Shown here: in pieces, positions 1 through 64,000 of the stretch
Layout: each line of letters starts with the position of its first letter
How positions within the stretch are numbered: position 1 is the first letter of the stretch
Source of the DNA: Kutzneria chonburiensis
GTDB taxonomy: Bacteria > Actinomycetota > Actinomycetes > Mycobacteriales > Pseudonocardiaceae
Direction of reading: 5' to 3'
Assembly (NCBI RefSeq): GCF_028622115.1
Contig: NZ_CP097263.1
Coordinates: forward strand, 5,828,001 to 5,892,000
DNA: 64,000 nt
The notes under the pieces: generated by a model
The model's database searches: none
Seen by the model: only the letters and a program-made list of their open reading frames with translations
Told to the model about the DNA's origin: nothing
Position numbers and translations under genes: made by a program

Positions 1-255
1 CAACCGCAGGTCGATCACGGGCCCGTTGCCGCGCAGCAGCGTGGCCAGCACGGCGACGCCGGCGGCCAGCATGGTCGGCAGGACCGTGACGACGACGATC
101 ACGATCGGCCGGGCCGGGCCCGCGAGGTCGTCCGGGCCGGCGGCCGCGGACAGGAACACCGCGGACAGGACGAGCACCACCTCGGCCAGCACGAAGGCGC
201 CGAAGCCCCATCGGTGGGCCGGCGGTGAGTCGACCTGCGCTGTCGGTGGTGTCAC
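1..255 (-). CDS. Membrane protein, probably a second CPBP-family protease (5' part only)
   Basis: Only the first 85 codons are inside the window; the gene runs off the left edge. It starts with GTG preceded by a GAGGAGG-like ribosome site. The visible part has a short Pro-rich cytoplasmic head, an HRWGFGAF sequence, and two hydrophobic segments at about residues 19-36 and 48-68. The head resembles the N-terminus of actinobacterial CPBP-type membrane proteins, and the next gene upstream on the same strand is a clear CPBP protease. The catalytic EExxxR region would lie outside the window, so the family call is an inference. It sits 34 bp after the CPBP gene and is probably cotranscribed with it. 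Confidence 0.55.
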   Translation of the reverse strand, partial: MTPPTAQVDSPPAHRWGFGAFVLAEVVLVLSAVFLSAAAGPDDLAGPARPIVIVVVTVLPTMLAAGVAVLATLLRGNGPVIDLRL

Positions 256-289
256 CGGCCCTCCTCGGTCCGACGCCTGACGAATGTAG

Positions 290-967
290 TCAGATCCCCA
301 CGATCGTGAAGATCCCTGGCAGCAAGTTGTTCGTGGCGTGGGCGACCATGCTCGCGCCGACCCGCCCGGTGACCAGCCGGGCGCCGCCGATGGCGATGCC
401 CTGGGCGAACAGCGAGGCCAGCCGGGCCGGCTCCAGGTGGATGAAGGCGAAGACCAGCGCGGTGAGCACGAGAATGGTCAGCCGCGGCACGCCGTAGTGC
501 TCCAGCGCGCCCCACAGAGCGCCGCGGACCAGCAGCTCCTCGGTGATCGGGGCGCCGATCACCAGGAACAGCGAGTACCCGACCAGCCAGCCGTCGAGAT
601 GGCTGCTGACCGGCGAGGTCGTCGGCGGGATCAGGTGTTGGAGCAGCAGCGAGACCAGCAGGCCGGCGATGAGCGACCCGATGCCCCAGCTCAGGCCGAC
701 CTGGAGGTCACGGCGGTTGGGCACGAACCCGAAGTCCTTGACCCCGCCGCGGCCGTACCGGCGGGAGAACCACCACGGCACCAGGCCGAGGAACAGGTTG
801 GCGACGAACGGCACCACCAGCCGCACGCCGGAACGTGGGCCGTCGGGGGCCGGCAGGAAGCCGATGATCAGCAGCGAGACCAGGTAGTACAGGCCGAACC
901 CGAGCAGGAACGCGGTCAGGCCCCAGGAGAGGTCGGCCGGCGGATCCTGTTGTCGCTGTTCGTCCAC
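290..967 (-). CDS. CPBP-family intramembrane metalloprotease (Abi/CAAX protease-like)
   Basis: The protein is a polytopic membrane protein of about 225 residues. It carries the three CPBP motifs in order: EELLVRG (EExxxR type), FAFIH (FxxxH type) and HATNN (HxxxN type), which in this family form the metal-dependent active site within the membrane. The family covers CAAX prenyl proteases and bacteriocin-immunity-type proteins; the substrate here is unknown. The chosen GTG at 967 has GGGGAG five bases upstream and lies 16 bp after the amidohydrolase stop. An in-frame ATG at 1003 would add 12 residues and overlap the upstream gene, with no comparable ribosome site. It is the third gene of the leftward ffh run. 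Confidence 0.85.
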   Translation of the reverse strand: MDEQRQQDPPADLSWGLTAFLLGFGLYYLVSLLIIGFLPAPDGPRSGVRLVVPFVANLFLGLVPWWFSRRYGRGGVKDFGFVPNRRDLQVGLSWGIGSLIAGLLVSLLLQHLIPPTTSPVSSHLDGWLVGYSLFLVIGAPITEELLVRGALWGALEHYGVPRLTILVLTALVFAFIHLEPARLASLFAQGIAIGGARLVTGRVGASMVAHATNNLLPGIFTIVGI

Positions 968-983
968 CGGCACTCCCCAGTCG

Positions 984-2057
984 CTAGCGAACCACCCGTC
1001 CACGCAGCATGATCATGGCCGGATCACGCAGCACCTGGAGATCATCTCGTGGGTCGTCGGCGAATACCAGCAGGTCAGCGGGTGATCCCTCGGTCAGTCC
1101 CGGCCAGCCCAGCCAGGATCGGGCGGCCCAGGAGCCGGCGGCGAGCGCCTGCTCGCGGCTCATCCCGGCCTCGTGCAGGGCAATCACCTCGTCGACGAGA
1201 CGGCCGTGCTTGATGCCGCCGCCCGCGTCGGTGCCGGCGTAGACCGGCACGCCGGCCTCCACCGCGCTGCTCACGGTGTGTCGCACGCGGGCGTGCAGTT
1301 CACGCATGTGGGCGGCGTAGACCGGGTACTTCTCGGCACCGTCCGCGATGGCCGGGAACAGCTCGATGTTGATCAGGGTCGGCACCAGCGCGGTGCCGCG
1401 GGCGGCCATCTCGGCGATCGTGGCGTCGGTCAGGCCGGTGCCGTGCTCGATGCAGTCGATGCCGGCGTTGATCAGGCCCGGCAGTGCGTCCTCGCCGAAC
1501 GTGTGCGCGGTGACCTTGGCCCCGGCCGCGTGGGCGACGTCAATGGCCTCCTTGAGCACCTCGTCCGGCCACAGCGGGGCCAGGTCGCCCAGGTCGCGGT
1601 CGATCCAGTCGCCGACCAGCTTGACCCAGCCGTCGCCGTACGCCGCCTGCTCGGCGACCGCGGCCGGCAGCAGCGACGGGTCCTCCAGCTCGACGCCGAG
1701 ATGCCGGATGTAGCGCCGCGGCCGGGACAGGTGCCGGCCGGCCCGCACGATCCGGGGCAGGTCGAGCCGTTCCTGGAGCGGGCGGGTGTCGATCGGCACG
1801 CCGCAGTCGCGGATCAGCAGCGTGCCGTTGTCGCGGTCGAGCTCGGCCTGCTCGGCCGCCTCGTCCAGCGTGGTCCCGCCGTTCGGGCCGAGGCCGACGT
1901 GGCAGTGCGCGTCGACCATGCCGGGCAACAGAAATCCACCGTCCACGATGGTCTCCGCGCCCGGCACGAGCTTCGTGCGCACCCGCCCGTTCACGACCCA
2001 GAGGTCGCGTTCCTCGCCGTCCGGCAGGACGACGCCCCGTAGATGGAACCCGCTCAC
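984..2057 (-). CDS. Metal-dependent amidohydrolase (imidazolonepropionase/prolidase-like)
   Basis: A 357-residue amidohydrolase-superfamily enzyme. It has the typical N-terminal beta-sandwich (VVLPDGEERDLWVVNGRV), then the first metal site HCHVG after the LLPGMVDAH turn, a second histidine in KVTAHTFGE, another in CIEHG, and the final metal Asp in YAGTDAG. The C-terminus closes with the usual SPADLLVF strand. The substrate cannot be deduced; candidates are cyclic amides or dipeptides. The GTG start overlaps the ffh stop codon by four bases (GTGA), so translation is probably coupled to ffh. The ffh-amidohydrolase pair is also found in M. tuberculosis (Rv2916c-Rv2915c), which supports calling it part of the conserved backbone. 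Confidence 0.88.
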   Translation of the reverse strand: MSGFHLRGVVLPDGEERDLWVVNGRVRTKLVPGAETIVDGGFLLPGMVDAHCHVGLGPNGGTTLDEAAEQAELDRDNGTLLIRDCGVPIDTRPLQERLDLPRIVRAGRHLSRPRRYIRHLGVELEDPSLLPAAVAEQAAYGDGWVKLVGDWIDRDLGDLAPLWPDEVLKEAIDVAHAAGAKVTAHTFGEDALPGLINAGIDCIEHGTGLTDATIAEMAARGTALVPTLINIELFPAIADGAEKYPVYAAHMRELHARVRHTVSSAVEAGVPVYAGTDAGGGIKHGRLVDEVIALHEAGMSREQALAAGSWAARSWLGWPGLTEGSPADLLVFADDPRDDLQVLRDPAMIMLRGRVVR

Positions 2058-3601
2058 TGGTCCTTGCCGAACTTGAACTTCTTCGGGTCGAAGCCGGGCG
2101 GCAGCTGGTCGAGACCGGCCAGGCCGGGCGGCAGCTCCTGCAGGCCCGGGGGCATGTTGGACAGGTCGGGCATGCCGGCCGGGAACCCGCCGGGCAGCCC
2201 GGGGAAGCCGCCGCGCATCTTGGGCTGGGTCGGGCCGCGGTTGCCCTTGCCCTTCTTCCCCTTCTTGCCCTTGCGGCTGCCGCCGCCACCGCCGAAGCCC
2301 ATCCGGCCGGCCATCTGCTTCATCATCTTGCGGGCCTCGAAGAAGCGGGTGACCAGGTCGTTCACCTCGCTCACGGACACGCCGGAGCCCTTGGAGATGC
2401 GTAGCCGCCGCGAGCCGTTGATCATCTTCGGGTCGGCCCGCTCGGCCGGCGTCATGCCGCGGATGATGGCCTGGAGCCGGTCCAGCTTCTTCTCGTCGAA
2501 GTTGGCCAGCTGGTCCTTCATCTGGCCGGCGCCGGGCAGCATGCCCAGCAGGTTGGCGATCGGGCCCATCTTGCGGACCGCCAGCATCTGCTCGAGGAAG
2601 TCCTCCAGCGTCAGCTCGCCGGTGCCCAGCTTGGCCGCGGTCTGCTGGGCCTTCTCCTGGTCGAAGTGCTGCTCGGCCTGCTCGATCAGGGTGAGCAGGT
2701 CGCCCATGCCGAGGATCCGGCTGGCCATCCGGTCCGGGTGGAAGACGTCGAAGTCGTCCAGCTTCTCGCCGTTGGAGGCGAACAGGATGGGCTGGCCGGT
2801 GACCTCGCGCACGGACAGCGCGGCACCGCCTCGGGCGTCGCCGTCGAGCTTGGTCAGCACGACACCGGTGAAGCCGACGCCGTCGCGGAAGGCCTCGGCG
2901 GTGGTCACCGCGTCCTGGCCGATCATCGCGTCGACCACGAACAGCACCTCGTCGGGCTGCACGGCAGCCTTGATGTCGGCGGCCTGCCGCATCAGCTCCT
3001 CGTCGATGCCGAGGCGGCCGGCGGTGTCGACGACGACCACGTCGTGCTGGGCCCGCTTGGCCTCGTCGAGGCCGGCCTTGGCCACCTGCACCGGGTTGCC
3101 GACGCCGTTGCCCGGCTCGGGGGCGAAGACCGGCACGCCGGCCCGCTCGCCGACCACCTGGAGCTGGGTGACCGCGTTGGGGCGCTGGAGGTCGCAGGCG
3201 ACCAGCATCGGCGTGTGGCCCTGCTTGCGCAGCCACGCCGCCAGCTTGCCGGCCAGCGTCGTCTTGCCTGCGCCCTGGAGGCCGGCGAGCATGATCACCG
3301 TCGGCGGCGTCTTGGCCAGGTTCAGCCGGCGCGTCTCGCCGCCGAGGATGCCGATGAGCTCCTCGTTGACGATCTTGACGACCTGCTGGGCCGGGTTGAG
3401 CGCGCCGGAGACCTCCGCGCCCTTGGCCCGGTCCTTGACGCCCGCGATGAACGTGCGCACGACCGGCAGGGCGACGTCCGCCTCCAGCAGGGCGATCCGG
3501 ATCTCCCGGCAGGTGGCGTCGATGTCCGCGTCGGAGAGGCGACCCTTGCCACGCAGGTTCGCCAGTACCGACGAGAGCCGGTCAGAAAGGGTGTCGAACA
3601 C
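2054..3601 (-). CDS. ffh: Signal recognition particle protein Ffh
   Basis: Ffh (SRP54) binds signal sequences of nascent membrane proteins together with the 4.5S RNA and docks on FtsY. The 515-residue protein shows the N domain, then the SRP-type GTPase: G1 GLQGAGKTT near residue 108, DLQRPNA, DTAGR (G3) and TKLDGDARGG (G4/G5). The Met-rich M domain follows (KMGPIANLLGMLPG, then MINGSRR with the RNA-binding helix-turn-helix). The C-terminus carries a Lys/Gly-rich and then Gly/Pro/Met-rich tail, longer than in E. coli but common in actinomycetes. The GTG start gives the canonical VFDTLSDRL beginning. It is divergent from the dehydrogenase gene, with 70 bp between them for both promoters. Confidence 0.97.
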   Translation of the reverse strand: MFDTLSDRLSSVLANLRGKGRLSDADIDATCREIRIALLEADVALPVVRTFIAGVKDRAKGAEVSGALNPAQQVVKIVNEELIGILGGETRRLNLAKTPPTVIMLAGLQGAGKTTLAGKLAAWLRKQGHTPMLVACDLQRPNAVTQLQVVGERAGVPVFAPEPGNGVGNPVQVAKAGLDEAKRAQHDVVVVDTAGRLGIDEELMRQAADIKAAVQPDEVLFVVDAMIGQDAVTTAEAFRDGVGFTGVVLTKLDGDARGGAALSVREVTGQPILFASNGEKLDDFDVFHPDRMASRILGMGDLLTLIEQAEQHFDQEKAQQTAAKLGTGELTLEDFLEQMLAVRKMGPIANLLGMLPGAGQMKDQLANFDEKKLDRLQAIIRGMTPAERADPKMINGSRRLRISKGSGVSVSEVNDLVTRFFEARKMMKQMAGRMGFGGGGGSRKGKKGKKGKGNRGPTQPKMRGGFPGLPGGFPAGMPDLSNMPPGLQELPPGLAGLDQLPPGFDPKKFKFGKDQ

Positions 3602-3671
3602 GGTCCGCACGACCTCGCAGCTAGACGGTGGTGTTGCGTCGAGGGTAGCCGGAGCGGTACCCACGAGTCTC

Positions 3672-4727
3672 ATGAGCGCCACGATGCCGGCCGGACGGCT
3701 CAACCTCCGCACCCTCGAGTTCGCCGTCGAGGAGGTGCCGGTGCCGACGCCGGGGCGGGGCGAGGTGCTGGTGAAGGTCGAGGCCGCGGGCGTGTGCCTG
3801 TCCGACATCCACCTGATCGACGGCACCTTGCGGCTACCCGGCAACGACCTGGAGAAGGTCACCCTCGGGCACGAGGTCGCCGGCACGATCGCCGAACTGG
3901 GCGAAGGGGTGCGTGAGGACGTCTACCCCGTGGGGCAGCGGGTGCTGCTGCTGGCCGGCATGGCGTGCGGGCGGTGCGCCAACTGTGTGCGGCAGCGGCC
4001 CGGATGTCTCAACGGGCTGACGCGTGGCGTCCAGTTCGACGGCGGTTGGGCGCACTACACGCTGGCGCGAACCGCCACCGTCTACCCCATTCCCGACAGC
4101 CTGCCCTTCGAGCAGGCGGCGATCATCCCCGACGCCGTCTCCACCCCGTACGCCGCCATCACGCAGACCGCCGCCCTTCGCCCCGCGCAGTCCGCCGGCA
4201 TCTGGGGCGTCGGCGGTCTCGGCGCTCACGGCGTGCAGATCCTGCGCTTCGCCGGCGCCGCCCCCATCATCGCCGTCGACCCTTTGCCGCACGCCCGTGA
4301 CCGCGCCCTCAAGCTCGGGGCCGACGTCGCCCTCGACCCCATGGCCGCCGACTTCCGTGAGCAGGCCTTCGCCGCCACCGACGGCCTCGGCCTCGACTAC
4401 GCCTTCGACTTCGCCGGCGTGCCCGCCGTGCGCGTCCAGGCCGACAGCGTCCTGGCCCGCAACGGCGCCGTCGTGCTCGTCGGCCTCTCCGGGCAGGCGC
4501 TGTCCCTCCCCGACGACACCGCCTTCAGCGCCGCCAGGCACCGCCTGCTCGGTCACTACGGCGGCCTGCCCGTGCACCTCGAGGAGCTCATCAAACTCGC
4601 CGCTCACCGCCGTCTGGACTTCTCCGGCTCGATCAGCGGCACCTTCCGCTTCGAGGACGCCGCCGAAGCCGTGCGCCAGCTGGCCGAGAAGGTCAACGAC
4701 CCCATCCGCCTGGTGCTGACGCCCTGA
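3672..4727 (+). CDS. Zinc-dependent medium-chain alcohol dehydrogenase
   Basis: A 351-residue MDR-family oxidoreductase. The catalytic zinc site is seen as Cys in GVCLSD and the GHEVAG motif. The structural zinc loop has four cysteines in CGRCANCVRQRPGC. The Rossmann fold has GVGGLGAHG, and an aspartate ends the second strand (IIAVDP), which favours NAD over NADP. The substrate is unknown. ATG at 3672 was chosen because it precedes the usual start of the fold by about 10 residues; a second ATG lies at 3684 and neither has a strong ribosome site. It is followed 20 bp later by a Crp-family gene in the same direction. This gene marks the start of accessory DNA inserted between ffh and glnD. Confidence 0.9.
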   Translation: MSATMPAGRLNLRTLEFAVEEVPVPTPGRGEVLVKVEAAGVCLSDIHLIDGTLRLPGNDLEKVTLGHEVAGTIAELGEGVREDVYPVGQRVLLLAGMACGRCANCVRQRPGCLNGLTRGVQFDGGWAHYTLARTATVYPIPDSLPFEQAAIIPDAVSTPYAAITQTAALRPAQSAGIWGVGGLGAHGVQILRFAGAAPIIAVDPLPHARDRALKLGADVALDPMAADFREQAFAATDGLGLDYAFDFAGVPAVRVQADSVLARNGAVVLVGLSGQALSLPDDTAFSAARHRLLGHYGGLPVHLEELIKLAAHRRLDFSGSISGTFRFEDAAEAVRQLAEKVNDPIRLVLTP

Positions 4728-4747
4728 CGGGGTGTAGAGAAGCTGGC

Positions 4748-5401
4748 ATGCCCAGAGGGGGATTCCGCGCTCTTGTCAGCGACGAGGAGTGGACCGCGCT
4801 GTTGGCGGCGGGCCACCCTCGTCCGTTCCCGCGAGGCAAAGAACTCGTACGGCAGGGTTTCTGCGGCGACTATCTGCTGGCCTTGACCCACGGCCGGGTG
4901 CAGGTGCTGCGGTCGGAGGCGGGCGGCGAGCAGAACCTGCTCGTGGCGTTGCGGGCCGGCGGAGACCTGATCGGTGAGATGGCCGCACACGGTGGCGGCG
5001 GCGTGCGCAGCGCGACCGTTGTCGCCCTTGACGACTGCCGGGCGCACACCGTGCCGGTCGAGGCGTTCGATCGGTTGCCGGCGGCGCGCAAGCTCACTGA
5101 CTACGTGGTGCTGAAGCTCTCCGAGAGCGTGCCGTTCCGCGTGCAGCTGGTGCATTTCAAGCCGCAGCAGCGGATCGCCCGGCTGCTGGCCGAACTCGTC
5201 GCACTCGCCGGACCTGAGCTGGCACATCCGATGCTGATCCCGTTGTCGCAGGAGCAGATCGCGACCGCGCTCGGCGTCGCCCGCAGCTCGGTCAGCGCGT
5301 TCATCGCCGACCTGCGCCGGGACGGTGTGCTCGGTCCGGGTCCCCGCTTGACCGTCGCCGATCCCGAGCGCCTCCTGCACTACACGTCCGAACGAGTGTG
5401 A
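4748..5401 (+). CDS. Crp/Fnr-family transcriptional regulator
   Basis: The 217-residue protein has an N-terminal cyclic-nucleotide-binding beta-roll (about residues 10-125) with the phosphate-loop region GGDLIGEMA. A dimerisation helix follows, then a C-terminal winged helix (about 145-217) containing LSQEQIATALGVARSSVSAFIADLRRDGVL, a normal Crp-type helix-turn-helix given here from QEQIA to LRRDG. The canonical RSA segment of the cAMP phosphate cassette is not present in its usual form, so the ligand is uncertain. It is 92 bp upstream of an operon whose first protein resembles a class III nucleotide cyclase. A near-perfect CRP-like palindrome overlaps its stop codon. It may regulate that operon, itself, or both; this is inference. 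Confidence 0.9.
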   Translation: MPRGGFRALVSDEEWTALLAAGHPRPFPRGKELVRQGFCGDYLLALTHGRVQVLRSEAGGEQNLLVALRAGGDLIGEMAAHGGGGVRSATVVALDDCRAHTVPVEAFDRLPAARKLTDYVVLKLSESVPFRVQLVHFKPQQRIARLLAELVALAGPELAHPMLIPLSQEQIATALGVARSSVSAFIADLRRDGVLGPGPRLTVADPERLLHYTSERV

Positions 5402-5412
5402 TGCGCAGCACA
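5397..5412. promoter_or_regulatory. Candidate Crp-type operator
   Basis: TGTGATGCGCAGCACA differs from a perfect 16-bp dyad by one pair and differs from the TGTGA-N6-TCACA consensus at one base. It overlaps the end of the Crp-family gene and lies about 80 bp before the cyclase-like operon. Binding is inferred from sequence only. Confidence 0.5.
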
Positions 5413-5419
5413 GCGTAAC

Positions 5420-5435
5420 TGTCCGTCGGCGGACA
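5420..5435. promoter_or_regulatory. Short dyad before the cyclase-like operon
   Basis: TGTCCG-TCGG-CGGACA is a perfect 6-bp inverted repeat with a 4-base centre, just after the Crp-like palindrome and about 60 bp before the next start codon. It could be an operator half of a compound control region or a weak hairpin ending the upstream transcript. Confidence 0.35.
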
Positions 5436-5493
5436 ACGACGCCTTCTGGCGCGGACGAGGCTCGATGCCGACCCGCCAAGAAGGAGGATGCCG

Positions 5494-6321
5494 ATGGCCC
5501 ACAAGACTCTGCCGCCGTACCGAGCGATGCTCGTGGTGGACCTCAAGGACTTCAGCGGTGTGCCCGCCGCTGAGCAGGGAGCGGTCGGCGGTCGGATCCC
5601 CGACCTGCTGCACGACACGTTCCAGCGCATGGGCCACGGCTATCTGTGGACCGAGGCCAAGTTCCCCGACCACACCGGTGACGGGTACGCGATGGGTTTT
5701 CGCACCAAGCACCTGCCCATCCTGGTCGACAGCTTTTCCTCTACGTTGCAACAGGAACTCGCCGATCTCGGACGGCGAACCGGTGTCCCGCAGCGGATGC
5801 GGGTGAGTCTCAGCGTCGGTCCGCTGACCGACAACTCGGGCCCGCGGATCCGGGACGGCCAGGGGGCGGCCCGGATCGAGACCCACCGGCTGCTCGACTC
5901 CGAGCCCGTGCGCGACCTGCTCACCCGGTCCAATCCGCAGGTCACCCTGGTGGCCACGATCATCTCGGCCCGGGTGTACCAGGACGTTGTCGTCGGCGGG
6001 TACTCCGAACTGCGCGCTGACCACTTCGTCGCGGCCCCGGTCAAGGTGAAGTCCTACGAAGGCAACGCATACCTGCAGGTGCCGCTCCCGTCTGGCGATC
6101 TGCTGGCGAACGGGTTCGCGCCGGTGGAGCCGCCCCGAGCCGGCGACCCTGTGGCCGATTCCGGCGAGCATGCGTCGGTGCGGATGGGCAACGTCAGCGG
6201 CAACCGGGGCACCGTGATCGGCAGCAGTCGAGGGCCCGTGCAGACCGGCAACGGCGTGCAGGTCAACGACTCCACGATCCACGGCACCGTCATGCGTGAC
6301 AAGAGGAGCGGGCGGAAATGA
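5494..6321 (+). CDS. Nucleotide-cyclase-like protein with C-terminal amyloid-like motif
   Basis: A 275-residue protein. Residues 10-190 resemble the class III adenylate/guanylate cyclase fold: VVDLKDFSG supplies the first metal Asp (D16) and HTGDGYAMGF the second (D63). A later GAARIE segment matches the NxAAR transition-state region with the Asn replaced, so catalysis is uncertain. A linker leads to a Gly/Asn/Gln-rich tail (about 229-270) containing GNVSGN, GTVIGSS and VQTGNG. The same motif begins the next protein. ATG at 5494 was chosen over 5488 because GGAGG is six bases upstream of it and directly abuts the other. The gene overlaps its downstream partner by four bases. Function unknown; the layout suggests the effector or signal generator of a conflict system. 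Confidence 0.75.
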   Translation: MAHKTLPPYRAMLVVDLKDFSGVPAAEQGAVGGRIPDLLHDTFQRMGHGYLWTEAKFPDHTGDGYAMGFRTKHLPILVDSFSSTLQQELADLGRRTGVPQRMRVSLSVGPLTDNSGPRIRDGQGAARIETHRLLDSEPVRDLLTRSNPQVTLVATIISARVYQDVVVGGYSELRADHFVAAPVKVKSYEGNAYLQVPLPSGDLLANGFAPVEPPRAGDPVADSGEHASVRMGNVSGNRGTVIGSSRGPVQTGNGVQVNDSTIHGTVMRDKRSGRK

Positions 6322-6410
6322 CGTCGCCGTCCATCGATCACAACACGGGCACCGTGATCGGCAGCAGTGAGGGGGCCGTGCAGACGGGCAACGGCGCGCA
6401 GGTCACCAAC
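6208..6410 (+). repeat. Repeated coding segment for the GTVIGSS...VQTGNG motif in two adjacent genes
   Basis: A 21-bp segment coding GTVIGSS is identical at 6208-6228 (3' end of the cyclase-like gene) and 6348-6368 (5' end of the STAND-like gene), 140 bp apart. Similarity continues for about 40 more bases through VQTGNG.Q. The two copies sit in different proteins, at the C-terminus of one and the N-terminus of the next. Confidence 0.85.
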
Positions 6411-8300
6411 AGCGAGTTCGACGAACTCTCCATGGACCGGGTGGCCGGCGACAAGTTCACCGCCGACACCATGCTGGTGCTGCAGATCGCCGGCCAGGAG
6501 ACGAATCGCCGCGTACGGGCGATGCAGTGGTTCTCCGCACGCCGGCTCTCCTCGCTGTCGGCCTGCTTCGTCGAACCAGAGGGATTCAGCCAGGCGCAGA
6601 CGGTTCTGGTCGAGAAGCGGGCCGTGCTGGTCGCCGGGCCCGCGGGCAGCGGCCGACTGACCGCGGCGGCGATGCTCCTGCACCGCGTTGGCAATGCGAG
6701 CCGGATCCGACAGGTCGACATCGACCTCGGCGACGAGGACCAGCCGGTGCTCGACACCGGTCAGGTGCAACCGGGCGAGTCACTGCTGCTCGATCTGTCC
6801 ACACTAGACCTGCCGGACTTTCTGCGGGCCAGCCGCGAACTGGGCGCGGTGGTGGACCGGGTCGCCGAGGTCGGCGGGCTGGTGGCCGTGGTGCTGCCCG
6901 ACTACGAGCGGCAGGTGCCCAGCTCGAATCTGCGCGGGCTCCGCGTGGAACTCCGGTTGACCTCCAGCCTGGCCCGCCAAGTCTTCGAGTACCACCTGAA
7001 GGCCCGCGGCGTGTCGCCCGGCGGCTCGAATCCGTTGCTGGCGGCGATGTTCGACCGCCCGCGAGCCGGTGAGCTGGCCGAACTGGCCGATCTGGTCACG
7101 GAGTCCGGAGGCATCACCGGCAGCTGGGACGAGGCGCTCGTGGTCGCGCTCGGCACGCTGTCCAACTGGTCGGCTGAGCTGACCGAGACGTTCGCCGCCC
7201 ACCCCGACGCGGCCTGGCGCAGCCTGCTGCTGGCGGCGGCACTGCTGGCCGACTGTCCGCCGGACGCTGTCTTCGAGGCGGATCGGGAGCTGGTCCGGCT
7301 GCTTGACTTCCCGGATGTCGACGAGCATCCGTTCGCGCGTCCCGGGCTGACCGAGCGGCTGGCCGACGTCGGCGCCGAGATCGTGGATGAGCAGGTGCGG
7401 TTCTCCCGCCCGCGCTACGCGGACGCCGTGCTGACCCACGTGTGGCGGAACTTCCCCGGCTTGCGGCCGACGCTGGCCGGGTGGATCGAGCAGGTACCCC
7501 GGCTGGCCCGGACGAGCCTGGTCGATCACGATCGGACACTGCTGGCCGAGCGGTTCACCACGTTGTCACTGCGGCACGGCATGATCGGCGACCTGCTGCA
7601 GACCGCACGGCGTTGGGCGAGCGTCGGTGACAACAGGACCACTGCCCTCGCGGTGCAGGTGCTCGGCCGAGCCGTGCTGGATCCCATCCATGGCTGGCAG
7701 TTCCGCCGCCGGGTCTACGCCTGGGCGCGGGACAGCTCGGTGTCCCCGAGGTTGGCCGGCGTAGTCATCGCTGTGTGCGAGAGCGTGCTGGCGACGGCCC
7801 ATCCGGAGGCCGCGATGATCCGGTTGCACCACCTGACCCGGCACCGCGACGAGACCGTCGGATCGGCGGCGGTCGAGGCGCTGCTGCGGCTGGTGGTGGG
7901 TCCGCAGTCGCACCGGTGGCTACTCGGTCGCGTCGTCGCTGGGTTGGCTGACGGGGTGCCTGGCCGTGACGTCGAATTGTTCGGACGCCTCGTCGATCCG
8001 GCGCGGTCGCACAGCCCGGAGGAATGGGACCTGATCAGGGTCGGCTGGCACGGGGCGTTGGCACGGCCGGAGAGCGTCCCATTGCTCACGGCCTGGCTGT
8101 CGACCGCGACCGAGGAACAACTGGATCTGCTGGTCGACGCCTGCGAACACCAGGTCCCGCTGCTCGGTCGCTTGCGGGCGGCCGCCGTGGCCTGGGTCGG
8201 TCAGGACCCGGCGTTCCGGCGCCGGATCGGCGAACTGCTCGACACGAAGATCGATTCTGCGATGGGTCTGACGCGCTCGGCGTCCGGCTGGAAGGAATGA
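6318..8300 (+). CDS. STAND-like protein with N-terminal amyloid-like motif and helical repeats
   Basis: A 660-residue protein that I do not recognise as a named family. Residues 8-32 hold the motif shared with the previous protein (GTVIGSS, VQTGNG). Residues 104-116 hold a degenerate P-loop, GPAGSGRLT, with Arg where Walker A has Lys. A Walker-B-like strand ESLLLDLSTL follows at about 155. The remaining 450 residues look all-helical, with Ala/Leu-rich repeats (for example near VGSAAVEALLRL) that resemble HEAT or TPR arrays. This order (signalling motif, NTPase core, repeat sensor) is that of STAND/NLR-like receptors. ATG overlaps the preceding stop as ATGA, so translation is coupled. The missing Lys suggests weak or no ATP hydrolysis. 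Confidence 0.72.
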   Translation: MTSPSIDHNTGTVIGSSEGAVQTGNGAQVTNSEFDELSMDRVAGDKFTADTMLVLQIAGQETNRRVRAMQWFSARRLSSLSACFVEPEGFSQAQTVLVEKRAVLVAGPAGSGRLTAAAMLLHRVGNASRIRQVDIDLGDEDQPVLDTGQVQPGESLLLDLSTLDLPDFLRASRELGAVVDRVAEVGGLVAVVLPDYERQVPSSNLRGLRVELRLTSSLARQVFEYHLKARGVSPGGSNPLLAAMFDRPRAGELAELADLVTESGGITGSWDEALVVALGTLSNWSAELTETFAAHPDAAWRSLLLAAALLADCPPDAVFEADRELVRLLDFPDVDEHPFARPGLTERLADVGAEIVDEQVRFSRPRYADAVLTHVWRNFPGLRPTLAGWIEQVPRLARTSLVDHDRTLLAERFTTLSLRHGMIGDLLQTARRWASVGDNRTTALAVQVLGRAVLDPIHGWQFRRRVYAWARDSSVSPRLAGVVIAVCESVLATAHPEAAMIRLHHLTRHRDETVGSAAVEALLRLVVGPQSHRWLLGRVVAGLADGVPGRDVELFGRLVDPARSHSPEEWDLIRVGWHGALARPESVPLLTAWLSTATEEQLDLLVDACEHQVPLLGRLRAAAVAWVGQDPAFRRRIGELLDTKIDSAMGLTRSASGWKE

Positions 8301-8304
8301 CCTC

Positions 8305-9066
8305 ATGTTCCGTGAGTTCTTCGCCCGGGTGCGGGCCGAGGCCGAGGCCCAGCGCGTCTCGCGGGTTCGTGTCGACAACGTGCCGATGCGGAGCCTGACC
8401 GAGCCGTACAGCTTCGAGTTCTCCTGCACGATCGAGTACGTGCTGGCGCGTCGGGGGCAGCTCCACCGCGCACTACCCGAGGTCGCGAAACACGGGATCC
8501 TGCAACGGGTCGCCCGAGTGGCGCTGGGCACGCGCCTGACCGAGGCCGCCCTGCTGCAGACCCACCTGGCGGCGGAACTGGGCCTTGGCAGCCTTGAGCC
8601 GACCGGCGAGCTGCGCGTGTGGGCGACCGACGTCGTCGTCACCGCGGCGGAGGCCGATGTCCAGGCCGTCCATCAGCGGCACGAGCTCCAGCGCAAGATG
8701 CAGGTGTGGCAGTACGAGCGCGAGATCGAGCGTAAGGCGCGTGACTTCACCGCGGAGATGCTCGCCGAACCGAACCTGGCGGTCGCGTGGTGGTTGTCGC
8801 ACAATCCGCAGCAGGTGACCCAGGCCCTTGGCATGGTCGAGCCGATCGCCCGGCTCAGCGCGATCATCCACGGCCGGCCGGCGACTGATGCCGTCGAGCT
8901 GACCACCGAGGACCAACTACTCGCCGCCACCGAGACGCTGTTCGCCGGTCTTGACGAGTGGAGCCGGGCGCTGCTCGGTGATCAGCTCGCCAAGACGTTG
9001 GCCGCGTTCGGGCAGGTCGGTCTGGCCGACCGGGTCCGCCAGCGGCTGGACACACCGGTGACCTGA
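8305..9066 (+). CDS. Hypothetical protein, possible SPFH/band-7-like with helical tail
   Basis: The third gene of the coupled operon, four bases after the previous stop with a GGAAGGAA ribosome site. The 253-residue product starts with an amphipathic Arg-rich helix, then a beta-rich section (YSFEFSCTIEYVL ... LRVWATDVVV) separated by a helical pair (HGILQRVARVAL, LTEAALLQTHLAAELG). A long charged helix follows (about 115-150). The order strand-strand, two helices, strand, then a coiled coil recalls stomatin/prohibitin (SPFH) domains, but there is no transmembrane anchor. The call is tentative. Its 3' end converges on glnD; as the sequence stands the two reading frames overlap by 150 bp, although glnD probably really ends before this gene. 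Confidence 0.6.
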   Translation: MFREFFARVRAEAEAQRVSRVRVDNVPMRSLTEPYSFEFSCTIEYVLARRGQLHRALPEVAKHGILQRVARVALGTRLTEAALLQTHLAAELGLGSLEPTGELRVWATDVVVTAAEADVQAVHQRHELQRKMQVWQYEREIERKARDFTAEMLAEPNLAVAWWLSHNPQQVTQALGMVEPIARLSAIIHGRPATDAVELTTEDQLLAATETLFAGLDEWSRALLGDQLAKTLAAFGQVGLADRVRQRLDTPVT

Positions 9067-11442
9067 GGTCCCGGTGTGTCCAGGCGGGCTACCCCTCGCG
9101 GCGGCCAGGACGGCGCGTTCGATGTCGCGGCGGCGGGTGGGGTCGAGGGGGTCGCCGTCCTGGGGGACGAGGCAGAAGGAGTCGACGACGGTGCCGCCGA
9201 GGGTGGCGACCTTGGCCCACCGCACGTCGAGCTTGGCGCCCTCCAAGGTGGCGGCGAGGCGGTGGAGGAGGCCGATGCGGTCGGCGGCGCGGAGTTCCAT
9301 GACGATGGCGCCGGCGGCCTCGTCGTCGAACCAGAGGACGCGAGGGGGCGGGGCGTCGGTTGGGGGACCGCCGTAGTCCCGTTCCTTGGCGGAGAGGCGC
9401 TCGGACAGGTGGAGCTCGCCGGCGATGGCCCGGGTGAGCTGCTCACGGATGAGGCCGGGATCGGGGAAGGAACCGAAGCGGGGCGACACGGAGAAGACGT
9501 CTACGGCTACGTCGGAGTGGGAGCGCAGGGCGGCGGAGTGGACTTCGAGGGAGTTCAGGGCCAAGACGCCGGCGGCGCGGGAGAGAAGGCCGGGACGGTC
9601 GGGGGCGACGACGGTGACGACGGCGGTCTGCCCCTCCTCGGCGATGAGCACATCGGGCTTCCCGGACAGGGAAACCTTCTGCGCCAAGGACTGCTGGGAA
9701 GCGTCGAGGGGCTCGGGCCGCGGCGAAGGCTCGCCGGCCATGGCGGCGCGGCATCGGCGAACGAGGTCGGCGATGAGACCGGACTTCCAGTCGGTCCACA
9801 CGCCGGGACCGGTGGCCAGGGAATCGGCCTCGGCCAAGGCGTGCAAGATCTCCAAGAGGGCCGGGTCGCCGCCGAGGGTCTCGACGACGCGGGTGACGGT
9901 GGCCTCGTCCTCGACGTCACGGCGAGTGGCGGTGTGCGGCAACAACAGGTGGTGCCGAACGGCGGCCGACAGCACCTGCACGTCGTTGGGCCACAACCCG
10001 AGGCGCTCGCCGATCTGGGTGGCCAGGGCGGCCCCGACCTCGGAGTGGTCGGCGTCCCGGCCCTTGCCGATGTCGTGCAGCAAAGCGGCCAGCAGCAACA
10101 GGTCCGGCCGGGAGACGGTGGTCGCGAGACGAGCGGCCTGGGCGGTGGCCTGCACGAGGTGCCGGTCGACGGTCCAGGTGTGCGCGAGGTCCCGCGGCGG
10201 CAGGTCGCGAACGGCGCCCCACTCGGGGAAAAGCCGGCCCCACAAGCCGGTCCGGTCGTACGCCTCGACGACGTCGATCAGACCGGGACCGGTGCCCAGC
10301 AGCCCCAACAGCTCTTCCCGGGCCTCCCGAGGCCACGGCTTGCGCAGCTCGGGCGAGGAATCGGCGAGACGGGTCAGAGTTCCCGGCGCGATGGGGGTGT
10401 TGGCCCTGGCGGCGGCGCCGGCGACGCGGAGCAGCAGCCCGGGGTCACGGCTGGGCACGGCATCCCGAGCCAGGGCAACCTCGTTGCCGTGCAGGACAAC
10501 GCCGTCGTCCAACGGCCGCCTGGCCGGGCCACGCCGCAAAGCCGACCGCCCGAACGCGCCGATTCCCTTACGGGGAGCGGCAGCGCGAGCCGAGCGCAAA
10601 GCGACGTCCACGGCGTAGACGACGGTCCGCCCGGCCGAGGACAACGCCCGGGCAAGGCCGAAACGGTCCCCCATGGACAGTGCGGTGGCGACCTCGTCGC
10701 CCTCCTGCGCATGCAGCACGTCACGAGATTTTCCGCTGGCGCGCCGCAATTCCGTACGGACGTCGAGCAGCAACTCCCGCGCCTGCTCGACATCGGTCCC
10801 GGGCCGGTCGATGACCTGGGCGACGGCCAGGGCGTCCACGAGCTGGAGATCACGCAGCCCGCCGCGCCCGTGCTTGAGGTCGGGCTCGACCCGGTGCGCC
10901 ACCTCGCCGGACGACGCCCAACGCCGCTTGGCCTGGTCGGCGAGCTCGTCGAGACGGTCCCTGATCCCGGCCCGCCACTGCTGCCGGGCGGAAGTGATCA
11001 GACGCTCGGCGACTTCTTGATCGCCGGCCAGGAATCTGGCCTCCAGCAAGCCAAGTGCCACCCGCAGGTCGCTGCCGGCTACGCGCAGCGCCTCGCCGAC
11101 GGTCCGCACGGAATGGTCCAGCCCAACACCGGAGTTCCACAGCGGGTACCACAGTTTCTCGGCGACCGTGTCGATGTCCTTACGTCCATTGTGGACGAGA
11201 ACGAGGTCGAGGTCCGAACCCGGCACGAAGTCCCTGCGCCCCAAGGCCCCTACGGCCACCAGGGCGGCCCCGCTGCCCACGCCGGCGGTGCCGGCGTGGG
11301 CAGTGAGCCAGAACTCGTGCAGGTCGACCAGCGCTTCTCGCAGCGCTTCCGCCGGCAGTCGCCGGTGACCCGGTGCGGGCTTGAGCAGGAGATCCCTTGC
11401 CCGCACCAGGTCATCGGCGGTGACAGCCCCCAGATCCGTCAT
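8917..11442 (-). CDS. glnD: [Protein-PII] uridylyltransferase/uridylyl-removing enzyme GlnD (3' end probably frameshifted)
   Basis: GlnD modifies and demodifies the PII protein in response to glutamine (in actinomycetes often by adenylylation). Domains in order: nucleotidyltransferase with GALGRR and GSDLDL (residues 65-80), a helical linker, an HD domain with HTWTVDRH and LLHDIGKG, and two C-terminal ACT domains (VTVVAPDRPGLL and VMELRAADRIGLL). Homology stops at about ERAVLAAARG; the frame then runs 57 codons further into the convergent gene. A TAG at 9089-9091 would close the gene if the run of four G were five, so 9089 is the likely true end. It begins 10 bp after glnB, as the last gene of amtB-glnB-glnD. 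Confidence 0.93.
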   Translation of the reverse strand: MTDLGAVTADDLVRARDLLLKPAPGHRRLPAEALREALVDLHEFWLTAHAGTAGVGSGAALVAVGALGRRDFVPGSDLDLVLVHNGRKDIDTVAEKLWYPLWNSGVGLDHSVRTVGEALRVAGSDLRVALGLLEARFLAGDQEVAERLITSARQQWRAGIRDRLDELADQAKRRWASSGEVAHRVEPDLKHGRGGLRDLQLVDALAVAQVIDRPGTDVEQARELLLDVRTELRRASGKSRDVLHAQEGDEVATALSMGDRFGLARALSSAGRTVVYAVDVALRSARAAAPRKGIGAFGRSALRRGPARRPLDDGVVLHGNEVALARDAVPSRDPGLLLRVAGAAARANTPIAPGTLTRLADSSPELRKPWPREAREELLGLLGTGPGLIDVVEAYDRTGLWGRLFPEWGAVRDLPPRDLAHTWTVDRHLVQATAQAARLATTVSRPDLLLLAALLHDIGKGRDADHSEVGAALATQIGERLGLWPNDVQVLSAAVRHHLLLPHTATRRDVEDEATVTRVVETLGGDPALLEILHALAEADSLATGPGVWTDWKSGLIADLVRRCRAAMAGEPSPRPEPLDASQQSLAQKVSLSGKPDVLIAEEGQTAVVTVVAPDRPGLLSRAAGVLALNSLEVHSAALRSHSDVAVDVFSVSPRFGSFPDPGLIREQLTRAIAGELHLSERLSAKERDYGGPPTDAPPPRVLWFDDEAAGAIVMELRAADRIGLLHRLAATLEGAKLDVRWAKVATLGGTVVDSFCLVPQDGDPLDPTRRRDIERAVLAAARGSPPGHTGTSGHRCVQPLADPVGQTDLPERGQRLGELITEQRPAPLVKTGEQRLGGGE

Positions 11443-11452
11443 GCCAGGCCTT

Positions 11453-13116
<1,664 letters not shown>

Positions 13117-13165
13117 ATCGTCCTCCCGTGCGGGCGCCAGTTGCACGGAAGCTTCACCAGCGGCT

Positions 13166-13203
13166 GTTTCACGGGCCTTCGCGTCATGTTTCGCGGGCGT
13201 GAA
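13166..13203 (-). promoter_or_regulatory. Candidate GlnR box upstream of amtB
   Basis: Read on the minus strand the site is TTCAC-N6-GAAAC-N6-CGAAG-N6-GAAAC. The two perfect GAAAC elements are exactly 22 bp apart, as in actinomycete GlnR operators (gTnAC-n6-GAAAC repeated). The second gTnAC element is poor. The site ends about 50 bp before the amtB start. In Streptomyces and Amycolatopsis, GlnR activates amtB-glnK-glnD. Confidence 0.6.
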
Positions 13204-13301
13204 CTGTCGGCGGTGCGGTGTTAACAGGGCATTTCCGCCGGCCTACCCGTCCGGTTTCGGTGACGTTCCGTCAGCGTCCGGGCAGCTGTGCGTCGCCCAA
13301 C

Positions 13302-14780
13302 TCAGGCACTGACCGCCTCGGACGGGGCACCCCGTACCGCACGGTGGCGACGGGTGATCATCGTGACCAGGCCCAGCACGAGCAGGTTGGCCAGCAGCGC
13401 GACCACGCCGGTGTTCAGGTCCTTGAGCGGCTGCGGCAGCCACGGGGCCAGGCCGGTCAGCGTCGCCCCGCTGATGGTGAACGCGGCGACCACGGCCACC
13501 CCGACCACGATGCCGGCGGCCGCGCCGGCGGTGTTGACCAGCCGTCGGCGGCACAGGCTGAGGACCATCGCCGGGAACAGCTGCGTGACCAGCGAGTAGC
13601 CCATCAGCAGCAGGGAGACGATGGTGTCGCCGCCGTTGAACGTGAAGTACAGGGCGACCAGCGCGACCACCGGCACCAGGATCTTGGCCAGCACCGCGGT
13701 CTGCCGGTCGGTGGTGGCCGGCCGGGCCACCCGGTAGATGTTCTTGGCCAGCATGGTCGCCGCGGTCATCAGGATCAGCGAGCCCGGCACCAGCGCCGTC
13801 AGCACGCCGGCGCCACCGACCACGCCCACGAACCACGGGTCGAAGGTCTTGGCCGTGATACGCAGCAGCGACAGGTCGCCGTCGCTGCCCTTCAGCCCCG
13901 GCACCACCAGCACGGCGGCGAAACCGGCGAAGAACACGAACAGCAGGATCAGCTGGTACAGCGGCAACACGACGGCGTTGCGACGGAAAACGCGCTCGTC
14001 ACGGGCGGTGTAGACGGCGCCGAACGAGTGCGGCCACATGTAGAAGCCGAACGCCGACAGCAGCACCGTGGACACGAACCAGCTGGGGCTCATGCCCTTG
14101 GACGGCAACGTGAGGAAGCCGGGCTTGGCCGCGTCGATGGCGTGGAACATCGCCCCGAAGCCGCCGAAGTAGTGCAGCGGCAGGTAGATGCCGAGGAACA
14201 CGACGACCACCAGGATCAGCACGTCCTTGAGCGCCGCGGTCCATGCCGAGCCGCGCACGCCGGAGATCGTCACGTACGCGGCCAGCACCACGGTGCCGGC
14301 GATGATCGCCGCCGCGTACGGGATCCGGCCGCCGGAGGTCTCGGAGACGATGATGCCAAGGCCCTTGAGCTGGAGCACCAGGTACGGCACGAGCGCCACG
14401 ACGCCGACCAGCGACACCAGCACGCCGAGGCCGGGGCTGTCGAACTTGGCCGTGAAGAAGTCGGCCTGGGACAGCAGGCCCTTGCGCTTGGCGTAGCGCC
14501 ACAGCGTGGGCAGCAGCCAGTACGACATGACGAACGCGATGGAGCCGTAGCACAGGATGTAGAAGGCCGGGCCGCCCTTGCCGTAGGCCCAGCCGGACCC
14601 GCCGAGGAAGGTGAAGGTCGTGTAGATCTCGCCGGCCATCAGCAGGAACACGAAGACCGAGCCGAAGCCCCGCCCGCCGACCGACCACTGCTCCAGGTCC
14701 ATGTCACGGCCGCGGCGGGCCTGTAGCGCCAACGCCACCGCGACCAGCACGGTGGCCACGACCACCAGCAGCGCGGTCAC
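13302..14780 (-). CDS. Sodium:solute symporter (SSS family), MctP-like
   Basis: A 492-residue polytopic protein of the SSS family with about 13 membrane helices. It shows WSVGGRGFG near the N-terminus, the Na+-site region GEIYTTFTFLGGSGWAYGKGG (quoted from GEIYT to GKGG), and ALVPGSLILMTAATMLAKNIYR late in the protein. It most resembles the monocarboxylate (MctP) subgroup, though substrate cannot be read from sequence. It starts with GTG overlapping the stop of the small DUF3311 gene, a constant partner of this subgroup. The pair lies between the amtB operon and ftsY and is probably transcribed on its own from within 14972-15151. Confidence 0.9.
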   Translation of the reverse strand: MTALLVVVATVLVAVALALQARRGRDMDLEQWSVGGRGFGSVFVFLLMAGEIYTTFTFLGGSGWAYGKGGPAFYILCYGSIAFVMSYWLLPTLWRYAKRKGLLSQADFFTAKFDSPGLGVLVSLVGVVALVPYLVLQLKGLGIIVSETSGGRIPYAAAIIAGTVVLAAYVTISGVRGSAWTAALKDVLILVVVVFLGIYLPLHYFGGFGAMFHAIDAAKPGFLTLPSKGMSPSWFVSTVLLSAFGFYMWPHSFGAVYTARDERVFRRNAVVLPLYQLILLFVFFAGFAAVLVVPGLKGSDGDLSLLRITAKTFDPWFVGVVGGAGVLTALVPGSLILMTAATMLAKNIYRVARPATTDRQTAVLAKILVPVVALVALYFTFNGGDTIVSLLLMGYSLVTQLFPAMVLSLCRRRLVNTAGAAAGIVVGVAVVAAFTISGATLTGLAPWLPQPLKDLNTGVVALLANLLVLGLVTMITRRHRAVRGAPSEAVSA

Positions 14781-14971
14781 TCGCCGCTCCGGTTGGCCGG
14801 GTCGAGCTTGTAGATCACGGCCAGCACGACCGAGGTCAGCACGACCCAGGCCAGCATCCAGAACAGGATGAACGGCAGGCCGAGCACGTACGGCTCGGTC
14901 CGGTCGGCGAACCAGGCGCCGCCGAGCATTCCCAGCACCGGCAGCACGCCCAGCAGGTGGCGTGGTCGCAT
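14777..14971 (-). CDS. DUF3311 small membrane protein
   Basis: A 64-residue protein with two membrane helices (about 8-22 and 30-52) separated by a short loop containing PYVLGLPFILFW. This pattern and its place directly before an SSS symporter define the DUF3311 family, which is thought to be an accessory subunit or assembly factor of the symporter. Its TGA overlaps the GTG of the symporter by four bases, so synthesis is coupled. Confidence 0.88.
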   Translation of the reverse strand: MRPRHLLGVLPVLGMLGGAWFADRTEPYVLGLPFILFWMLAWVVLTSVVLAVIYKLDPANRSGE

Positions 14972-15151
14972 TGAGCCTCCCCGCAGCCCGGCAATTCCGC
15001 GATACGGAACCCCTCTACCAGGTTTGGGGGGAATCCAACGTCGACCTCGGACGGTGTGTCAAGACCTACCCACCGAGCGTTACACGACCGACCATCGGAT
15101 GTCAGCCGAGCAAGGCATCGACGACCCGCGGCGGAACGGGCCCGAAGCTGT

Positions 15152-15194
15152 GAACGGACCATTCCCAAACTCCGAGTTGAGGAATGGTCCGTTC
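15152..15194. terminator. Long hairpin after ftsY
   Basis: A perfect 14-bp stem (GAACGGACCATTCC and its complement) encloses a 15-base loop that itself contains AACTC/GAGTT. It begins 20 bp after the ftsY stop, with no T-run. It probably ends ftsY transcription or stabilises its 3' end. Confidence 0.7.
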
Positions 15195-15214
15195 CGAAGA
15201 CCGGAAGCCGCTCG

Positions 15215-16531
15215 TCAGCCGAGCAGGGCGTCGACGAACGCCCCGGGCTCGAACGGGGCCAGGTCGTCCGGGCCCTCGCCGAGGCCGACGAGCTTGACCG
15301 GGACGCCGAGCTCGCGCTGGACCTGGAACACGATGCCGCCCTTGGCCGTGCCGTCGAGCTTGGTCAGCACCACGCCGGTGACGTCGACGACCTCGCCGAA
15401 CACCCGGGCCTGGGTGAGCCCGTTCTGGCCGGTGGTGGCGTCCAGCACCAGCAGCACCTCGTCGACCAGCGCCTGCTTCTCCACGACCCGCTTGACCTTG
15501 CCCAGCTCGTCCATCAGGCCGGTCTTGGTGTGCAGCCGGCCGGCGGTGTCGACCAGGACGGCGTCGACCTTCGAGTCCACGCCCTGCTTGACGGCGTCGA
15601 ACGCGACAGCGGCCGGGTCGGCCCCTTCGCGACCGCGCACGATTTCCGCCCCGACCCGGGAGCCCCAGGTGGCGAGCTGCTCGGCGGCAGCGGCGCGGAA
15701 GGTGTCGGCGGCGCCGAGCAGCACGGTGCGGCCGTCGGCCACGAGCACGCGGGCCAGCTTGCCGGTGGTGGTGGTCTTGCCGGTGCCGTTGACCCCGACG
15801 ACCAGCAGCACGGCCGGCCGGCCGTCGTTGGGCAGCGCCCGCACGGACCGTTCCATGTCCGGGTGCAGCGCCTCGACCAGCACCTCGCGCAGCAGCGCCC
15901 GCGCCTCGGCGGCATCACGCACGCCCTGCGAGGCGATCTTCGTACGGAGCGAGGCGACGATCTCGGCCGAGGTGGCGGCGCCGAGGTCGGCCATCAGCAG
16001 CTGGTCCTCGATCTCCTCCCAGGAGTCCTCGTCGAGGTCGCCGGCGCCGAGCAGACCGAGCAGGCTCTTGCCGAACATCGTCTGGGAGCGGGCCAGCCGG
16101 CCGCGCAGCCGCTGCATGCGACCCTCGGTCGGTTCGATGTCATCGAGTTCCGGCTCGACGGCCATCTCCGGTTCCGGCAGGTCGACGTCGACCAGGGTCC
16201 GGCGCTCGGAGTCGCGCGGCACCGAGGCGTCGTCGCCGACGCCGGGCTGGCCGTCGACCTCGGTCCGGTCGGCCACCGGATGCTCGACCGGCTCCCTGAC
16301 CGCCGTGCCACCGCCCGTAGACCCGTGGGGGGCGGAGCCTTCGCGCGCGGACAAACTGAAGCCGCCGTCGGCCTGGTAGCCGCCGCCCTTGGGCTTGTCC
16401 AGCTCCTCCTTCTTCGTCATGTCGATGCGCCGCCGGCGGGCCAGCACGAGCCCGACCACCAGGGCGACGAGCAGGACCGCCAGCACGACGGCGCCGATCA
16501 CGATGAGCTGGGTAGGAGTCACGTCATCCAT
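15215..16531 (-). CDS. ftsY: Signal recognition particle receptor FtsY
   Basis: FtsY docks ribosome-SRP complexes at the membrane by forming a GTPase pair with Ffh. The 438-residue protein has an N-terminal membrane helix (about 8-31, followed by ARRRR), an acidic low-complexity linker (40-135), the NG domain with G1 GVNGTGKTTTT (246-256), DTFRAAA, DTAGR and TKLDGTAKGG, and a short C-terminus ending in FVDALLG. A membrane helix instead of the E. coli acidic A-domain alone is usual in actinobacteria. ATG at 16531 was chosen because it directly precedes the membrane helix; longer starts add residues without homology. It is divergent from anmK with only 62 bp between start codons. Confidence 0.96.
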   Translation of the reverse strand: MDDVTPTQLIVIGAVVLAVLLVALVVGLVLARRRRIDMTKKEELDKPKGGGYQADGGFSLSAREGSAPHGSTGGGTAVREPVEHPVADRTEVDGQPGVGDDASVPRDSERRTLVDVDLPEPEMAVEPELDDIEPTEGRMQRLRGRLARSQTMFGKSLLGLLGAGDLDEDSWEEIEDQLLMADLGAATSAEIVASLRTKIASQGVRDAAEARALLREVLVEALHPDMERSVRALPNDGRPAVLLVVGVNGTGKTTTTGKLARVLVADGRTVLLGAADTFRAAAAEQLATWGSRVGAEIVRGREGADPAAVAFDAVKQGVDSKVDAVLVDTAGRLHTKTGLMDELGKVKRVVEKQALVDEVLLVLDATTGQNGLTQARVFGEVVDVTGVVLTKLDGTAKGGIVFQVQRELGVPVKLVGLGEGPDDLAPFEPGAFVDALLG

Positions 16532-16593
16532 CCTCGCATTCAGGCCCTTGCCAACATCTAACGCATCGACGTCAGGTTTGGTAAGAAACATGC

Positions 16594-17730
16594 ATGAAGG
16601 TCCTCGGCCTGCTCTCCGGCACGTCCATGGACGGCATCGACGCCGCCGTGGCCGACCTCCGCCTGGCCGGGGACACCGTGGAACTCACGCCGTTGCATGC
16701 CACTGCCATTCCTTACCCACAACAGCTGCACACGGAACTGCTCGGCGCGCTGCCGCCGCAGGACTGCACCGCGGCCAAGCTGTGCCAGCTGGACACGTGG
16801 GTCGGCCAGGCGTTCGCCGATGCCGGTACGCAAACGCTTGCCGCGCATCCGGACCTGGAACTCGTCGCCTCGCTCGGGCAGACCATCTATCACTGGGTCG
16901 ACGGTGACCGCTGCAACGGCACGCTCCAGCTCGGCCAGCCGGCGTGGATCGCCGAGGCCACCGGGCTGCCGACGGTCGCCGACCTCAGGGCCCGTGACGT
17001 CGCGCGCGGCGGTCACGGCGCGCCGCTGGCCGCGATCCTCGACGCGCTCTGGCTCGCCGGCCGTGACGACCGCACCTGGGTCGCCCTCAACCTCGGCGGC
17101 ATCGCCAACATCACCGTCGTCGCGCCCGGTCAAGCCCCGATCGCCTACGACACCGGCCCCGGCAACGCGCTGCTCGACCTCGTCGCCCGACGGGTCGGCC
17201 TGCACCAGGACGAGGACGGCGAACTCGCCGCCGACGGGACCGTGCAGCAGGACCTGTTGGAGCTGCTGCTGCACGAGCCCTACTACGCGCGGCCGGCGCC
17301 GAAGTCGACCGGCAAGGAGCTGTTCCACGTCGGCTATCTCGACGGCACCGAGCACCGGGTCGTCGAGGACGTCATGGCCACCATGGTCGAGCTGACCGCG
17401 ATCACGGTCGCTGACGCGTGCAGGAAGCATGGCGCGGACGTGGTCGTCGCCTCCGGCGGCGGCGTGCGCAATCCGACGCTGATGCGAGCCCTGCAACGCC
17501 ATCTCGCGCCGGCCGAACTGTGCGTGAGCGACGACTTCGGCCTGCCCAGCGACGCCAAAGAGGGCTACCTCACCGCCCTGCTCGGCTTCCTGACCTGGCA
17601 CGGCGTGCCGGCCAACGGCCGACTGCTCGGCTCCGTGACACCCGGCCGCGAGCCGCTGCGCCCGCCCCTGCCGCCCGAGGTTCCCGTGTCCAAGCTGCGT
17701 GTAGTGGAGGTGCCCGATGCATCCGGCTGA
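16594..17730 (+). CDS. anmK: Anhydro-N-acetylmuramic acid kinase AnmK
   Basis: AnmK phosphorylates and hydrolyses 1,6-anhydro-MurNAc released by lytic transglycosylases, giving MurNAc-6-phosphate for recycling. The 378-residue protein has the ATP-binding GLLSGTSMDGID (residues 5-16), SLGQTIYH, the catalytic-region VADLRARDVARGGHGAPL (quoted from VADLR to GAPL), LNLGGIANIT, DTGPGN and VASGGGVRNP: the full ASKHA-type kinase set. Length matches the family. The stop codon overlaps the downstream symporter start by 14 bp, a coupling that links the kinase to sugar uptake. No MurQ etherase is visible in the window. Confidence 0.95.
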   Translation: MKVLGLLSGTSMDGIDAAVADLRLAGDTVELTPLHATAIPYPQQLHTELLGALPPQDCTAAKLCQLDTWVGQAFADAGTQTLAAHPDLELVASLGQTIYHWVDGDRCNGTLQLGQPAWIAEATGLPTVADLRARDVARGGHGAPLAAILDALWLAGRDDRTWVALNLGGIANITVVAPGQAPIAYDTGPGNALLDLVARRVGLHQDEDGELAADGTVQQDLLELLLHEPYYARPAPKSTGKELFHVGYLDGTEHRVVEDVMATMVELTAITVADACRKHGADVVVASGGGVRNPTLMRALQRHLAPAELCVSDDFGLPSDAKEGYLTALLGFLTWHGVPANGRLLGSVTPGREPLRPPLPPEVPVSKLRVVEVPDASG

Positions 17731-19195
17731 CCTGGTCATCATCGTGCTGTACCTGCTCGCCATGCCGGTGATCGGCCTGCTGCTGCGAGGAAAGCAGCGC
17801 ACCGGCGCGGACTACTTCGTCGGCGGCCGGAACCTGCCGTGGTGGGCGGTGTGCCTGTCGGTGGTGGCCACCGAGACCTCGACGCTGACGGTGATCAGCA
17901 CACCGGGTCTGGTGTGGGGCACCGGTTTCACCTATCTCCAGCTGGCACTGGGCTACATCATCGGCCGCTTCCTGGTGTCGATCATCCTGCTTCCCCGCTA
18001 CTTCAAGGGAAATCTCGTCACCGCGTACGCGTTCCTGGGCGAGCGGTTCGGCACCGCCGCGCAAGGTGTCGCGTCGCTGGCCTTCGTCGTCACCCGGCTG
18101 CTGGCCGAGGGCGTGCGGCTGTTCGCAGGCGCGATCCCGATCCAGGCCATCCTGGCCAGCTACGGGATCCACACCGCCTACTGGCACATCGTCCTCGGCC
18201 TGACCGTGTTGACCGTGATCTACACGTACGTCGGCGGCGTGCGGTCGGTGGTCTGGGTCGACGTGGTGCAGCTGGCGCTCTACCTCGGCGGTGCGCTGGT
18301 GGCGGTCGGCGTGCTGGCGTCCCGGCTGCCGGACAACTGGTTGTCGGTGGCTGCCGCCGGGAATCGGTTGCAGTTCTTCGACTTCACGTCCAATCCGCTG
18401 TTCAGCCAGTACGCGTTCGTGACGGCGATCGTCGGCGGCGCGGTGTTCGCGATGGCCTCCCACGGCACGGATCAGCTGATCGTGCAACGACTTCTGGCCA
18501 CGCGCAGCCTCCGTGACGGCCAGAAGGCGCTGATCGGCAGCGGCATCATCGTGTTCATCCAGTTCGGACTGTTCCTGCTCGTCGGCGCCGGCCTCTGGGT
18601 GCTGTACCACGGGGCTTCCCCGACTTCGCTGGGGCTGACCAACACCGACGGCTTCTTCTCCAAGTTCATCGTCGAGGACCTGCCGGTCGGCGTGGCCGGC
18701 CTGCTGATCGCCGGCATCCTGGCGTCCACCATGGGCGCGCTGGCCTCGGCGCTGAACGCGTTGTCCACCTCGACCGTCACGGATCTCTACGAGCGGTTCC
18801 GCAAACAGCCGCTGCCCGAGGATTCGGCGTTGCGGCACGGGCGGATCTGGACGCTGGTGTGGGCGGCGGTGTTCGTGGTGTTCGGCTCGATGTTCTCCAG
18901 CACCAAGGGCCCGGTGATCGAGCTGGGCCTGGGCATCACCGGCTACACCTACGGCGCGCTGCTGGGCTCGTTCGCCTTGGGACTGCTGGTGAAACGGGCC
19001 GCGCAGACCGACGCGGTGATCGCGTTCCTGGTGACGGTCGCGGTGATGGCGGTCGTCGTGTCGCTGAAGTTCACCGTCGGCGGCAAGTCGGTCGGACTGG
19101 CCTTCCCCTGGTACACGCTGACCGGCGTGATCATCACGCTGATCGTCGGCGGTCTGCTGTCGCTACGGCATCGGGCTCCGGTGCTGACCGGCTGA
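17717..19195 (+). CDS. Sodium:solute symporter (SSS family) coupled to anmK
   Basis: A 492-residue SSS-family transporter with about 13 membrane helices. Family marks are DYFVGGRNLPWW near residue 33, ATETSTLTVISTPG in the Na+-binding helix, YTYVGGVRSVVWVD and FAMASHGTDQLIVQRLLATRS, the last typical of the sugar/sialic-acid/sialoside-like SSS branch. Overlap with anmK suggests the substrate is anhydro-MurNAc, another amino sugar or a muropeptide piece; this is inference from context. It starts with ATG at 17717, preceded by GTGGAGGTGCCCG, which serves as ribosome site inside anmK. Its 3' end overlaps the convergent MFS gene by 62 bp. Confidence 0.9.
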   Translation: MHPADLVIIVLYLLAMPVIGLLLRGKQRTGADYFVGGRNLPWWAVCLSVVATETSTLTVISTPGLVWGTGFTYLQLALGYIIGRFLVSIILLPRYFKGNLVTAYAFLGERFGTAAQGVASLAFVVTRLLAEGVRLFAGAIPIQAILASYGIHTAYWHIVLGLTVLTVIYTYVGGVRSVVWVDVVQLALYLGGALVAVGVLASRLPDNWLSVAAAGNRLQFFDFTSNPLFSQYAFVTAIVGGAVFAMASHGTDQLIVQRLLATRSLRDGQKALIGSGIIVFIQFGLFLLVGAGLWVLYHGASPTSLGLTNTDGFFSKFIVEDLPVGVAGLLIAGILASTMGALASALNALSTSTVTDLYERFRKQPLPEDSALRHGRIWTLVWAAVFVVFGSMFSSTKGPVIELGLGITGYTYGALLGSFALGLLVKRAAQTDAVIAFLVTVAVMAVVVSLKFTVGGKSVGLAFPWYTLTGVIITLIVGGLLSLRHRAPVLTG

Positions 19196-20297
19196 CCGCC
19201 CAGCCCGCCAACGCCGACACCACCTGCATGACGCCGACGACGGCCAGGACGCCGGCCGGGCTGAGGACCGTCCGCAACGGACCGACGAGGGCGGCGCCGA
19301 GCGCGTAGGCGCCGGTCTTCATGCTGGCCCCGGTCGCACCGACCTGGCTGAGCAGCCCCGCCGGGCTGTACCGCTGGCGCGCGGCCAGCAGCGCCGGGAA
19401 CTCCGGCCCGAGGGCCAGGCCGGCCAACAGCGCCAGCGCCAGCAGCACGGGGAACGTGCCGGCCAGCGACCAACTGGTCAGCACAACGCCGTAGAGGGCC
19501 ATCGACGCCAGCACGATCCACCAGCGGTCCTGAAGCCGGATCAGCGCGATGTTCGTGACGACGCAGCCGATCTCCAGCGCCGTGAGGACAAAGCCGGCCG
19601 AGCCCTCGCCCCCGCCGAGCTGCTCGGTCCGCTCGGTCAGCGCGACGATCAGCAGGCCCATCGAGCCCCAGCCGAGCGTGGTGGCCAGCGTGACGGCGCG
19701 CAGCCTCGGCGTGCGGATCATGTGCCGCAAGCCGGTGAGCACCGGCTGGCGGCCGTGCGGGCTGGCCGGCACCGGCGCGATGAACGCCAACGCCAACACG
19801 CTGCCCAGTGCGGCGGCGGCGATGGCCAACACCGCCCCGGTCGGCGAGATCAACTTGGCCAGCAGGCCCGCGGCAGCCGGGCCGGCCATGGCCGCCGCGC
19901 TGAACGACAGTGAGTCCATGGAGTTGGCCCTGGCCAGCCGGTCCGGGGCGACCAAACCCGGCACCATCCCGGAGAAGCCGGCGCTGGTCATCGGCAGCGC
20001 CAGGCCGGCCAACACGGCCAGCGGCGGCCCGGCCCAGCTCGGCGTGACGACGATGCCGACCATGGCGACGACCAGGGCCAACTGGTTGGCCGCCAACAGG
20101 GCACGGCGATGCCGCGTGCCGTCCAACCAGGACCCGAGCAGCGGGCCGGTGAGCATGGACGGGAGGGCGTAGGCGGAGAGCGTGAGCCCGGTCAGGGCAA
20201 CGTCGGTACCGCGGGTCAGCAGGTAGACCGCGAGGGCCGTGCCGACCATCTCGTCACCGAGGCGGGCCAGCGTGGCCGCCGTGTAATAGGCCCTCAC
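19134..20297 (-). CDS. MFS transporter
   Basis: A 387-residue major facilitator protein with about 12 hydrophobic segments. It shows the motif-A-like loop between helices 2 and 3 (GSWLDGTRHRRAL, i.e. G...D...RR) and a Pro/Gly-rich fifth helix. It resembles actinobacterial efflux-type MFS proteins; no substrate can be given. It starts with GTG overlapping the stop of the GGDEF gene by four bases (GTGA), so the two are translationally coupled. Its 3' end overlaps the symporter on the other strand by 62 bp, within codons that look real for both. Confidence 0.87.
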   Translation of the reverse strand: MRAYYTAATLARLGDEMVGTALAVYLLTRGTDVALTGLTLSAYALPSMLTGPLLGSWLDGTRHRRALLAANQLALVVAMVGIVVTPSWAGPPLAVLAGLALPMTSAGFSGMVPGLVAPDRLARANSMDSLSFSAAAMAGPAAAGLLAKLISPTGAVLAIAAAALGSVLALAFIAPVPASPHGRQPVLTGLRHMIRTPRLRAVTLATTLGWGSMGLLIVALTERTEQLGGGEGSAGFVLTALEIGCVVTNIALIRLQDRWWIVLASMALYGVVLTSWSLAGTFPVLLALALLAGLALGPEFPALLAARQRYSPAGLLSQVGATGASMKTGAYALGAALVGPLRTVLSPAGVLAVVGVMQVVSALAGWAVSRSAPEPDAVATADRRRSA

Positions 20298-21607
20298 CCA
20301 GTCTGTGTACTGCTCACAACGCAGTTTCGGCCAGCGCTTTTCGCCCGGTACAGGGCGGTGTCCGCGGCCAGCAGCAGCTTCTCCAGGGTGTCGCCGGCGC
20401 GCGGGTGCACAGCGCAGCCGATGGACACCGTCAGGCCGTCGACCTCGGCCTGTGTGCCGTCGATGGGCACGCCGACGATCATCGTGGCGATCGCGCCGCG
20501 GATCCGCTCACCGGCCACCACCGCGCCCGACTCGGAGGTGCCGGGCAGCAGGATGGCGAACTCCTCGCCGCCGAAGCGGCCGACCACGTCGTAGTCGCGG
20601 ACCTGCCCGCGCAGGGTGTCGGCGACCGCCTTCAGCACCACGTCGCCCGCCACATGGCCGTAGGTGTCGTTGACCCGTTTGAAGTAGTCGAGGTCGACCA
20701 TCAGTACGCCGAAAGTCCTATTCTCGCGTATCGCTCTGGCGTATTCACGTTGTGCCGAATCGTGCCATGCAAGTGCATTAAGCAATCCCGTTTTATCGTC
20801 GGTGCTCGCCGCGACTTCCAACTGCTTCACCAGGACACTTCTGTGCAACATCAACAACGGCGGCAGCACGAGGACAACGAGGACGGGTTGGTAGACCAAA
20901 GCCAGGGCGGCGAGACCACCGAGACACAGCGTTACCGTTTCGAGTGCGTTGTCACTCCAGGTGCCGAACAACGCCTGTCTCGACCGTTTCCGGCCGTACA
21001 GGAAAATTCCGGTCGCGGCCAAGCAAGCATTGACCAATTCGAACACCAGAGCGGCTGTCAGCACGATCGCCGCGGCCTGCCAGGTCGAGGGCGCGCCGGC
21101 GTCCAGCGAGCCGAGACCGGTCACGCGCAGCACCGACGAGGCGGCGAAACAGGACAGCAGCGCCCAGGCCGTGCTCACCGCGACCCGGTGCGGCGGACGC
21201 GCCCGCACGTGCCGCCAGACGCGGATCCACAGGTGGAGGTACAGAAGTCCGGCCAGCAGCGACACCATGGCCGGGGACAGCAGCACCGCGCCGGCCAGGT
21301 ACCAGACCGAGGTCATGTTGATGTGCGTCTCGCCGGACATCCAGCGCCGCATCCGCTCGATCCGGGCCGACAGCTCGGCCTGGCCGATGCCGAGCACCAG
21401 CAGCACGCCGAGCCAGCACCAATCCATTCCGTGCTGAGGAAACCGGGTGGCGTCCGAAATCGGCAGCACCACAGCGGCGATCTCGCAAGCAAGTGCGAAT
21501 GCCAGCCACGCCGGCGACTGCTTCCACACGTCCCAGTTCGGCACCGCGGCGCTCACGTCACGGAAACGTGCGATACTTGTGCGCAAGGCGATACCGAGAA
21601 GTGCCAT
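20294..21607 (-). CDS. Membrane diguanylate cyclase (GGDEF protein)
   Basis: A 437-residue protein with about seven or eight membrane helices in residues 30-260, then a C-terminal GGDEF domain. The active-site loop reads RFGGEEF, and the metal Asp is in LMVDLDYFKRVND. An inhibitory I-site RxxD (RDYD) stands exactly five residues before GGEEF, so product inhibition by cyclic di-GMP is expected. No EAL domain is present. The membrane part resembles the MASE-type sensors of actinomycetes. ATG at 21607 is used. The downstream MFS gene is coupled to it by a GTGA overlap. In Streptomyces, cyclic di-GMP controls development through BldD; the target here is unknown. Confidence 0.92.
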   Translation of the reverse strand: MALLGIALRTSIARFRDVSAAVPNWDVWKQSPAWLAFALACEIAAVVLPISDATRFPQHGMDWCWLGVLLVLGIGQAELSARIERMRRWMSGETHINMTSVWYLAGAVLLSPAMVSLLAGLLYLHLWIRVWRHVRARPPHRVAVSTAWALLSCFAASSVLRVTGLGSLDAGAPSTWQAAAIVLTAALVFELVNACLAATGIFLYGRKRSRQALFGTWSDNALETVTLCLGGLAALALVYQPVLVVLVLPPLLMLHRSVLVKQLEVAASTDDKTGLLNALAWHDSAQREYARAIRENRTFGVLMVDLDYFKRVNDTYGHVAGDVVLKAVADTLRGQVRDYDVVGRFGGEEFAILLPGTSESGAVVAGERIRGAIATMIVGVPIDGTQAEVDGLTVSIGCAVHPRAGDTLEKLLLAADTALYRAKSAGRNCVVSSTQTG

Positions 21608-21812
21608 AATCTAACTCGACACCCCCTCTAGTTCGACCGCTCCGCATCGACAACCACCCGACGTGTCTGCCGTCAGCGTAGTCGGCCGTGCGTCACGTGT
21701 ACCCGGAGGAGGCGACCGACCATGGCGACTCGCGAGGGCTGAGCTCCCCATTCTCGCGCAGACGGCGGCCCGGCGCCGGTCCCCGGCCGACGGATACCCG
21801 CACCGTCCGTCT

Positions 21813-24800
21813 TCACACTCCGTCACCACGAAGCAGGTCGACGGCCTCCCCCGCCTCGGGCACCCCGAGCGGGCCCAGCACCTGCGCCGCCCGTTCCCAC
21901 GCCTGCCTGGCCGCCGCGGTCGCGCCCTGCGCCCGGCGCCCCCGACCAGCCGTGAGCAGCGCCCTTCCCTCGACGAGGCGCTGGCCCGTCCGCGCGGCCA
22001 GCGCCGCCGCGGCCTCGGCGCGATCGACGGCCGGGCCCGATTCGCCCGACGCCAACTGAATCTCGGCGATCACGTGCAGTGTCGCCGCCTCGGCGCAGCG
22101 CATGGTCGCCGCGTCGCCGATGTCCAGCGCCTGCCGGGCGTGCGCCAGGGCCGAGGCCGGCTCGCCCAGCGCGAGCTTGGCCCGGGCCAGGCCCAGCTGG
22201 GACTGGAGCTCGCCGCTGCCGAACCCGACGCCGCGGCTGAGCTGCAACGCCTCGCCGTGCCGGCGGACCGCCGACTCGGGCCCACCGGTGGCCAACTCGA
22301 TGGCGCCCAACGTGTTGAGCGCGTTCACCGTCGCGCCGCGCGCGCCGGCGCGGACCGCGAGGGCATGCGACTCCTCGGCTTCGCGCCGCGCCAGCTCGTG
22401 CCGGCCCATGTCCAGGTGCACCCCGGCGCACGTGTCCAGCACGTCGAACTCGTCCTCGCCGCCCAGCTCACGGCGGACCCGCAGCGACTCGGTCATCTGC
22501 GCGATCGCGTCGGCGTAGCGGCCGAGCTCCCGGTAGGAGTTGGCCATGTTGTTGCGCACCAGGGCCTCGCCGGCCGGCGAGGCGATCTGCCGGTAGCCGT
22601 CCAGGGCCTGCTCGAGGAACGCCACCGACTCGTCGAAGTGCCCGAGGTCGAAGTAGATGTAGCCGAGCCGGGACAGTGTCTTGGCCTCGGTCTCGGTAGC
22701 CCCGGCGGCGCGGGCCAGCGACAGCGCGTCGGTCGCGTTGGGCGCGGCCCGCTCCGTGACGCCTAACTCCGCGTGGGTGGCGGCCAGCGCGCTGAGCGCG
22801 GCCGCCTCGCCGGCGGTCGATCCCGTCTGCCGGAACAGCTCGACGGCCTGCTCCAGGTGGTCGAGGGCCGGCCGGGTCTGGCCGAGGGCGGCGTGCGCCG
22901 TGGCCAGGCAGTAGTTCGCGGCGGCCTCGCCGAAGGCGTCGCCGAGCTGGGCCGCCACCCGGCGACCGGCCTGGGCCGTGGCCACGGCGTCGACCGAATG
23001 CCGGTTGGTGACCAGGTACCGGCTGATCACCACGGCCAGCTGCCAGCCCATCGGCAGCCCGGCATCGGTGGCGTCGCGGACCAGCGCGACCATGGTGGCC
23101 CGCTCGTCGTCCAGGAACTTGGTGACCAGGTCGCGATCGGTGGTCCGGCAGATCACCGCGCCGTCGACCGGCTCCGGCAGCCCGATGTCGAACGGCGGCG
23201 CGAGACTCAATGACCGGACGGCCTGCGCCGCGGTGTGCAGGAAGCTGTCCCGCAGCCGGGCCAGCGCCGGGTCGCGCTCCCCGGGCTCGGCGAGCCCGGT
23301 GGCGTAGCGGCGGACCGAGTCGGGCAGGTGATATCGGCCGGGCGTGTGCTGGTCGATCAGGTGGGTCCGGTCGAGGACGTCCAATGCAGCCTCGGCATCG
23401 TCGTGGTCCAGGACCGACAGCGACGCCGTGGCCAGCATGCCGAACTCCAGGATCGGCGCGGCCCCGAGCAGCCGCAGCATGCGCGCGGCCGCGGCCGGCA
23501 GCATCTCGTAGGCGAGGTCGAAGGTCGCGTGCACCGCCGCTTCCTCGTCCTCTTCTACGTCCAGGGCATTCATCAGGCTGCCCTTGCGCAGACGGCGGAC
23601 GTAGTCGGTGACGGGGCCGTCGATGATCGACCCGGCGGCAATGCGCAGGGCCATCGGCAGATGCGCGCACAGCGTGGCCAGCTCGGCGACGGCCGCCGGC
23701 TCGGCCCGCACCATCCGCTCGCCGAGCAGCGCCGCCAGCAGCGCCCGGGAATCCTTGGCCGCCAACACGTCCAGGCTCAGCGGGCTCGCCCCTTGCAACA
23801 CGATCAGGCCGCGCAGGGCGTTTCGGCTGGTGATCAGAACCGCGCAGCCCGGCTCGCCCGGTAACAGCGGGCGGACCTGGTCGGGGGTGACAGCGTTGTC
23901 AAGGACCAGCAGCATGCGCTTGCCGGCCAGCTGCGAGCGGTAGAGCGAGATCTGCTCGTCTTCGTCGGCCGGGATCTGGTGTGGGACAACGCCCAGCGCG
24001 CGCAGCAGCCGGGGCAGCACCTCGGCCGGCGTGAGCGGATGGGCCGGGGCCTGACCGCGCAGGTGCACGAACAGCTGGCCGTCCGGGAAGCGCGCCCGCA
24101 AGTCGGTCGCGGCCCGCACCGCCAGCGCCGTCTTGCCCACGCCTGCCGGGCCCGACAGCGTCACGACCGGCACCGCGAGGTCCAGCTCCGCCGGCGCCAG
24201 CAAGGCCTTCAGGCGGGCCAGTTCCGTTTCCCGTCCGACGAACTCGCTGCCGTGCGCCGGCATTCGGAACACCGGGGCCTGGGCGCTGATGCTCGGCTGC
24301 GGCGGGGCCAGCTTGGCGTCGCTGACCAGGATCGCCTGGTGCAGGTCGCGCAGTTCCGCGCCGGGCTCCACCGCCAGCTCGTCGGCCAGCAGCCGTCTTA
24401 CCTGGTGGTAGATCGTCAGCGCTTCGGCTTGCCGGTCCGAGCGGTACAGCGCCAGCATCAGCTGGGCCCAGAACCTCTCCCGCAGCGGGTTCGCCGTCGT
24501 CAGCGCGCGCAGCTCCGTGATCAGCTCGTGGTGCCGGCCCAGCGACAGTTGCGCGTCCAGCCGCAGCTCCGCCGCCACCAGCCGGCGTTCGTCCAGCGCC
24601 GCCGCTTCGTGCTGTCTCAGCCTCGGACTCGGCACATCCGCCAGCGCCGGCCCTCGCCACAGCTCCAGCGCCGCCGTCAGCAGTTCGATCGCCCTGGCCG
24701 GCTGCGCCGTTCGGGCTTGCGCCAGCAGCAGGTCGAAGCGCCCCGCGTCCACGTCTTCGGCCGGCACGTCCACCCGGTAGCCGTCGGTCACCGTCGTGAT

Positions 24801-25043
24801 CAGTTCCGGCACCCCGACGGCTTGCCGCAGCCTCATCACGTAGGCCCGCAGCGTCGTCCGGGCCCCGTCCGGCGGGTCTTCGTCCCACAGGTTGTCGATC
24901 AGCTCTTGCGCACCGACCGTGCGGCCCGTGTACAGCAGCAGGGTCGCCAGCACGATGCGGTGTTTGCCCGCCCGAACCGGCACCGGCTCCCCGTCCTCCG
25001 GCACCAGCTCGACCGGGCCGAGCAGACGGAACCTCATGCGCAT
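21813..25043 (-). CDS. AfsR/SARP-family regulator with NB-ARC ATPase and TPR domains
   Basis: A 1076-residue regulator. Domains: OmpR-type winged helix (1-95), bacterial transcriptional activation domain (100-245), NB-ARC ATPase with P-loop SGPAGVGKTALA (about 300) and Walker B MLLVLDN (about 383), winged-helix spacer, and then about ten TPR units (690-1050). This is the AfsR layout, which activates secondary-metabolite or development genes after sensing a signal through the ATPase. No biosynthetic cluster is seen in the window, so the targets are probably elsewhere. ATG at 25043 has GGGGAGG five bases upstream; a second in-frame ATG is six bases further in. The start region lies in a hairpin. 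Confidence 0.93.
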   Translation of the reverse strand: MRMRFRLLGPVELVPEDGEPVPVRAGKHRIVLATLLLYTGRTVGAQELIDNLWDEDPPDGARTTLRAYVMRLRQAVGVPELITTVTDGYRVDVPAEDVDAGRFDLLLAQARTAQPARAIELLTAALELWRGPALADVPSPRLRQHEAAALDERRLVAAELRLDAQLSLGRHHELITELRALTTANPLRERFWAQLMLALYRSDRQAEALTIYHQVRRLLADELAVEPGAELRDLHQAILVSDAKLAPPQPSISAQAPVFRMPAHGSEFVGRETELARLKALLAPAELDLAVPVVTLSGPAGVGKTALAVRAATDLRARFPDGQLFVHLRGQAPAHPLTPAEVLPRLLRALGVVPHQIPADEDEQISLYRSQLAGKRMLLVLDNAVTPDQVRPLLPGEPGCAVLITSRNALRGLIVLQGASPLSLDVLAAKDSRALLAALLGERMVRAEPAAVAELATLCAHLPMALRIAAGSIIDGPVTDYVRRLRKGSLMNALDVEEDEEAAVHATFDLAYEMLPAAAARMLRLLGAAPILEFGMLATASLSVLDHDDAEAALDVLDRTHLIDQHTPGRYHLPDSVRRYATGLAEPGERDPALARLRDSFLHTAAQAVRSLSLAPPFDIGLPEPVDGAVICRTTDRDLVTKFLDDERATMVALVRDATDAGLPMGWQLAVVISRYLVTNRHSVDAVATAQAGRRVAAQLGDAFGEAAANYCLATAHAALGQTRPALDHLEQAVELFRQTGSTAGEAAALSALAATHAELGVTERAAPNATDALSLARAAGATETEAKTLSRLGYIYFDLGHFDESVAFLEQALDGYRQIASPAGEALVRNNMANSYRELGRYADAIAQMTESLRVRRELGGEDEFDVLDTCAGVHLDMGRHELARREAEESHALAVRAGARGATVNALNTLGAIELATGGPESAVRRHGEALQLSRGVGFGSGELQSQLGLARAKLALGEPASALAHARQALDIGDAATMRCAEAATLHVIAEIQLASGESGPAVDRAEAAAALAARTGQRLVEGRALLTAGRGRRAQGATAAARQAWERAAQVLGPLGVPEAGEAVDLLRGDGV

Positions 25044-25064
25044 CGACCCTCCCCTCGGGTCGAT
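25042..25064 (-). promoter_or_regulatory. Hairpin occluding the SARP start codon
   Basis: On the SARP mRNA, ATCGACCC and GGGTCGAT form a perfect 8-bp stem with a 7-base loop. The loop holds most of the GAGGGGAGG ribosome site and the AU of the start codon is in the stem. This could limit translation. It is seen in sequence only. Confidence 0.45.
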
Positions 25065-25161
25065 CGTATTGGTCCGGTCACGCCCCCGGTTTCACATGTC
25101 CCTCACAAGCCCGAATCGTCCCCATTTCCCGACTACCGCTCAGGAAATTCCCGACGGGCGC

Positions 25162-25183
25162 GGAGGTTCGGACCCGAACGTCC
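25162..25183. terminator. Probable smc terminator hairpin
   Basis: GTTCGG-AC-CCGAAC is a perfect dyad at 25166-25179, extended by GGA/TCC after one mismatch. It starts three bases after the smc stop. There is no T-run. Confidence 0.5.
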
Positions 25184-25185
25184 GG

Positions 25186-28100
25186 TCAGTCCGGGTACCG
25201 CTCGTCGGTCGTGGCCTCCGGGGCAACGCCATCCGCCGGCTCCTCCACGACGGACTCGGCAACCGGCTCCGACACGGCCTCGGCGACGGGGTCCGCCTCG
25301 GCCACTGGGCCGGCCTCGATCACCGGTGCGGCGGCGGGCTCGACCACGGCCGGGGCGGGCTTGTCGGGGGCCTTTTCCATCTTGCCGCCGCGCAGGCGCT
25401 GCGAGATGACGGCGCTGATGCCGTCGCCGCGCATGGAGACGCCGTACAAGGCGTCGGCGATCTCCATGGTGGGCTTCTGGTGGGTGATGATCAACAGCTG
25501 GGACTTCTCCCGGAGCTGCTCGAACAGGGAGATGAGGCGGCGCAGGTTGGTGTCGTCGAGCGCGGCCTCGACCTCGTCCATGACGTAGAAGGGCGAAGGG
25601 CGGGCGCGGAAGATGGCGACGAGCATGGCGACCGCCGCCAGGGACTTCTCGCCGCCGGACAGCAGGGACAGGCGCTTGACCTTCTTGCCGGGCGGGCGGG
25701 CCTCGAGCTCGATGCCGGTGGTCAGCATGTCCTCGGGCTCGGTCAGCACGAGCTTGCCCTCGCCGCCGGGGAACAGCACCTTGAAGACGACCTCGAACTC
25801 GCGGGCGACGTCCCAGTAGGCCTCGGTGAAGACCTCGAGGATCTTGTCGTCGACCTCCTTGACCACGGTGAGCAGGTCGCGGCGGGTGGCCTTGAGGTCC
25901 TCGAGCTGGGTGGAGAGGAACTTGTACCGCTCCTCGAGGGCGGCGAACTCCTCCAGGGCGAGCGGGTTGACCTTGCCCAACTGGGCCAGGTCGCGCTCGG
26001 CCCGCTTGGCCCGGCGGGCCTGGACGTCCCGGTTGTACGGCATGGGCTGCGGCGCGGTGACCGTCTCGCCCTGCTCCTTGGCGGCCTCGTACTCGGCCAG
26101 CTCGGTCGGCGTGGGCGGCACCATGACGTCAGGCCCGTACTCGGCCACCAGGTCGTCGAGACCGATGCCGTACTCCTCGGCGATCTTGGTCTCCAGCTGC
26201 TCCAACCGCAGCCGCTGCTCGGCCCGCACAACCTCGTCGCGGTGCACGGCGTCGGTCAGCTTCTCCAGCTCGGTAGTCAGCTCACGAACACGCCCGCGCA
26301 CGGTGCCCAACGCGGCTTCACGGTCGGCGCGACGGGCCTGCGCGGCGTCGCGGTCGGCGGCGGCGCGGTGCAACGACGACGCGATGCGGGTCAGCGCGGT
26401 CTCACCGCCGGACACGACGGCGTTGGCCACGGCGGCGCCGCGCACACGAGCGGCACGGGCGCGCTCGGCGCGTTCACGGGCCTCACGCTCGGCACGGGCG
26501 GCGCGGCGCAGCTGCTCGGCCTTGCCCTGCAACGCCCGCGCCCGCTCCTCGGCGGTCCGCAACGACAGCCGGGCGTCCATCTCGGACTGACGGGCGTGGT
26601 TGAGCTGGTTGGCGGCCTCGTCGCGCTCGGCGGTGTCGGGCTCCTCCTCGACCGCCTCCTCCTGCACGGCGGCGAGCCGTTCCTCCAGCTCGGCCAACTT
26701 GCCGACGGCGTCCTCACGGGCCTGCTCCAGCTTGACCCGCTGGCCGCCGATGCGCTCCACCTCAGCCTCGGCCGACCGCACGGCCGCCTTGAGCCGGTTG
26801 ATCCGCTCGCTCGACCGGGCCCGCCGCACCTTGGCCTCGTTGAGCTGCTCCTTGAGCTCGGCGACCTCGTTGCGCCGGGTCTGCTGCTCGGCCCGGGCCC
26901 CGGCCAGCGCAGCGCCGGCGTGCTCGAGGGCCCGCTCGGCCGCGCCCAGCTTGTCCTGCGCCTCGTCGACGGCGGCCTGCACCTCGATCGTGCTCTGCGC
27001 CCGCCCCGAACCGCCGATAGCCCAGTCGGTGCCGAGCACATCGCCCTCACGGGTAGCGGCGCGCAGCCCCATCGCCACCAACGACCGTGCGGTCGACAGG
27101 TCGTCGACGACGGCCATCTTCTCCAGCGCACGCTCCACGGCCGGCCGCAGCGCCTCGGGCGCCCGCACACAGTCCACGGCCCAGCGCGCACCCGGCGGCA
27201 GCATCGGCCAGGACGAACGGTCCGGCACCGGTCCCCCGGCGCCGATCAGCAGCCCGGCACGACCGGCGTCAGAAGTACGCAACAACTCCAGCGCGGCGAC
27301 GGCGTCCGAACCACCGTTCACGGCGATGGCGTCAGCCACCGGACCGAGCGCGGCGGCCAGCGCGACCTCGGCGCCGGCCTCCACGGTCAACAGCGCGGCC
27401 ACGGAACCCAGCAGGCCCGGCAGCCGGTCGCCGGCCGCCAGCAGCGCGCCGGCGCCGTCCTTACGGGTCAGCCCCAGCGACAGCGCGTCGACGCGGGCCT
27501 TCCAGGACGAAATCTCCTTGTCGGCCGAGCGCTCGGCCTTGACCAGCTCCTCGACCCGGGACCGCGCCACCTTCTCGGCCTCGACGGCCTGGGTGTGCCG
27601 GTCCTCGACGCCGGCGTCGCCCTCGTCCTCGGTGCCGGTGACCTCTTGTTCCTCGGCCAGCTCGATACGGGCGATCTCGGCCCGCTCGCCGGCCTCGGCC
27701 AGCGAGGTGGACATCCGCTCGATCTCGTCGGCGGTCGCGTTGTTCTTGCTGCGCAACGCTTCCACCTGGCCGGTCAACCGGGCCAGGCCCTCGCGGCGGT
27801 CGGCGATCAGCCGCACCGCGGCCAGGTGCGCCTTCTCGGCCGCGGTGACCATGCGCTCCAGCTCGGACCGGCGCTCGCTGCTCTCGGCCAGCACGATCCG
27901 GGCCTCGGTGACGGCCTCGTTCAGCTCGGCCTCACGCTCGGCGGTCTGCTCGGCCTCGGCGTCCAGCTCGTCGGGGTCGCGGCCGCCGCGGAAGCCTCCG
28001 GCGGGGCCGACAGGTGCCGGGCGCGCTCCATGGCCAGCCGCACGGTGCCGCGCAGCCGCTCCTCCAGCGCCGACAGCCGGTACCAGGTCTCCTGGGCCTG

Positions 28101-28952
28101 CTGCAGGATCGGCGCGTCCTCGGCGACCAGCTGCTCCAGCTCGGACTGCTTGGCCGAGGCCTGCTGCACCAGCTGCTCGACCTCGGTGCGCCGGGCCCGT
28201 GCCGCCGCCTCGTCGGCCTCGTCACGGTGCAGGTCGCCCCGCTGGGTGACCAGGTCGTCGGCGTGCAGGCGCAACCGGGAGTCACGCAGGTCGGCCTGCA
28301 CGGCCTGGGCCTTGCGGGCGATCTCGGCCTGCTTGCCCAACGGCTTGAGCTGGCGGCGCAGCTCCGCGGTGAGGTCGGTCAACCGGGTCAGGTTGGCCTG
28401 CATCGCGTCCAGCTTGCGGAGCGCCTTCTCCTTGCGCTTGCGGTGCTTGAGCACGCCGGCGGCCTCTTCGACGAAGGCGCGGCGCTCCTCGGGCTTGGAC
28501 TCCAGGATCGCCGACAGCTGGCCCTGGCCGACGATCACGTGCATCTCGCGGCCGATGCCGGAGTCGGACAGCAGCTCCTGGATGTCCAGCAGACGGCAGG
28601 AGTTGCCGTTGATCTCGTACTCGGTCGCGCCCTCGCGGAACATCCGGCGGGTGATCGAGACCTCGGTGTAGTCGATCGGCAGCGCGCCGTCGGTGTTGTC
28701 GATGGTCAGCGTCACCTCGGCCCGGCCGAGCGGCGCCCGCCCGGCGGTGCCGGCGAAGATGACGTCCTCCATCTTGCCGCCGCGCAGGCCCTTGGCGCTG
28801 CCCTCGCCCATCACCCAGCGCAGCGCGTCCAGCACGTTGGACTTGCCGGAGCCGTTGGGGCCGACGACGCAGGTGATGCCCGGCTCGAAGCGCAGCGTCG
28901 TCGCCGAGGCGAAGGACTTGAAGCCCTTCAGCGTCAGGCTCTTCAGGTGCAC
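25186..28952 (-). CDS. smc: Chromosome segregation protein SMC (apparent one-base frameshift near 27995)
   Basis: SMC forms the ring ATPase that compacts and separates chromosomes with ScpA/ScpB. The N-terminal head has Walker [10 protein letters not shown] (residues 32-40) and a Q-loop. Long coiled coils flank a hinge at about 500-650 ([10 protein letters not shown] ... GRAGLLIG). The C-terminal head has the signature [14 protein letters not shown] and Walker [14 protein letters not shown]. After APPEA the frame changes: read one base out of step the sequence resumes as [15 protein letters not shown], normal for the family. One base seems to be missing within about 27991-27998. The tail after RLRGGKM is a 60-residue Ala/Pro/Glu/Val stretch. 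A total of about 1255 residues is near family length. Confidence 0.93.
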
Positions 28953-29148
28953 GTCGGTTTACCTTCTTGGCGAGCTTGCTCCGGCCGGGTTATCGGCAGA
29001 GGGTACCCGGCGCGCGGGCGGACCAAGCGCACGCTGGGCCGAATGGTGAAAAATGAACTGATACGGGCCAATTCCTGGTCAGTTCTTGACGAAGGTGGTG
29101 ACCGGGGTCACGGTAAGCGATGTCCCGGCTACTCAGGAGAACTCCGCC

Positions 29149-31055
29149 ATGCCCAGATTCCTCGCCGTGGTGGCGACTTCGGCCAGCCTAGTGCTGCTGA
29201 CACCGTTCGCCGGCACGGCCCCGGCGACTCCGGCTACCCCTCCGACCGACAGCAGGTCTACGACGCCGCGGCCGCCGAGTTCGGCGTGCCGGCCGAGGTC
29301 CTCCTCGGCGTGTCGTACCTGGAATCGCAGTGGAACACCTACGCCGGCACGCCCAGCGTGGCCGCCGGCTACGGGCCCATGCACCTCACCGACTTCGCCA
29401 CCGCGAACACCGGGCAGCGCCCCGAGTTCGAGGACAGCGACGGACGCGGCGACGACAGCCGGCCGATGCTGCACCCGGCCCCGGTGCCGACTGACGTGCC
29501 GGCGGCGGCACTCCAGACGGCGCAGCAGGCCGCCCAGCTGGCCGGTGTCAGTGCGGAGGCCGTGCGCAGCGATCCACGGCAGAACATCCGGGCCGGGGCC
29601 GCGCTGCTCGCGTCGTACCAGAAACAACGCAGCGGCAACGCCGGTGACTGGTACGCGGCGGTCGCGAAGTACAGCGGCGCCACCGACAGCGGGTCCGCGG
29701 CAGACTTCGCCGACGAGGTCTTCCAGACCATACGACAGGGTGAAACCCGTACCACGGACGACGGACAGCAGGTCACGCTGCGTGCCGACGCCGCGGTCGC
29801 GCCGGACACCGGGCAGCTGGCCGAACTGCACCTCACGCCGACCAGGTCGAACGGCGCCGAGTGCCCCCGCGGCGTGTCCTGCGAGCTCGATCCCGCCGCC
29901 TACGCCCAGTACGGCCCCGGCCCGGATGACTACGGCAACCACGACACGTCGAACCGCCCGGCCTCGCAGAAGATCGACTACATCGTCATCCACGACACCG
30001 AGGCCACCTGGGACACCACGCTCAAGCTGATCCAGGACCCCAAGTACGTCAGCTGGAACTACACGATCCGGTCCCAGGACGGGCACATCGCCCAGCACGT
30101 GCTGGCCAAGGACGTGGCCTGGCACGCGGCCAACTGGTACATCAACTCCCGGTCGATCGGCGTCGAGCACGAGGGCTTCCTGGCCGAATCCGGTTGGTAC
30201 ACCGAGGCGATGTACCGCGCCTCGGCCAAGCTCGTGCGCTGGCTGGCCGCGAAGTACCAGATTCCCTTGAACCGCCAGCACATTCTCGGCCACGACAACG
30301 TGCCGGCCATCACGCCGACCCTCATTCCCAAGCAGCACACCGATCCCGGCCCCTACTGGGACTGGGACCACTACATGGCGCTGCTGGGCGCGCCGCGACC
30401 GCTGCCGCTGCCGGCGCCGCCGTTCGGCATGCTGACCATCCACCCCGACATGGCGACCAACAACGTGCCGTTCACCGGCTGCGTGAAGTCCGGCGTCGCC
30501 TGTCCGGACCGGGGCGCCAGCGAGGTCGTGCTGCACTCGCAGCCCAGTGACAGCTCGCCGCTGCTCACCGACATCGGCCTGCACCCCAGTGGCACGCCGC
30601 AGACCATGGACGTCAACGATGTCGGCAGCCGGGTGTCGGAGGGACAGCAGTACGCCATCGCTGATCGTCAGGGCGGCTGGGTCGCCATCTGGTACCTGGG
30701 TCAGAAGGGCTGGTTCCACGCCAAGGACGCCGTCTTCGCCGCCGGCGTGGTCGTGGCTCCCAAGCCCGGCAGGGCATCCGTGCCGATCTACGGCCGCGCC
30801 TACCCGGAGGCATCGGCCTATCCGGCCGGTGCGACGCCGCAGGACATCGTGCCGATGACGTACGTGCTCAGCGCCGGGCAGCGCTACGTGTTCGGCGGGG
30901 TCGCGCCGTCGCAGTACCTGGCCACGGTGTGGGATCCGACCGGCACCGTGAACACCAAGCCGGTCAACGGAAAGACCCGCTACTACGAGATCCAGTACGG
31001 GCACCGCGTCGAGTTCGTCAACGCGGACGACGTGCTGCTCCTGCCGGCCTTCTGA
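29149..31055 (+). CDS. Secreted N-acetylmuramoyl-L-alanine amidase (apparent one-base frameshift near 29222)
   Basis: A peptidoglycan amidase of about 635 residues. ATG at 29149 (AGGAG nine bases before) begins a clear signal peptide, MPRFLAVVATSASLVLLTPF, ending near AGTAPA. The mature protein continues in another frame as GDSGYPSDRQQVYDAA; five C instead of four near 29220 would join them. The first domain is lysozyme-like, with LESQW and AGYGPMHLTD. The second (from about KIDYIVIHDTE) is an Amidase_2/PGRP fold with zinc ligands expected in VIHDT, ILGHDN and HTDPGPYWDW. The end has an SH3-like region (GGWVAIWYLGQKGWFHAKDA). It acts outside the cell on wall peptides. It is divergent from smc. 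Confidence 0.88.
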
Positions 31056-31059
31056 GACA

Positions 31060-31101
31060 GGGGAAAGGGCCGGCCTCTGGCTGAGGCCGGCCCTTGTCCC
31101 T
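31060..31101. terminator. Bidirectional terminator between amidase and anti-sigma genes
   Basis: A GC-rich stem (GGGCCGGCCTC with TGGCT loop and its complement, flanked by further pairing of GGG(A)AA with TTGTCCC) lies five bases after the amidase stop and nine before the convergent stop. Confidence 0.8.
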
Positions 31102-31109
31102 CTACCCCG

Positions 31110-32000
31110 TCAGGACTTCGGGGTCAGGTCCACCAGGAACTTCTGGTCGACGGTCACCACGTCCATCCGGTCGATGTCGGCGATGTTGTACGACGTCGCC
31201 GTCGGCACCTGGCTGTCCGTCTCGGTCCCGTTGCGCCACCAGCCGACGCTCTGGGACTGACCGTTCTTGTTGTGCACCATCAGCTGGCACACCTGCCCGG
31301 CGGGCAGGTTGGCCACCTTGAGGTTGATCGCGGTGCCCCAGGCCTTGCTGGTCAGGTCGGCGCTGGCGGTGACCTTGCTGGTCTGGTCGGTCGCTTGCCA
31401 CACCGCGGTCGGCGCGTCGGCCTGCGGCGGCCCGCTGGCCAGCGAGCGCTGCACGAACACGGCGCTCACCGCCACCGCCGCCACCAGCACCGCCGCCATC
31501 GTGATGAAGTTGCGACGGCTGGTGCGCTTGTCGGTCTCCCTGGTGCGCCGGCGATTGGCCGGGCCCTTGGCCTTCGGTTGCTGCGCGGGCGGTTCCGGTC
31601 GCACCGGGGCGGCCGGCCGCTGCGGCGGCCTCGGCTGCTCCGGCACCGGCGGCACCAGATGCCGGCCCGGGTTCGGGTCGTTCATCCGGCCCATGCCCGG
31701 CATCTGGCCGAAATCGGGTTGGGGGCGGTTCTTCGGCCGCGGCAGCGGCATCGATGGATGCTCCGGCATACCGGGATCGCCCGGTGGGCCGAGGGAACTC
31801 GGGTCCAGGTCGAACCCGTCGATGTCCTCCAAGTCTGCCAAGGAGATCCGCCCCAGCAGTCCGGGCAGCGGTGAGAACCGCACCAGTTCCTGCTGGCAGA
31901 ACGGACATCCGGCGAGATGGCGCTCCATCTGCGAGCGCTCCCCCGGTTCGAGGGAGCCAAGCACATAGACGCCAAGGGATACTGAGTGCTGGCAACTCAT
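31110..32000 (-). CDS. Membrane anti-sigma factor with zinc-finger (ZAS-type) domain
   Basis: A 296-residue protein. The N-terminus has a ZAS-like zinc motif, with His-x3-Cys-x2-Cys in HLAGCPFC and an upstream SCQH. A Pro-rich linker spans residues 75-165. One membrane helix (about 168-190, FITMAAVLVAAVAVSAVF) follows an Arg-rich stop-transfer segment. The extracellular domain of about 100 residues is a sensor of unknown input. Anti-sigma factors of this kind bind an ECF sigma factor until a signal releases it. Its ATG overlaps the sigma-factor stop as ATGA. Strong context support. Confidence 0.9.
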   Translation of the reverse strand: MSCQHSVSLGVYVLGSLEPGERSQMERHLAGCPFCQQELVRFSPLPGLLGRISLADLEDIDGFDLDPSSLGPPGDPGMPEHPSMPLPRPKNRPQPDFGQMPGMGRMNDPNPGRHLVPPVPEQPRPPQRPAAPVRPEPPAQQPKAKGPANRRRTRETDKRTSRRNFITMAAVLVAAVAVSAVFVQRSLASGPPQADAPTAVWQATDQTSKVTASADLTSKAWGTAINLKVANLPAGQVCQLMVHNKNGQSQSVGWWRNGTETDSQVPTATSYNIADIDRMDVVTVDQKFLVDLTPKS

Positions 32001-32515
32001 AGCTCGGTCACCCCCCGCTCCTCCAGTGCTCCCCGAAGCGCGCGCAACGCGTAGAAGCAGCGCGACTTGACCGTGCCCGCGGGGACGCCCAGCACAGTTG
32101 CAGCCTCGGAGACGGTCCGACGGCAGTAGTACAGCTCCACGATGACCTGGCGATGGTCATGACTGAGCGACCGCATCGCCTCGGCAATCTGCCAGGCCTG
32201 CAATACGTGATCCAGTTCGTCGGAGCCCGAGGGCAGCTCATCGGTCTCCAGCGGAACCTCGGGTGCTCTGGCCTCCTTGCGGCGGTGACCGGAGATGATG
32301 AGGTTGCGCGCGACCGTGTACAGCCACGGGCCGGCCTGCTCGGGTTCCAGCGAGTCAGCGTGTTTCCACGCGCGCAGCAACGTCTCCTGCACGATGTCCT
32401 CGGCGTACTGGTAGTCGCCTCGCACAGCTCGCAACACGTAGCCGAGTAGCGGCCGCCGGTAGCGGCCGTACAGCTGCCGTGCCAACTCGTCACTACGATT
32501 CGCGCTCTGACCCAC
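31997..32515 (-). CDS. ECF-family RNA polymerase sigma factor
   Basis: A 172-residue sigma factor with only regions 2 and 4. Region 2 is seen as AEDIVQETLLRAWKH and the promoter-melting part PWLYTVARNLIISGHRR. Region 4 carries the helix-turn-helix RTVSEAATVLGVPAGTVKSRCFYALRALR, quoted from SEAAT to VKSR. It starts with GTG. The overlapping downstream gene is its anti-sigma factor, so it is expected to be membrane-signal controlled and probably autoregulated. The regulon is unknown; the neighbouring secreted amidase and CAP genes suggest envelope stress, an inference from position only. Confidence 0.93.
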   Translation of the reverse strand: MGQSANRSDELARQLYGRYRRPLLGYVLRAVRGDYQYAEDIVQETLLRAWKHADSLEPEQAGPWLYTVARNLIISGHRRKEARAPEVPLETDELPSGSDELDHVLQAWQIAEAMRSLSHDHRQVIVELYYCRRTVSEAATVLGVPAGTVKSRCFYALRALRGALEERGVTEL

Positions 32516-32548
32516 GAACGTCCAATACGGAGCCGGGTCGTGGGCGGT

Positions 32549-32830
32549 TCAGCGTTCTTCAAAACCTTTTGTGACACCCCTGGCCTCCGACCATCGCTCG
32601 ACGACGAGATCCACACGTCCAGGGGTGTCACCGGAGTTCAACGCGGCCAGCAACTTCTGACAGGAGTCCCGTGGTCCCTCGGCCACGACCTGCACGCGGC
32701 CGTCGGCCAGGTTGGTCGCCGCGCCGTCGAGACCGAGCTCCAGCGCCCGGCTGCGGGTCCACCACCGGAAGCCGACGCCCTGCACGCGGCCGTGCACCCA
32801 GGCCGTGAGCCGGACCGTCTGTTCTGTCAT
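32549..32830 (-). CDS. acyP: Acylphosphatase
   Basis: A 93-residue enzyme hydrolysing acyl phosphates. The catalytic loop [11 protein letters not shown] (residues 13-23) gives the conserved arginine, and [13 protein letters not shown] carries the catalytic asparagine. Size and ends match the family. ATG at 32830 was chosen over upstream in-frame codons because it gives the standard N-terminus. In mycobacteria acyP lies between mutM and smc, so it is a displaced piece of the backbone. It follows no close partner; the sigma gene starts 34 bp downstream in the same direction. Confidence 0.95.
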
Positions 32831-32940
32831 CTGGCAATGATCGCGTGCACCACCTCCCACCTGCCCGGAAGGTGGCCCGCGCGCGGTTGTACCCCGTTCG
32901 CCCGCCCGTGTGTCACCCATTAGTGGTACGGTCGCCCGCC

Positions 32941-33672
32941 GTGAGCCCCCGCAGCAGACGACCGGCCACCGCCGGCATGCTCGTCGGACTGACCCTCGGC
33001 GCCGCGTGCGCCGGTGGCGCGTCGGTCGCCGTCGGGCCCGCCTCCCTTACCTCCGTGCTGCTCGGCGAGGCCAGCCCGCTCACCACGGCCCCGGCCGTGA
33101 CGCAGCAGCTGGGCGCCGCAGCCGGCCACGAGCAGAACAGCCGCCTGGTCACCTCCACCGGCGTGCCGGCGGAGACCACGACCACGTCACCGGCCGCCAC
33201 CACCACGACCACGGCGACCAGCACCACCACGACGACCTCCGAGCCGCCGACCAGCACCACCACCGGCGCGAAGCCCACCACCACCGCCGGCGACGACCTG
33301 CCGAAGGAACCGGGCCCGCGGGTGATCGCGCTGGTCAACAAGCACCGGACCGAGATCGGCTGCAAGGCGCTGACCGAGGACAAGCGGCTCGACACCGCCG
33401 CCCAGAAGCACAGCGACGACATGCAGAAGAACAACTACTTCTCGCACACGTCGCTGGACGGCCGCAGCTTCGTCGACCGGGAGCGCGCGGAGGGCTATCC
33501 CAGCCCCGGCGGCGAGAACATCGCCGAGGGCTACCCCACCGCCGAAGCGGTGTTCAAGGGCTGGATGGACTCCGACGGGCACCGGCGCAACATCGAGGAC
33601 TGCAGCTTCACCACGATCGGGATGGGCGTGACCACCACGGGGTGGTACTGGGTGCAGGACTTCGGCAGGTAA
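32941..33672 (+). CDS. Secreted CAP-domain (SCP/PR-1, YkwD-like) protein
   Basis: A 243-residue protein with a signal or anchor helix (about 13-36, [15 protein letters not shown]), a Thr-rich low-complexity linker (75-118, many TTTT runs), and a C-terminal CAP domain (about 120-243). Domain marks are [34 protein letters not shown] (quoted from AAQKH to FSHT), GENIAEGY and [17 protein letters not shown], which give the conserved His and Glu of the CAP cavity. Two cysteines in the domain could pair. CAP proteins bind lipids or wall components in bacteria; the exact role is unknown. GTG at 32941 follows a run of ATTAGTGGTACGGT and is the last good start before the helix. Confidence 0.85.
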
Positions 33673-33783
33673 CCGGGTGAAGTTGAGCGTGTTCACCGGA
33701 TCGCGTGACGCCCGTACTGAGTGCTTTTCACTCTGGCCGACACGACCCGTATTCTCTGGCCGGGGCGGTAACGAGGAGGTCAC

Positions 33784-34284
33784 GTGAGCGAGCCCGAGCG
33801 GGCGTTGTTGAGCCCGCCCAAGCGGAGCGGCGCGCCGCGGTCGTCGGCCAAGGTCATGATGGCCGCGGCCGGGGTCGTGGTGGCGACCGCGTTCGCCTCG
33901 GTGGCCACCATGGCGGCCGGGCAGACCGCGACGCCGCAGTCGCAGAACCAGAACGTGGACCCGGCCTCGCAGCAGCTCGGCGGCACGACGCAGACCACCG
34001 ACGCCAACGGCGACACCACCAGCGGCACCGGCGACACCACCAGCAGCAGCTCGTCGACCAGCGCCTCGTCGACGTCGAAGACCACCACGTCCAAGACGAC
34101 CACGACGACGGCGAAGGAAGGCGGCAGCAACCCGCCCGGCGGCACCACGCCGATCACCCAGCCGGGCGGCGGCGGCACGACGTCGCCAACGCACACGACG
34201 ACAACCACCACCACGACGACCACGACGACACCGCCCACCACGACGACCACGACCACGCCTCCGGCCGGCAACCCGCCGGAGTGA
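33784..34284 (+). CDS. Thr-rich low-complexity membrane or secreted protein
   Basis: A 166-residue protein with no recognised domain. A cytoplasmic head of 22 residues is followed by one hydrophobic helix (about 24-45, VMMAAAGVVVATAFASVATMAA). The rest is an outside tail of Thr, Ser, Gly and Pro, with long Thr runs from about 132. The GTG start has GAGGAGG four bases upstream, an excellent ribosome site, so this is very likely a real gene. Such tails are typical of glycosylated wall-spanning stalks in actinomycetes. It follows the CAP gene, which has a similar Thr linker. Its TGA directly abuts the stop of the convergent phoU gene. Confidence 0.78.
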   Translation: MSEPERALLSPPKRSGAPRSSAKVMMAAAGVVVATAFASVATMAAGQTATPQSQNQNVDPASQQLGGTTQTTDANGDTTSGTGDTTSSSSSTSASSTSKTTTSKTTTTTAKEGGSNPPGGTTPITQPGGGGTTSPTHTTTTTTTTTTTTPPTTTTTTTPPAGNPPE

Positions 34285-34893
34285 TCAGGCCGCCAGCCCG
34301 CCGCGCGCGATGACACTCGTGCGGCGGGCCAGTGCGACCGCGTGGTCGGCGAAACGCTCGTAGTTCTGGCTGAGCACGGTGGCGTCCACCGCGGTGGCGA
34401 TGCCGTGCGGCCAGTCCTCGCGGGTCACCGTGGCGAACACCACCCGGTGCAGGTCGTCCATGATGTCGTCGCTGGCGTCGAGGAAGGCCGCCAGCTCGGG
34501 GTCGCCGGTGCGGATCACCTGTTCCGCCGTGTTGGCCAGGGTGATCGCCAGCTGGCCCATGTCCGCGAACGGGTCGCGCAGCTCCGTCGGCAATACCGGG
34601 GCCGGGTACCGTCGGCGGGCCGCTCTCGCGATGTGCAGCGCCAGATCTCCCATGCGCTCCAGGGCATCCACGGCGTGCACCGCCGTAAGGACCACGCGCA
34701 GATCCGTGGCCGCCAGCAGGTGTTCCTCGCACTCGGCCCGGGCGCGGGCCAGCGCGGCATCGCCCGTGATGACCTTCTCCGCCATCGACCGGTCGGCGTC
34801 CAGCAGCGCGACGCTCGCGTGCCGCATGGCGTCGCCGACCTGGCCGCACAGGTCGGCCAGCCGGTCCAGCCGACGGTGCTTGACCTTGCCCAC
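34285..34893 (-). CDS. PhoU-family phosphate-signalling protein
   Basis: A 202-residue all-helical protein with two PhoU three-helix units. The family metal motifs appear as ALERMGDLALHIARAARR and, less exactly, as NYERFADHAVALARR (E/D-R-x-x-D patterns). PhoU proteins restrain PhoR/PhoB signalling and Pst uptake. No pst or phoR genes are in the window. It starts with GTG at 34893. It may be a PhoY-like paralogue. Its stop codon and that of the Thr-rich gene form one TGATCA palindrome, leaving no intergenic space. Confidence 0.9.
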   Translation of the reverse strand: MGKVKHRRLDRLADLCGQVGDAMRHASVALLDADRSMAEKVITGDAALARARAECEEHLLAATDLRVVLTAVHAVDALERMGDLALHIARAARRRYPAPVLPTELRDPFADMGQLAITLANTAEQVIRTGDPELAAFLDASDDIMDDLHRVVFATVTREDWPHGIATAVDATVLSQNYERFADHAVALARRTSVIARGGLAA

Positions 34894-35030
34894 CTCACCG
34901 AGGGTAGGCGCGCGTCAACGGAATGGGTCGCCGGCGGGAAAACCCTGACGCGACCCGAACGCGCGGTGCCGGGCCGACCGCTGGCGGACGGCCGACCCGG
35001 GTTCCGCACCACCCCCGCGGGGGTGGAATC

Positions 35031-35261
35031 TCAGGCGGCCCCGCCGCTGTTGGCGATCCACTGGCCGCCGGTCTGCCTGGCCTGCTTGCGGGCCTCCAGC
35101 AACGCGGAGATGACCAGGTCGACCTCCTCGTCGGAGAGGAACGCGACCTCGCCCGGGGGCGCCTGCAGCACCACCTTGTCGCCAGCAGACCACACGCGCA
35201 GTGCCCGGCGCTTCTTGCCGAACCCGAGACAGGACACCTCGTGGCCCTCTGGTGAGCTCAT
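35031..35261 (-). CDS. Conserved small hypothetical protein
   Basis: A 76-residue soluble protein, not recognised. ATG at 35261 has GGGAGGAG seven bases upstream, giving a start of MSSPEGHEV. The sequence LRVWSAGDKVVLQAPPGEVAFLSDEEVDLVISALLEARKQ suggests a small beta-sheet followed by a long helix, quoted from LRVWS to VISALL. This beta-beta-helix make-up is common among short actinobacterial proteins of unknown role. A longer in-frame ATG at 35357 adds a basic, non-conserved-looking head and lacks a ribosome site. Confidence 0.7.
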   Translation of the reverse strand: MSSPEGHEVSCLGFGKKRRALRVWSAGDKVVLQAPPGEVAFLSDEEVDLVISALLEARKQARQTGGQWIANSGGAA

Positions 35262-35742
35262 GGCCAACTCCTCCCTGCGAGAGGCTGGTCGTCGCGGCCG
35301 CGATCCTGGGGGTAGCCGCGCCTCTCGCACGATCACGTAGAACATAGGTGTACGCACCGCAGTTGTTACGCACTCTAACTGCCGAGTTTGCGTCCAAACG
35401 GGTGATGTTGTGTCAGCAAACAGGACAAGTTGTCACCATTTGTAAAGGTGGTAGTGCGGTCAACTAGATCACCCTGCGCTGTCGATCGCCCATCCGGCGT
35501 CACTCCGCGCCCCGCAGCTCCGTTCGGCCGCACCGGTCGTCTGCACGTGCACATGCCCGAGGAAGTGGTATTGCTGTGCGCGTCCGTCCGACCACGGTGC
35601 GTACAATCACGGCATCACGCAGGCCGATGGCCGCATGGAGCCCCAGAAAAATGACAGCGGCCCACACGCGGCCGTCGGGTCGGCCTGCCCAGGTCGACGG
35701 GGTCATGGCACGTCACCAACCCCAACGCACCAAGGACACATC
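35262..35742. other. 481-bp intergenic region with an AT-richer core
   Basis: This holds the upstream regions of two divergent genes. The segment about 35360-35470 is clearly less GC-rich than its surroundings (for example GTTGTCACCATTTGTAAAGG), fitting promoters. Short frames in it lack ribosome sites and family resemblance. I see no RNA gene or clear operator. Confidence 0.5.
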
Positions 35743-36333
35743 GTGGCAAGCGTCATCGCCTACATAGACGGCTTCATCCTGCTCCGCGACCTGCGTGGCA
35801 AATACGGGCGTCGGTCCCTCCGGCTGGACCCGGAGGGACTGGTCCAGCGGCTACGCCCGGCCGACGAGCTCCTCGCGGTCAGGTGTTTCACGCCGGACAA
35901 GCCGTCGGCCCTCAGGTTTCGTGGCGGCGAGAAGACCGAGATCGTGCTGAGCCGCCGCCGGCGCACGGATGTCACCTGCGCGGACTGCGGTCAGCGGACC
36001 GCACATGGCAACAACGGTATGAGTGTCGACATGGCGGCTTCGCTCCTCGCCGACACCGCCACGCGGGCGTCGGACATCGCGCTGGTCGTCTCCGCCGACA
36101 GCGACTTCTGCCCCGCGATCCACGCCGCACAGCGCATCGACCCGGACCGCAAGGTGGTTGCGGCTTTCCTCCCGGCACACAGCTCGTTCGAGGTCCGCGC
36201 TCTTGTGCCGGTGTCGCTGATCACCCACGGGACGCTCCGCGACTCGCTGCTGCCCGACGTGGATTTCGCCGCACGAGACGAGCCTGATGCAGCCCTCACG
36301 TCTCGAAGCGGTAGCCCATGCCGGGTTCGGTGA
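35743..36333 (+). CDS. NYN-domain protein (LabA/DUF88-like putative nuclease)
   Basis: A 196-residue protein. VIAYIDGFILLRDL at the N-terminus gives the first conserved Asp of the NYN fold, GMSVDMAASLLADTA the second, and VVSADSDFCPAI the third, a set that binds metal in PIN-like RNases. A CADCG pair of cysteines precedes the second motif, as in many actinobacterial members. The usual Asn after the first Asp-Gly is Ile here. GTG at 35743 has AAGGA six bases upstream. Its last 38 bp overlap the 3' end of kdpE on the other strand. Likely an RNA-processing enzyme; target unknown. Confidence 0.82.
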   Translation: MASVIAYIDGFILLRDLRGKYGRRSLRLDPEGLVQRLRPADELLAVRCFTPDKPSALRFRGGEKTEIVLSRRRRTDVTCADCGQRTAHGNNGMSVDMAASLLADTATRASDIALVVSADSDFCPAIHAAQRIDPDRKVVAAFLPAHSSFEVRALVPVSLITHGTLRDSLLPDVDFAARDEPDAALTSRSGSPCRVR

Positions 36334-36979
36334 GCAGGTGGCGGGGGCGGGAGGGCTCGGGCTCGAGCTTGCGGCGGAGCTGGGCGAGGTAGACGCGAAG
36401 GTAGTGGGACTCGGTGGCGTACTGGGGACCCCAGACGTCCTGGAGGAGCTGCTTCTGCGCGACGAGGCGGCCGCGGTTGCGGACGAGGACCTCCAAGACG
36501 CCCCACTCGGTGGGGGTGAGGTGGACCTCGGAGCCGTCGCGGTGGACCTTCTTGGCGACCAGGTCGACGGTGAAGGACGAGGTCTCGACGACGGCCTCCT
36601 CGCCGTCCGCGGCGGAGGACGCGGAGCGGCGGACGGCGGCGCGGAGGCGGGCGAGGAGCTCGTCCATGCCGAAAGGCTTGGTGACGTAGTCGTCGGCCCC
36701 GGCGTCGAGGGCCTCGACCTTGTCGGAAGAGTCGGTACGAGCCGACAGCACGAGAATGGGCACGGTGGTCCAACCGCGAAGCCCGGCGATGACGTCGGTG
36801 CCGTCGAGGTCGGGGAGGCCGAGGTCCAGGACGACGACGTCGGGCTTGGTCTCGGCGGCCGCCCTCAGCGCGGAAGCGCCGTCGTGGGCGGTGAGGACCT
36901 GGTAGCCCCGGGCGGACAGGTTGATCCGCAGTGCCCGGACGATCTGCGGCTCGTCGTCGACGACCAACACCTTCGTCAT
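36296..36979 (-). CDS. kdpE: KDP operon response regulator KdpE
   Basis: A 227-residue OmpR/PhoB-type regulator. The receiver has the acidic pair VVDDE, phosphorylated Asp in VVLDLGLPDLDG (about residue 52) and the Lys in TKPFGMDELLAR. The DNA-binding half (about 130-227) ends in GMGYRFE as is standard. It is phosphorylated by KdpD and turns on kdpFABC. Its ATG overlaps the kdpD stop as ATGA. As the last gene in the leftward kdp run, it lies in one operon with the pump. Phased direct repeats upstream of the operon are its likely target. Confidence 0.97.
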   Translation of the reverse strand: MTKVLVVDDEPQIVRALRINLSARGYQVLTAHDGASALRAAAETKPDVVVLDLGLPDLDGTDVIAGLRGWTTVPILVLSARTDSSDKVEALDAGADDYVTKPFGMDELLARLRAAVRRSASSAADGEEAVVETSSFTVDLVAKKVHRDGSEVHLTPTEWGVLEVLVRNRGRLVAQKQLLQDVWGPQYATESHYLRVYLAQLRRKLEPEPSRPRHLLTEPGMGYRFET

Positions 36980-39502
36980 GACTGCTCCTCCTTGGCCGGC
37001 AACGAGATCACCACGGTCAACCCACCGCCGGGTGTGTCCTCGGCGGTGATGGTCCCGCCCATGGCCTCGGTGAACCCCTTGGCCACGCTCAACCCCAGGC
37101 CGACCCCGCTGGTCGCGTCCCGGTCCCCCAACCGCTGGAACGGCTGGAACAACGCATCGCCGGCGCCCTTGGGCAGGCCACGGCCCCGGTCGACGACCCG
37201 CAGCTCCACCTGCGAGGCATGCGCGCTGGCCCGGACCTCGACGGCGGGCTCACCATTCACGCTGCTCCCCGGCTTGCCGTGGCGCAAGGCGTTGTCGATC
37301 ACGTTGGCCACCACCCGTTCGAGCAGCCCGGGATCGGCCAGCACGAGCGGCAGCCGCTCGTCCACGTCGACGAACACGGTGCGGCGGTCGTCGATGCCGG
37401 ACAGGGCCAGCGCGACGATCTCGTCGTAGGCCACGGACCGCAGCTGCGGCCGCACGGCCCCGGTGGCCAGCCGGGACGAGTCGAGCAGGTTGTCGACGAG
37501 CCCGGCCAGCCGGTCGGCGGACTCCTCGACGGTGGCGAGCAGCTCGCCGGTGTCCTCATCGGACAGACGCAGCTCGGGATCGCGGAGACTGCCGGCGGCG
37601 GCCTTGATCGAGGTCAGCGGCGTACGGAGATCGTGCCCGACGGCCGACAACAGCGCGGTCCGCAGCTCCGTGGTCTCGGCCCGGCGCTGCGCGTCGGCGG
37701 TCTGGGCGGCCATCCGCTGCTGCCGCAACGCCAACAGCGCCTGCCCGGCGGCGGCCTCGAGCCCGCCGGTCGGCGGCCTCCAAAGCCTTGCCCCGCAAGG
37801 CAAGATGCACCTCAGGCGTCACGGGAACGTCCACATCGGCCTCATCGGGATCATCGCACGGCTTGGGCCCGACACAGGCGACCCGCTCCCACTTGCCGTG
37901 CTTGTGCTCGAGCAGCGCCACCGACGTGAGCCCGAAGTTCTCCCGCACCTTCTCCAGCAGCCGCACCAGCGGATACGGGCTGGTGAGCACGGTCCGCGCG
38001 TACGACGCGAGCAACGCGGCCTCGGTCCGTGCCCGTGCGGCCTGCTCGGCCCGACGCGCGGCCCGGTCGACCACCAGCGCCACCATCACGGCCACGATCA
38101 CCATGGCGATCAACGTGATCACGTTCTCGCCGTCGGCGATGGTCAGCGAGTACAGCGGCGGCGTGAAGAAGAAGTTGAGCAGTCCGGCCGACAGCGCGGC
38201 GGCGACCACGGCCGGCCCGATGCCGCCGACCAACGCCACGATCACGGTGGCCAGGAAGTAGTCCACGGTGTCGGTGGACACGGTGATGGTGCCGTGCAGC
38301 AGCACGCCGATGCCGGTGGCCAGGGCCGGCAGCAGCAGGGCCAGGCCCCAGCCGAGCAGCTGGCGCTGCGGCGTCAGCGGACTGCGCCCCCACTTGAACC
38401 GCCAGCCTCGGGTGGCCTCGCTGTGCGTGACCATGTGCACGTCGATCGGCCCGGACTCCTGCACGGTGATCGCGCCGATGCCCTCCTCGAACAGCCGCGC
38501 CACCCGCGACCGCCGGGACGTGCCGAGCACGAGCTGCGTGGCGTTCACGCCACGGGCGAAGTCGAGCAGCGCGGTCGGCACGTCGTCGCCGACCACGGTG
38601 TGGAAGGTCGCGCCGACGTCGTCGGCCAGCCGCCGGTACTTGGCCACCTTGTCGGCCGGCGCGCCGCGCAGCCCGTCGCCGCGCAGGATGTGCAGCACGA
38701 GCAGCTCGGCCCCGGACCGGGTGGCGATCCGCCGGGCCCGCCGGATCAGCGTCTCGCTCTCCGGCCCGGCGGTGATCGCCACCACCACCCGTTCCCTGGT
38801 CTCCCAGGTCTCGGTGATCTGCTGCTCCGACCGGTACCGCTGCAACGCCACGTCGACCTGGTCGGCCACCCACAGCAGCGCCAGCTCGCGCAGCGCGGTC
38901 AGGTTGCCGACCCGGAAGTAGTTGCCCAGCGCGGCATCGATCTTGCGGGCCGGGTAGACGTTGCCGTGGGCCAGCCGCCGGCGCAGCGCCTCCGGCGTGA
39001 TGTCGACCAGCTCGATCTGCTCGGCCGAGCGCACGAACTGGTCCGGCACGGTCTCGTGCTGGGCGATGCCGGTGATCCGCTCGACCACGTCGTTGAGGCT
39101 CTCCAGGTGCTGCACGTTGACCGTGGACAGCACGTCGATGCCGGCGTCGAGCAGCTCCTCGATGTCCTGCCAGCGCTTGTCGTTGCGCGAGCCGGGCACG
39201 TTGGTGTGGGCCAGCTCGTCGACCAGCGCCACCTCCGGCCTACGGGCCAGGATGGCGTCGACGTCCATCTCCTCGAGGTCGAGCCCGCGATGGGTGAGGC
39301 GCCGTCGTGGCACGATCTCCAGGCCCTCGACCAGCTGCGCGGTCTTCTCCCGGCCGTGGGTCTCGACCAGGCCGACGACGACGTCGGTGCCGCGGTCGGC
39401 GCGGCGGCGCGCCTCGCCGAGCATCGCGAAGGTCTTGCCGACCCCCGGCGCTGCCCCGAGGTAGATGCGCAGCTCGCCGCGCCGCGGTGTGTCCGGTTGC
39501 AC
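36976..39502 (-). CDS. kdpD: Potassium-sensing histidine kinase KdpD (apparent frameshift near 37755)
   Basis: KdpD senses low potassium or osmotic stress and phosphorylates KdpE. Order: KdpD domain with Walker-like GAAPGVGKT (residues 17-25) and HTNVPGSRNDKRWQD, a universal-stress-like domain (about 235-365), four membrane helices (about 395-500), a short GAF-like part, then HisKA with SAVGHDLRTPL and a HATPase with NVIDNALRHG, DRGRGLP and GVGLGLSVAKG. After GKALEAADRR the frame breaks; the other frame resumes with LEAAAGQALLALRQQ, the normal family sequence. One extra G (or two lost bases) in the CGGCGGG run would explain it. GTG start at 39502. It lies 19 bp after kdpC. Confidence 0.93.
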
Positions 39503-39521
39503 GTCGCTCAGTCTGCCCTTG

Positions 39522-40168
39522 TCAGTGCTCTGCTGCCTGGACGGCCAGGTTCAGCGCCAGCACGTTCACCGTCGGCTCGCCGAGGAAGCCGGCGCCCCGC
39601 CCGCTGGTGTTGTCGGCCACGATCTTCGCCACCTGGTCGACGGACAGCCCGGTCACCCGGGCCACCCGGTTGATCTGGAGCTGGGCGTAGGCCGGGCTGA
39701 TCGCCGGGTCCAAGCCCGAGGCCGACGCCGTCACGGCATCGGCCGGCACCTGGTCCACCGACACGCCCTCACGTTCGGCGACGGCCTCCTTGCGGGCCTT
39801 GACCTGGGCCACCAGCACCGGGTTGTCGGCCGACAGGTTGGACGGGGCCGAGGTGGCGGCGTCGTTGTCGGCCAGGCCGAGCTTGGTGTTGTCGGTGGCC
39901 GAGAAGTCCGACGCGGTGGCCGAGGGCCGGGTGTGGAAGTACGGGTCCCTGTTCGGGTCCTTGGCCACCGGGTTGAGCCCGATCAGCGAGGACCCGACCG
40001 GCTTGCCGTCGACCGTCACGATCGAGCCGTTCGCCTGCGCCGACAGCCCCGGGACCTGCCCGATCCCCCACACCACCAGGGGATACGCGATCCCCAGCAG
40101 CACCGTCATCAGCAGCACCATCCGGAGCCCGGCGACGGTCTGCTTGACCAGTCCTGAACGCACGACGA

Positions 40169-40172
<4 letters not shown>
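39522..40172 (-). CDS. kdpC: Potassium-transporting ATPase subunit KdpC
   Basis: A 216-residue single-span subunit that supports ATP binding in the KdpFABC pump. A membrane helix lies at about 15-38 ([21 protein letters not shown]). The family sequences [44 protein letters not shown] (quoted to AISPAYAQ) and [14 protein letters not shown] are present. The GTG start overlaps the kdpB stop as GTGA. Another GTG three codons on is possible. Length is normal for actinobacteria. Confidence 0.96.
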
Positions 40173-42276
<2,104 letters not shown>

Positions 42277-42280
<4 letters not shown>

Positions 42281-43938
42281 GACATGGCCTCCGCGATGGG
42301 ACCGAGAGCGAGCGCCGGGACGAAGGTCAGCGCGGCGACGAGGAGAACGGTTCCGGTGACCATGGACGCGAACAGCGGTCCACTGGTCGGCAGCGTGCCG
42401 GCCGACGGCGGCACCTTCTTCTGCACGGCGAGTCCGCCGGCCAGGCACAGCACCGCCAGGATGGGAATGAAGCGGCCGAACGCCATGGCCACGCCCAGCG
42501 TGGACTCGAACCAGTCGTTGGTCACCGTCAGCCCGCCGAAGGCGCTGCCGTTGTTGTTGGACGCCGACGCGTAGGCGTAGAGGACCTCGGACAGGCCGTG
42601 CGCGCCTGGGTTGGTCAGGGCCGCGCCGGTCGAGGGCAGCACCGCGGCGATGCCGGCGAACACCAGGACCAGGGTCGGCATGGCCAGCATGGCGATGGAC
42701 GCCATGGTGACTTCCCTGCGCCCCAGCTTCTTGCCCAGGTACTCCGGCGTGCGGCCGACCATCAGGCCGGCGAGGAACACCGCGACGATGGCGAACACCA
42801 GGATGCTGTAGATGCCGGTGCCGGTGCCGCCCGGCGATATCTCGCTGAACAGCATGTTCAGCATCGTGCCGCCACCACCGAGGCCGCTGAGGCTGTCGTG
42901 GGCGGCGTTGACCGCGCCGGTGGACGTGCCCGTGGTCGAGTTGGCGAACAGCGCCGAGCCGGGGATGCCGAACCGGCTTTCCTTGCCCTCCATGGCACTG
43001 CCGGCCAGCAGCGCGGCCGGACCGTTCGGGTGCGCCTCGGCCCACCAGATCACCGCGAGCATGCCGCCCCACAGCACGGCCATCACCGACAGGATGGTGT
43101 AGCCCTGCTTCTTGTCGGCCACCATCACGCCGAAGGTGCGGGTCAGGCTGACCGGGATCACCAGCAGCAGGAAGATCTCGACGAGGTTGGTCCACGCGTT
43201 GGGGTTCTCGAACGGGTGGGCCGAGTTGGCGTTGAAGATGCCGCCGCCGTTGGTGCCCAGCTCCTTGATCGCCTCCTGGCTGGCCGTCGGGGCCAGCGCG
43301 ATGGTGTGCTGTGCGCCGTCCACTGTGGTCACGGCGATGCCGCCGGACAGGCTGTCCACCACACCCAGGGCGATCAGCACGATCGCGAACACGAAGGAGA
43401 TCGGCAGCAGGATGCGGATCACGGTGCGGGTCAGGTCGACCCACAGGTTGCCGATCCGGTCGGTGCCGGCTCGCATGAAGCCGCGGATCAGCGCCACCGC
43501 GACGCACATGCCGATGGCCGCCGACACGAAGTTTTGCACGGTCAGGCCGGCCATCTGCACCAGGTGGCCGTAGGCCTGCTCCGGCACGTAGGACTGCCAG
43601 TTGGTGTTGGTGACGAAGCTGATCGCGGTGTTGAACGCGGTCGCGGGATTGATCTCCGGTCGGCCGAGGCCCAGCGGCAGCACAGTTTGTAGGCGCTGCA
43701 ACAGGTACAGCACGACCACGGAGGCGAAGGAGAAGCCGAGCACGCCGTAGGCGTAGGTGGCCCAGCGCTGGTCGGACTCCGCGTCGACGCGGACCACCCG
43801 GTACAGCGCGCGTTCCACCCGCCAGTGCTTGGCGCTCAGGTAGGCGCGGGCCATGTAGTCGCCGAGCGGCTTGTACACCGCCGCGAGCGCGGCGAGCAGC
43901 AGGGCCACCTGGAGCAGGCCGGCAACAGTGTCGTTCAT
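42277..43938 (-). CDS. kdpA: Potassium-transporting ATPase subunit KdpA
   Basis: The potassium-selective membrane subunit, 553 residues, related to KtrB/TrkH channels. It has about ten membrane helices and four filter-like loops, for example [37 protein letters not shown] (quoted from GTNGGG to ENP), and [11 protein letters not shown]. The conserved N-terminal [11 protein letters not shown] matches the family. ATG at 43938 overlaps kdpF by one base region (stop at 43940 is two bases before). It is followed by kdpB with an ATGA overlap. Confidence 0.98.
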
Positions 43939-43939
43939 G

Positions 43940-44041
43940 TCAGAACTTCTCCGGCTTGATCAGGGCGACGAACAGGTAGACGAGCAACAGCAGGGCGAGC
44001 ACGCCGCCGAGGACGTTCGCCACCGCACCGGCCCCGTTCAC
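43940..44041 (-). CDS. kdpF: K(+)-transporting ATPase subunit KdpF
   Basis: A 33-residue single membrane helix, VNGAGAVANVLGGVLALLL then VYLFVALIKPEKF. The ending LIKPEKF is the hallmark of KdpF, a lipid-like stabiliser of the pump. The GTG start has GGAG five bases upstream and overlaps the stop of a small upstream gene (GTGA). It is too short for most gene finders. Confidence 0.93.
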   Translation of the reverse strand: MNGAGAVANVLGGVLALLLLVYLFVALIKPEKF

Positions 44042-44121
44042 AGCCGCTCCATTCCGCGCAGCATGAGCGCGAGCACTCCGAAGACGCCGATCACCAGCAC
44101 GGCGTAGGCCAGGTCGGCCAT
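44038..44121 (-). CDS. 27-residue membrane micropeptide leading the kdp operon
   Basis: An ATG at 44121 with a GAAAGG ribosome site six bases upstream begins MADLAYAVLVIGVFGVLALM followed by LRGMERL. It is one hydrophobic helix with a basic end. Its TGA overlaps the kdpF GTG by four bases, the same coupling used through the rest of the operon, which makes it very probably translated. I know of no named family; it may be an extra pump-associated peptide or a leader that sets kdpF translation. Confidence 0.75.
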   Translation of the reverse strand: MADLAYAVLVIGVFGVLALMLRGMERL

Positions 44122-44221
44122 GACGCGCCTTTCCCCTCGTGAAGCGGTCACCCCCACGGCGACCGCGAACGAGATGAGCCTGCATCCGCGGCCACCGGGT
44201 GCGACGGCGGCTGATGGCGTC

Positions 44222-44260
44222 TTGACGCGCCGATATGCCGCATTGACGCGATATTGACGG
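44222..44260 (-). promoter_or_regulatory. Phased direct repeats, candidate KdpE operator
   Basis: TTGACGCG occurs at 44222 and 44243, and TTGACGGC at 44254 (plus-strand reading; GCGTCAA towards kdp). Spacings of 21 and 11 bp are two and one helical turns, the pattern bound by OmpR-family regulators. The array lies 100-140 bp before the first kdp start codon. Confidence 0.5.
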
Positions 44261-44330
44261 CGCGGTGAGCCACGTCTCCCACCCGATCAGGGGACGGCGG
44301 AACTCAGCGTGACCGCCAACCCGCGCAGCC

Positions 44331-44389
44331 GATGCAGGGAAGGACGCCTTACCTGCGTTCAACGCAGGTAAGGCGTCCTTCCCTGCATC
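44331..44389. terminator. Very long hairpin after the LuxR-type gene
   Basis: Two perfect 29-base inverted arms (starting GATGCAGGGAAGG) are separated by a single base, so almost the whole element folds. It starts 34 bp after the stop of the LuxR-type gene and separates it from the kdp promoter region. No T-run. Confidence 0.8.
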
Positions 44390-44423
44390 AAGAACGTGAC
44401 TCGGTGTAGTTGTGCGTAAACGG

Positions 44424-46613
44424 TCAGCGGGCCTGGCGGGTGATGTGCGCGGCGACCTGGGTGCGGTTGTTGACGCCCAGCTTGTTCATGATGCTGCGCA
44501 GGTGCGTCTGCACAGTTCTGGTGCCCACGAACAACTTCGCCGCGATCTGAGGATTCGTCAGCCCGGCCGCGACCAGCTCGGCCACCTCGCGCTCGCGGGC
44601 CGTCAGCTCGGACTCGGCCGGCGCCACCGACCGCATCGCGTGCCCGGCCCGGGCCCCGATCGCCACCGCCCGCCCGAAGCCCATCTCGGCCCCCTCGGCG
44701 ACGGCCGCATCGAACGCCCGCTCGCCCAGCGCCGCCCGGAGCATGGCGGCGGCCTGCTCGTGCCCCATCGCGAACGGCCCCGGCCGGTACAGCCGCAGGC
44801 CGATGTCCGACCACAGCTTGGCCGACGCGCCCAGCAGCAGCGCCGCCCGATCGTGGTAGCCGGCGGCGGCGCAGGCCCAGGACAGCGTCTCCATCGTCCA
44901 GCCGCAGCCCCACATGTCGTCGATGGCCTGGAAGCGCCGCAGCGCCTCCTCGATCAGCGTGATCGCCCGCTCCGGGTCGGTTCGGATGAAGTCCGTGCCG
45001 TACGCCCAGGTGGCGTTGGCCAGCGAGTAACCGGCCTGCAGCCGCTCGGCCCTGGCCACCAGCTCGCGACCGGCCGCCTCGGCCGTGTCCTCGCCGCTGT
45101 TGTGAGCCAGCCACATGTCGGCCGCGAACACGTCGCCGGCCGCGCCGACCCGCTCGAACAGGGCGCGGGCCTCGGTCAGGTGCCGGACCACGGCGTCCCG
45201 GTCGATCTCCACGATCCAGGCCCGGATTCCCTTGGCCAGCAACGTGGTCGCGTCGGCCAGGTCGTCGCCGGTGTCGGAGATCAGCTCCGGGGCCTGCGAC
45301 GGGTCACCGAGGAAGATGGCGATGATGGTCGCCCAGGCCAGGCCGGTGGCCCGCAGCGGCGTCGGCAGCGGCTCGCCGCCGGCCAGCGCCAGACGCAGCC
45401 AGCGCAGGCCCTCGGCCAGGCCGCCGACCACGTACCAGCAGTGCGAGCGCAGCAGCGAGATCGCCATGTCCAGCGCGGCAGTGGCTTCGCCGGGCGTGCG
45501 CAGACTCCAGTCCACCGAGGCCAGCACGTTGGGCAGGTCATTGCGGATCCGCTCCAGCCAGCGCAGCTCGTCCGGGCCGAGCCAGCTGGTGGCGGCATCG
45601 TGGGCCAGGCGCTGGAAGTAATCACGGTGTCGACGGTGCAGTGATTCCGGGTCGTCCAGGCGGCTGGCGCCGTACTCGCGGATCGTCTCCAGCATCCGGT
45701 ACCGGACCCGGCCACCGCGATGCTCGCTGGTCAGCAGCGACCGCTCGGCCAGCCCCGCCAACGCCGTCAGCACTTCCTCGCGCGGTAGCCGTTCATCGGC
45801 GCAAACGTGCTCGGCGGCGGCCAGATCGAGATCGCCGGCGAACACCGACAGCCGCGCCCACAGCAGCCGCTGATGCTCGGTGCAGAGCTGATAGCTCCAG
45901 TCCAGTGCCGCGGTCAGGCCGGTGAGCAGCCGAAACCGGTCGTCGAGGCGTTCGAGCAGGGTGGCCATGCCGATGGTCCGCAGCTGCGCGGCCGCCAGCT
46001 CGATGGCCAGCGGCAGACCCTCCAGCCGCTGACACAGCCGCAGCGCGGTGTCCCGGTCGCCGGCGCTCGGCACGAAGTCGGGCCGCGCCGCCTGCACGCG
46101 GTCGATCAGCAGGGTGACAGCCTCGGCGTCGAGCGGGCGCAGCTCCACCACGTGCTCGCCGGCGATGCCCAGCGGCTGCCGGCTGGTGGCGATCACCCGC
46201 AGGTCGGCCGCGGCCGTGAGCATCGCTCGCACGATGCCGCCGACCGTCTCGACGAGGTGCTCACAGTTGTCCAGCACCAGCAGTAAACGCCGGTCGCGGA
46301 CGTGATCGAGCAGCACTTCCGTGGTGGTGCGGGTGGAGTGGTCGTGCACGCCGAGGCCCTTGGCGATGGTCTCGCAGACCAGCTGCGCGTCGGCGTTGCG
46401 GTTGAGCGTGGACAGGTCGGCCCACCAGGCGCCGTCGGCGAAGGACCGCCGCAGCTCGTGCGCGAGCCGTAGGCTCACCCGGGTCTTGCCGACGCCGCCG
46501 ACACCGGTCACGGTCAGCAGGTGCGCCGAGGTCAGCCGGCGGCGCATCGCGGCCAGGTCGTCACGCCGTCCGACGAACGAGCTGATCTCCGTGGGTAGCG
46601 TGCCTCCCGTCAT
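44424..46613 (-). CDS. LuxR-family regulator with NB-ARC-like ATPase domain
   Basis: A 729-residue protein. The N-terminal ATPase has P-loop VTGVGGVGKTRVS (residues 35-47), Walker B RLLLVLDNCEHL and sensor VIATSRQPLG; the central region is a winged helix plus TPR-like helices (about 310-620). The C-terminus (about 665-729) is a LuxR helix-turn-helix with ELTAREREVAELVAAGLTN and GTRTVQTHLRSIMNKLGV. This resembles the large ATP-binding LuxR/MalT-like group of actinomycetes. The ligand and targets are unknown. It is divergent from the MarR gene with 236 bp between start codons and no obvious operator seen there. Confidence 0.92.
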   Translation of the reverse strand: MTGGTLPTEISSFVGRRDDLAAMRRRLTSAHLLTVTGVGGVGKTRVSLRLAHELRRSFADGAWWADLSTLNRNADAQLVCETIAKGLGVHDHSTRTTTEVLLDHVRDRRLLLVLDNCEHLVETVGGIVRAMLTAAADLRVIATSRQPLGIAGEHVVELRPLDAEAVTLLIDRVQAARPDFVPSAGDRDTALRLCQRLEGLPLAIELAAAQLRTIGMATLLERLDDRFRLLTGLTAALDWSYQLCTEHQRLLWARLSVFAGDLDLAAAEHVCADERLPREEVLTALAGLAERSLLTSEHRGGRVRYRMLETIREYGASRLDDPESLHRRHRDYFQRLAHDAATSWLGPDELRWLERIRNDLPNVLASVDWSLRTPGEATAALDMAISLLRSHCWYVVGGLAEGLRWLRLALAGGEPLPTPLRATGLAWATIIAIFLGDPSQAPELISDTGDDLADATTLLAKGIRAWIVEIDRDAVVRHLTEARALFERVGAAGDVFAADMWLAHNSGEDTAEAAGRELVARAERLQAGYSLANATWAYGTDFIRTDPERAITLIEEALRRFQAIDDMWGCGWTMETLSWACAAAGYHDRAALLLGASAKLWSDIGLRLYRPGPFAMGHEQAAAMLRAALGERAFDAAVAEGAEMGFGRAVAIGARAGHAMRSVAPAESELTAREREVAELVAAGLTNPQIAAKLFVGTRTVQTHLRSIMNKLGVNNRTQVAAHITRQAR

Positions 46614-46849
46614 CGACCCACCCTAGAGCCCGCCGGCTACGCCATCGCCTACGCCATCGCGCGGATGCCGGAACCGGTGCCCGGCGGGCACGCTGGGTGA
46701 CAGGGGAGGGGATGACCGGTGGCCCACTCGCCGGGGGTTGGGTGGGTCACCGTTCCCGTTCGTTCCCCGGCGCGGTGCGCGTCCGGACAGCGGCACAGGT
46801 CAGCGGGATATCCTGACCGTCCGCTGTGACCGGTTCGTGGAGGGCTGCC

Positions 46850-47299
46850 GTGACCACTGAGTTCGAGGTCAGCCAGCAGCAGTCGCTCCAGCTGCTCATC
46901 TCGCTGCACCGGTTGTTGCGCACCGTGCGGCAGGCCGCGCCGGCCAACGGGCTGTACCCGACCCAGTTGATCGTGCTGTCCCAGCTGTTGCAGGGCGGGC
47001 CGATGCGGGTCGGCGAGCTGGCCGCGCAGGTGCCGTGCTCGCAGCCGACCGCGACCACCATGGTCAGCCACCTGGAGGCGATGGGCCTGGTCGCGCGTGA
47101 GCCCGACCCGGACGACCGGCGGGCGATCCAGGTGACGCTGACCGAGACCGGCCGCGAGACCATCATCTCCGTGACCCACGGCGACGCCGAGATCATCGCC
47201 GCCCGGCTGGCCGAGCTCACGCCCGAGGAGGCCGCCCAGGTGCTGGCCGTCGCGCCGCTGCTGGAGCGGCTGTCCGGCCAGCGCGTCGATCAGAGGTAG
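46850..47299 (+). CDS. MarR-family transcriptional regulator
   Basis: A 149-residue winged-helix regulator. The recognition helix is in VGELAAQVPCSQPTATTMVSHLEAMGLV (quoted from VGELAA to SHLEAMG), followed by the wing REPDPDDRRAIQVTLTETG, the standard MarR DDRR signature. GTG at 46850 has GGAGGG five bases upstream; an in-frame GTG eight codons earlier is less likely. MarR proteins usually respond to small aromatic compounds; here neither ligand nor target gene is evident. Its last 10 bp overlap the convergent HAAS gene. Confidence 0.92.
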   Translation: MTTEFEVSQQQSLQLLISLHRLLRTVRQAAPANGLYPTQLIVLSQLLQGGPMRVGELAAQVPCSQPTATTMVSHLEAMGLVAREPDPDDRRAIQVTLTETGRETIISVTHGDAEIIAARLAELTPEEAAQVLAVAPLLERLSGQRVDQR

Positions 47300-48057
47300 A
47301 AGCCGATGCCCAGCACGCCCACGAAGGCCGAGGCCACCGCCGCGTTGGCCGGGACCACCAGCCACAGCAGGCGGCGGTCGACCCGGCTGTAGTAGCCGAC
47401 CATGATCGAGATCAGCGCGGCCGGCAGCACCAGGAAGACCATGCCGAAGAGGTTGTAGCGGCCGAACGTCATGACCGGCAGCACCCGCAGCAGCCACCAG
47501 GCCGGTTGCAGGCTGTAGATGTAGGCCAGCACCTTGCCCGTGACGGTGGACCGGTCCGGGGTGAGGTACGGGGTCAGCGCCTTGACCACCGGCAGCTCCG
47601 CGACCGCGTGCACGCCGGCGCGGCCGCGGACCAGGATCGGCAGTGAGATGGCCAGGCCGATCAGTCCCGTCAGCAGGAACAGCGGCAGGCCCCGGTAGAA
47701 CTCGCGCACCGACACCCCGAACAGCAGCGCGCTGGCCGTGGTGATCAGCAGACCCGTCAGGGCCAGCACCTCGACGCCGTCGTTGCGCTCCGCCTTGAGC
47801 TGCTGCGTCGGCTGCTCCGGCCCCGGCGGCGGCGGGTAGCCCGCCGCCGAGCGCAGCTCCGCCGCGTACGCCTCGGGGTTGCCGAGGCGCAGTTCCAGCT
47901 GGTCCTCGCCGTGGTCACGGGCCAGCTCGCGGACGTACTCCTCGGCGTCCTCCAGCAGCTCGTCCACCTCGGCCGGCGGCAGGTCGGCGAGGGCGGCCCG
48001 CATCCGCGTCAGGAAGCGGTCAGTAGTTGATCCATCGTCTTCGCGAACGTCCGCCAC
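47290..48057 (-). CDS. HAAS-domain membrane protein partnered with PadR
   Basis: A 255-residue protein. Residues 10-65 form a HAAS-type helical domain (FLTRMRAALADLPPAEVDELLEDAEEYV, quoted from LADLPP to AEEYV, then LGNPEAYAAELR). Residues 85-255 contain about five or six membrane helices. HAAS proteins are regularly encoded after PadR-type repressors and are thought to act in envelope signalling. GTG at 48057 lies inside padR, overlapping its last 49 bp in a different frame. A later ATG (MRAALADLP) would cut into the HAAS domain, so the longer form is preferred. Confidence 0.82.
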   Translation of the reverse strand: MADVREDDGSTTDRFLTRMRAALADLPPAEVDELLEDAEEYVRELARDHGEDQLELRLGNPEAYAAELRSAAGYPPPPGPEQPTQQLKAERNDGVEVLALTGLLITTASALLFGVSVREFYRGLPLFLLTGLIGLAISLPILVRGRAGVHAVAELPVVKALTPYLTPDRSTVTGKVLAYIYSLQPAWWLLRVLPVMTFGRYNLFGMVFLVLPAALISIMVGYYSRVDRRLLWLVVPANAAVASAFVGVLGIGFYL

Positions 48058-48329
48058 GTCCTGCACGACTCCTCCAGTCGAACGCGCCCCGACTCGCTGA
48101 CGCGGTAGTACTTGCGGTGCGGGCCCTCCTCGCTCGGCACGACGTAGGAGGTGAGCAGGTCGGCCTTGTACAGCCGGCGCAGCGTGCCGTACACGGAGGC
48201 GTCGGCCACCTCGTCCAGGCCGCTCTGGCGCAGCCGGCGCAACACGTCGTAACCGTAGCCGTCCTCCTCCCGGAGCACGGCCAGGACCGCGAGGTCCAGG
48301 ACGCCCTTGAGCAGCTGGCTGGTGTCCAA
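48009..48329 (-). CDS. PadR-family transcriptional regulator (TTG start)
   Basis: A 106-residue winged-helix repressor: QLLKGVLDLAVLAVLREEDGYGYDV at the N-terminus (quoted from QLLKG to LREEDG), then DASVYGTLRRLYKADLL in the recognition region and PHRKYYRVSESG in the wing. The start is TTG at 48329, with GGGAGG five bases upstream; it gives the family-standard MDTSQLLKG beginning and no ATG/GTG does. It probably represses itself and the overlapping HAAS gene. Confidence 0.92.
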   Translation of the reverse strand: MDTSQLLKGVLDLAVLAVLREEDGYGYDVLRRLRQSGLDEVADASVYGTLRRLYKADLLTSYVVPSEEGPHRKYYRVSESGRVRLEESCRTWRTFAKTMDQLLTAS

Positions 48330-48443
48330 CCGAACCTCCCGGTGATGCGCTGCGCCCACTATTCCGCAATGCGCACTACTACGCAAGTCGTAGTTGTGGG
48401 AAGCACTCCTCATATCCGGCCGGCTGGCAGACTCCCGGCCGTG

Positions 48444-49037
48444 ATGACTGAAGACCTGTTCGTACAGCAGGAAAAGCTCCAGATCGAGGCGCACGCGGTG
48501 TGCACGGACCTGGACATCGACGCGAAGCTGGCGGGGCTCGGGGAGCCGGTGCACACGGGGAGCTCGGTGCTGGGGCTGATGGTCCGCCGGGACGTGGACA
48601 TCACGGTGGCGTGCCAGAAGCTGGACGCGGGGGCGGTGGCGCGGCTGGGGGCGGAGCTGGCGGGGCACGAGCGGATCTGGAAGGTGCAGTTCCGCAACGA
48701 CACCGGCAGCTGGAACGTGGAGCCGGAGCAGTATCCGGACGGGCTGTACCTGGGCCTGGGCTACGGGTCGGCGGAGGGACAGCGGTGGAACTTCGACATC
48801 TGGTTCGTGGACGAGCCGGCGCGCCAGCCGGACCTTGAGCACATCAAGACGTTGCCGCCCCGCCTGACGACCGAGACCCGGCGGGCGATTCTGGCGATCA
48901 AGCAGGCCTGGGCGGACAACCCCGACTACGGCAAGACGGTGCGCAGCTACACCATCTACCGCTCGGTGCTGGACGACGGCGTCCGCACGCCGGAGGACTT
49001 CACCCGCTGGCTTGCCGACCGGCCCAATGTCACATGA
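48444..49037 (+). CDS. Conserved nucleotidyltransferase-like protein
   Basis: A 197-residue soluble protein, no named family. HTGSSVLGLMVRRDVDITVAC has a Gly-Ser followed by Asp-x-Asp (about residues 38-53), the pattern of minimal nucleotidyltransferases. Later segments GLYLGLGYGSAEGQRWNFDIWFVDEP (quoted from RWNFDIW) give a third acidic position. The rest is helical, including RRAILAIKQAWADNP. ATG at 48444 directly follows an in-frame GTG at 48441. Similar uncharacterised proteins are frequent in actinomycetes. It may add a nucleotide to a small molecule or protein; this is inferred from the motif only. Confidence 0.75.
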   Translation: MTEDLFVQQEKLQIEAHAVCTDLDIDAKLAGLGEPVHTGSSVLGLMVRRDVDITVACQKLDAGAVARLGAELAGHERIWKVQFRNDTGSWNVEPEQYPDGLYLGLGYGSAEGQRWNFDIWFVDEPARQPDLEHIKTLPPRLTTETRRAILAIKQAWADNPDYGKTVRSYTIYRSVLDDGVRTPEDFTRWLADRPNVT

Positions 49038-49091
49038 GCGTCATACTTGCCTCTATTCGGCACATCCGGACCGCATGTGCCACAAAAAGGG

Positions 49092-49958
49092 TTACACGTG
49101 GGGGTTCTTGGGCATGGGCTGGCACTTGGGGCAGGAGTAGGACGACCGGTTCATGAAGGGGTCGCGGCGGATGACGGAGCCGCAGCGACGGCAGGCCTTG
49201 CCCTCCTGGCCGTAGACCGCCAGCGCCCGGTCGAAGTAGCCGGACTGGCCGTTCACGTTGACGTACAAGGCATCGAAGGAGGTGCCGCCGGCGGCGAGGG
49301 CCTCGGTCATGACGTCGGTGGCGGCGGAGAGGAGCGCGCCGGCCTGAGCCCTGGTCAGTTTCTCGGTGGGCCGGGCCCAATGGAGCTTGGTGCGCCACAA
49401 GGACTCGTCGGCGTAGATGTTGCCGACGCCGGACACCAAGGTCTGGTCGAGCAGGGCCCGCTTCACGCCGGTTCGCTTGCGCCGCAACGCTGCCACGGCG
49501 GCGTCGGGGTCGAAGGCGGGATCCATGGGGTCACGGGCGATGTGCGAGACGGGGGCGGGCAGCGCGGTGCCGTCGACCTCGACGAGGTCGGCGAGGGCCA
49601 GCCCACCGAAGGTGCGCTGGTCGACGAAACGCAACTCGGGGCCGCCATCGTCGAAGCGGACCCGGACGCGAAGGTGCTTCTCGTCGGCCGCGTCCGAGGG
49701 TTGGACGAGCATCTGACCGCTCATACCCAGGTGGGCGATGATCGCCTCGGCGTCGTCCAGCTCCAGCCACAGGTACTTGCCGCGGCGGCCGGCGGCCACG
49801 ATGGACCGGCCGGAGAGCCGGTCGGCGAAGTCCACCGGACCGGGCACGTGCCGGCGCACGGCGCGCAGGTTGAGCACCTCGACGGCGGTGATGCGGCGAC
49901 CGGTCACATGGGCGTCCAAGCCCCGGCGAACGACCTCGACCTCAGGCAACTCCGGCAC
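49092..49958 (-). CDS. mutM: Formamidopyrimidine-DNA glycosylase (Fpg/MutM)
   Basis: A base-excision repair enzyme removing 8-oxoguanine. The 288-residue protein begins PELPEVE, with catalytic Pro and Glu right after the initiator. It has [10 protein letters not shown] with the conserved Lys, [12 protein letters not shown] for the helix-two-turn-helix, and a C-terminal zinc finger from [24 protein letters not shown] (quoted as CRRCG and SCPKC). GTG at 49958 has GGAGGG seven bases upstream. It follows rnc on the same strand after an 89-bp gap that contains a long hairpin, so the two are only partly cotranscribed, if at all. Confidence 0.97.
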
Positions 49959-49983
49959 TGCCCATCCCTCCTATGAAGACCCA

Positions 49984-50024
49984 GAAGGGGGCATTCCCGG
50001 CGCTACGCCTGGAATGCCCCCTTC
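49984..50024. terminator. Long hairpin between rnc and mutM
   Basis: A 14-bp perfect stem (GAAGGGGGCATTCC and complement) with a 13-base centre that can pair further (GGCG/CGCC). It lies 23 bp after the rnc stop and 25 bp before the mutM start. Confidence 0.7.
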
Positions 50025-50047
50025 CGGGCACCACGTCCCCACGAAGA

Positions 50048-50788
50048 TCAGCCGGCGTCGGCCGCCGGCGGGATCTCCGACTTGAGCGTGGTGTAAGCGG
50101 CCGCGGCCGCCTTCTGCTCCGCTTCCTTCTTGGTCTTGCCGGTGCCGGAGCCCAGTCCCCGCCCGCCGACATAGACGGTGGCGGTGAACTCCTTGCGATG
50201 GTCCGGCCCCTCGTCGTCCACCCGGTACTCGGGCACGCCGAGGCCCTGGGCGGCGGTCAGCTCCTGGAGACTGGTCTTCCAGTCAAGGCCCGCGCCCTTG
50301 AGCGGCGCGGCCTCCAGCAGCGGATCGAACAGCCGGTGCACCAGGCCCCGGGCCACGTCGATGCCATGGGCCAGATAGACGGCGCCGATCATCGCCTCGA
50401 GACCGTCGGCCAGGATGCTCGCCTTGTCACGGCCGCCGGTCAGCTCCTCGCCGCGCCCCAACAGCAGGTGCGCGCCGAGGCCGCCGTCGCCGAGGTCACG
50501 AGCGACGCCGGCCAGCGCCATCATGTTCACCACACTCGCCCGCAGCTTGGCCAACTGCCCTTCGGGCAGGTCGGGGTGTCTGCGGTACAAGTGGTCCGTC
50601 ACCACGAGCCCGAGAACAGCGTCGCCGAGGAACTCGAGACGCTCGTTGGGCGGCAAACCGCCGTTCTCGTACGCGTAGGACCTGTGAGTGAGGGCCAACA
50701 CGAGAAGCTCGGGGTCCAACTCGACACCGAGCGCCTCAAGTAGCGGGGTCCGATCCGGTGCCGGACCCCGGGATCCCTTACCTCCCAC
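50048..50788 (-). CDS. rnc: Ribonuclease III
   Basis: A 246-residue double-strand RNA nuclease for rRNA and mRNA processing. The signature [13 protein letters not shown] (about residues 47-59) holds metal ligands; [12 protein letters not shown] supplies the second acidic site. The C-terminal dsRNA-binding domain starts with [14 protein letters not shown] and contains [18 protein letters not shown] (quoted from KTKKEAEQ). The GTG start gives a short Gly-rich leader. It lies 31 bp after rpmF in the sepIVA-DUF177-rpmF-rnc-mutM run. Confidence 0.97.
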
Positions 50789-50819
50789 TGCGCTCAGCCT
50801 TCTCGCCGGGAGGCGGCGG

Positions 50820-51002
50820 TCAGGCCGGCTGGACGACCTGGCGGCCGTCGTACTGGCCGCAGGCCGGGCACGCGATGTGCGGCAGCTTGGGCTGGCGGCA
50901 GGCGCGGTTGGAGCAGGCCACCAGGTTGGGGGCGACGGCCTTCCACTGCGAACGGCGCGTACGGGTGTTGGAGCGGGACATCTTCCGCTTCGGGACGGCC
51001 AC
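50820..51002 (-). CDS. rpmF: 50S ribosomal protein L32, zinc-binding form
   Basis: A 60-residue ribosomal protein with N-terminus [20 protein letters not shown] (MAVPKRK after GTG initiation). It keeps four cysteines (CSNRAC and CPAC), so this is the zinc-ribbon (C+) form. Some actinomycetes also carry a cysteine-less paralogue used under zinc limitation; none is in the window. It directly follows the DUF177 gene, two bases after its stop, a nearly universal bacterial pairing. Confidence 0.97.
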
Positions 51003-51004
51003 GA

Positions 51005-51586
51005 CTAGCTCTCCTCCTCGGTCCCGCCGAACTTCTCCTGCAGAGCAGCCCAGCGAGGATCAATCGTCTCATGCGCGTGGTCGGGGCCCAGTTCGGCCCA
51101 CTTGACGCCGCACTCGGCGCACAGTCCACGACAGTCCGGCGAGCACAGCGGAACCTGCGGCAGCGCGAGCACGACCGCGTCGCGCACCACCGGCTCCAGG
51201 TCGATGAGGTCGTCGACGAGCCTGGAGATCTCGTCTTCGTCCGTGGTCGCCTCGGTCGCGCTGTCCGGATACGCGAACAGCTCGGTGAAGCGGACCTCGA
51301 CCTCGCCGGTCAGCGGATCAAGACACCTCGAGCACTCGCCGACCGTGGCCGCCTTGGCGGTTCCGGTGGCGAGGACGCCCTCCACTACCGACTCGACCAG
51401 CAGGTCCAGCACGACATCGCTGCCGACCTCGACCCCGATGACATCCGGGAAGCCGAGACCCTCCGGCGCCGGAGCCACTCGGTGGTAGCTGCGGCTGGAG
51501 CCGGGTCTACGGCCGATGTCCCTGGTGTCGATAACCCATGGGCCGGCCGTCTGCTGGGGGCGCGCGTGTGATCGTTGCTTAGGCAT
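51005..51586 (-). CDS. DUF177/YceD family protein
   Basis: A 193-residue protein of the YceD family, whose gene sits before rpmF in most bacteria and is linked to 23S rRNA biogenesis. Family marks: [27 protein letters not shown], then [19 protein letters not shown], where CxxC pairs may bind zinc, and ending in [14 protein letters not shown] at 51586 gives an N-terminus with basic residues; it has no good ribosome site, and a start one or two dozen codons later cannot be excluded. The upstream 333 bp hold an unusual repeat cluster. Confidence 0.92.
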
Positions 51587-51919
51587 GGTGGTTGTGTCGC
51601 TGGTGGGGTGACTTACCGTGGCCAGCTGGTCAAGAGTACTCAAGAAGGTGGCCGGAAGGAAAATCAGCACGTCGGAGGGGGTGTATCTGTCCACCCGGAG
51701 TCGCGAGGCCCCGCCCCTGCTTCGCCCGGTTGCCGGATTTTTCGAGGTCCGCCACCCAACACGCCCCACCACCTGGCCCGATGCGGGCCTCGAAAAATCC
51801 GGCAAGGGCGAGGCAGGGGTCACGAGGGGCCGAGCCCCGCGCGGAACGCGCGGCATAGGCACAGCAGGGGTCACGAGGGGCCGAGCCGCGACGCCGGAGG
51901 CGGCGCCAAGAACACGGTG
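51587..51919. repeat. 333-bp intergenic element: inverted repeat plus tandem-like direct repeats
   Basis: A perfect 18-bp inverted repeat, TTGCCGGATTTTTCGAGG at 51730-51747 and its complement at 51788-51805, encloses a 40-base centre, and pairing can extend outward through CGCCC. It is followed by two identical 24-bp copies beginning GCAGGGGTCACGAGGGG at 51813 and 51864. No gene is supported here. It separates sepIVA from DUF177 and may be a dispersed repeat or a structured regulatory RNA. Confidence 0.6.
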
Positions 51920-52648
51920 CTAATCCCGCGCGTAGTCAAAGGGCGCGCCGGAGGAGGCGCTGGTGCTCGACATCGGGGCCCGCAGGCTGGCCCGGCCCTT
52001 GCCGACGGTGCGCAGGGTGTGGGCCAGCAGGTCCTCGAAGTCGGCCAGCTTGGCGTCCACGTAGGCGTCGCACTCCCCGCGCAGGCGGTTGGCCTCGCCG
52101 CTGGCGGCGTCGAGCACCCGGGCCGACTCGGCGTGCGCAGCCTGCACGACCTCGGTCTGCTGGACCAGCCGGTGCTGCTCGTTGCGGCCGTCCTCGACGG
52201 CCCGCTCGTACGAGGCGCGGCCGGCCTGGACCATGCGGTCGGCCTCGGACCGGGCCCGGCCGGTCAGGTCCTCGTACTCGTGCCGGCCGGCGGTGACGAC
52301 CCGCTCGGCCTCGTTCTCGGCCTCGGCGATCAGGCGCTCGGCATGCGCACGGGCATCGGCCACCATGCGGTCGGCCTCGGCCCGGGCCTCGGCCAGCATC
52401 CGCTCGGACTCCTCGCGGGCCTTGCCGACGCCGGTCTCGCTCTCGTGCTGGGCCTTGGAGATCATGCTGTCGCGGTGGTCGAGCACGTCCTGCGCGTCGT
52501 CCAGCTCGCGGGGAATGGCGTCCCGGATGTCGTCGAGCAGCTCGAGCAGGTCGCCACGGGGCACGACACAGCCGGAGGTCATCGGCACGCCGCGCGCTTC
52601 CTCGACAATCGTGACGAGTTCGTCGAGGGCCTCGAACACCCGGTACAC
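51920..52648 (-). CDS. sepIVA: SepIVA-like DivIVA-domain cell-division protein
   Basis: A 242-residue, nearly all coiled-coil protein. The N-terminus YRVFEALDELVTIVEEARGVPMTSGCVVPR (quoted from VFEALDEL to MTSGCVVPR) and the heptad-rich Ala/Glu/Arg core (about 55-215) match the mycobacterial SepIVA (Rv2927c) group, which helps organise septation and polar growth. Its place before DUF177, rnc and mutM is the same as in M. tuberculosis. The GTG start at 52648 has GAGGAG six bases upstream. The end is a Ser/Ala-rich tail. Confidence 0.88.
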   Translation of the reverse strand: MYRVFEALDELVTIVEEARGVPMTSGCVVPRGDLLELLDDIRDAIPRELDDAQDVLDHRDSMISKAQHESETGVGKAREESERMLAEARAEADRMVADARAHAERLIAEAENEAERVVTAGRHEYEDLTGRARSEADRMVQAGRASYERAVEDGRNEQHRLVQQTEVVQAAHAESARVLDAASGEANRLRGECDAYVDAKLADFEDLLAHTLRTVGKGRASLRAPMSSTSASSGAPFDYARD

Positions 52649-52767
52649 GTCGCACTCCTCTTGGCTTATACGGCTGGCACTCTCCAGTCTGCCCGCTGAA
52701 CCCGCGTCGCGCCGGGAGATCGGGGCGTGTCCGGCGCCCGATCTTCACGACCGGGCGCCGGCAGGCC

Positions 52768-53196
52768 TCACTTGTTGATGTTGACCAGGGAGAACGTGGC
52801 GTAGTGGTCGCCGGTGTAGAAGTACTCGCCGGCCGAGCCGGTGATGATGCGGCGGGCGCCGCGGGTGGAGGAGCCGGGGGTCGGCACCGTGTACTCGTGG
52901 TAGTAGCTGGCCGAGCACAGCGGCAGGATGTGCTCCTGGTTGCGGAAGACCACGCCGTCGTTCTTGGGATACGGGAACGGCCCGCCCTGTTTGATCAGCT
53001 TGACCGTGGTCGTGGCCTGCGCCGGCAGGCTGGACAGGTTGACCTTCTTGTAGCTGCTGGTGTTGCCGCAGGCCACCTGCGCGGCCGCCGGGTGGGCGGG
53101 CGCGGCGGCGCTGACCTCGGCCAGACCGAGCGTGCCGAGGACAGCGATGACGAGAGCAAGCAGGGCCTTCACGGCTCGTGACGTGAGGTAGCTCAT
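52768..53196 (-). CDS. Secreted guanyl-specific ribonuclease (RNase Sa/N1 family)
   Basis: A 142-residue protein with a signal peptide (about 1-31, ending SAAAPA) and a mature domain of about 100 residues like RNase Sa. PFPYPKNDGVVFRNQEHILP is the substrate-loop region (quoted from PFPYPKND to HILP); YYHEYTVPTPG holds the catalytic Glu; RGARRI the Arg; and GDHYATFSLV the catalytic His. Two cysteines could form a disulfide. It would cut single-stranded RNA after G outside the cell. No barstar-type inhibitor gene is recognised in the window. Confidence 0.9.
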   Translation of the reverse strand: MSYLTSRAVKALLALVIAVLGTLGLAEVSAAAPAHPAAAQVACGNTSSYKKVNLSSLPAQATTTVKLIKQGGPFPYPKNDGVVFRNQEHILPLCSASYYHEYTVPTPGSSTRGARRIITGSAGEYFYTGDHYATFSLVNINK

Positions 53197-53259
53197 CCCG
53201 GCAACGTAACGCGATCAGGTGATCACCAGAAGGAGTGAACCTGAACCAACGGTTGACAG

Positions 53260-53741
53260 TCAGGCCCGCTCGGCCAGCCGGGCCAGCAGCCGCTCGTGCA
53301 CCAGCTCGGGCAGCAGGTGGGCCACGTCGCCCTGATAGGTGGCCACCTCCTTGACCAGCGAGCTGGACAGGAAGCTGTGCAGCGGGTTGGTCGGCATGAA
53401 CAGCGTCTCCACCTCGGACAGCTGGTGGTTCATCTGCGCCTGCTGGAGCTCGTAGTCGAAGTCGCTGATCGCCCGCAGGCCCTTGATGATCACCTTGACG
53501 TCGTTGGCCCGGCAGTAGTCCACGGTCAGCCCGTGCCAGCTGTCCACCCGCACGTTGGGCAGGTGGGCGGTGACCTCGCGGATCATGTCCATCCGCTCGT
53601 CCACGGTGAACAGCGTCTTCTTGCTCTTGTTGATCCCGACCAGGATGACCAGCTCGTCGAAGACCTCGGCGGCCCGGGTGACGATGTCCAGATGGCCGTT
53701 GGTCACCGGGTCGTAGGAGCCGGGGAAACCGCGCGCCGCAT
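53260..53741 (-). CDS. coaD: Phosphopantetheine adenylyltransferase CoaD (apparent frameshift near the start)
   Basis: CoaD makes dephospho-CoA from phosphopantetheine and ATP. The body has TNGHLDIV (nucleotidyltransferase HxGH-type motif), KSKKTLFT, KGLRAISDFDYELQ and NPLHSFLSSSLVKEVA, the last holding the ISSSxxR-like loop. The family N-terminus is split: ATG at 53741 begins MRRAV, and the continuing PGSYDPVTNGH is in another frame. Adding one base after MRRAV gives a 160-residue protein of standard length. Either a lost base in the TTTCCCC region or a GTG-initiated shorter form explains this. It lies 29 bp after rsmD. Confidence 0.92.
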
Positions 53742-53770
53742 GGCCGGACGGTAACAGGGATGCCGACGGC

Positions 53771-54328
53771 TCACCGCGTGGCAGCGATCACTGCCCAGTG
53801 CAGTGTCGTCTCCCCGTACTTGCGGCTGCGGGTCGGCTCGATGCCCTCGGGCCAGCGCGGATCCTCGCTCCGGGTGGACCGCTCCACGATGAGCGTCGCG
53901 TCCTCGGCCGCCCACGACCGCAGGGCGGCCAGCACATCGGCCAGCTCCGGCTCCCCCAGCGCGTACGGCGGGTCGACGAAGATCAGGTCGTAGCGGTCCC
54001 CCGGCGTCGTCGCCAGCACCGACTGCACGGTGCCGAGTCGCACGTCCGCGCCCGGCAGGCCGAGGCCCTTGGCGTTGCGGCGCAGGATCTCGCCGGCCCG
54101 CCGGTCGGACTCCACGAACGTCGCCAGGACGGCCCCGCGCGACAACGCCTCCAGCCCCAGCGCACCCGACCCGGCGTACAGGTCGAGTACCCGCAGCCCA
54201 TCCAGGCCGACGGCCGCCTCCAGGGCGCTGAACAGTGCCTCCCGGACGCGGTCCGAGGTCGGGCGGGTGCCGCTGGGCGGCACCTCCAGCCGACGTCCCC
54301 CGGCCGCCCCGGCCACGATCCTGGTCAC
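53771..54328 (-). CDS. rsmD: 16S rRNA (guanine(966)-N(2))-methyltransferase RsmD
   Basis: A 185-residue Rossmann-fold methyltransferase. TRIVAGAAGGRRLEVP at the N-terminus, PTSDRVREALFSAL, the SAM-binding VLDLYAGSGALGLEALSRG (quoted from DLYAGSGALG), and the catalytic motif IFVDPPYA are all present. It modifies G966 in the small ribosomal subunit. GTG at 54328 gives the standard start. It lies 14 bp after the upstream M16-like gene and before coaD, as in most actinobacteria. Confidence 0.95.
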   Translation of the reverse strand: MTRIVAGAAGGRRLEVPPSGTRPTSDRVREALFSALEAAVGLDGLRVLDLYAGSGALGLEALSRGAVLATFVESDRRAGEILRRNAKGLGLPGADVRLGTVQSVLATTPGDRYDLIFVDPPYALGEPELADVLAALRSWAAEDATLIVERSTRSEDPRWPEGIEPTRSRKYGETTLHWAVIAATR

Positions 54329-54342
54329 CGGGTCATCGTCGC

Positions 54343-56040
54343 CTACCGCCTGCGGCGCTGCCCGCGCAGGGCGAGCACGACCATGAAGCCGAAGATCCCG
54401 CCGAGCCACCAGAACAGCAGGGTGAGCTTCCAGGTGCCCGTGCTGGCGTCGTCCGGGTACTGCACCAGGGATACGGTCGAGGCGGCCGCGAACAGCAGGC
54501 ACAGCGCGGGGATCACTGCGAACACGGCGAGGCCCACCTTCCATCCGGTCGACCGCGCGACCGGCGTCGCCGGTGCGGGTGCAGCCGGCGGGGCGGGCGG
54601 CATGGGGCGCTGCGGGATGCGGTCGGCCGCGCGGGCCGGCTGCCACACCTTGACCTCGTCGGGCACCAGTTCGTCGATGCCGGCGATGGTCTCGGCCGAC
54701 ACGTCGTACAGGTTCGGCTCGATGCTGACGCTCACCGCGTCCGCGCCGACCAGCCGCCGCGCGCCGTCGGGCCAGCACTGCATCAGCACGCAGTCGCCGT
54801 ACAGCACGGTCAGCACACCGTGCGGCGACACCATGCTGACGCCGTCGTAGCCGAGAACCAGCGTGAGGTCCTTCTTCTGCAACGAAGGGAACTCGCCGCC
54901 GGTCGTCGCCGTGGCCGACCACATCGGGGCCTCGGCAAAACCGGCCCAGTCGACGCGGTTGCCCCGCGGCACCTGCATCAACAGCGAGCCCATGGCCTGC
55001 ACGGCCACCTCGCGCAGGTCCTCGACGGTCACGGCCGCCAACGCGGCCCGGAAGTCCGTGAGCGAGCAGCGCGGCCGGCCGTAGAGGACGTCGATCGCCT
55101 CGGCGAACACCATCGCCCGGGCCGCTTCCGGCCGGTCCAGCGAGGTGGTCGCCTTGTCCCGCACGGCTTCCAGCTCGTCGGCGTCGATACGGCCGACGCG
55201 CAGCGCGGTCAGCACGTCGATCAGCCCGCCCAGGACGGCGTCCTGCTTCTCCGGCAGCGCGTCGGCCATCGCGGTGATCGTCGCGCTCTCGCCGTCACGA
55301 GGCGCGTACGCCGCCACGACCGCGTAGGAGTTGCCGTCCTCGGTGCGCAACGCCCGGAACAGCGCCCGCTCCAACACCATCGTGAACAGCGACGCCCGGG
55401 CCGACCGCTCCACGATCGCCGTGAGACTGACCTTGCCGTTGCCCTCCTCGAAGTACGAAGGCGTCGTCGGCAGCGTGGAGGTGAGCGCCGGCAACGGCTG
55501 CGGAGATCCGGACGGCAGGGTCAGGTTCAGCCCCTCCGGCACCTCGCCGGCGATCCACAGCACCGCGTTCTCCCGCGTGAACCGGGTCGCCGCCCAGTCG
55601 CGCACGTCGTCGTCGGTGATCGCCTCCAGACCCCACTCCGGGTAGCCCGCCGCGCCGAAGCCGACGGCGCCGTAGCGCCAGACGAGCAGGCTGTCGTGCG
55701 GGCGGCCGGCCTCCTCGGTGCGCAGGATCGTCTTCTCCGTGGTGATCCGGTCCAGCGGCAGATCGCGCAGCGAGTCGCAGACGCTGGTCAGATAGGTCGT
55801 CACGGCCTTGTCGCTGCCGCTGGTGAAGAAGTGCGTGGTGGTCAGGCCGGTGGACCCGTTGGCGTCGTGCTCCAGCAGGCCGTGCCGGTGCAGCGCCAGG
55901 TGCTCGACCAGGTGCGTGATGCCGCGCCTGGACAGCGGCTCGTCGGCGCAGCCGACCCGGAACACCAGGCCGGCCGCGAGCGGGCCGGTGCTGGGGACGA
56001 CGAGCGTCCTGATGCCGCCGACCTCGGTCTCCTTGATCAC
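54343..56040 (-). CDS. Membrane-anchored M16-like metallopeptidase (module copy 1)
   Basis: A 565-residue protein with an inverted zinc motif HLVEH (HxxEH, residues 43-47) and a likely third ligand at Glu109/Glu110 (EKTILRTEEAG), as in the pitrilysin M16 family. The N-terminal half keeps the M16 fold (LVFRVGCADEP, GITHLVEHLALH); the second half adds a domain with a VTVEDLREVA segment. The C-terminus has a Pro/Ala linker and two membrane helices (about 498-521 and 536-555). No signal peptide is present, so the peptidase probably faces the cytoplasm. The GTG start overlaps the upstream DUF4034-like gene as GTGA. About half identical to copy 2 at 57036-58736. Confidence 0.8.
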   Translation of the reverse strand: MIKETEVGGIRTLVVPSTGPLAAGLVFRVGCADEPLSRRGITHLVEHLALHRHGLLEHDANGSTGLTTTHFFTSGSDKAVTTYLTSVCDSLRDLPLDRITTEKTILRTEEAGRPHDSLLVWRYGAVGFGAAGYPEWGLEAITDDDVRDWAATRFTRENAVLWIAGEVPEGLNLTLPSGSPQPLPALTSTLPTTPSYFEEGNGKVSLTAIVERSARASLFTMVLERALFRALRTEDGNSYAVVAAYAPRDGESATITAMADALPEKQDAVLGGLIDVLTALRVGRIDADELEAVRDKATTSLDRPEAARAMVFAEAIDVLYGRPRCSLTDFRAALAAVTVEDLREVAVQAMGSLLMQVPRGNRVDWAGFAEAPMWSATATTGGEFPSLQKKDLTLVLGYDGVSMVSPHGVLTVLYGDCVLMQCWPDGARRLVGADAVSVSIEPNLYDVSAETIAGIDELVPDEVKVWQPARAADRIPQRPMPPAPPAAPAPATPVARSTGWKVGLAVFAVIPALCLLFAAASTVSLVQYPDDASTGTWKLTLLFWWLGGIFGFMVVLALRGQRRRR

Positions 56041-56969
56041 TTCACACCGCCGAGGGCTTTGTCGCGCAACTGGTTGAAGGCCACGTCCGGCTTGGTGAGC
56101 CGCTTCCACGGGTATTCGCCGGCCACCTCGTCGCCGAGCGGCGCGAAGCAGGCCGCGGCCCGCTCGTGGTCGCCCATCAGACCGAACAGGTAGGCGAACA
56201 CCCCGTAGGCAGTCGGCCAGTGATAGCCGCCGACGAAGTTCGGGTGCAGCACGGACCTCTCGGCCGCCGCGATGATCTCCCGCTGCACGGCCACCTTCTT
56301 CAGGTAGCTCGATTCCTCAACGCCGTTGAGCTCGAAGTAGTGCTCCACGTGCGCCTCGCCGACGGTGGTCGGGCTCAGCGAGCCGGGCGGCGCGGCGTCC
56401 ATGCACTCACGGGCGAACGTGTGCAGCGCCTCCCACGAGCCGCTCCACTTCGGACACAGCTGCTGCACCAACTGGCTCTGCGCGGCGAAGCTGTGCGGGG
56501 CGAACCGCGCCAGTCGGTCGTAGCGGCGGCGGGCCTCGCTCTGCCCGACCTCCAGCCCACGGGCGCTACGCAGCCGGAACACCCAGGCCACCACATCGCC
56601 CGGGTCCTCGGCCGTCAGCTCCAACAGGATCGGCTCCGCCTTGAGCAGTTGCGCACGCATGCCGATGAACTGGTCTCGCCGGACGTGGGTGGCCCGCTTG
56701 CTCGAACGGATCTCCCACGCCTTGGAGATCAGCCGCGCGGCCAGCAGCCGCCGGGCCAGCGGCGACGGCGGCAGCGCGGCCAGGAACTCCTCCGCGCCGG
56801 TCACCTCGGCCACGACGTGGGCCGCGAACGCGGTCATGTCGACGTCGGGCAGGCCGGCGAAGAACAGCTCGATGGCCGTCCAGTCGGCCGCGCGCACCGA
56901 CTCGCGCAACTCGAGCAGCTCAGGGAAGGCCGCCGCCTGATCGAACCGGCGGGCCGGGGGCGTGATCAC
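56037..56969 (-). CDS. DUF4034-like helical protein (module copy 1)
   Basis: A 310-residue all-helical protein, the first gene of the module. LELRESVRAADW, GQSEARRRYDRLARFAPHSF, LCPKWSGSWEALHTFARECMDAAPPGS (quoted as LCPKWSGSWEALHTFARE and AAPPGS) and AHVEHYFEL resemble DUF4034-type TPR-like proteins of actinomycetes. It has no signal peptide. It probably binds a protein partner, the coupled M16 peptidase being the obvious one. GTG at 56969 lies only six bases after a 26-bp element shared with copy 2, so the mRNA may be leaderless. Confidence 0.75.
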   Translation of the reverse strand: MITPPARRFDQAAAFPELLELRESVRAADWTAIELFFAGLPDVDMTAFAAHVVAEVTGAEEFLAALPPSPLARRLLAARLISKAWEIRSSKRATHVRRDQFIGMRAQLLKAEPILLELTAEDPGDVVAWVFRLRSARGLEVGQSEARRRYDRLARFAPHSFAAQSQLVQQLCPKWSGSWEALHTFARECMDAAPPGSLSPTTVGEAHVEHYFELNGVEESSYLKKVAVQREIIAAAERSVLHPNFVGGYHWPTAYGVFAYLFGLMGDHERAAACFAPLGDEVAGEYPWKRLTKPDVAFNQLRDKALGGVK

Positions 56970-56975
56970 CAGCGA

Positions 56976-57001
56976 GACAATAGATGAAAACCCTTCATCT
57001 A
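56976..57001 (-). promoter_or_regulatory. 26-bp partly palindromic element, module copy 1
   Basis: ATAGATGAA and TTCATCTAT form a perfect 9-bp dyad with a 5-base centre (56980-57002). The 26 bp match the element before copy 2 at 20 positions, and both end six bases before the start codon. TATTGT at -13 to -8 could be a -10 hexamer of a leaderless promoter. Confidence 0.6.
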
Positions 57002-57035
57002 TGTGGCGGTGTCCCGGTGTGCCGTGGAATCGCTC

Positions 57036-58736
57036 TCACGATACCGCCTTCGCCCGCCTGCCCTTGCGGAGGACCAGTACCAACGACAGGCCCCAGGCCG
57101 CCGCGAGCACCCACTCGAAGATCATCCCGGGCAGCAGCCGCACGTGGTTGCCGTCATTGACAAAGGCCAGGGTGCCGACCACCGCCAGCAGGGTGAAGAA
57201 CCCCGTCACGATGCTGAGGAAGATCAGGCCGGCTTTCCTCGGCGCGGCCTTCTTCGGCGGCGGCGCCGGGACGGGCATCCCGACCGGGGCCGCCGCAACC
57301 TTGGCCGACGGACGCGGGACGTGCGACCGGGCCGGCATCGTGATCCGCACCCTCGGGTGCACCTGCGCGTCGAGCCACCCGATCGCGGTCGGCGGCATGT
57401 CGATCATCGCCGGCTCGATGGTCACGGCCGTGCCGTCCGCGCCGACCAGCTGCCGCGCGCCGTCGGGCCAGCAGCGCATCGCCACGCACTCCTGGAACGT
57501 CACCGTCACCGCGCCCTTGGGAGTGACCAGGCTGACGCCTTCGCCACCGAGAACCAGCTGCTGTCCCTCCTGCTCCAACGACGCGTGCGCGTTGCCGTGG
57601 ACCACTTTGGCGGACCACAGCGGCGCCGGCGTGAACCCGGCCCACTCGGCGCCGAGCCCCTTGGGCACCTGAAGCAGCCCGGTCGAGATCATCTCCACGG
57701 CAACCGAGCGCATGTCGTCGACCGTCACCGCCGCGTAGGCCGCGCGCAGCTGCGGGACGCTCAGCGCCCGGTGGCCGATCAGCAGGTCGACGGCGGCGCT
57801 CGGCAAGGAGTTGGCGACGGCGTCGGGCTGGTCGAGGCGCGCCAGCGTCTTCGTCCGAACGGCTGCGAGGTCGGCCTCGTCGATCCGGCCGACACGCATC
57901 GCCGCGAGCACGTCCACGAAGCCGCCCAGCACCGCCGCCTGCTTCTCCGGCAACGCGTCGGCGACGGCCATGATCTGCGCGAACTGCGCGTCCCGCGGCA
58001 TATACGCGGCGTGCGGCGAGTAGGAGTTGCCGTCTTCGCGCCGCAACGCCTGGAACAGCACCCGGTCCAGCAGGTCGGCGAACAGCGCGGCCCGCGGTCC
58101 CCGGCCGACGATGCCGCTGTACGCGAGGGTGGTGGTGGACTCGGCATAGAAGGCCGGTGTGGTCGGCAGGGCCGAGGTCACCGGCGGCATCGGGTTGACC
58201 GGCCCGGACGGCAGCGCCAGCCGCAACCCCGCCGGCAGGTCGCCGGCGATCCACAGCACCGCGTTCTGGCGGGTGAACCGCGTGCCGACCCAGTGCCGGA
58301 GGTCGTCAGGACCGAGCGCGTCCAGGCCCCACTCGGGATAGCCGACGGTGCCGTGGCCGACCGCGCCGTAGCGCCAGATCGGCAGCGAGGGGACGCCACG
58401 ACCGGCTTCTTCGGTGCGCAGCACGGACTTCTCGACCGGTAATCGCTCCATCGGCAGGTTGGTCAGCGACTCGCAGACCGCGGTGAGGTAGGCGACCACG
58501 TCAGCCGGGGTGCCGCTGGTGAAGAAATGCGTGGTGGTGACGGCCGTGGCGGCGTTGGCCTGATGGTCGATCTCGCCGTGGCGGTGCAGCGCCAGGTGCT
58601 CGACCAGATGTGTGATGCCGCGGCGCGGCAGCGGTTCGTCGGCGAAGCCGACGCGGAACACCAACCCGGCCCGCGTCGGCCCGGTGTGCGGCGTGACGAG
58701 CGTTCTGACGCCGTCGACCTCGGTGAGACTGATCAT
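57036..58736 (-). CDS. Membrane-anchored M16-like metallopeptidase (module copy 2)
   Basis: A 566-residue paralogue of the 54343-56040 product with the same layout: HLVEH at residues 43-47, EKSVLRTEEAG with the likely third zinc ligand, the two M16-type halves, a Lys/Pro/Ala linker (PAPPPKKAAPRKAG), and two C-terminal membrane helices. All zinc residues are kept in both copies, so neither looks degenerate. ATG at 58736 overlaps the preceding DUF4034-like stop as ATGA. It ends 66 bp before copy 1 begins. Confidence 0.8.
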   Translation of the reverse strand: MISLTEVDGVRTLVTPHTGPTRAGLVFRVGFADEPLPRRGITHLVEHLALHRHGEIDHQANAATAVTTTHFFTSGTPADVVAYLTAVCESLTNLPMERLPVEKSVLRTEEAGRGVPSLPIWRYGAVGHGTVGYPEWGLDALGPDDLRHWVGTRFTRQNAVLWIAGDLPAGLRLALPSGPVNPMPPVTSALPTTPAFYAESTTTLAYSGIVGRGPRAALFADLLDRVLFQALRREDGNSYSPHAAYMPRDAQFAQIMAVADALPEKQAAVLGGFVDVLAAMRVGRIDEADLAAVRTKTLARLDQPDAVANSLPSAAVDLLIGHRALSVPQLRAAYAAVTVDDMRSVAVEMISTGLLQVPKGLGAEWAGFTPAPLWSAKVVHGNAHASLEQEGQQLVLGGEGVSLVTPKGAVTVTFQECVAMRCWPDGARQLVGADGTAVTIEPAMIDMPPTAIGWLDAQVHPRVRITMPARSHVPRPSAKVAAAPVGMPVPAPPPKKAAPRKAGLIFLSIVTGFFTLLAVVGTLAFVNDGNHVRLLPGMIFEWVLAAAWGLSLVLVLRKGRRAKAVS

Positions 58737-59650
58737 CCGTTCCCCCCTACAGCGGCGGATCTGAGCTCCTCGAATCCGGCCGCGGGGTTCTTATAGCACC
58801 AGGACCACGGATAATCACTGGCCAGGTCGCCCAGTGCGCGGAAGTGCACGGCCGCTTTGTGCGGATTGCCCGCCCAGGAGGAAAGGATCGCGAACACGCC
58901 GTGCGCCTCCACCCAGCCCGGAACCGGGCGAAACGCCGGATGGAACAGGGACTTGCGGGCCGCCGCGTCCAGTTCCGCCTCGACGCCGGCCAGATACTCC
59001 CGCCGTTTGTCCTTGTCGTTGATGTTGTGGGCGTGTTCCAGGTGCGCCTCGGCGACCACGGTCGCGCACAACGACCCTGGCGGCGCGGCGTCGAGGCATT
59101 CCCGCGCGAATCCGTGCAGTGAATCCCAGGAACCGCCCCATTTCGGACAAAGCTGCTGGGCCAAAGCGGACTGTCCCGAAAAATGGTGCGGATCGGCCCG
59201 GGCCAACCGGTCATAGCGGCGCCGCGCCTCGCTCTGACCGAGCCCCAGCCCCTGGCACACCGTGATCCGCTCACGCCAGGCCAGGACATCGGACGGATCG
59301 GCCGCGGTGAGGTCGATCAGGATCGCCTCGGCGCTGCGCAGCTGCTCGTGCATGCCGGCGAACTGCTCGGCCGACACGTGCTTGGCCAGCTTGTCGCTGC
59401 GGATCTCCCAGGCGTGAACGATGTGCCGCGCCGCCAGCAGCAGCCGGCTCAGCCGCGACGGCGGCACCCGCCGCAGGAACTCCTCGACCCCTTTGACCTT
59501 GGCCACGACCCGGACCGCCACCGTCATCCCGTCGTCGGGGATGGTGGCGAAGAACTGCTCGACGGCCGGCCAGTCGCCGGCCGCGAGTGCCGCCTCCAAC
59601 CGGAGATACACGGGAAAGGCCGCGGTGAGCTCGAATCTCGGAGACGTCAC
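58733..59650 (-). CDS. DUF4034-like helical protein (module copy 2)
   Basis: A 305-residue paralogue of the 56037-56969 product. It shares GQSEARRRYDRLAR, LCPKWGGSWDSLHGFARECLDAAPPGS (quoted as LCPKWGGSWDSLHGFARE) and AHLEHAHNI. The N-terminal regions also align (LEAALAAGDWPAVEQFFATIPD with LRESVRAADWTAIELFFAGLPD, quoted as ADW and GDW helices). GTG at 59650, six bases after the shared 26-bp element. It is the head of the second module and is coupled to the M16-like gene by ATGA. Confidence 0.75.
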   Translation of the reverse strand: MTSPRFELTAAFPVYLRLEAALAAGDWPAVEQFFATIPDDGMTVAVRVVAKVKGVEEFLRRVPPSRLSRLLLAARHIVHAWEIRSDKLAKHVSAEQFAGMHEQLRSAEAILIDLTAADPSDVLAWRERITVCQGLGLGQSEARRRYDRLARADPHHFSGQSALAQQLCPKWGGSWDSLHGFARECLDAAPPGSLCATVVAEAHLEHAHNINDKDKRREYLAGVEAELDAAARKSLFHPAFRPVPGWVEAHGVFAILSSWAGNPHKAAVHFRALGDLASDYPWSWCYKNPAAGFEELRSAAVGGNG

Positions 59651-59656
59651 CCGCCG

Positions 59657-59682
59657 GACGATAGATGAATCCCATTCGCCTA
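59657..59682 (-). promoter_or_regulatory. 26-bp element, module copy 2
   Basis: It matches the copy 1 element at 20 of 26 positions, with the identical 6-bp spacing to the GTG. The dyad is weaker here (TAGGCGAAT and ATTCATCTA). TATCGT lies at -13 to -8. Confidence 0.6.
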
Positions 59683-59698
59683 CGGCACCGGTTTCGCC

Positions 59699-59751
59699 GT
59701 TCGGAAAGCGCCGTTCCTCTACTCGGAGTAGAGGAACGGGGCTTTCCGAAC
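59699..59751. terminator. Long hairpin after the arginase gene
   Basis: About 26 bp of stem with one mismatch (arms start GTTCGGAAAGC), ending directly at the arginase stop. It isolates that gene from the second DUF4034/M16 module. Confidence 0.75.
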
Positions 59752-59752
59752 G

Positions 59753-60634
59753 TCAGCTGCGAACCGGGTGGGGGGCGGCGAGCTGGGCGGGCAGCGCGGT
59801 GGAGTGGGCGTGCAGGGCGGCGCCGACGGCACGCAGGATCGGGGCCAGAACCTGGAGTTTGTCGGGATTGTCGGTGGCGCATTCGGTGATGCCGGCCCCG
59901 ATGATCGGCCGAATGGCGGCAACGGCCCGAATGGCGTCGACCAGTTCGCTGATCAGCAGACCGCCGGGAACGGGGCAGGTGACGTCGGAGAACTCGCTGG
60001 GATCCAACACGTCGAGATCGATGTGCAGATAGAACTGCGGCGCACGGGAAGCGGTGACGGCATGGACGACCCAGGAGGCGTCGTAGTCCCGCTCGATCGG
60101 CACGTGGCGCACGAGCCCGCGGTCGACCATGGCCTGCTCGCCGGGATCGAGGGCCCGCGCGCCGGCGAGCACGACGCGCCGCGACACGATCGGACTATCG
60201 AGCACGAAGTCGCGGTCGCCTTCGCCGAAGGCGTGGCGTAACGCCATTCCGTGGTACGCACCGGAAGGCGAGGTCGCGGGAGTGTTGAGATCACCGTGGG
60301 CGTCGAACCACAGCACGCCGAGCGCCGGCCCGTAGCGCTGCCGGGCGAAGCCGAGCGGCACGGTCTCCACGCCACAGTCGCCGCCGATGGTCAGCACCGG
60401 CCCCTGCGCCTGACGTAAGGCCTGCGCCTGGAAGGCCCGGTTGGCCAGCAGCACTTCGCGATTGTGGATGCCGCCCACCAGTTTTGACGTGCCGGCGCGC
60501 ACCGGCACCCGGCGCACGTCCAGCCCGAGCACCCGGCCGGCTAAGTCGGCGAGCGCGAGCGAGGCAGTGGGCAACCACGGGGACTTGGGGACGACCGCGC
60601 CCTGACGCTGGGCCACGGACTGCAACTCCAGCAC
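59753..60634 (-). CDS. Arginase/agmatinase-family ureohydrolase
   Basis: A 293-residue protein of the ureohydrolase family. Metal-binding motifs are LTIGGDCGVE, WFDAHGDLNTP and HIDLDVLDP. The first usually reads GGDH; here the manganese-ligand His is Cys, as also occurs in some actinobacterial members, so activity on arginine cannot be assumed. Formiminoglutamate or another guanidino compound is possible. GTG at 60634 begins MLELQSV. The gene stands alone between two hairpins. It may work in nitrogen recycling. Confidence 0.85.
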   Translation of the reverse strand: MLELQSVAQRQGAVVPKSPWLPTASLALADLAGRVLGLDVRRVPVRAGTSKLVGGIHNREVLLANRAFQAQALRQAQGPVLTIGGDCGVETVPLGFARQRYGPALGVLWFDAHGDLNTPATSPSGAYHGMALRHAFGEGDRDFVLDSPIVSRRVVLAGARALDPGEQAMVDRGLVRHVPIERDYDASWVVHAVTASRAPQFYLHIDLDVLDPSEFSDVTCPVPGGLLISELVDAIRAVAAIRPIIGAGITECATDNPDKLQVLAPILRAVGAALHAHSTALPAQLAAPHPVRS

Positions 60635-60754
60635 GAATCACACCTTGCCAGCCAACGAGATCGCGCCACCAGACGGCAACACGGGGAACATCTCGTCACT
60701 CTACCGGGTGAAGCGGCAGCGCGCCGTAAAAGTTGCGTCCACAGTAGACAGACC

Positions 60755-60788
60755 GGTGCCCCCGGGCCGTAAAGACCCCGGGGGCACC
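60755..60788. terminator. Pyruvate carboxylase terminator
   Basis: A perfect 12-bp stem (GGTGCCCCCGGG with its complement) around a 10-base loop, 18 bp after the pyc stop. Confidence 0.85.
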
Positions 60789-60806
60789 GAGAGAGCTAGA
60801 CCAATG

Positions 60807-63800
60807 TCAGGACAGCACGATCAGCAGATCGCCGCCTTCCACCTGCTGCTGACGGGAAATGGCCAGCCGGCCGACCGTGCCGGCCTTGGGCGCGGTGATC
60901 GCCGCCTCCATCTTCATCGCCTCGATCGTCGCGACGGTCTGGCCGGCCTGCACGCTGTCGCCCTCGGCGACGGCGACGGTGACCACACCGGCGAACGGCG
61001 CGGCGACGTGGTTGCCGTTGCCGCGGTCGGCCTTCTCGGCCGCCGGCACGTCGGCCGCCACCGAGCGGTCCCGCACCTGAATCGGCCGCAACTGTCCATT
61101 GAGGACGGCCATCACGGTGCGCATGCCGCGTTCGTCGGCCTCGCCGATGGCCTCGAGCGTGATCAACAGCCGTACGCCGCGACCGAGATCGACCGAGTAC
61201 TCCTCGCCCGGGCGCAGGCCGTACAGCCAGTCCTTGCTGCGCAGCACGCTGGTGTCCCCGTACGCGTCCCGGTGGGTGAGGAACTCCCTGGTCGGGGCCG
61301 GGAACAGCAACCGGTTCAGCGTGCCCCGCCGGTTGTCGGCCAGGCCCTGCACGTCCTCCTCGGACAGATCGGCCACGTTCCGCGGCGCGGTCCGGCCGGA
61401 CAGCGCCTTGGTGCGGAACGGCTCCGGCCAGCCACCGGGCGGGTCGCCCAGCTCGCCGTGCAGGAAGCCGATCACCGAGTCCGGGATGTCGAACCGGCCC
61501 GGGTCGGCCTCGAACTCGGCCGGCTCAACACCCGCGCCGACCAGGTGCAGCGCCAGGTCGCCGACCACCTTGGACGACGGCGTGACCTTGACCAGCCGGC
61601 CCAGCATCCGGTCGGCCGCCGCGTAGGTGGCCTCGATGTCCTCGAACCGGTCGCCGAGGCCGAGCGCGATGGCCTGCTGCCGCAGGTTGGACAGCTGCCC
61701 GCCGGGAATCTCGTGGGTGTAGACGCGGCCGGTCGGCGACGGCAGGCCCGCCTCGAACGGTGCGTACACCTTGCGCACGGCCTCCCAGTACGGCTCGAGG
61801 TCGCACACCGCCTGAAGGTTCAGACCGGTGGGACGCGCGGAGTGATCCGTCGCGGCGACGATGGCCGACAGCGAAGGCTGCGAGGTGGTGCCGGCGATCG
61901 ACGCCGTCGCGCCGTCGATGGCGTCCACCCCGGCCTGGATCGCCGCCAGGTACGTGGCCAGCTGCCCACCCGCGGTGTCGTGCGTGTGCAGGTGGACCGG
62001 CAGGTCGAATTCCTTGCGCAGGGCCGTGACCAGGCGCGCGGCGGCCGGCGGGCGCAGCAGGCCGGCCATGTCCTTGATCGCCAGCACGTGCGCGCCGGCC
62101 CCGACGATCTGCTCGGCCAGCTTGAGGTAGTAGTCCAGGGTGTAGAGCTGCTCCCCCGGGTCGGACAGGTCGGCGGTGTAGCAGAGCGACACCTCGGCGA
62201 TCGACTTGCCGGTCTCCCGCACGGCCTCGATCGCCGGCCGCATCTGCTCGATGTCGTTGAGCGCGTCGAAGATGCGGAAGATGTCGATGCCGGTCTCGGT
62301 CGCCTCCTCGACGAACGCCCTGGTCACCGCTTCCGGGTAGGGCGTGTAGCCGACGGTGTTGCGGCCGCGCAGCAGCATCTGGAGACAGAGGTTCGGCACG
62401 GACTCGCGCAGCGCGGCCAGCCGCTCCCACGGGTCCTCGGCCAGGAAGCGCAACGCCACGTCGTACGTCGCGCCGCCCCAGCACTCCAGCGACAGCAGCT
62501 CCGGCGTCATGCGGGCCACGTGCGGCGCGACCTGCAACAAGTCCTTGGTCCGGACCCGGGTGGCCAGCAGCGACTGGTGCGCGTCACGGAAGGTCGTGTC
62601 GGTGACCAGCACACCCGGCTCGTTGCGCAGCCAGGCGGCGAAGCCCTCCGGGCCCAGCTCGGTCAGCCGTTGCTTGGAGCCGGCCGGCGGCTCGGTCGAC
62701 AGGTTCAGCTTGGGCAGCTTGGCCCACGGGTCGATCACCTGCGGCCGCGGGCCGTTGGGCTTGTTCACCGTGACATCGGCCAGGTAGGTCAGCAGCTTGG
62801 TGCCGCGGTCGGCCGACTGCCGAGCCGTCAGCAGCTCCGGCCGCTCCTCGATGAACGCCGTGGTCACGCGGCCGTTGCGGAAGTCGTCGTCGTCCAGCAC
62901 GGCCTGGAGGAACGGGATGTTCGTGGAGACGCCGCGGATACGGAACTCGGCCACCGCGCGCCGGGCCCTGGCCACCGCCGCCTCGAAGTTGCGGCCGCGG
63001 CAGGTCAGCTTGACCAGCATCGAGTCGAAGTGCGCGCCGACCGTGCTGCCGGCGCCGATCGCGCCGCCGTCCAGCCGGATGCCGGAGCCGCCGGGCGAGC
63101 GGTAGGCGCTGATCACGCCGGTGTCCGGACGGAAGCCGTTCACCGGGTCCTCGGTGGTGATCCGGCACTGCAAGGCGTTGCCGCGCAGGTAGATCGCGTC
63201 CTGGCTCAGGCCGAGGTCGGCCAGCGTCTCGCCGGCGGCGATGCGCAGCTGCGACTGCACCAGGTCGACGTCGGTGACCTCCTCGGTCACCGTGTGCTCG
63301 ACCTGGATGCGCGGGTTCATCTCGATGAAGACGTGGTTGCCGCGCTCGTCGAGCAGGAACTCGACGGTGCCGGCGTTGCGGTAGCCGATCTGCCGGGCGA
63401 AGGCCACCGCGTCGGCGCAGATCCGGTCCCGGATCGCCGGGTCCAGGTTGGGCGCCGGGGCCAGCTCGATCACCTTCTGGTGGCGCCGCTGCACCGAGCA
63501 GTCGCGCTCGTAGAGGTGGATCACGTTGCCGGCGCCGTCGGCCAGGATCTGCACCTCGATGTGCCGCGGCCGCACGACCGCCTGCTCGAGGAACACGGTC
63601 GGGTCGCCGAAGGCCGACTCGGCCTCGCGCATCGCCGCCTCGATCGACTCGCGCAGCACGGCCGGGTCCTCGACCCGCCGCATGCCGCGCCCGCCACCGC
63701 CGGCCACCGCCTTGACGAAGATCGGGAAGCCGACCTCGCCGGCCGCCGCCAGCAGCGCGTCCACATCGCTGGACGGCTCGGAGGACTTCAGCGTCGGCAG

Positions 63801-64000
63801 GCCGGCCGCCTTGGCCGCGGCGATGGCCCGAGCCTTGTTGCCGGTCAGCTCCAGCACCTCGGTCGGCGGACCGACGAAGGTGATGCCGGCCGCCGCGCAG
63901 GCCGCCGACAGCTCCGGGTTCTCCGACAGGAAGCCGTAACCGGGATAGATGGCGTCGGCGCCGGCCTTGCGGGCCGCCTCGACGACCTCGTCGACCGACA
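60807..64000 (-). CDS. pyc: Pyruvate carboxylase (5' end outside the window)
   Basis: Pyruvate carboxylase feeds oxaloacetate to the citric acid cycle. The visible 1064 residues lack about the first 65. Order: biotin carboxylase with AIYPGYGFLSEN, ATP-grasp KAVAGGGGRGMR, FIEMNPRIQVEHTVTEEV and the Cys/Lys-type CSVQRRHQKVIE; then the carboxyltransferase with VTDTTFRDAHQSLLATRVRT (quoted to QSLLATR), LECWGGATYDVALRFL and LPVHLHTHDTAGG; and the biotin carrier at the end with EAMKMEAAI, the Lys being biotinylated. Length and domain order are standard. In M. tuberculosis it is also next to rsmD-coaD (Rv2967c); here two accessory modules and an arginase gene stand between. Confidence 0.98.
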   Translation of the reverse strand, partial: SVDEVVEAARKAGADAIYPGYGFLSENPELSAACAAAGITFVGPPTEVLELTGNKARAIAAAKAAGLPTLKSSEPSSDVDALLAAAGEVGFPIFVKAVAGGGGRGMRRVEDPAVLRESIEAAMREAESAFGDPTVFLEQAVVRPRHIEVQILADGAGNVIHLYERDCSVQRRHQKVIELAPAPNLDPAIRDRICADAVAFARQIGYRNAGTVEFLLDERGNHVFIEMNPRIQVEHTVTEEVTDVDLVQSQLRIAAGETLADLGLSQDAIYLRGNALQCRITTEDPVNGFRPDTGVISAYRSPGGSGIRLDGGAIGAGSTVGAHFDSMLVKLTCRGRNFEAAVARARRAVAEFRIRGVSTNIPFLQAVLDDDDFRNGRVTTAFIEERPELLTARQSADRGTKLLTYLADVTVNKPNGPRPQVIDPWAKLPKLNLSTEPPAGSKQRLTELGPEGFAAWLRNEPGVLVTDTTFRDAHQSLLATRVRTKDLLQVAPHVARMTPELLSLECWGGATYDVALRFLAEDPWERLAALRESVPNLCLQMLLRGRNTVGYTPYPEAVTRAFVEEATETGIDIFRIFDALNDIEQMRPAIEAVRETGKSIAEVSLCYTADLSDPGEQLYTLDYYLKLAEQIVGAGAHVLAIKDMAGLLRPPAAARLVTALRKEFDLPVHLHTHDTAGGQLATYLAAIQAGVDAIDGATASIAGTTSQPSLSAIVAATDHSARPTGLNLQAVCDLEPYWEAVRKVYAPFEAGLPSPTGRVYTHEIPGGQLSNLRQQAIALGLGDRFEDIEATYAAADRMLGRLVKVTPSSKVVGDLALHLVGAGVEPAEFEADPGRFDIPDSVIGFLHGELGDPPGGWPEPFRTKALSGRTAPRNVADLSEEDVQGLADNRRGTLNRLLFPAPTREFLTHRDAYGDTSVLRSKDWLYGLRPGEEYSVDLGRGVRLLITLEAIGEADERGMRTVMAVLNGQLRPIQVRDRSVAADVPAAEKADRGNGNHVAAPFAGVVTVAVAEGDSVQAGQTVATIEAMKMEAAITAPKAGTVGRLAISRQQQVEGGDLLIVLS

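Follow-up and report, generated by a model that had tools for sequence, protein, structure and literature searches.

A putative crp–cyclase–NLR-like–SPFH signalling cassette with a locus-specific motif common to the cyclase and the NLR-like protein

Three tightly coupled genes of the soil actinomycete Kutzneria chonburiensis raise the question of whether they form a self-contained sensing and signalling system, with the neighbouring Crp-family protein as its reader or controller, as had been proposed from the DNA alone. The genes are located in a 64,000-nucleotide stretch of contig NZ_CP097263.1 (the window), and their features are listed in Table 1. A check of the sequence confirmed the coupling: genes 1 and 2 overlap in an ATGA at 6318–6321, and a 4-nt gap precedes gene 3. 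The ATG at 5494 is preferred as the start of gene 1 because a GGAGG sequence (5483–5487) abuts the ATG at 5488. The trio lies between ffh and glnD, as stated in the original prediction, but crp and an alcohol-dehydrogenase-like gene, identified by eye, also intervene after ffh. The cassette behaves as an insertion, since gene calls show the site without it in two further genomes from this genus: in L228, glnD is positioned 22 bp from the dehydrogenase gene, and in L229 a 194-aa gene alone separates glnD and ffh. The flanking genes of the window site, with glnD downstream, are common to four genomes, including that of the window. The neighbours resemble ffh, glnD, glnB, and amtB, and by eye the site has housekeeping-type flanks and is not a defence island. 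Names of flanking genes were assigned by eye except where a family search is given, and gene calls in relatives are approximate, because the home-made codon model used for gene calling missed gene 3 of the window.

Table 1. Positions of genes, motifs, and operator-like boxes of the cassette within the window
Feature	Position	Strand	Description
crp	4748–5401	+	Crp/Fnr-family regulator: cyclic-nucleotide-binding domain, then winged HTH
Operator-like box 1	5397–5412		TGTGA-N6-TCACA type, here TGTGATGCGCAGCACA; overlaps the crp stop codon
Operator-like box 2	5420–5435		TGTCC-N6-GGACA, here TGTCCGTCGGCGGACA; starts 23 bp after the start of box 1
Gene 1	5494–6321 (alternative start 5488)	+	Class III nucleotide cyclase, divergent, ending in a disordered tail
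C-terminal signalling motif of cyclase	6201–6283	+	NRGTVIGSSRGPVQTGNGVQVNDSTIH
Gene 2	6318–8300	+	NLR-like protein: N-terminal motif, then an nSTAND3-like NTPase module of STAND type and a helical C-terminal region
N-terminal signalling motif of NLR-like protein	6341–6423	+	NTGTVIGSSEGAVQTGNGAQVTNSEFD
Degenerate Walker A (GPAGSGRLT)	6636–6662	+	Arg in place of the canonical Lys
Gene 3	8305–9066	+	SPFH/band-7 protein

The product of gene 1 has a class III cyclase fold, as anticipated. This identification rests on a profile search and a structure model because sequence-only searches (PDB via phmmer, Pfam, NCBIfam, and PADLOC) returned nothing useful. The aspartates of the predicted metal-binding motifs, D18 and D65, are invariant in all 59 aligned members, as are R134 and K188. 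The putative transition-state arginine, R129, is present in 44 of the 46 NLR-linked cyclases versus one of the 13 NLR-less ones. The position of the usual cyclase asparagine is mostly occupied by serine, glutamine, lysine, or threonine in the 59 aligned sequences, and the base-choice positions are unconserved. We take the asparagine and arginine positions to be those given partly by general knowledge of the family and partly by the profile alignment. The cassette cyclase shares its fold and the two metal-binding aspartates with Ma1120 and other class III cyclases, and its conserved lysine presumably occupies the same triphosphate position as in Ma1120. In contrast, the sequence identity is about 15%, the asparagine position and base-choice residues differ, and the cassette cyclase has a signalling tail that is disordered in the AF2 model.

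The protein encoded by gene 2, predicted to be STAND-like, matches nSTAND3 with an E-value of 1.4e-4, but the 22 bits are under the Pfam cut-off of 27.2. The same match was found at E ≤ 0.01 in 28 of 45 family members, the best at 1e-6. The unusual arginine of the P-loop is a family rule, with arginine in 31 and lysine in two of the 45 members, so that 43 lack an intact Walker A lysine. Since inactive STAND modules are on record, the missing lysine lowers the claim of NTP switching, which may not occur in gene 2, and leaves STAND kinship unaffected. The C-terminal part is HEAT-like by profile only, the profile matching a designed helical-repeat protein (1.7e-5). The NTPase family also occurs without a cyclase.

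Gene 3 encodes an SPFH fold followed by a long helix, as in stomatin, HflK/C, and prohibitin, which agrees with its proposed band-7-like character. The window copy differs from these proteins in that it has no Pfam match and lacks the membrane hairpin, which is N-terminal and present in many of its relatives. The 45 members of the gene 3 family matched 34 Pfam families, each in at most four members among the 25 of the 34 families listed.

The trio recurs in other genomes. In 46 of 61 loci picked by a cyclase match, the NTPase gene adjoins the cyclase gene, and all 46 also carry gene 3 and crp, which establishes their co-occurrence. Sixty loci were taken, 59 from the upper part of the list of cyclase matches (to E 3.6e-38, with seven rows in this range left out) together with L092, a second cyclase of the window genome. 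The 59-member cyclase alignment does not include L084 and L092. L052, in which the NLR reading frame is split, was omitted from alignments A2 and A3, its first NLR piece being included in the 46 pairs. The distribution of the cyclase is patchy: it was found in at least 131 of 249 genomes, with ten candidates scored per genome, and in at least eight of 396 genomes of a phylum-wide search, with six candidates scored per genome. The search for the NLR-like gene scored four candidates per genome, and its tally is a lower bound. The cassette occupies many sites, and 31 of the 46 loci fall into ten groups with common flanking genes. Plasmid copies exist: ten plasmid records matched the query, none covering 80% of it, and phage records gave no match. 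Next to 11 of the 61 cyclase loci is a gene for PycTM (PF18967), for which the window genome gave no match at E ≤ 0.001.

The receptor and the enzyme are linked by a matched motif, a connection that the original prediction did not mention. In the window, the motif is an 83-nt repeat with 81% DNA identity between its copies, and the cyclase tail ranked its own NTPase first among 46 N-termini. Across the 46 loci, matched pairs had a mean score of 79.5 versus 32.3 for mismatched pairs, a difference reached in none of 20,000 permutations, and the pairing holds among loci with less than 70% (n = 30) and less than 60% (n = 15) cyclase identity. A score of at least 40 was obtained by 44 of the 46 matched pairs and also by 409 of 2070 mismatched pairs; the exceptions among the matched pairs, L067 and L069, have no motif match. 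Motifs are common to relatives, and only 28 of the 46 tails ranked their own NLR first. The two copies evolve in concert: among 30 loci, motif similarity was 0.56 within a locus versus 0.17 between loci, at a cyclase identity of 0.51, and in 26 of the 30 the tail is closer to its own NLR than to any other tail. The codons of the two copies have largely diverged, with 0.668 the same versus 0.532 expected (44 pairs). The motifs contain 20% glycine, 10% asparagine, 6% glutamine, 0.8% leucine, and 0.8% lysine; L067 and L069 were excluded from the codon and composition counts. A RHIM-like second motif is present in 16 of the 46 NLR-linked tails and in 12 of the 13 NLR-less ones. One NLR-less cyclase has, two genes upstream, an NB-ARC/TPR protein that begins with MIQAGTINGDI. 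The motifs of a Streptomyces plasmid pair also matched (0 of 2000 shuffles). The GTDB contig scan used a 15-row subset of the cyclase alignment as its query, and its motif comparison was made without a permutation control.

The Crp protein was identified by Pfam (cNMP_binding 4.5e-13, HTH_Crp_2 1.3e-13), and its gene is positioned directly upstream in all 46 NTPase-linked cyclase loci. Residues G76, E77, R87, and A89 are invariant in 52 Crps and include the phosphate cassette G-E...R, the spacing of which equals that of G86-E87-R97 in PsPycTIR. The window Crp scores on the PADLOC PycTIR model (6.3e-8) through its cyclic-nucleotide-binding domain. Two operator-like boxes precede the cyclase gene. 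With at most two mismatches, box 1 was found in 39 of 46 loci versus 33 of 593 sequences upstream of other genes, and with at most one mismatch in 22 of 46 versus three of 593. Box 2, with at most one mismatch, was found in 40 of 46 loci versus six of 593. The boxes are conserved as a tandem, 22–24 bp apart, in 33 of the 46 loci. Box 2 was absent from a 290-bp stretch approximately upstream of crp (0 of 46) and from the regions upstream of TIR genes (0 of 27). The linkage, the invariant phosphate cassette, and the tandem boxes support the predicted role of Crp as reader or controller, as does the absence of Crp, on either strand, from 30 NTPase loci without a cyclase. A search of the window's own genome for TGTCCG-N4-CGGACA gave five places versus one with a reversed-pattern control; the other four are near genes without an evident link, as judged by eye, and no regulon is claimed.

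These 30 NLR loci were selected by eye for the absence of a listed cyclase, in stretches of about 10 kb (7.2 kb for L204), and no cyclase was found on either strand. In 27 of them, a TIR-like gene takes the place of the cyclase directly upstream of the NLR gene. Pfam was run on ten of the 27 TIR-like genes, all of which matched TIR, eight above the cut-off. The TIR and NLR motifs are also paired, with scores of 50.6 for matched and 35.0 for mismatched pairs (0 of 20,000 permutations). The three loci without a TIR-like gene, L214, L215, and L223, belong to the genus of the window, and one of them is in the window genome. A test for frequent swapping of effectors spoke against it, as two changes, or perhaps a single one, account for the tree. 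The exchange happened once or twice, and the absence of Crp from TIR loci does not represent many independent events.

The data support the proposal that the trio is a self-contained signalling system, and we consider it probable that crp and the trio form a four-gene cassette in which the cyclase is activated by motif templating and read out by Crp. The STAND-type protein would sense a threat through its helical part and then oligomerize. The presence of the same locus-specific tag on receptor and cyclase suggests activation of the enzyme through prion-like contact with the receptor: the N-terminal motif of the NLR-like protein would adopt an amyloid-type (beta-arch) fold and template the motif of the cyclase tail. 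Because the active site of class III cyclases is built at the dimer interface, crowding of the cyclases by their templated tails could switch them on. The resulting cyclic mononucleotide would bind the cassette's own Crp, which may act at the tandem boxes upstream of the cyclase gene to give feedback and perhaps a broader response. PycTM, a membrane effector, is probably a further target of the nucleotide in some relatives, which would gate it. A scaffolding role, or targeting of the complex to the membrane, is probable for the SPFH protein, and an abortive or stress response is the likely outcome. The broader reading as prion-gated second-messenger immunity, with an NLR-like sensor, a locus-private barcode, an amyloid-templated cyclase, a Crp response, and, in some relatives, PycTM, is more tentative, a serious possibility that we rate slightly below an even balance.

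The matched motifs might instead be non-amyloid recognition tags. Such a tag, for instance a beta-helix or beta-zipper of short length, would keep the effector permanently bound to its sensor, with activation by ordinary conformational change. The pairing itself needs no amyloid, the modelled cyclase tail is disordered, and the RHIM-like pattern is missing from 30 of the 46 NLR-linked tails. However, the placement of the motifs, C-terminal in the effector and N-terminal in the NLR, their G/N/Q/V-rich and L/K/E-poor make-up, the RHIM-like motifs of the NLR-less tails, and the NB-ARC neighbour all fit BASS pairs as far as the published descriptions cited below portray them, and we regard such tags as unlikely. 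A functionless recent DNA duplication at the gene junction would explain the 81% identity of the window copies, and the modest excess of shared codons hints at some conversion. Nevertheless, the protein was kept while the DNA changed, and motifs that differ greatly between lineages are matched in 44 of 46 loci, which makes this explanation highly improbable.

A pseudoenzyme that merely binds nucleotide, with Crp as an ordinary operon regulator, would be consistent with the substituted asparagine and unconserved base-selecting positions, and inactive cNMP cyclases have been reported in conflict systems by Kaur 2020 (PMC7159879). The invariance of both metal-binding aspartates, R134, and K188, the retention of R129 in NLR-linked copies, the invariant Crp phosphate cassette, and the PycTM neighbours argue against it, and we consider it slightly less likely than the recognition tags. 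The cassette could also serve as a housekeeping or developmental cyclic-nucleotide switch of filamentous actinomycetes, unrelated to defence or cell death. Its transcriptional output through Crp, the ten groups with common flanks, and the ffh-, glnD-, glnB-, and amtB-like neighbours would suit such a role, whereas the patchy occurrence, the site found empty in two congeneric genomes, the many locations and plasmid copies, the replacement of the cyclase by TIR, the PycTM neighbours, and the hypervariable matched motifs speak against it. We hold a housekeeping role to be improbable, to about the same degree as the recognition tags.

If prion-gated immunity is correct, the cassette would unite two immune principles so far known separately, namely NLR-driven amyloid signalling and second messengers of the cyclic-nucleotide type. 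Crp would provide bacterial NLR-like proteins with an output at the level of transcription, together with a candidate operator of distinctive tandem form. On a single protein scaffold, nature supplies dozens of motif pairs, both cognate and non-cognate, with which the specificity of amyloid signalling could be directly tested.

The description of the operon as previously undescribed applies to the combination of genes, but its parts are of known kinds; a search of open PMC literature, judged by the titles and abstract openings of the entries listed, found no account of a crp–cyclase–NLR–SPFH cassette. The cassette resembles Pycsar in its class III cyclase fold, in a reader whose cyclic-nucleotide-binding domain has an identical G-E-x9-R phosphate cassette, and in the PycTM adjoining some relatives. 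It differs in that none of the 59 cyclases matched a PycC family in PADLOC at E ≤ 0.01, the reader is a DNA-binding Crp, the enzyme is proposed to be gated by an NLR-like partner, and the window genome lacks PycTM. As described by Kaur 2020 (PMC7159879), cNMP cyclase and band-7 domains occur in actinobacterial conflict systems (vWA-MoxR ternary and related), with an inactive STAND as the third component and CRP-like genes beside some systems. In contrast to the systems described there, the cassette domains are encoded by separate genes, and a short matched motif connects them in place of EADs or fusion. Inspection by eye recognized no MoxR or vWA genes among the cassette neighbours.

BASS motifs occur in NLR/effector pairs, with Bell, CHAT, and TIR among the effectors named (Dyrka 2020, as described in parts of PMC7889193, PMC8086366, PMC12261475, and PMC9815663). 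As portrayed there, such pairs share with the cassette adjacent overlapping genes, a G/N/Q/V-rich motif common to the effector C-terminus and the NLR N-terminus, an occurrence in filamentous actinomycetes, RHIM- or BASS3-like motifs, found in part of the cassette family, and TIR as an alternative effector. Unlike the pairs in these descriptions, the cassette has a nucleotide cyclase with its own Crp as the effector, a motif confined to a single locus or to a few related loci, two motifs on some of the tails, and an NTPase mostly without the Walker lysine, and its amyloid is putative. When compared with one published BASS3 peptide, the window tail showed a modest likeness, with 33 of 1000 shuffles equally good, and the N-terminus of the window NLR was equalled by 174 of 1000 shuffles.

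The cyclase, NLR-like, and SPFH genes follow a Crp-family gene on the plus strand of the single-contig, 10.4-Mb genome, and their coordinates confirm the trio of the original prediction, including its ATGA overlap and 4-nt gap. The cyclase-like fold of gene 1 and the SPFH-like fold of gene 3 are also borne out. The glnD frame encodes 841 aa, against 784–788 aa in five genomes from the genus, and continues for approximately 150 bp antisense to the SPFH gene, under its 3′ end.

Coordinates of the cassette genes and of other features in the window and in related loci (L-numbers)
Feature	Position	Strand	Remark
Gene 1, cyclase	5494-6321	+	alternative start 5488
Gene 2, NLR-like	6318-8300	+	ATGA overlap with gene 1
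Gene 3, SPFH	8305-9066	+	starts after 4 nt from gene 2
glnD frame	8917-11442	-	
Two tandem gene pairs	54343-59611	-	
Split NLR-like relative, then SPFH-like gene (L223)	C1:8158600-8168000		window genome
Two-cyclase cassette (L039)	6425-12651		oriented
Two-cyclase cassette (L047)	6319-12552		oriented
TIR-NPCBM protein (L074)	8766-9656	-	
Second Crp-like gene (L074)	10926-11546	-	
715-aa protein (L214)	1889-4036	-	oriented

Gene 1 has relatives in 131 of the 249 genomes of the family (E≤0.001), and 61 loci, the window and 60 fetched ones, were compared. An NLR-like gene adjoins the cyclase in 46 loci. The original prediction called for a search for the same genes together elsewhere, and all 46 NLR-linked loci also contain gene 3 and a same-strand crp directly upstream; Crp is present in 6 of the 15 loci without the NLR-like gene. 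The cassette occupies many genomic places: flanking genes are common within ten groups of loci (31 of the 46), and 15 loci share flanks with none. In the window's genus, it lies beside glnD with common flanks in four genomes, and the same site is empty in the gene calls of two others. In two related loci, L039 and L047, the cassette contains two cyclase and two SPFH genes. Their first cyclase, encoded upstream of crp, has about 200 aa and no tail, which suggests that the two cyclases may form a heterodimer.

The C-terminal part of the cyclase and the N-terminal part of the NLR-like protein contain the same motif (GTVIGSSRGPVQTGNGVQV and GTVIGSSEGAVQTGNGAQV, respectively, in the window, with DNA copies 81% identical). 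In other loci the motif is quite different, yet again common to both proteins, as in L036 (GTVITAPDGPVQTGDGQQI / GTVITAPSGPTQTGDGQQI; cyclase / NLR-like), L045 (TMNFSGASGTFVGVNQNSTNHGKQNY / TMDFSSASGMFSGINQNSPNHGTQNY), and L061 (GDVHQSRDHVQHGG / GDVHQSRDHIHHGD). The mean score in the 46 loci is 79.5 for matched pairs, from the same locus, and 32.3 for mismatched pairs, and none of 20,000 permutations is as high. This outcome is unchanged in the 30 loci with <70% and the 15 with <60% cyclase identity; in the seven loci with <50%, 6 of 20,000 permutations are as high. Scores of at least 40 are reached by 44 of the 46 matched and 409 of the 2070 mismatched pairs, and the exceptions, L067 (score 20) and L069 (score 21), have no tail-NLR match. 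Because close relatives share motifs, the own NLR ranks first for only 28 of the 46 tails; after thinning, it does so for 21 of 30 and for 12 of 15. Similarity is 0.56 within and 0.17 between loci (n=30), despite 51% identity of the cyclase domains. In 26 of these 30 loci, the tail resembles its own NLR more than any other tail (19 of 46 with close relatives kept). The same codon is used at 0.668 of the 716 identical residues with codon choice, against 0.532 expected (44 pairs), indicating that most motif pairs are old and have been maintained at the protein level. Within the genus, both proteins carry the long motif form in two species, and both are missing its second half in two others. The pairing extends, as judged without a permutation control, to Kribbella, Saccharopolyspora, Pseudonocardia, Frankia (L143), and Nocardiopsis; a Streptomyces plasmid pair is matched, with none of 2000 shuffles as high. 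We consider it nearly certain that the motif pairs the cyclase with the NLR-like protein.

The NLR-like family is present in 124 of the 249 genomes. Among 30 NLR loci picked for lacking a listed cyclase neighbour, a TIR-like gene takes the place of the cyclase in 27, in most cases likewise overlapping by 4 nt; all ten of these genes that were compared with Pfam TIR_2 match it, eight above the cut-off. TIR tails score 50.6 with matched and 35.0 with mismatched NLR N-termini (0 of 20,000 permutations). This pairing is less sharp than that of the cyclases: the own partner ranks first in 5 of 27, and several tails (e.g. L204, L217, L218) do not match the NLR N-terminus. An SPFH gene is present in 15 of the 30 loci, and neither Crp nor cyclase was found on either strand of the fetched stretches of any of them. 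TIR is reported together with bacterial amyloid signalling sequences (BASS) in PMC7889193, which supports the cyclase as a probable alternative effector of the NLR-like family. In the NLR tree of 73 rows, the effector label needs two changes, and one may suffice, so the exchange of effectors is real but rare. The window genome contains a second, split NLR-like relative followed by an SPFH-like gene (L223), a locus in which no cyclase, TIR-like gene, or Crp was found.

The cassette has the same layout as BASS pairs, in which, in filamentous bacteria, the C-terminus of the effector corresponds to the N-terminus of an NLR encoded by an adjacent or overlapping gene (PMC7889193). The motifs are rich in G, N, Q, and V and poor in L, K, and E. 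The tails and NLR N-termini were scanned for a pattern that we take to be RHIM-like. Among the NLR-linked tails, 16 of 46 contain it, compared with a mean of 0.9 and a maximum of 5 in shuffles, as do 12 of the 13 NLR-less tails (shuffle mean 0.2, maximum 2); the 2 of 46 NLR N-termini with the pattern are not above chance (mean 0.4, maximum 3). In 15 of the 16 linked tails the pattern lies before, at, or inside the private motif, so that about a third of the NLR-linked cyclases carry two motifs; the sixteenth is L067, without a matched motif. The shared motif of Nocardiopsis alkaliphila is itself RHIM-like (GQVVQAGHLHGGVSF / GQVVNAGRVDGGVHY). The NLR-less cyclase of L074 is located two genes after an NB-ARC/TPR protein beginning MIQAGTINGDI, and just past this cyclase are a gene for a TIR-NPCBM protein and a second Crp-like gene. 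Alignment of the published BASS3 peptide, which binds Congo red (PMC8086366), to the tail of L033, the nearest relative, outscores 996 of 1000 shuffles; the corresponding figures are 967 of 1000 for the window tail and only 826 of 1000 for the window NLR N-terminus. In our judgement, the motif is reasonably likely to adopt an amyloid fold. In L214, from the window's genus, a shortened NLR-like relative and an SPFH gene adjoin the gene for a 715-aa protein whose N-terminus carries a RHIM-like motif (GAVVQAGVVHGDI).

Of the NLR-linked cyclases, 44 of 46 retain the putative catalytic Arg129, and of the NLR-less ones, 1 of 13 (alignment A1), so the two classes may differ in activity. We judge it quite probable that the cyclase is active. 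PycTM, the Pycsar membrane effector, is encoded divergently 0.9–1.5 kb before the cyclase in 11 of the 61 loci, all NLR-linked (tblastn), and the PADLOC PycTM model matches two locus proteins (1.5e-27, 2.2e-22) and one Streptomyces plasmid protein (4.8e-37). In three Streptomycetaceae plasmid loci, a relative is encoded upstream in the same orientation; one of these loci, L162, has its NLR interrupted by IS701. No PycTM was found in the window genome. The PycTM neighbours suggest that the cyclase product may be a cyclic mononucleotide. Since none of the 59 cyclases matches a PycC model, the cassette was classed as a putative form of NLR-amyloid signalling, not Pycsar.

Residues G76, E77, R87, and A89 are invariant among 52 Crps, and the G-E-R spacing is identical to that of the cyclic-nucleotide-binding residues G86, E87, and R97 of PsPycTIR (PMC11224242). 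Two operator-like boxes are conserved in the crp-cyclase gap. Box 2, TGTCC-N6-GGACA, is present there at ≤1 mismatch in 40 of 46 loci, and in front of the other genes of these loci in 6 of 593 cases; for box 1, TGTGA-N6-TCACA, at ≤2 mismatches, the counts are 39 of 46 and 33 of 593. The two occur together, 22–24 bp apart, in 33 of the 46 loci. Neither box (≤1 mismatch) was found in a 290-bp stretch roughly upstream of crp in any of the 46 loci; of the 27 TIR genes, none is preceded by box 2 and one by box 1 (≤2 mismatches). The Crp may bind the two boxes and is, we judge, likely to read the cyclic nucleotide.

In the proposed mechanism, the helical part of the NLR-like protein would sense a trigger, and its motif would template that of the cyclase in an amyloid-type manner. 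The resulting crowding would activate the cyclase to produce a cyclic nucleotide, which Crp would read and feed back on. The SPFH protein may act at the membrane, and the outcome would be defence or cell death. We lean towards a conflict role for the cassette; this and our other judgements concern steps that are not independent. The parts are of known kinds, and the novelty is in their combination, which searches of the open literature did not find, although subscription papers may contain it. The nearest statements in print, within the literature searched, come from Kaur 2020 (PMC7159879), where cNMP cyclases are coupled to band-7 domains and CRP-like genes lie beside some systems. Elsewhere in the window, two similar tandem gene pairs look like a duplication: the larger products, of about 565 aa, begin similarly, and the second product of each pair has about 300 aa.
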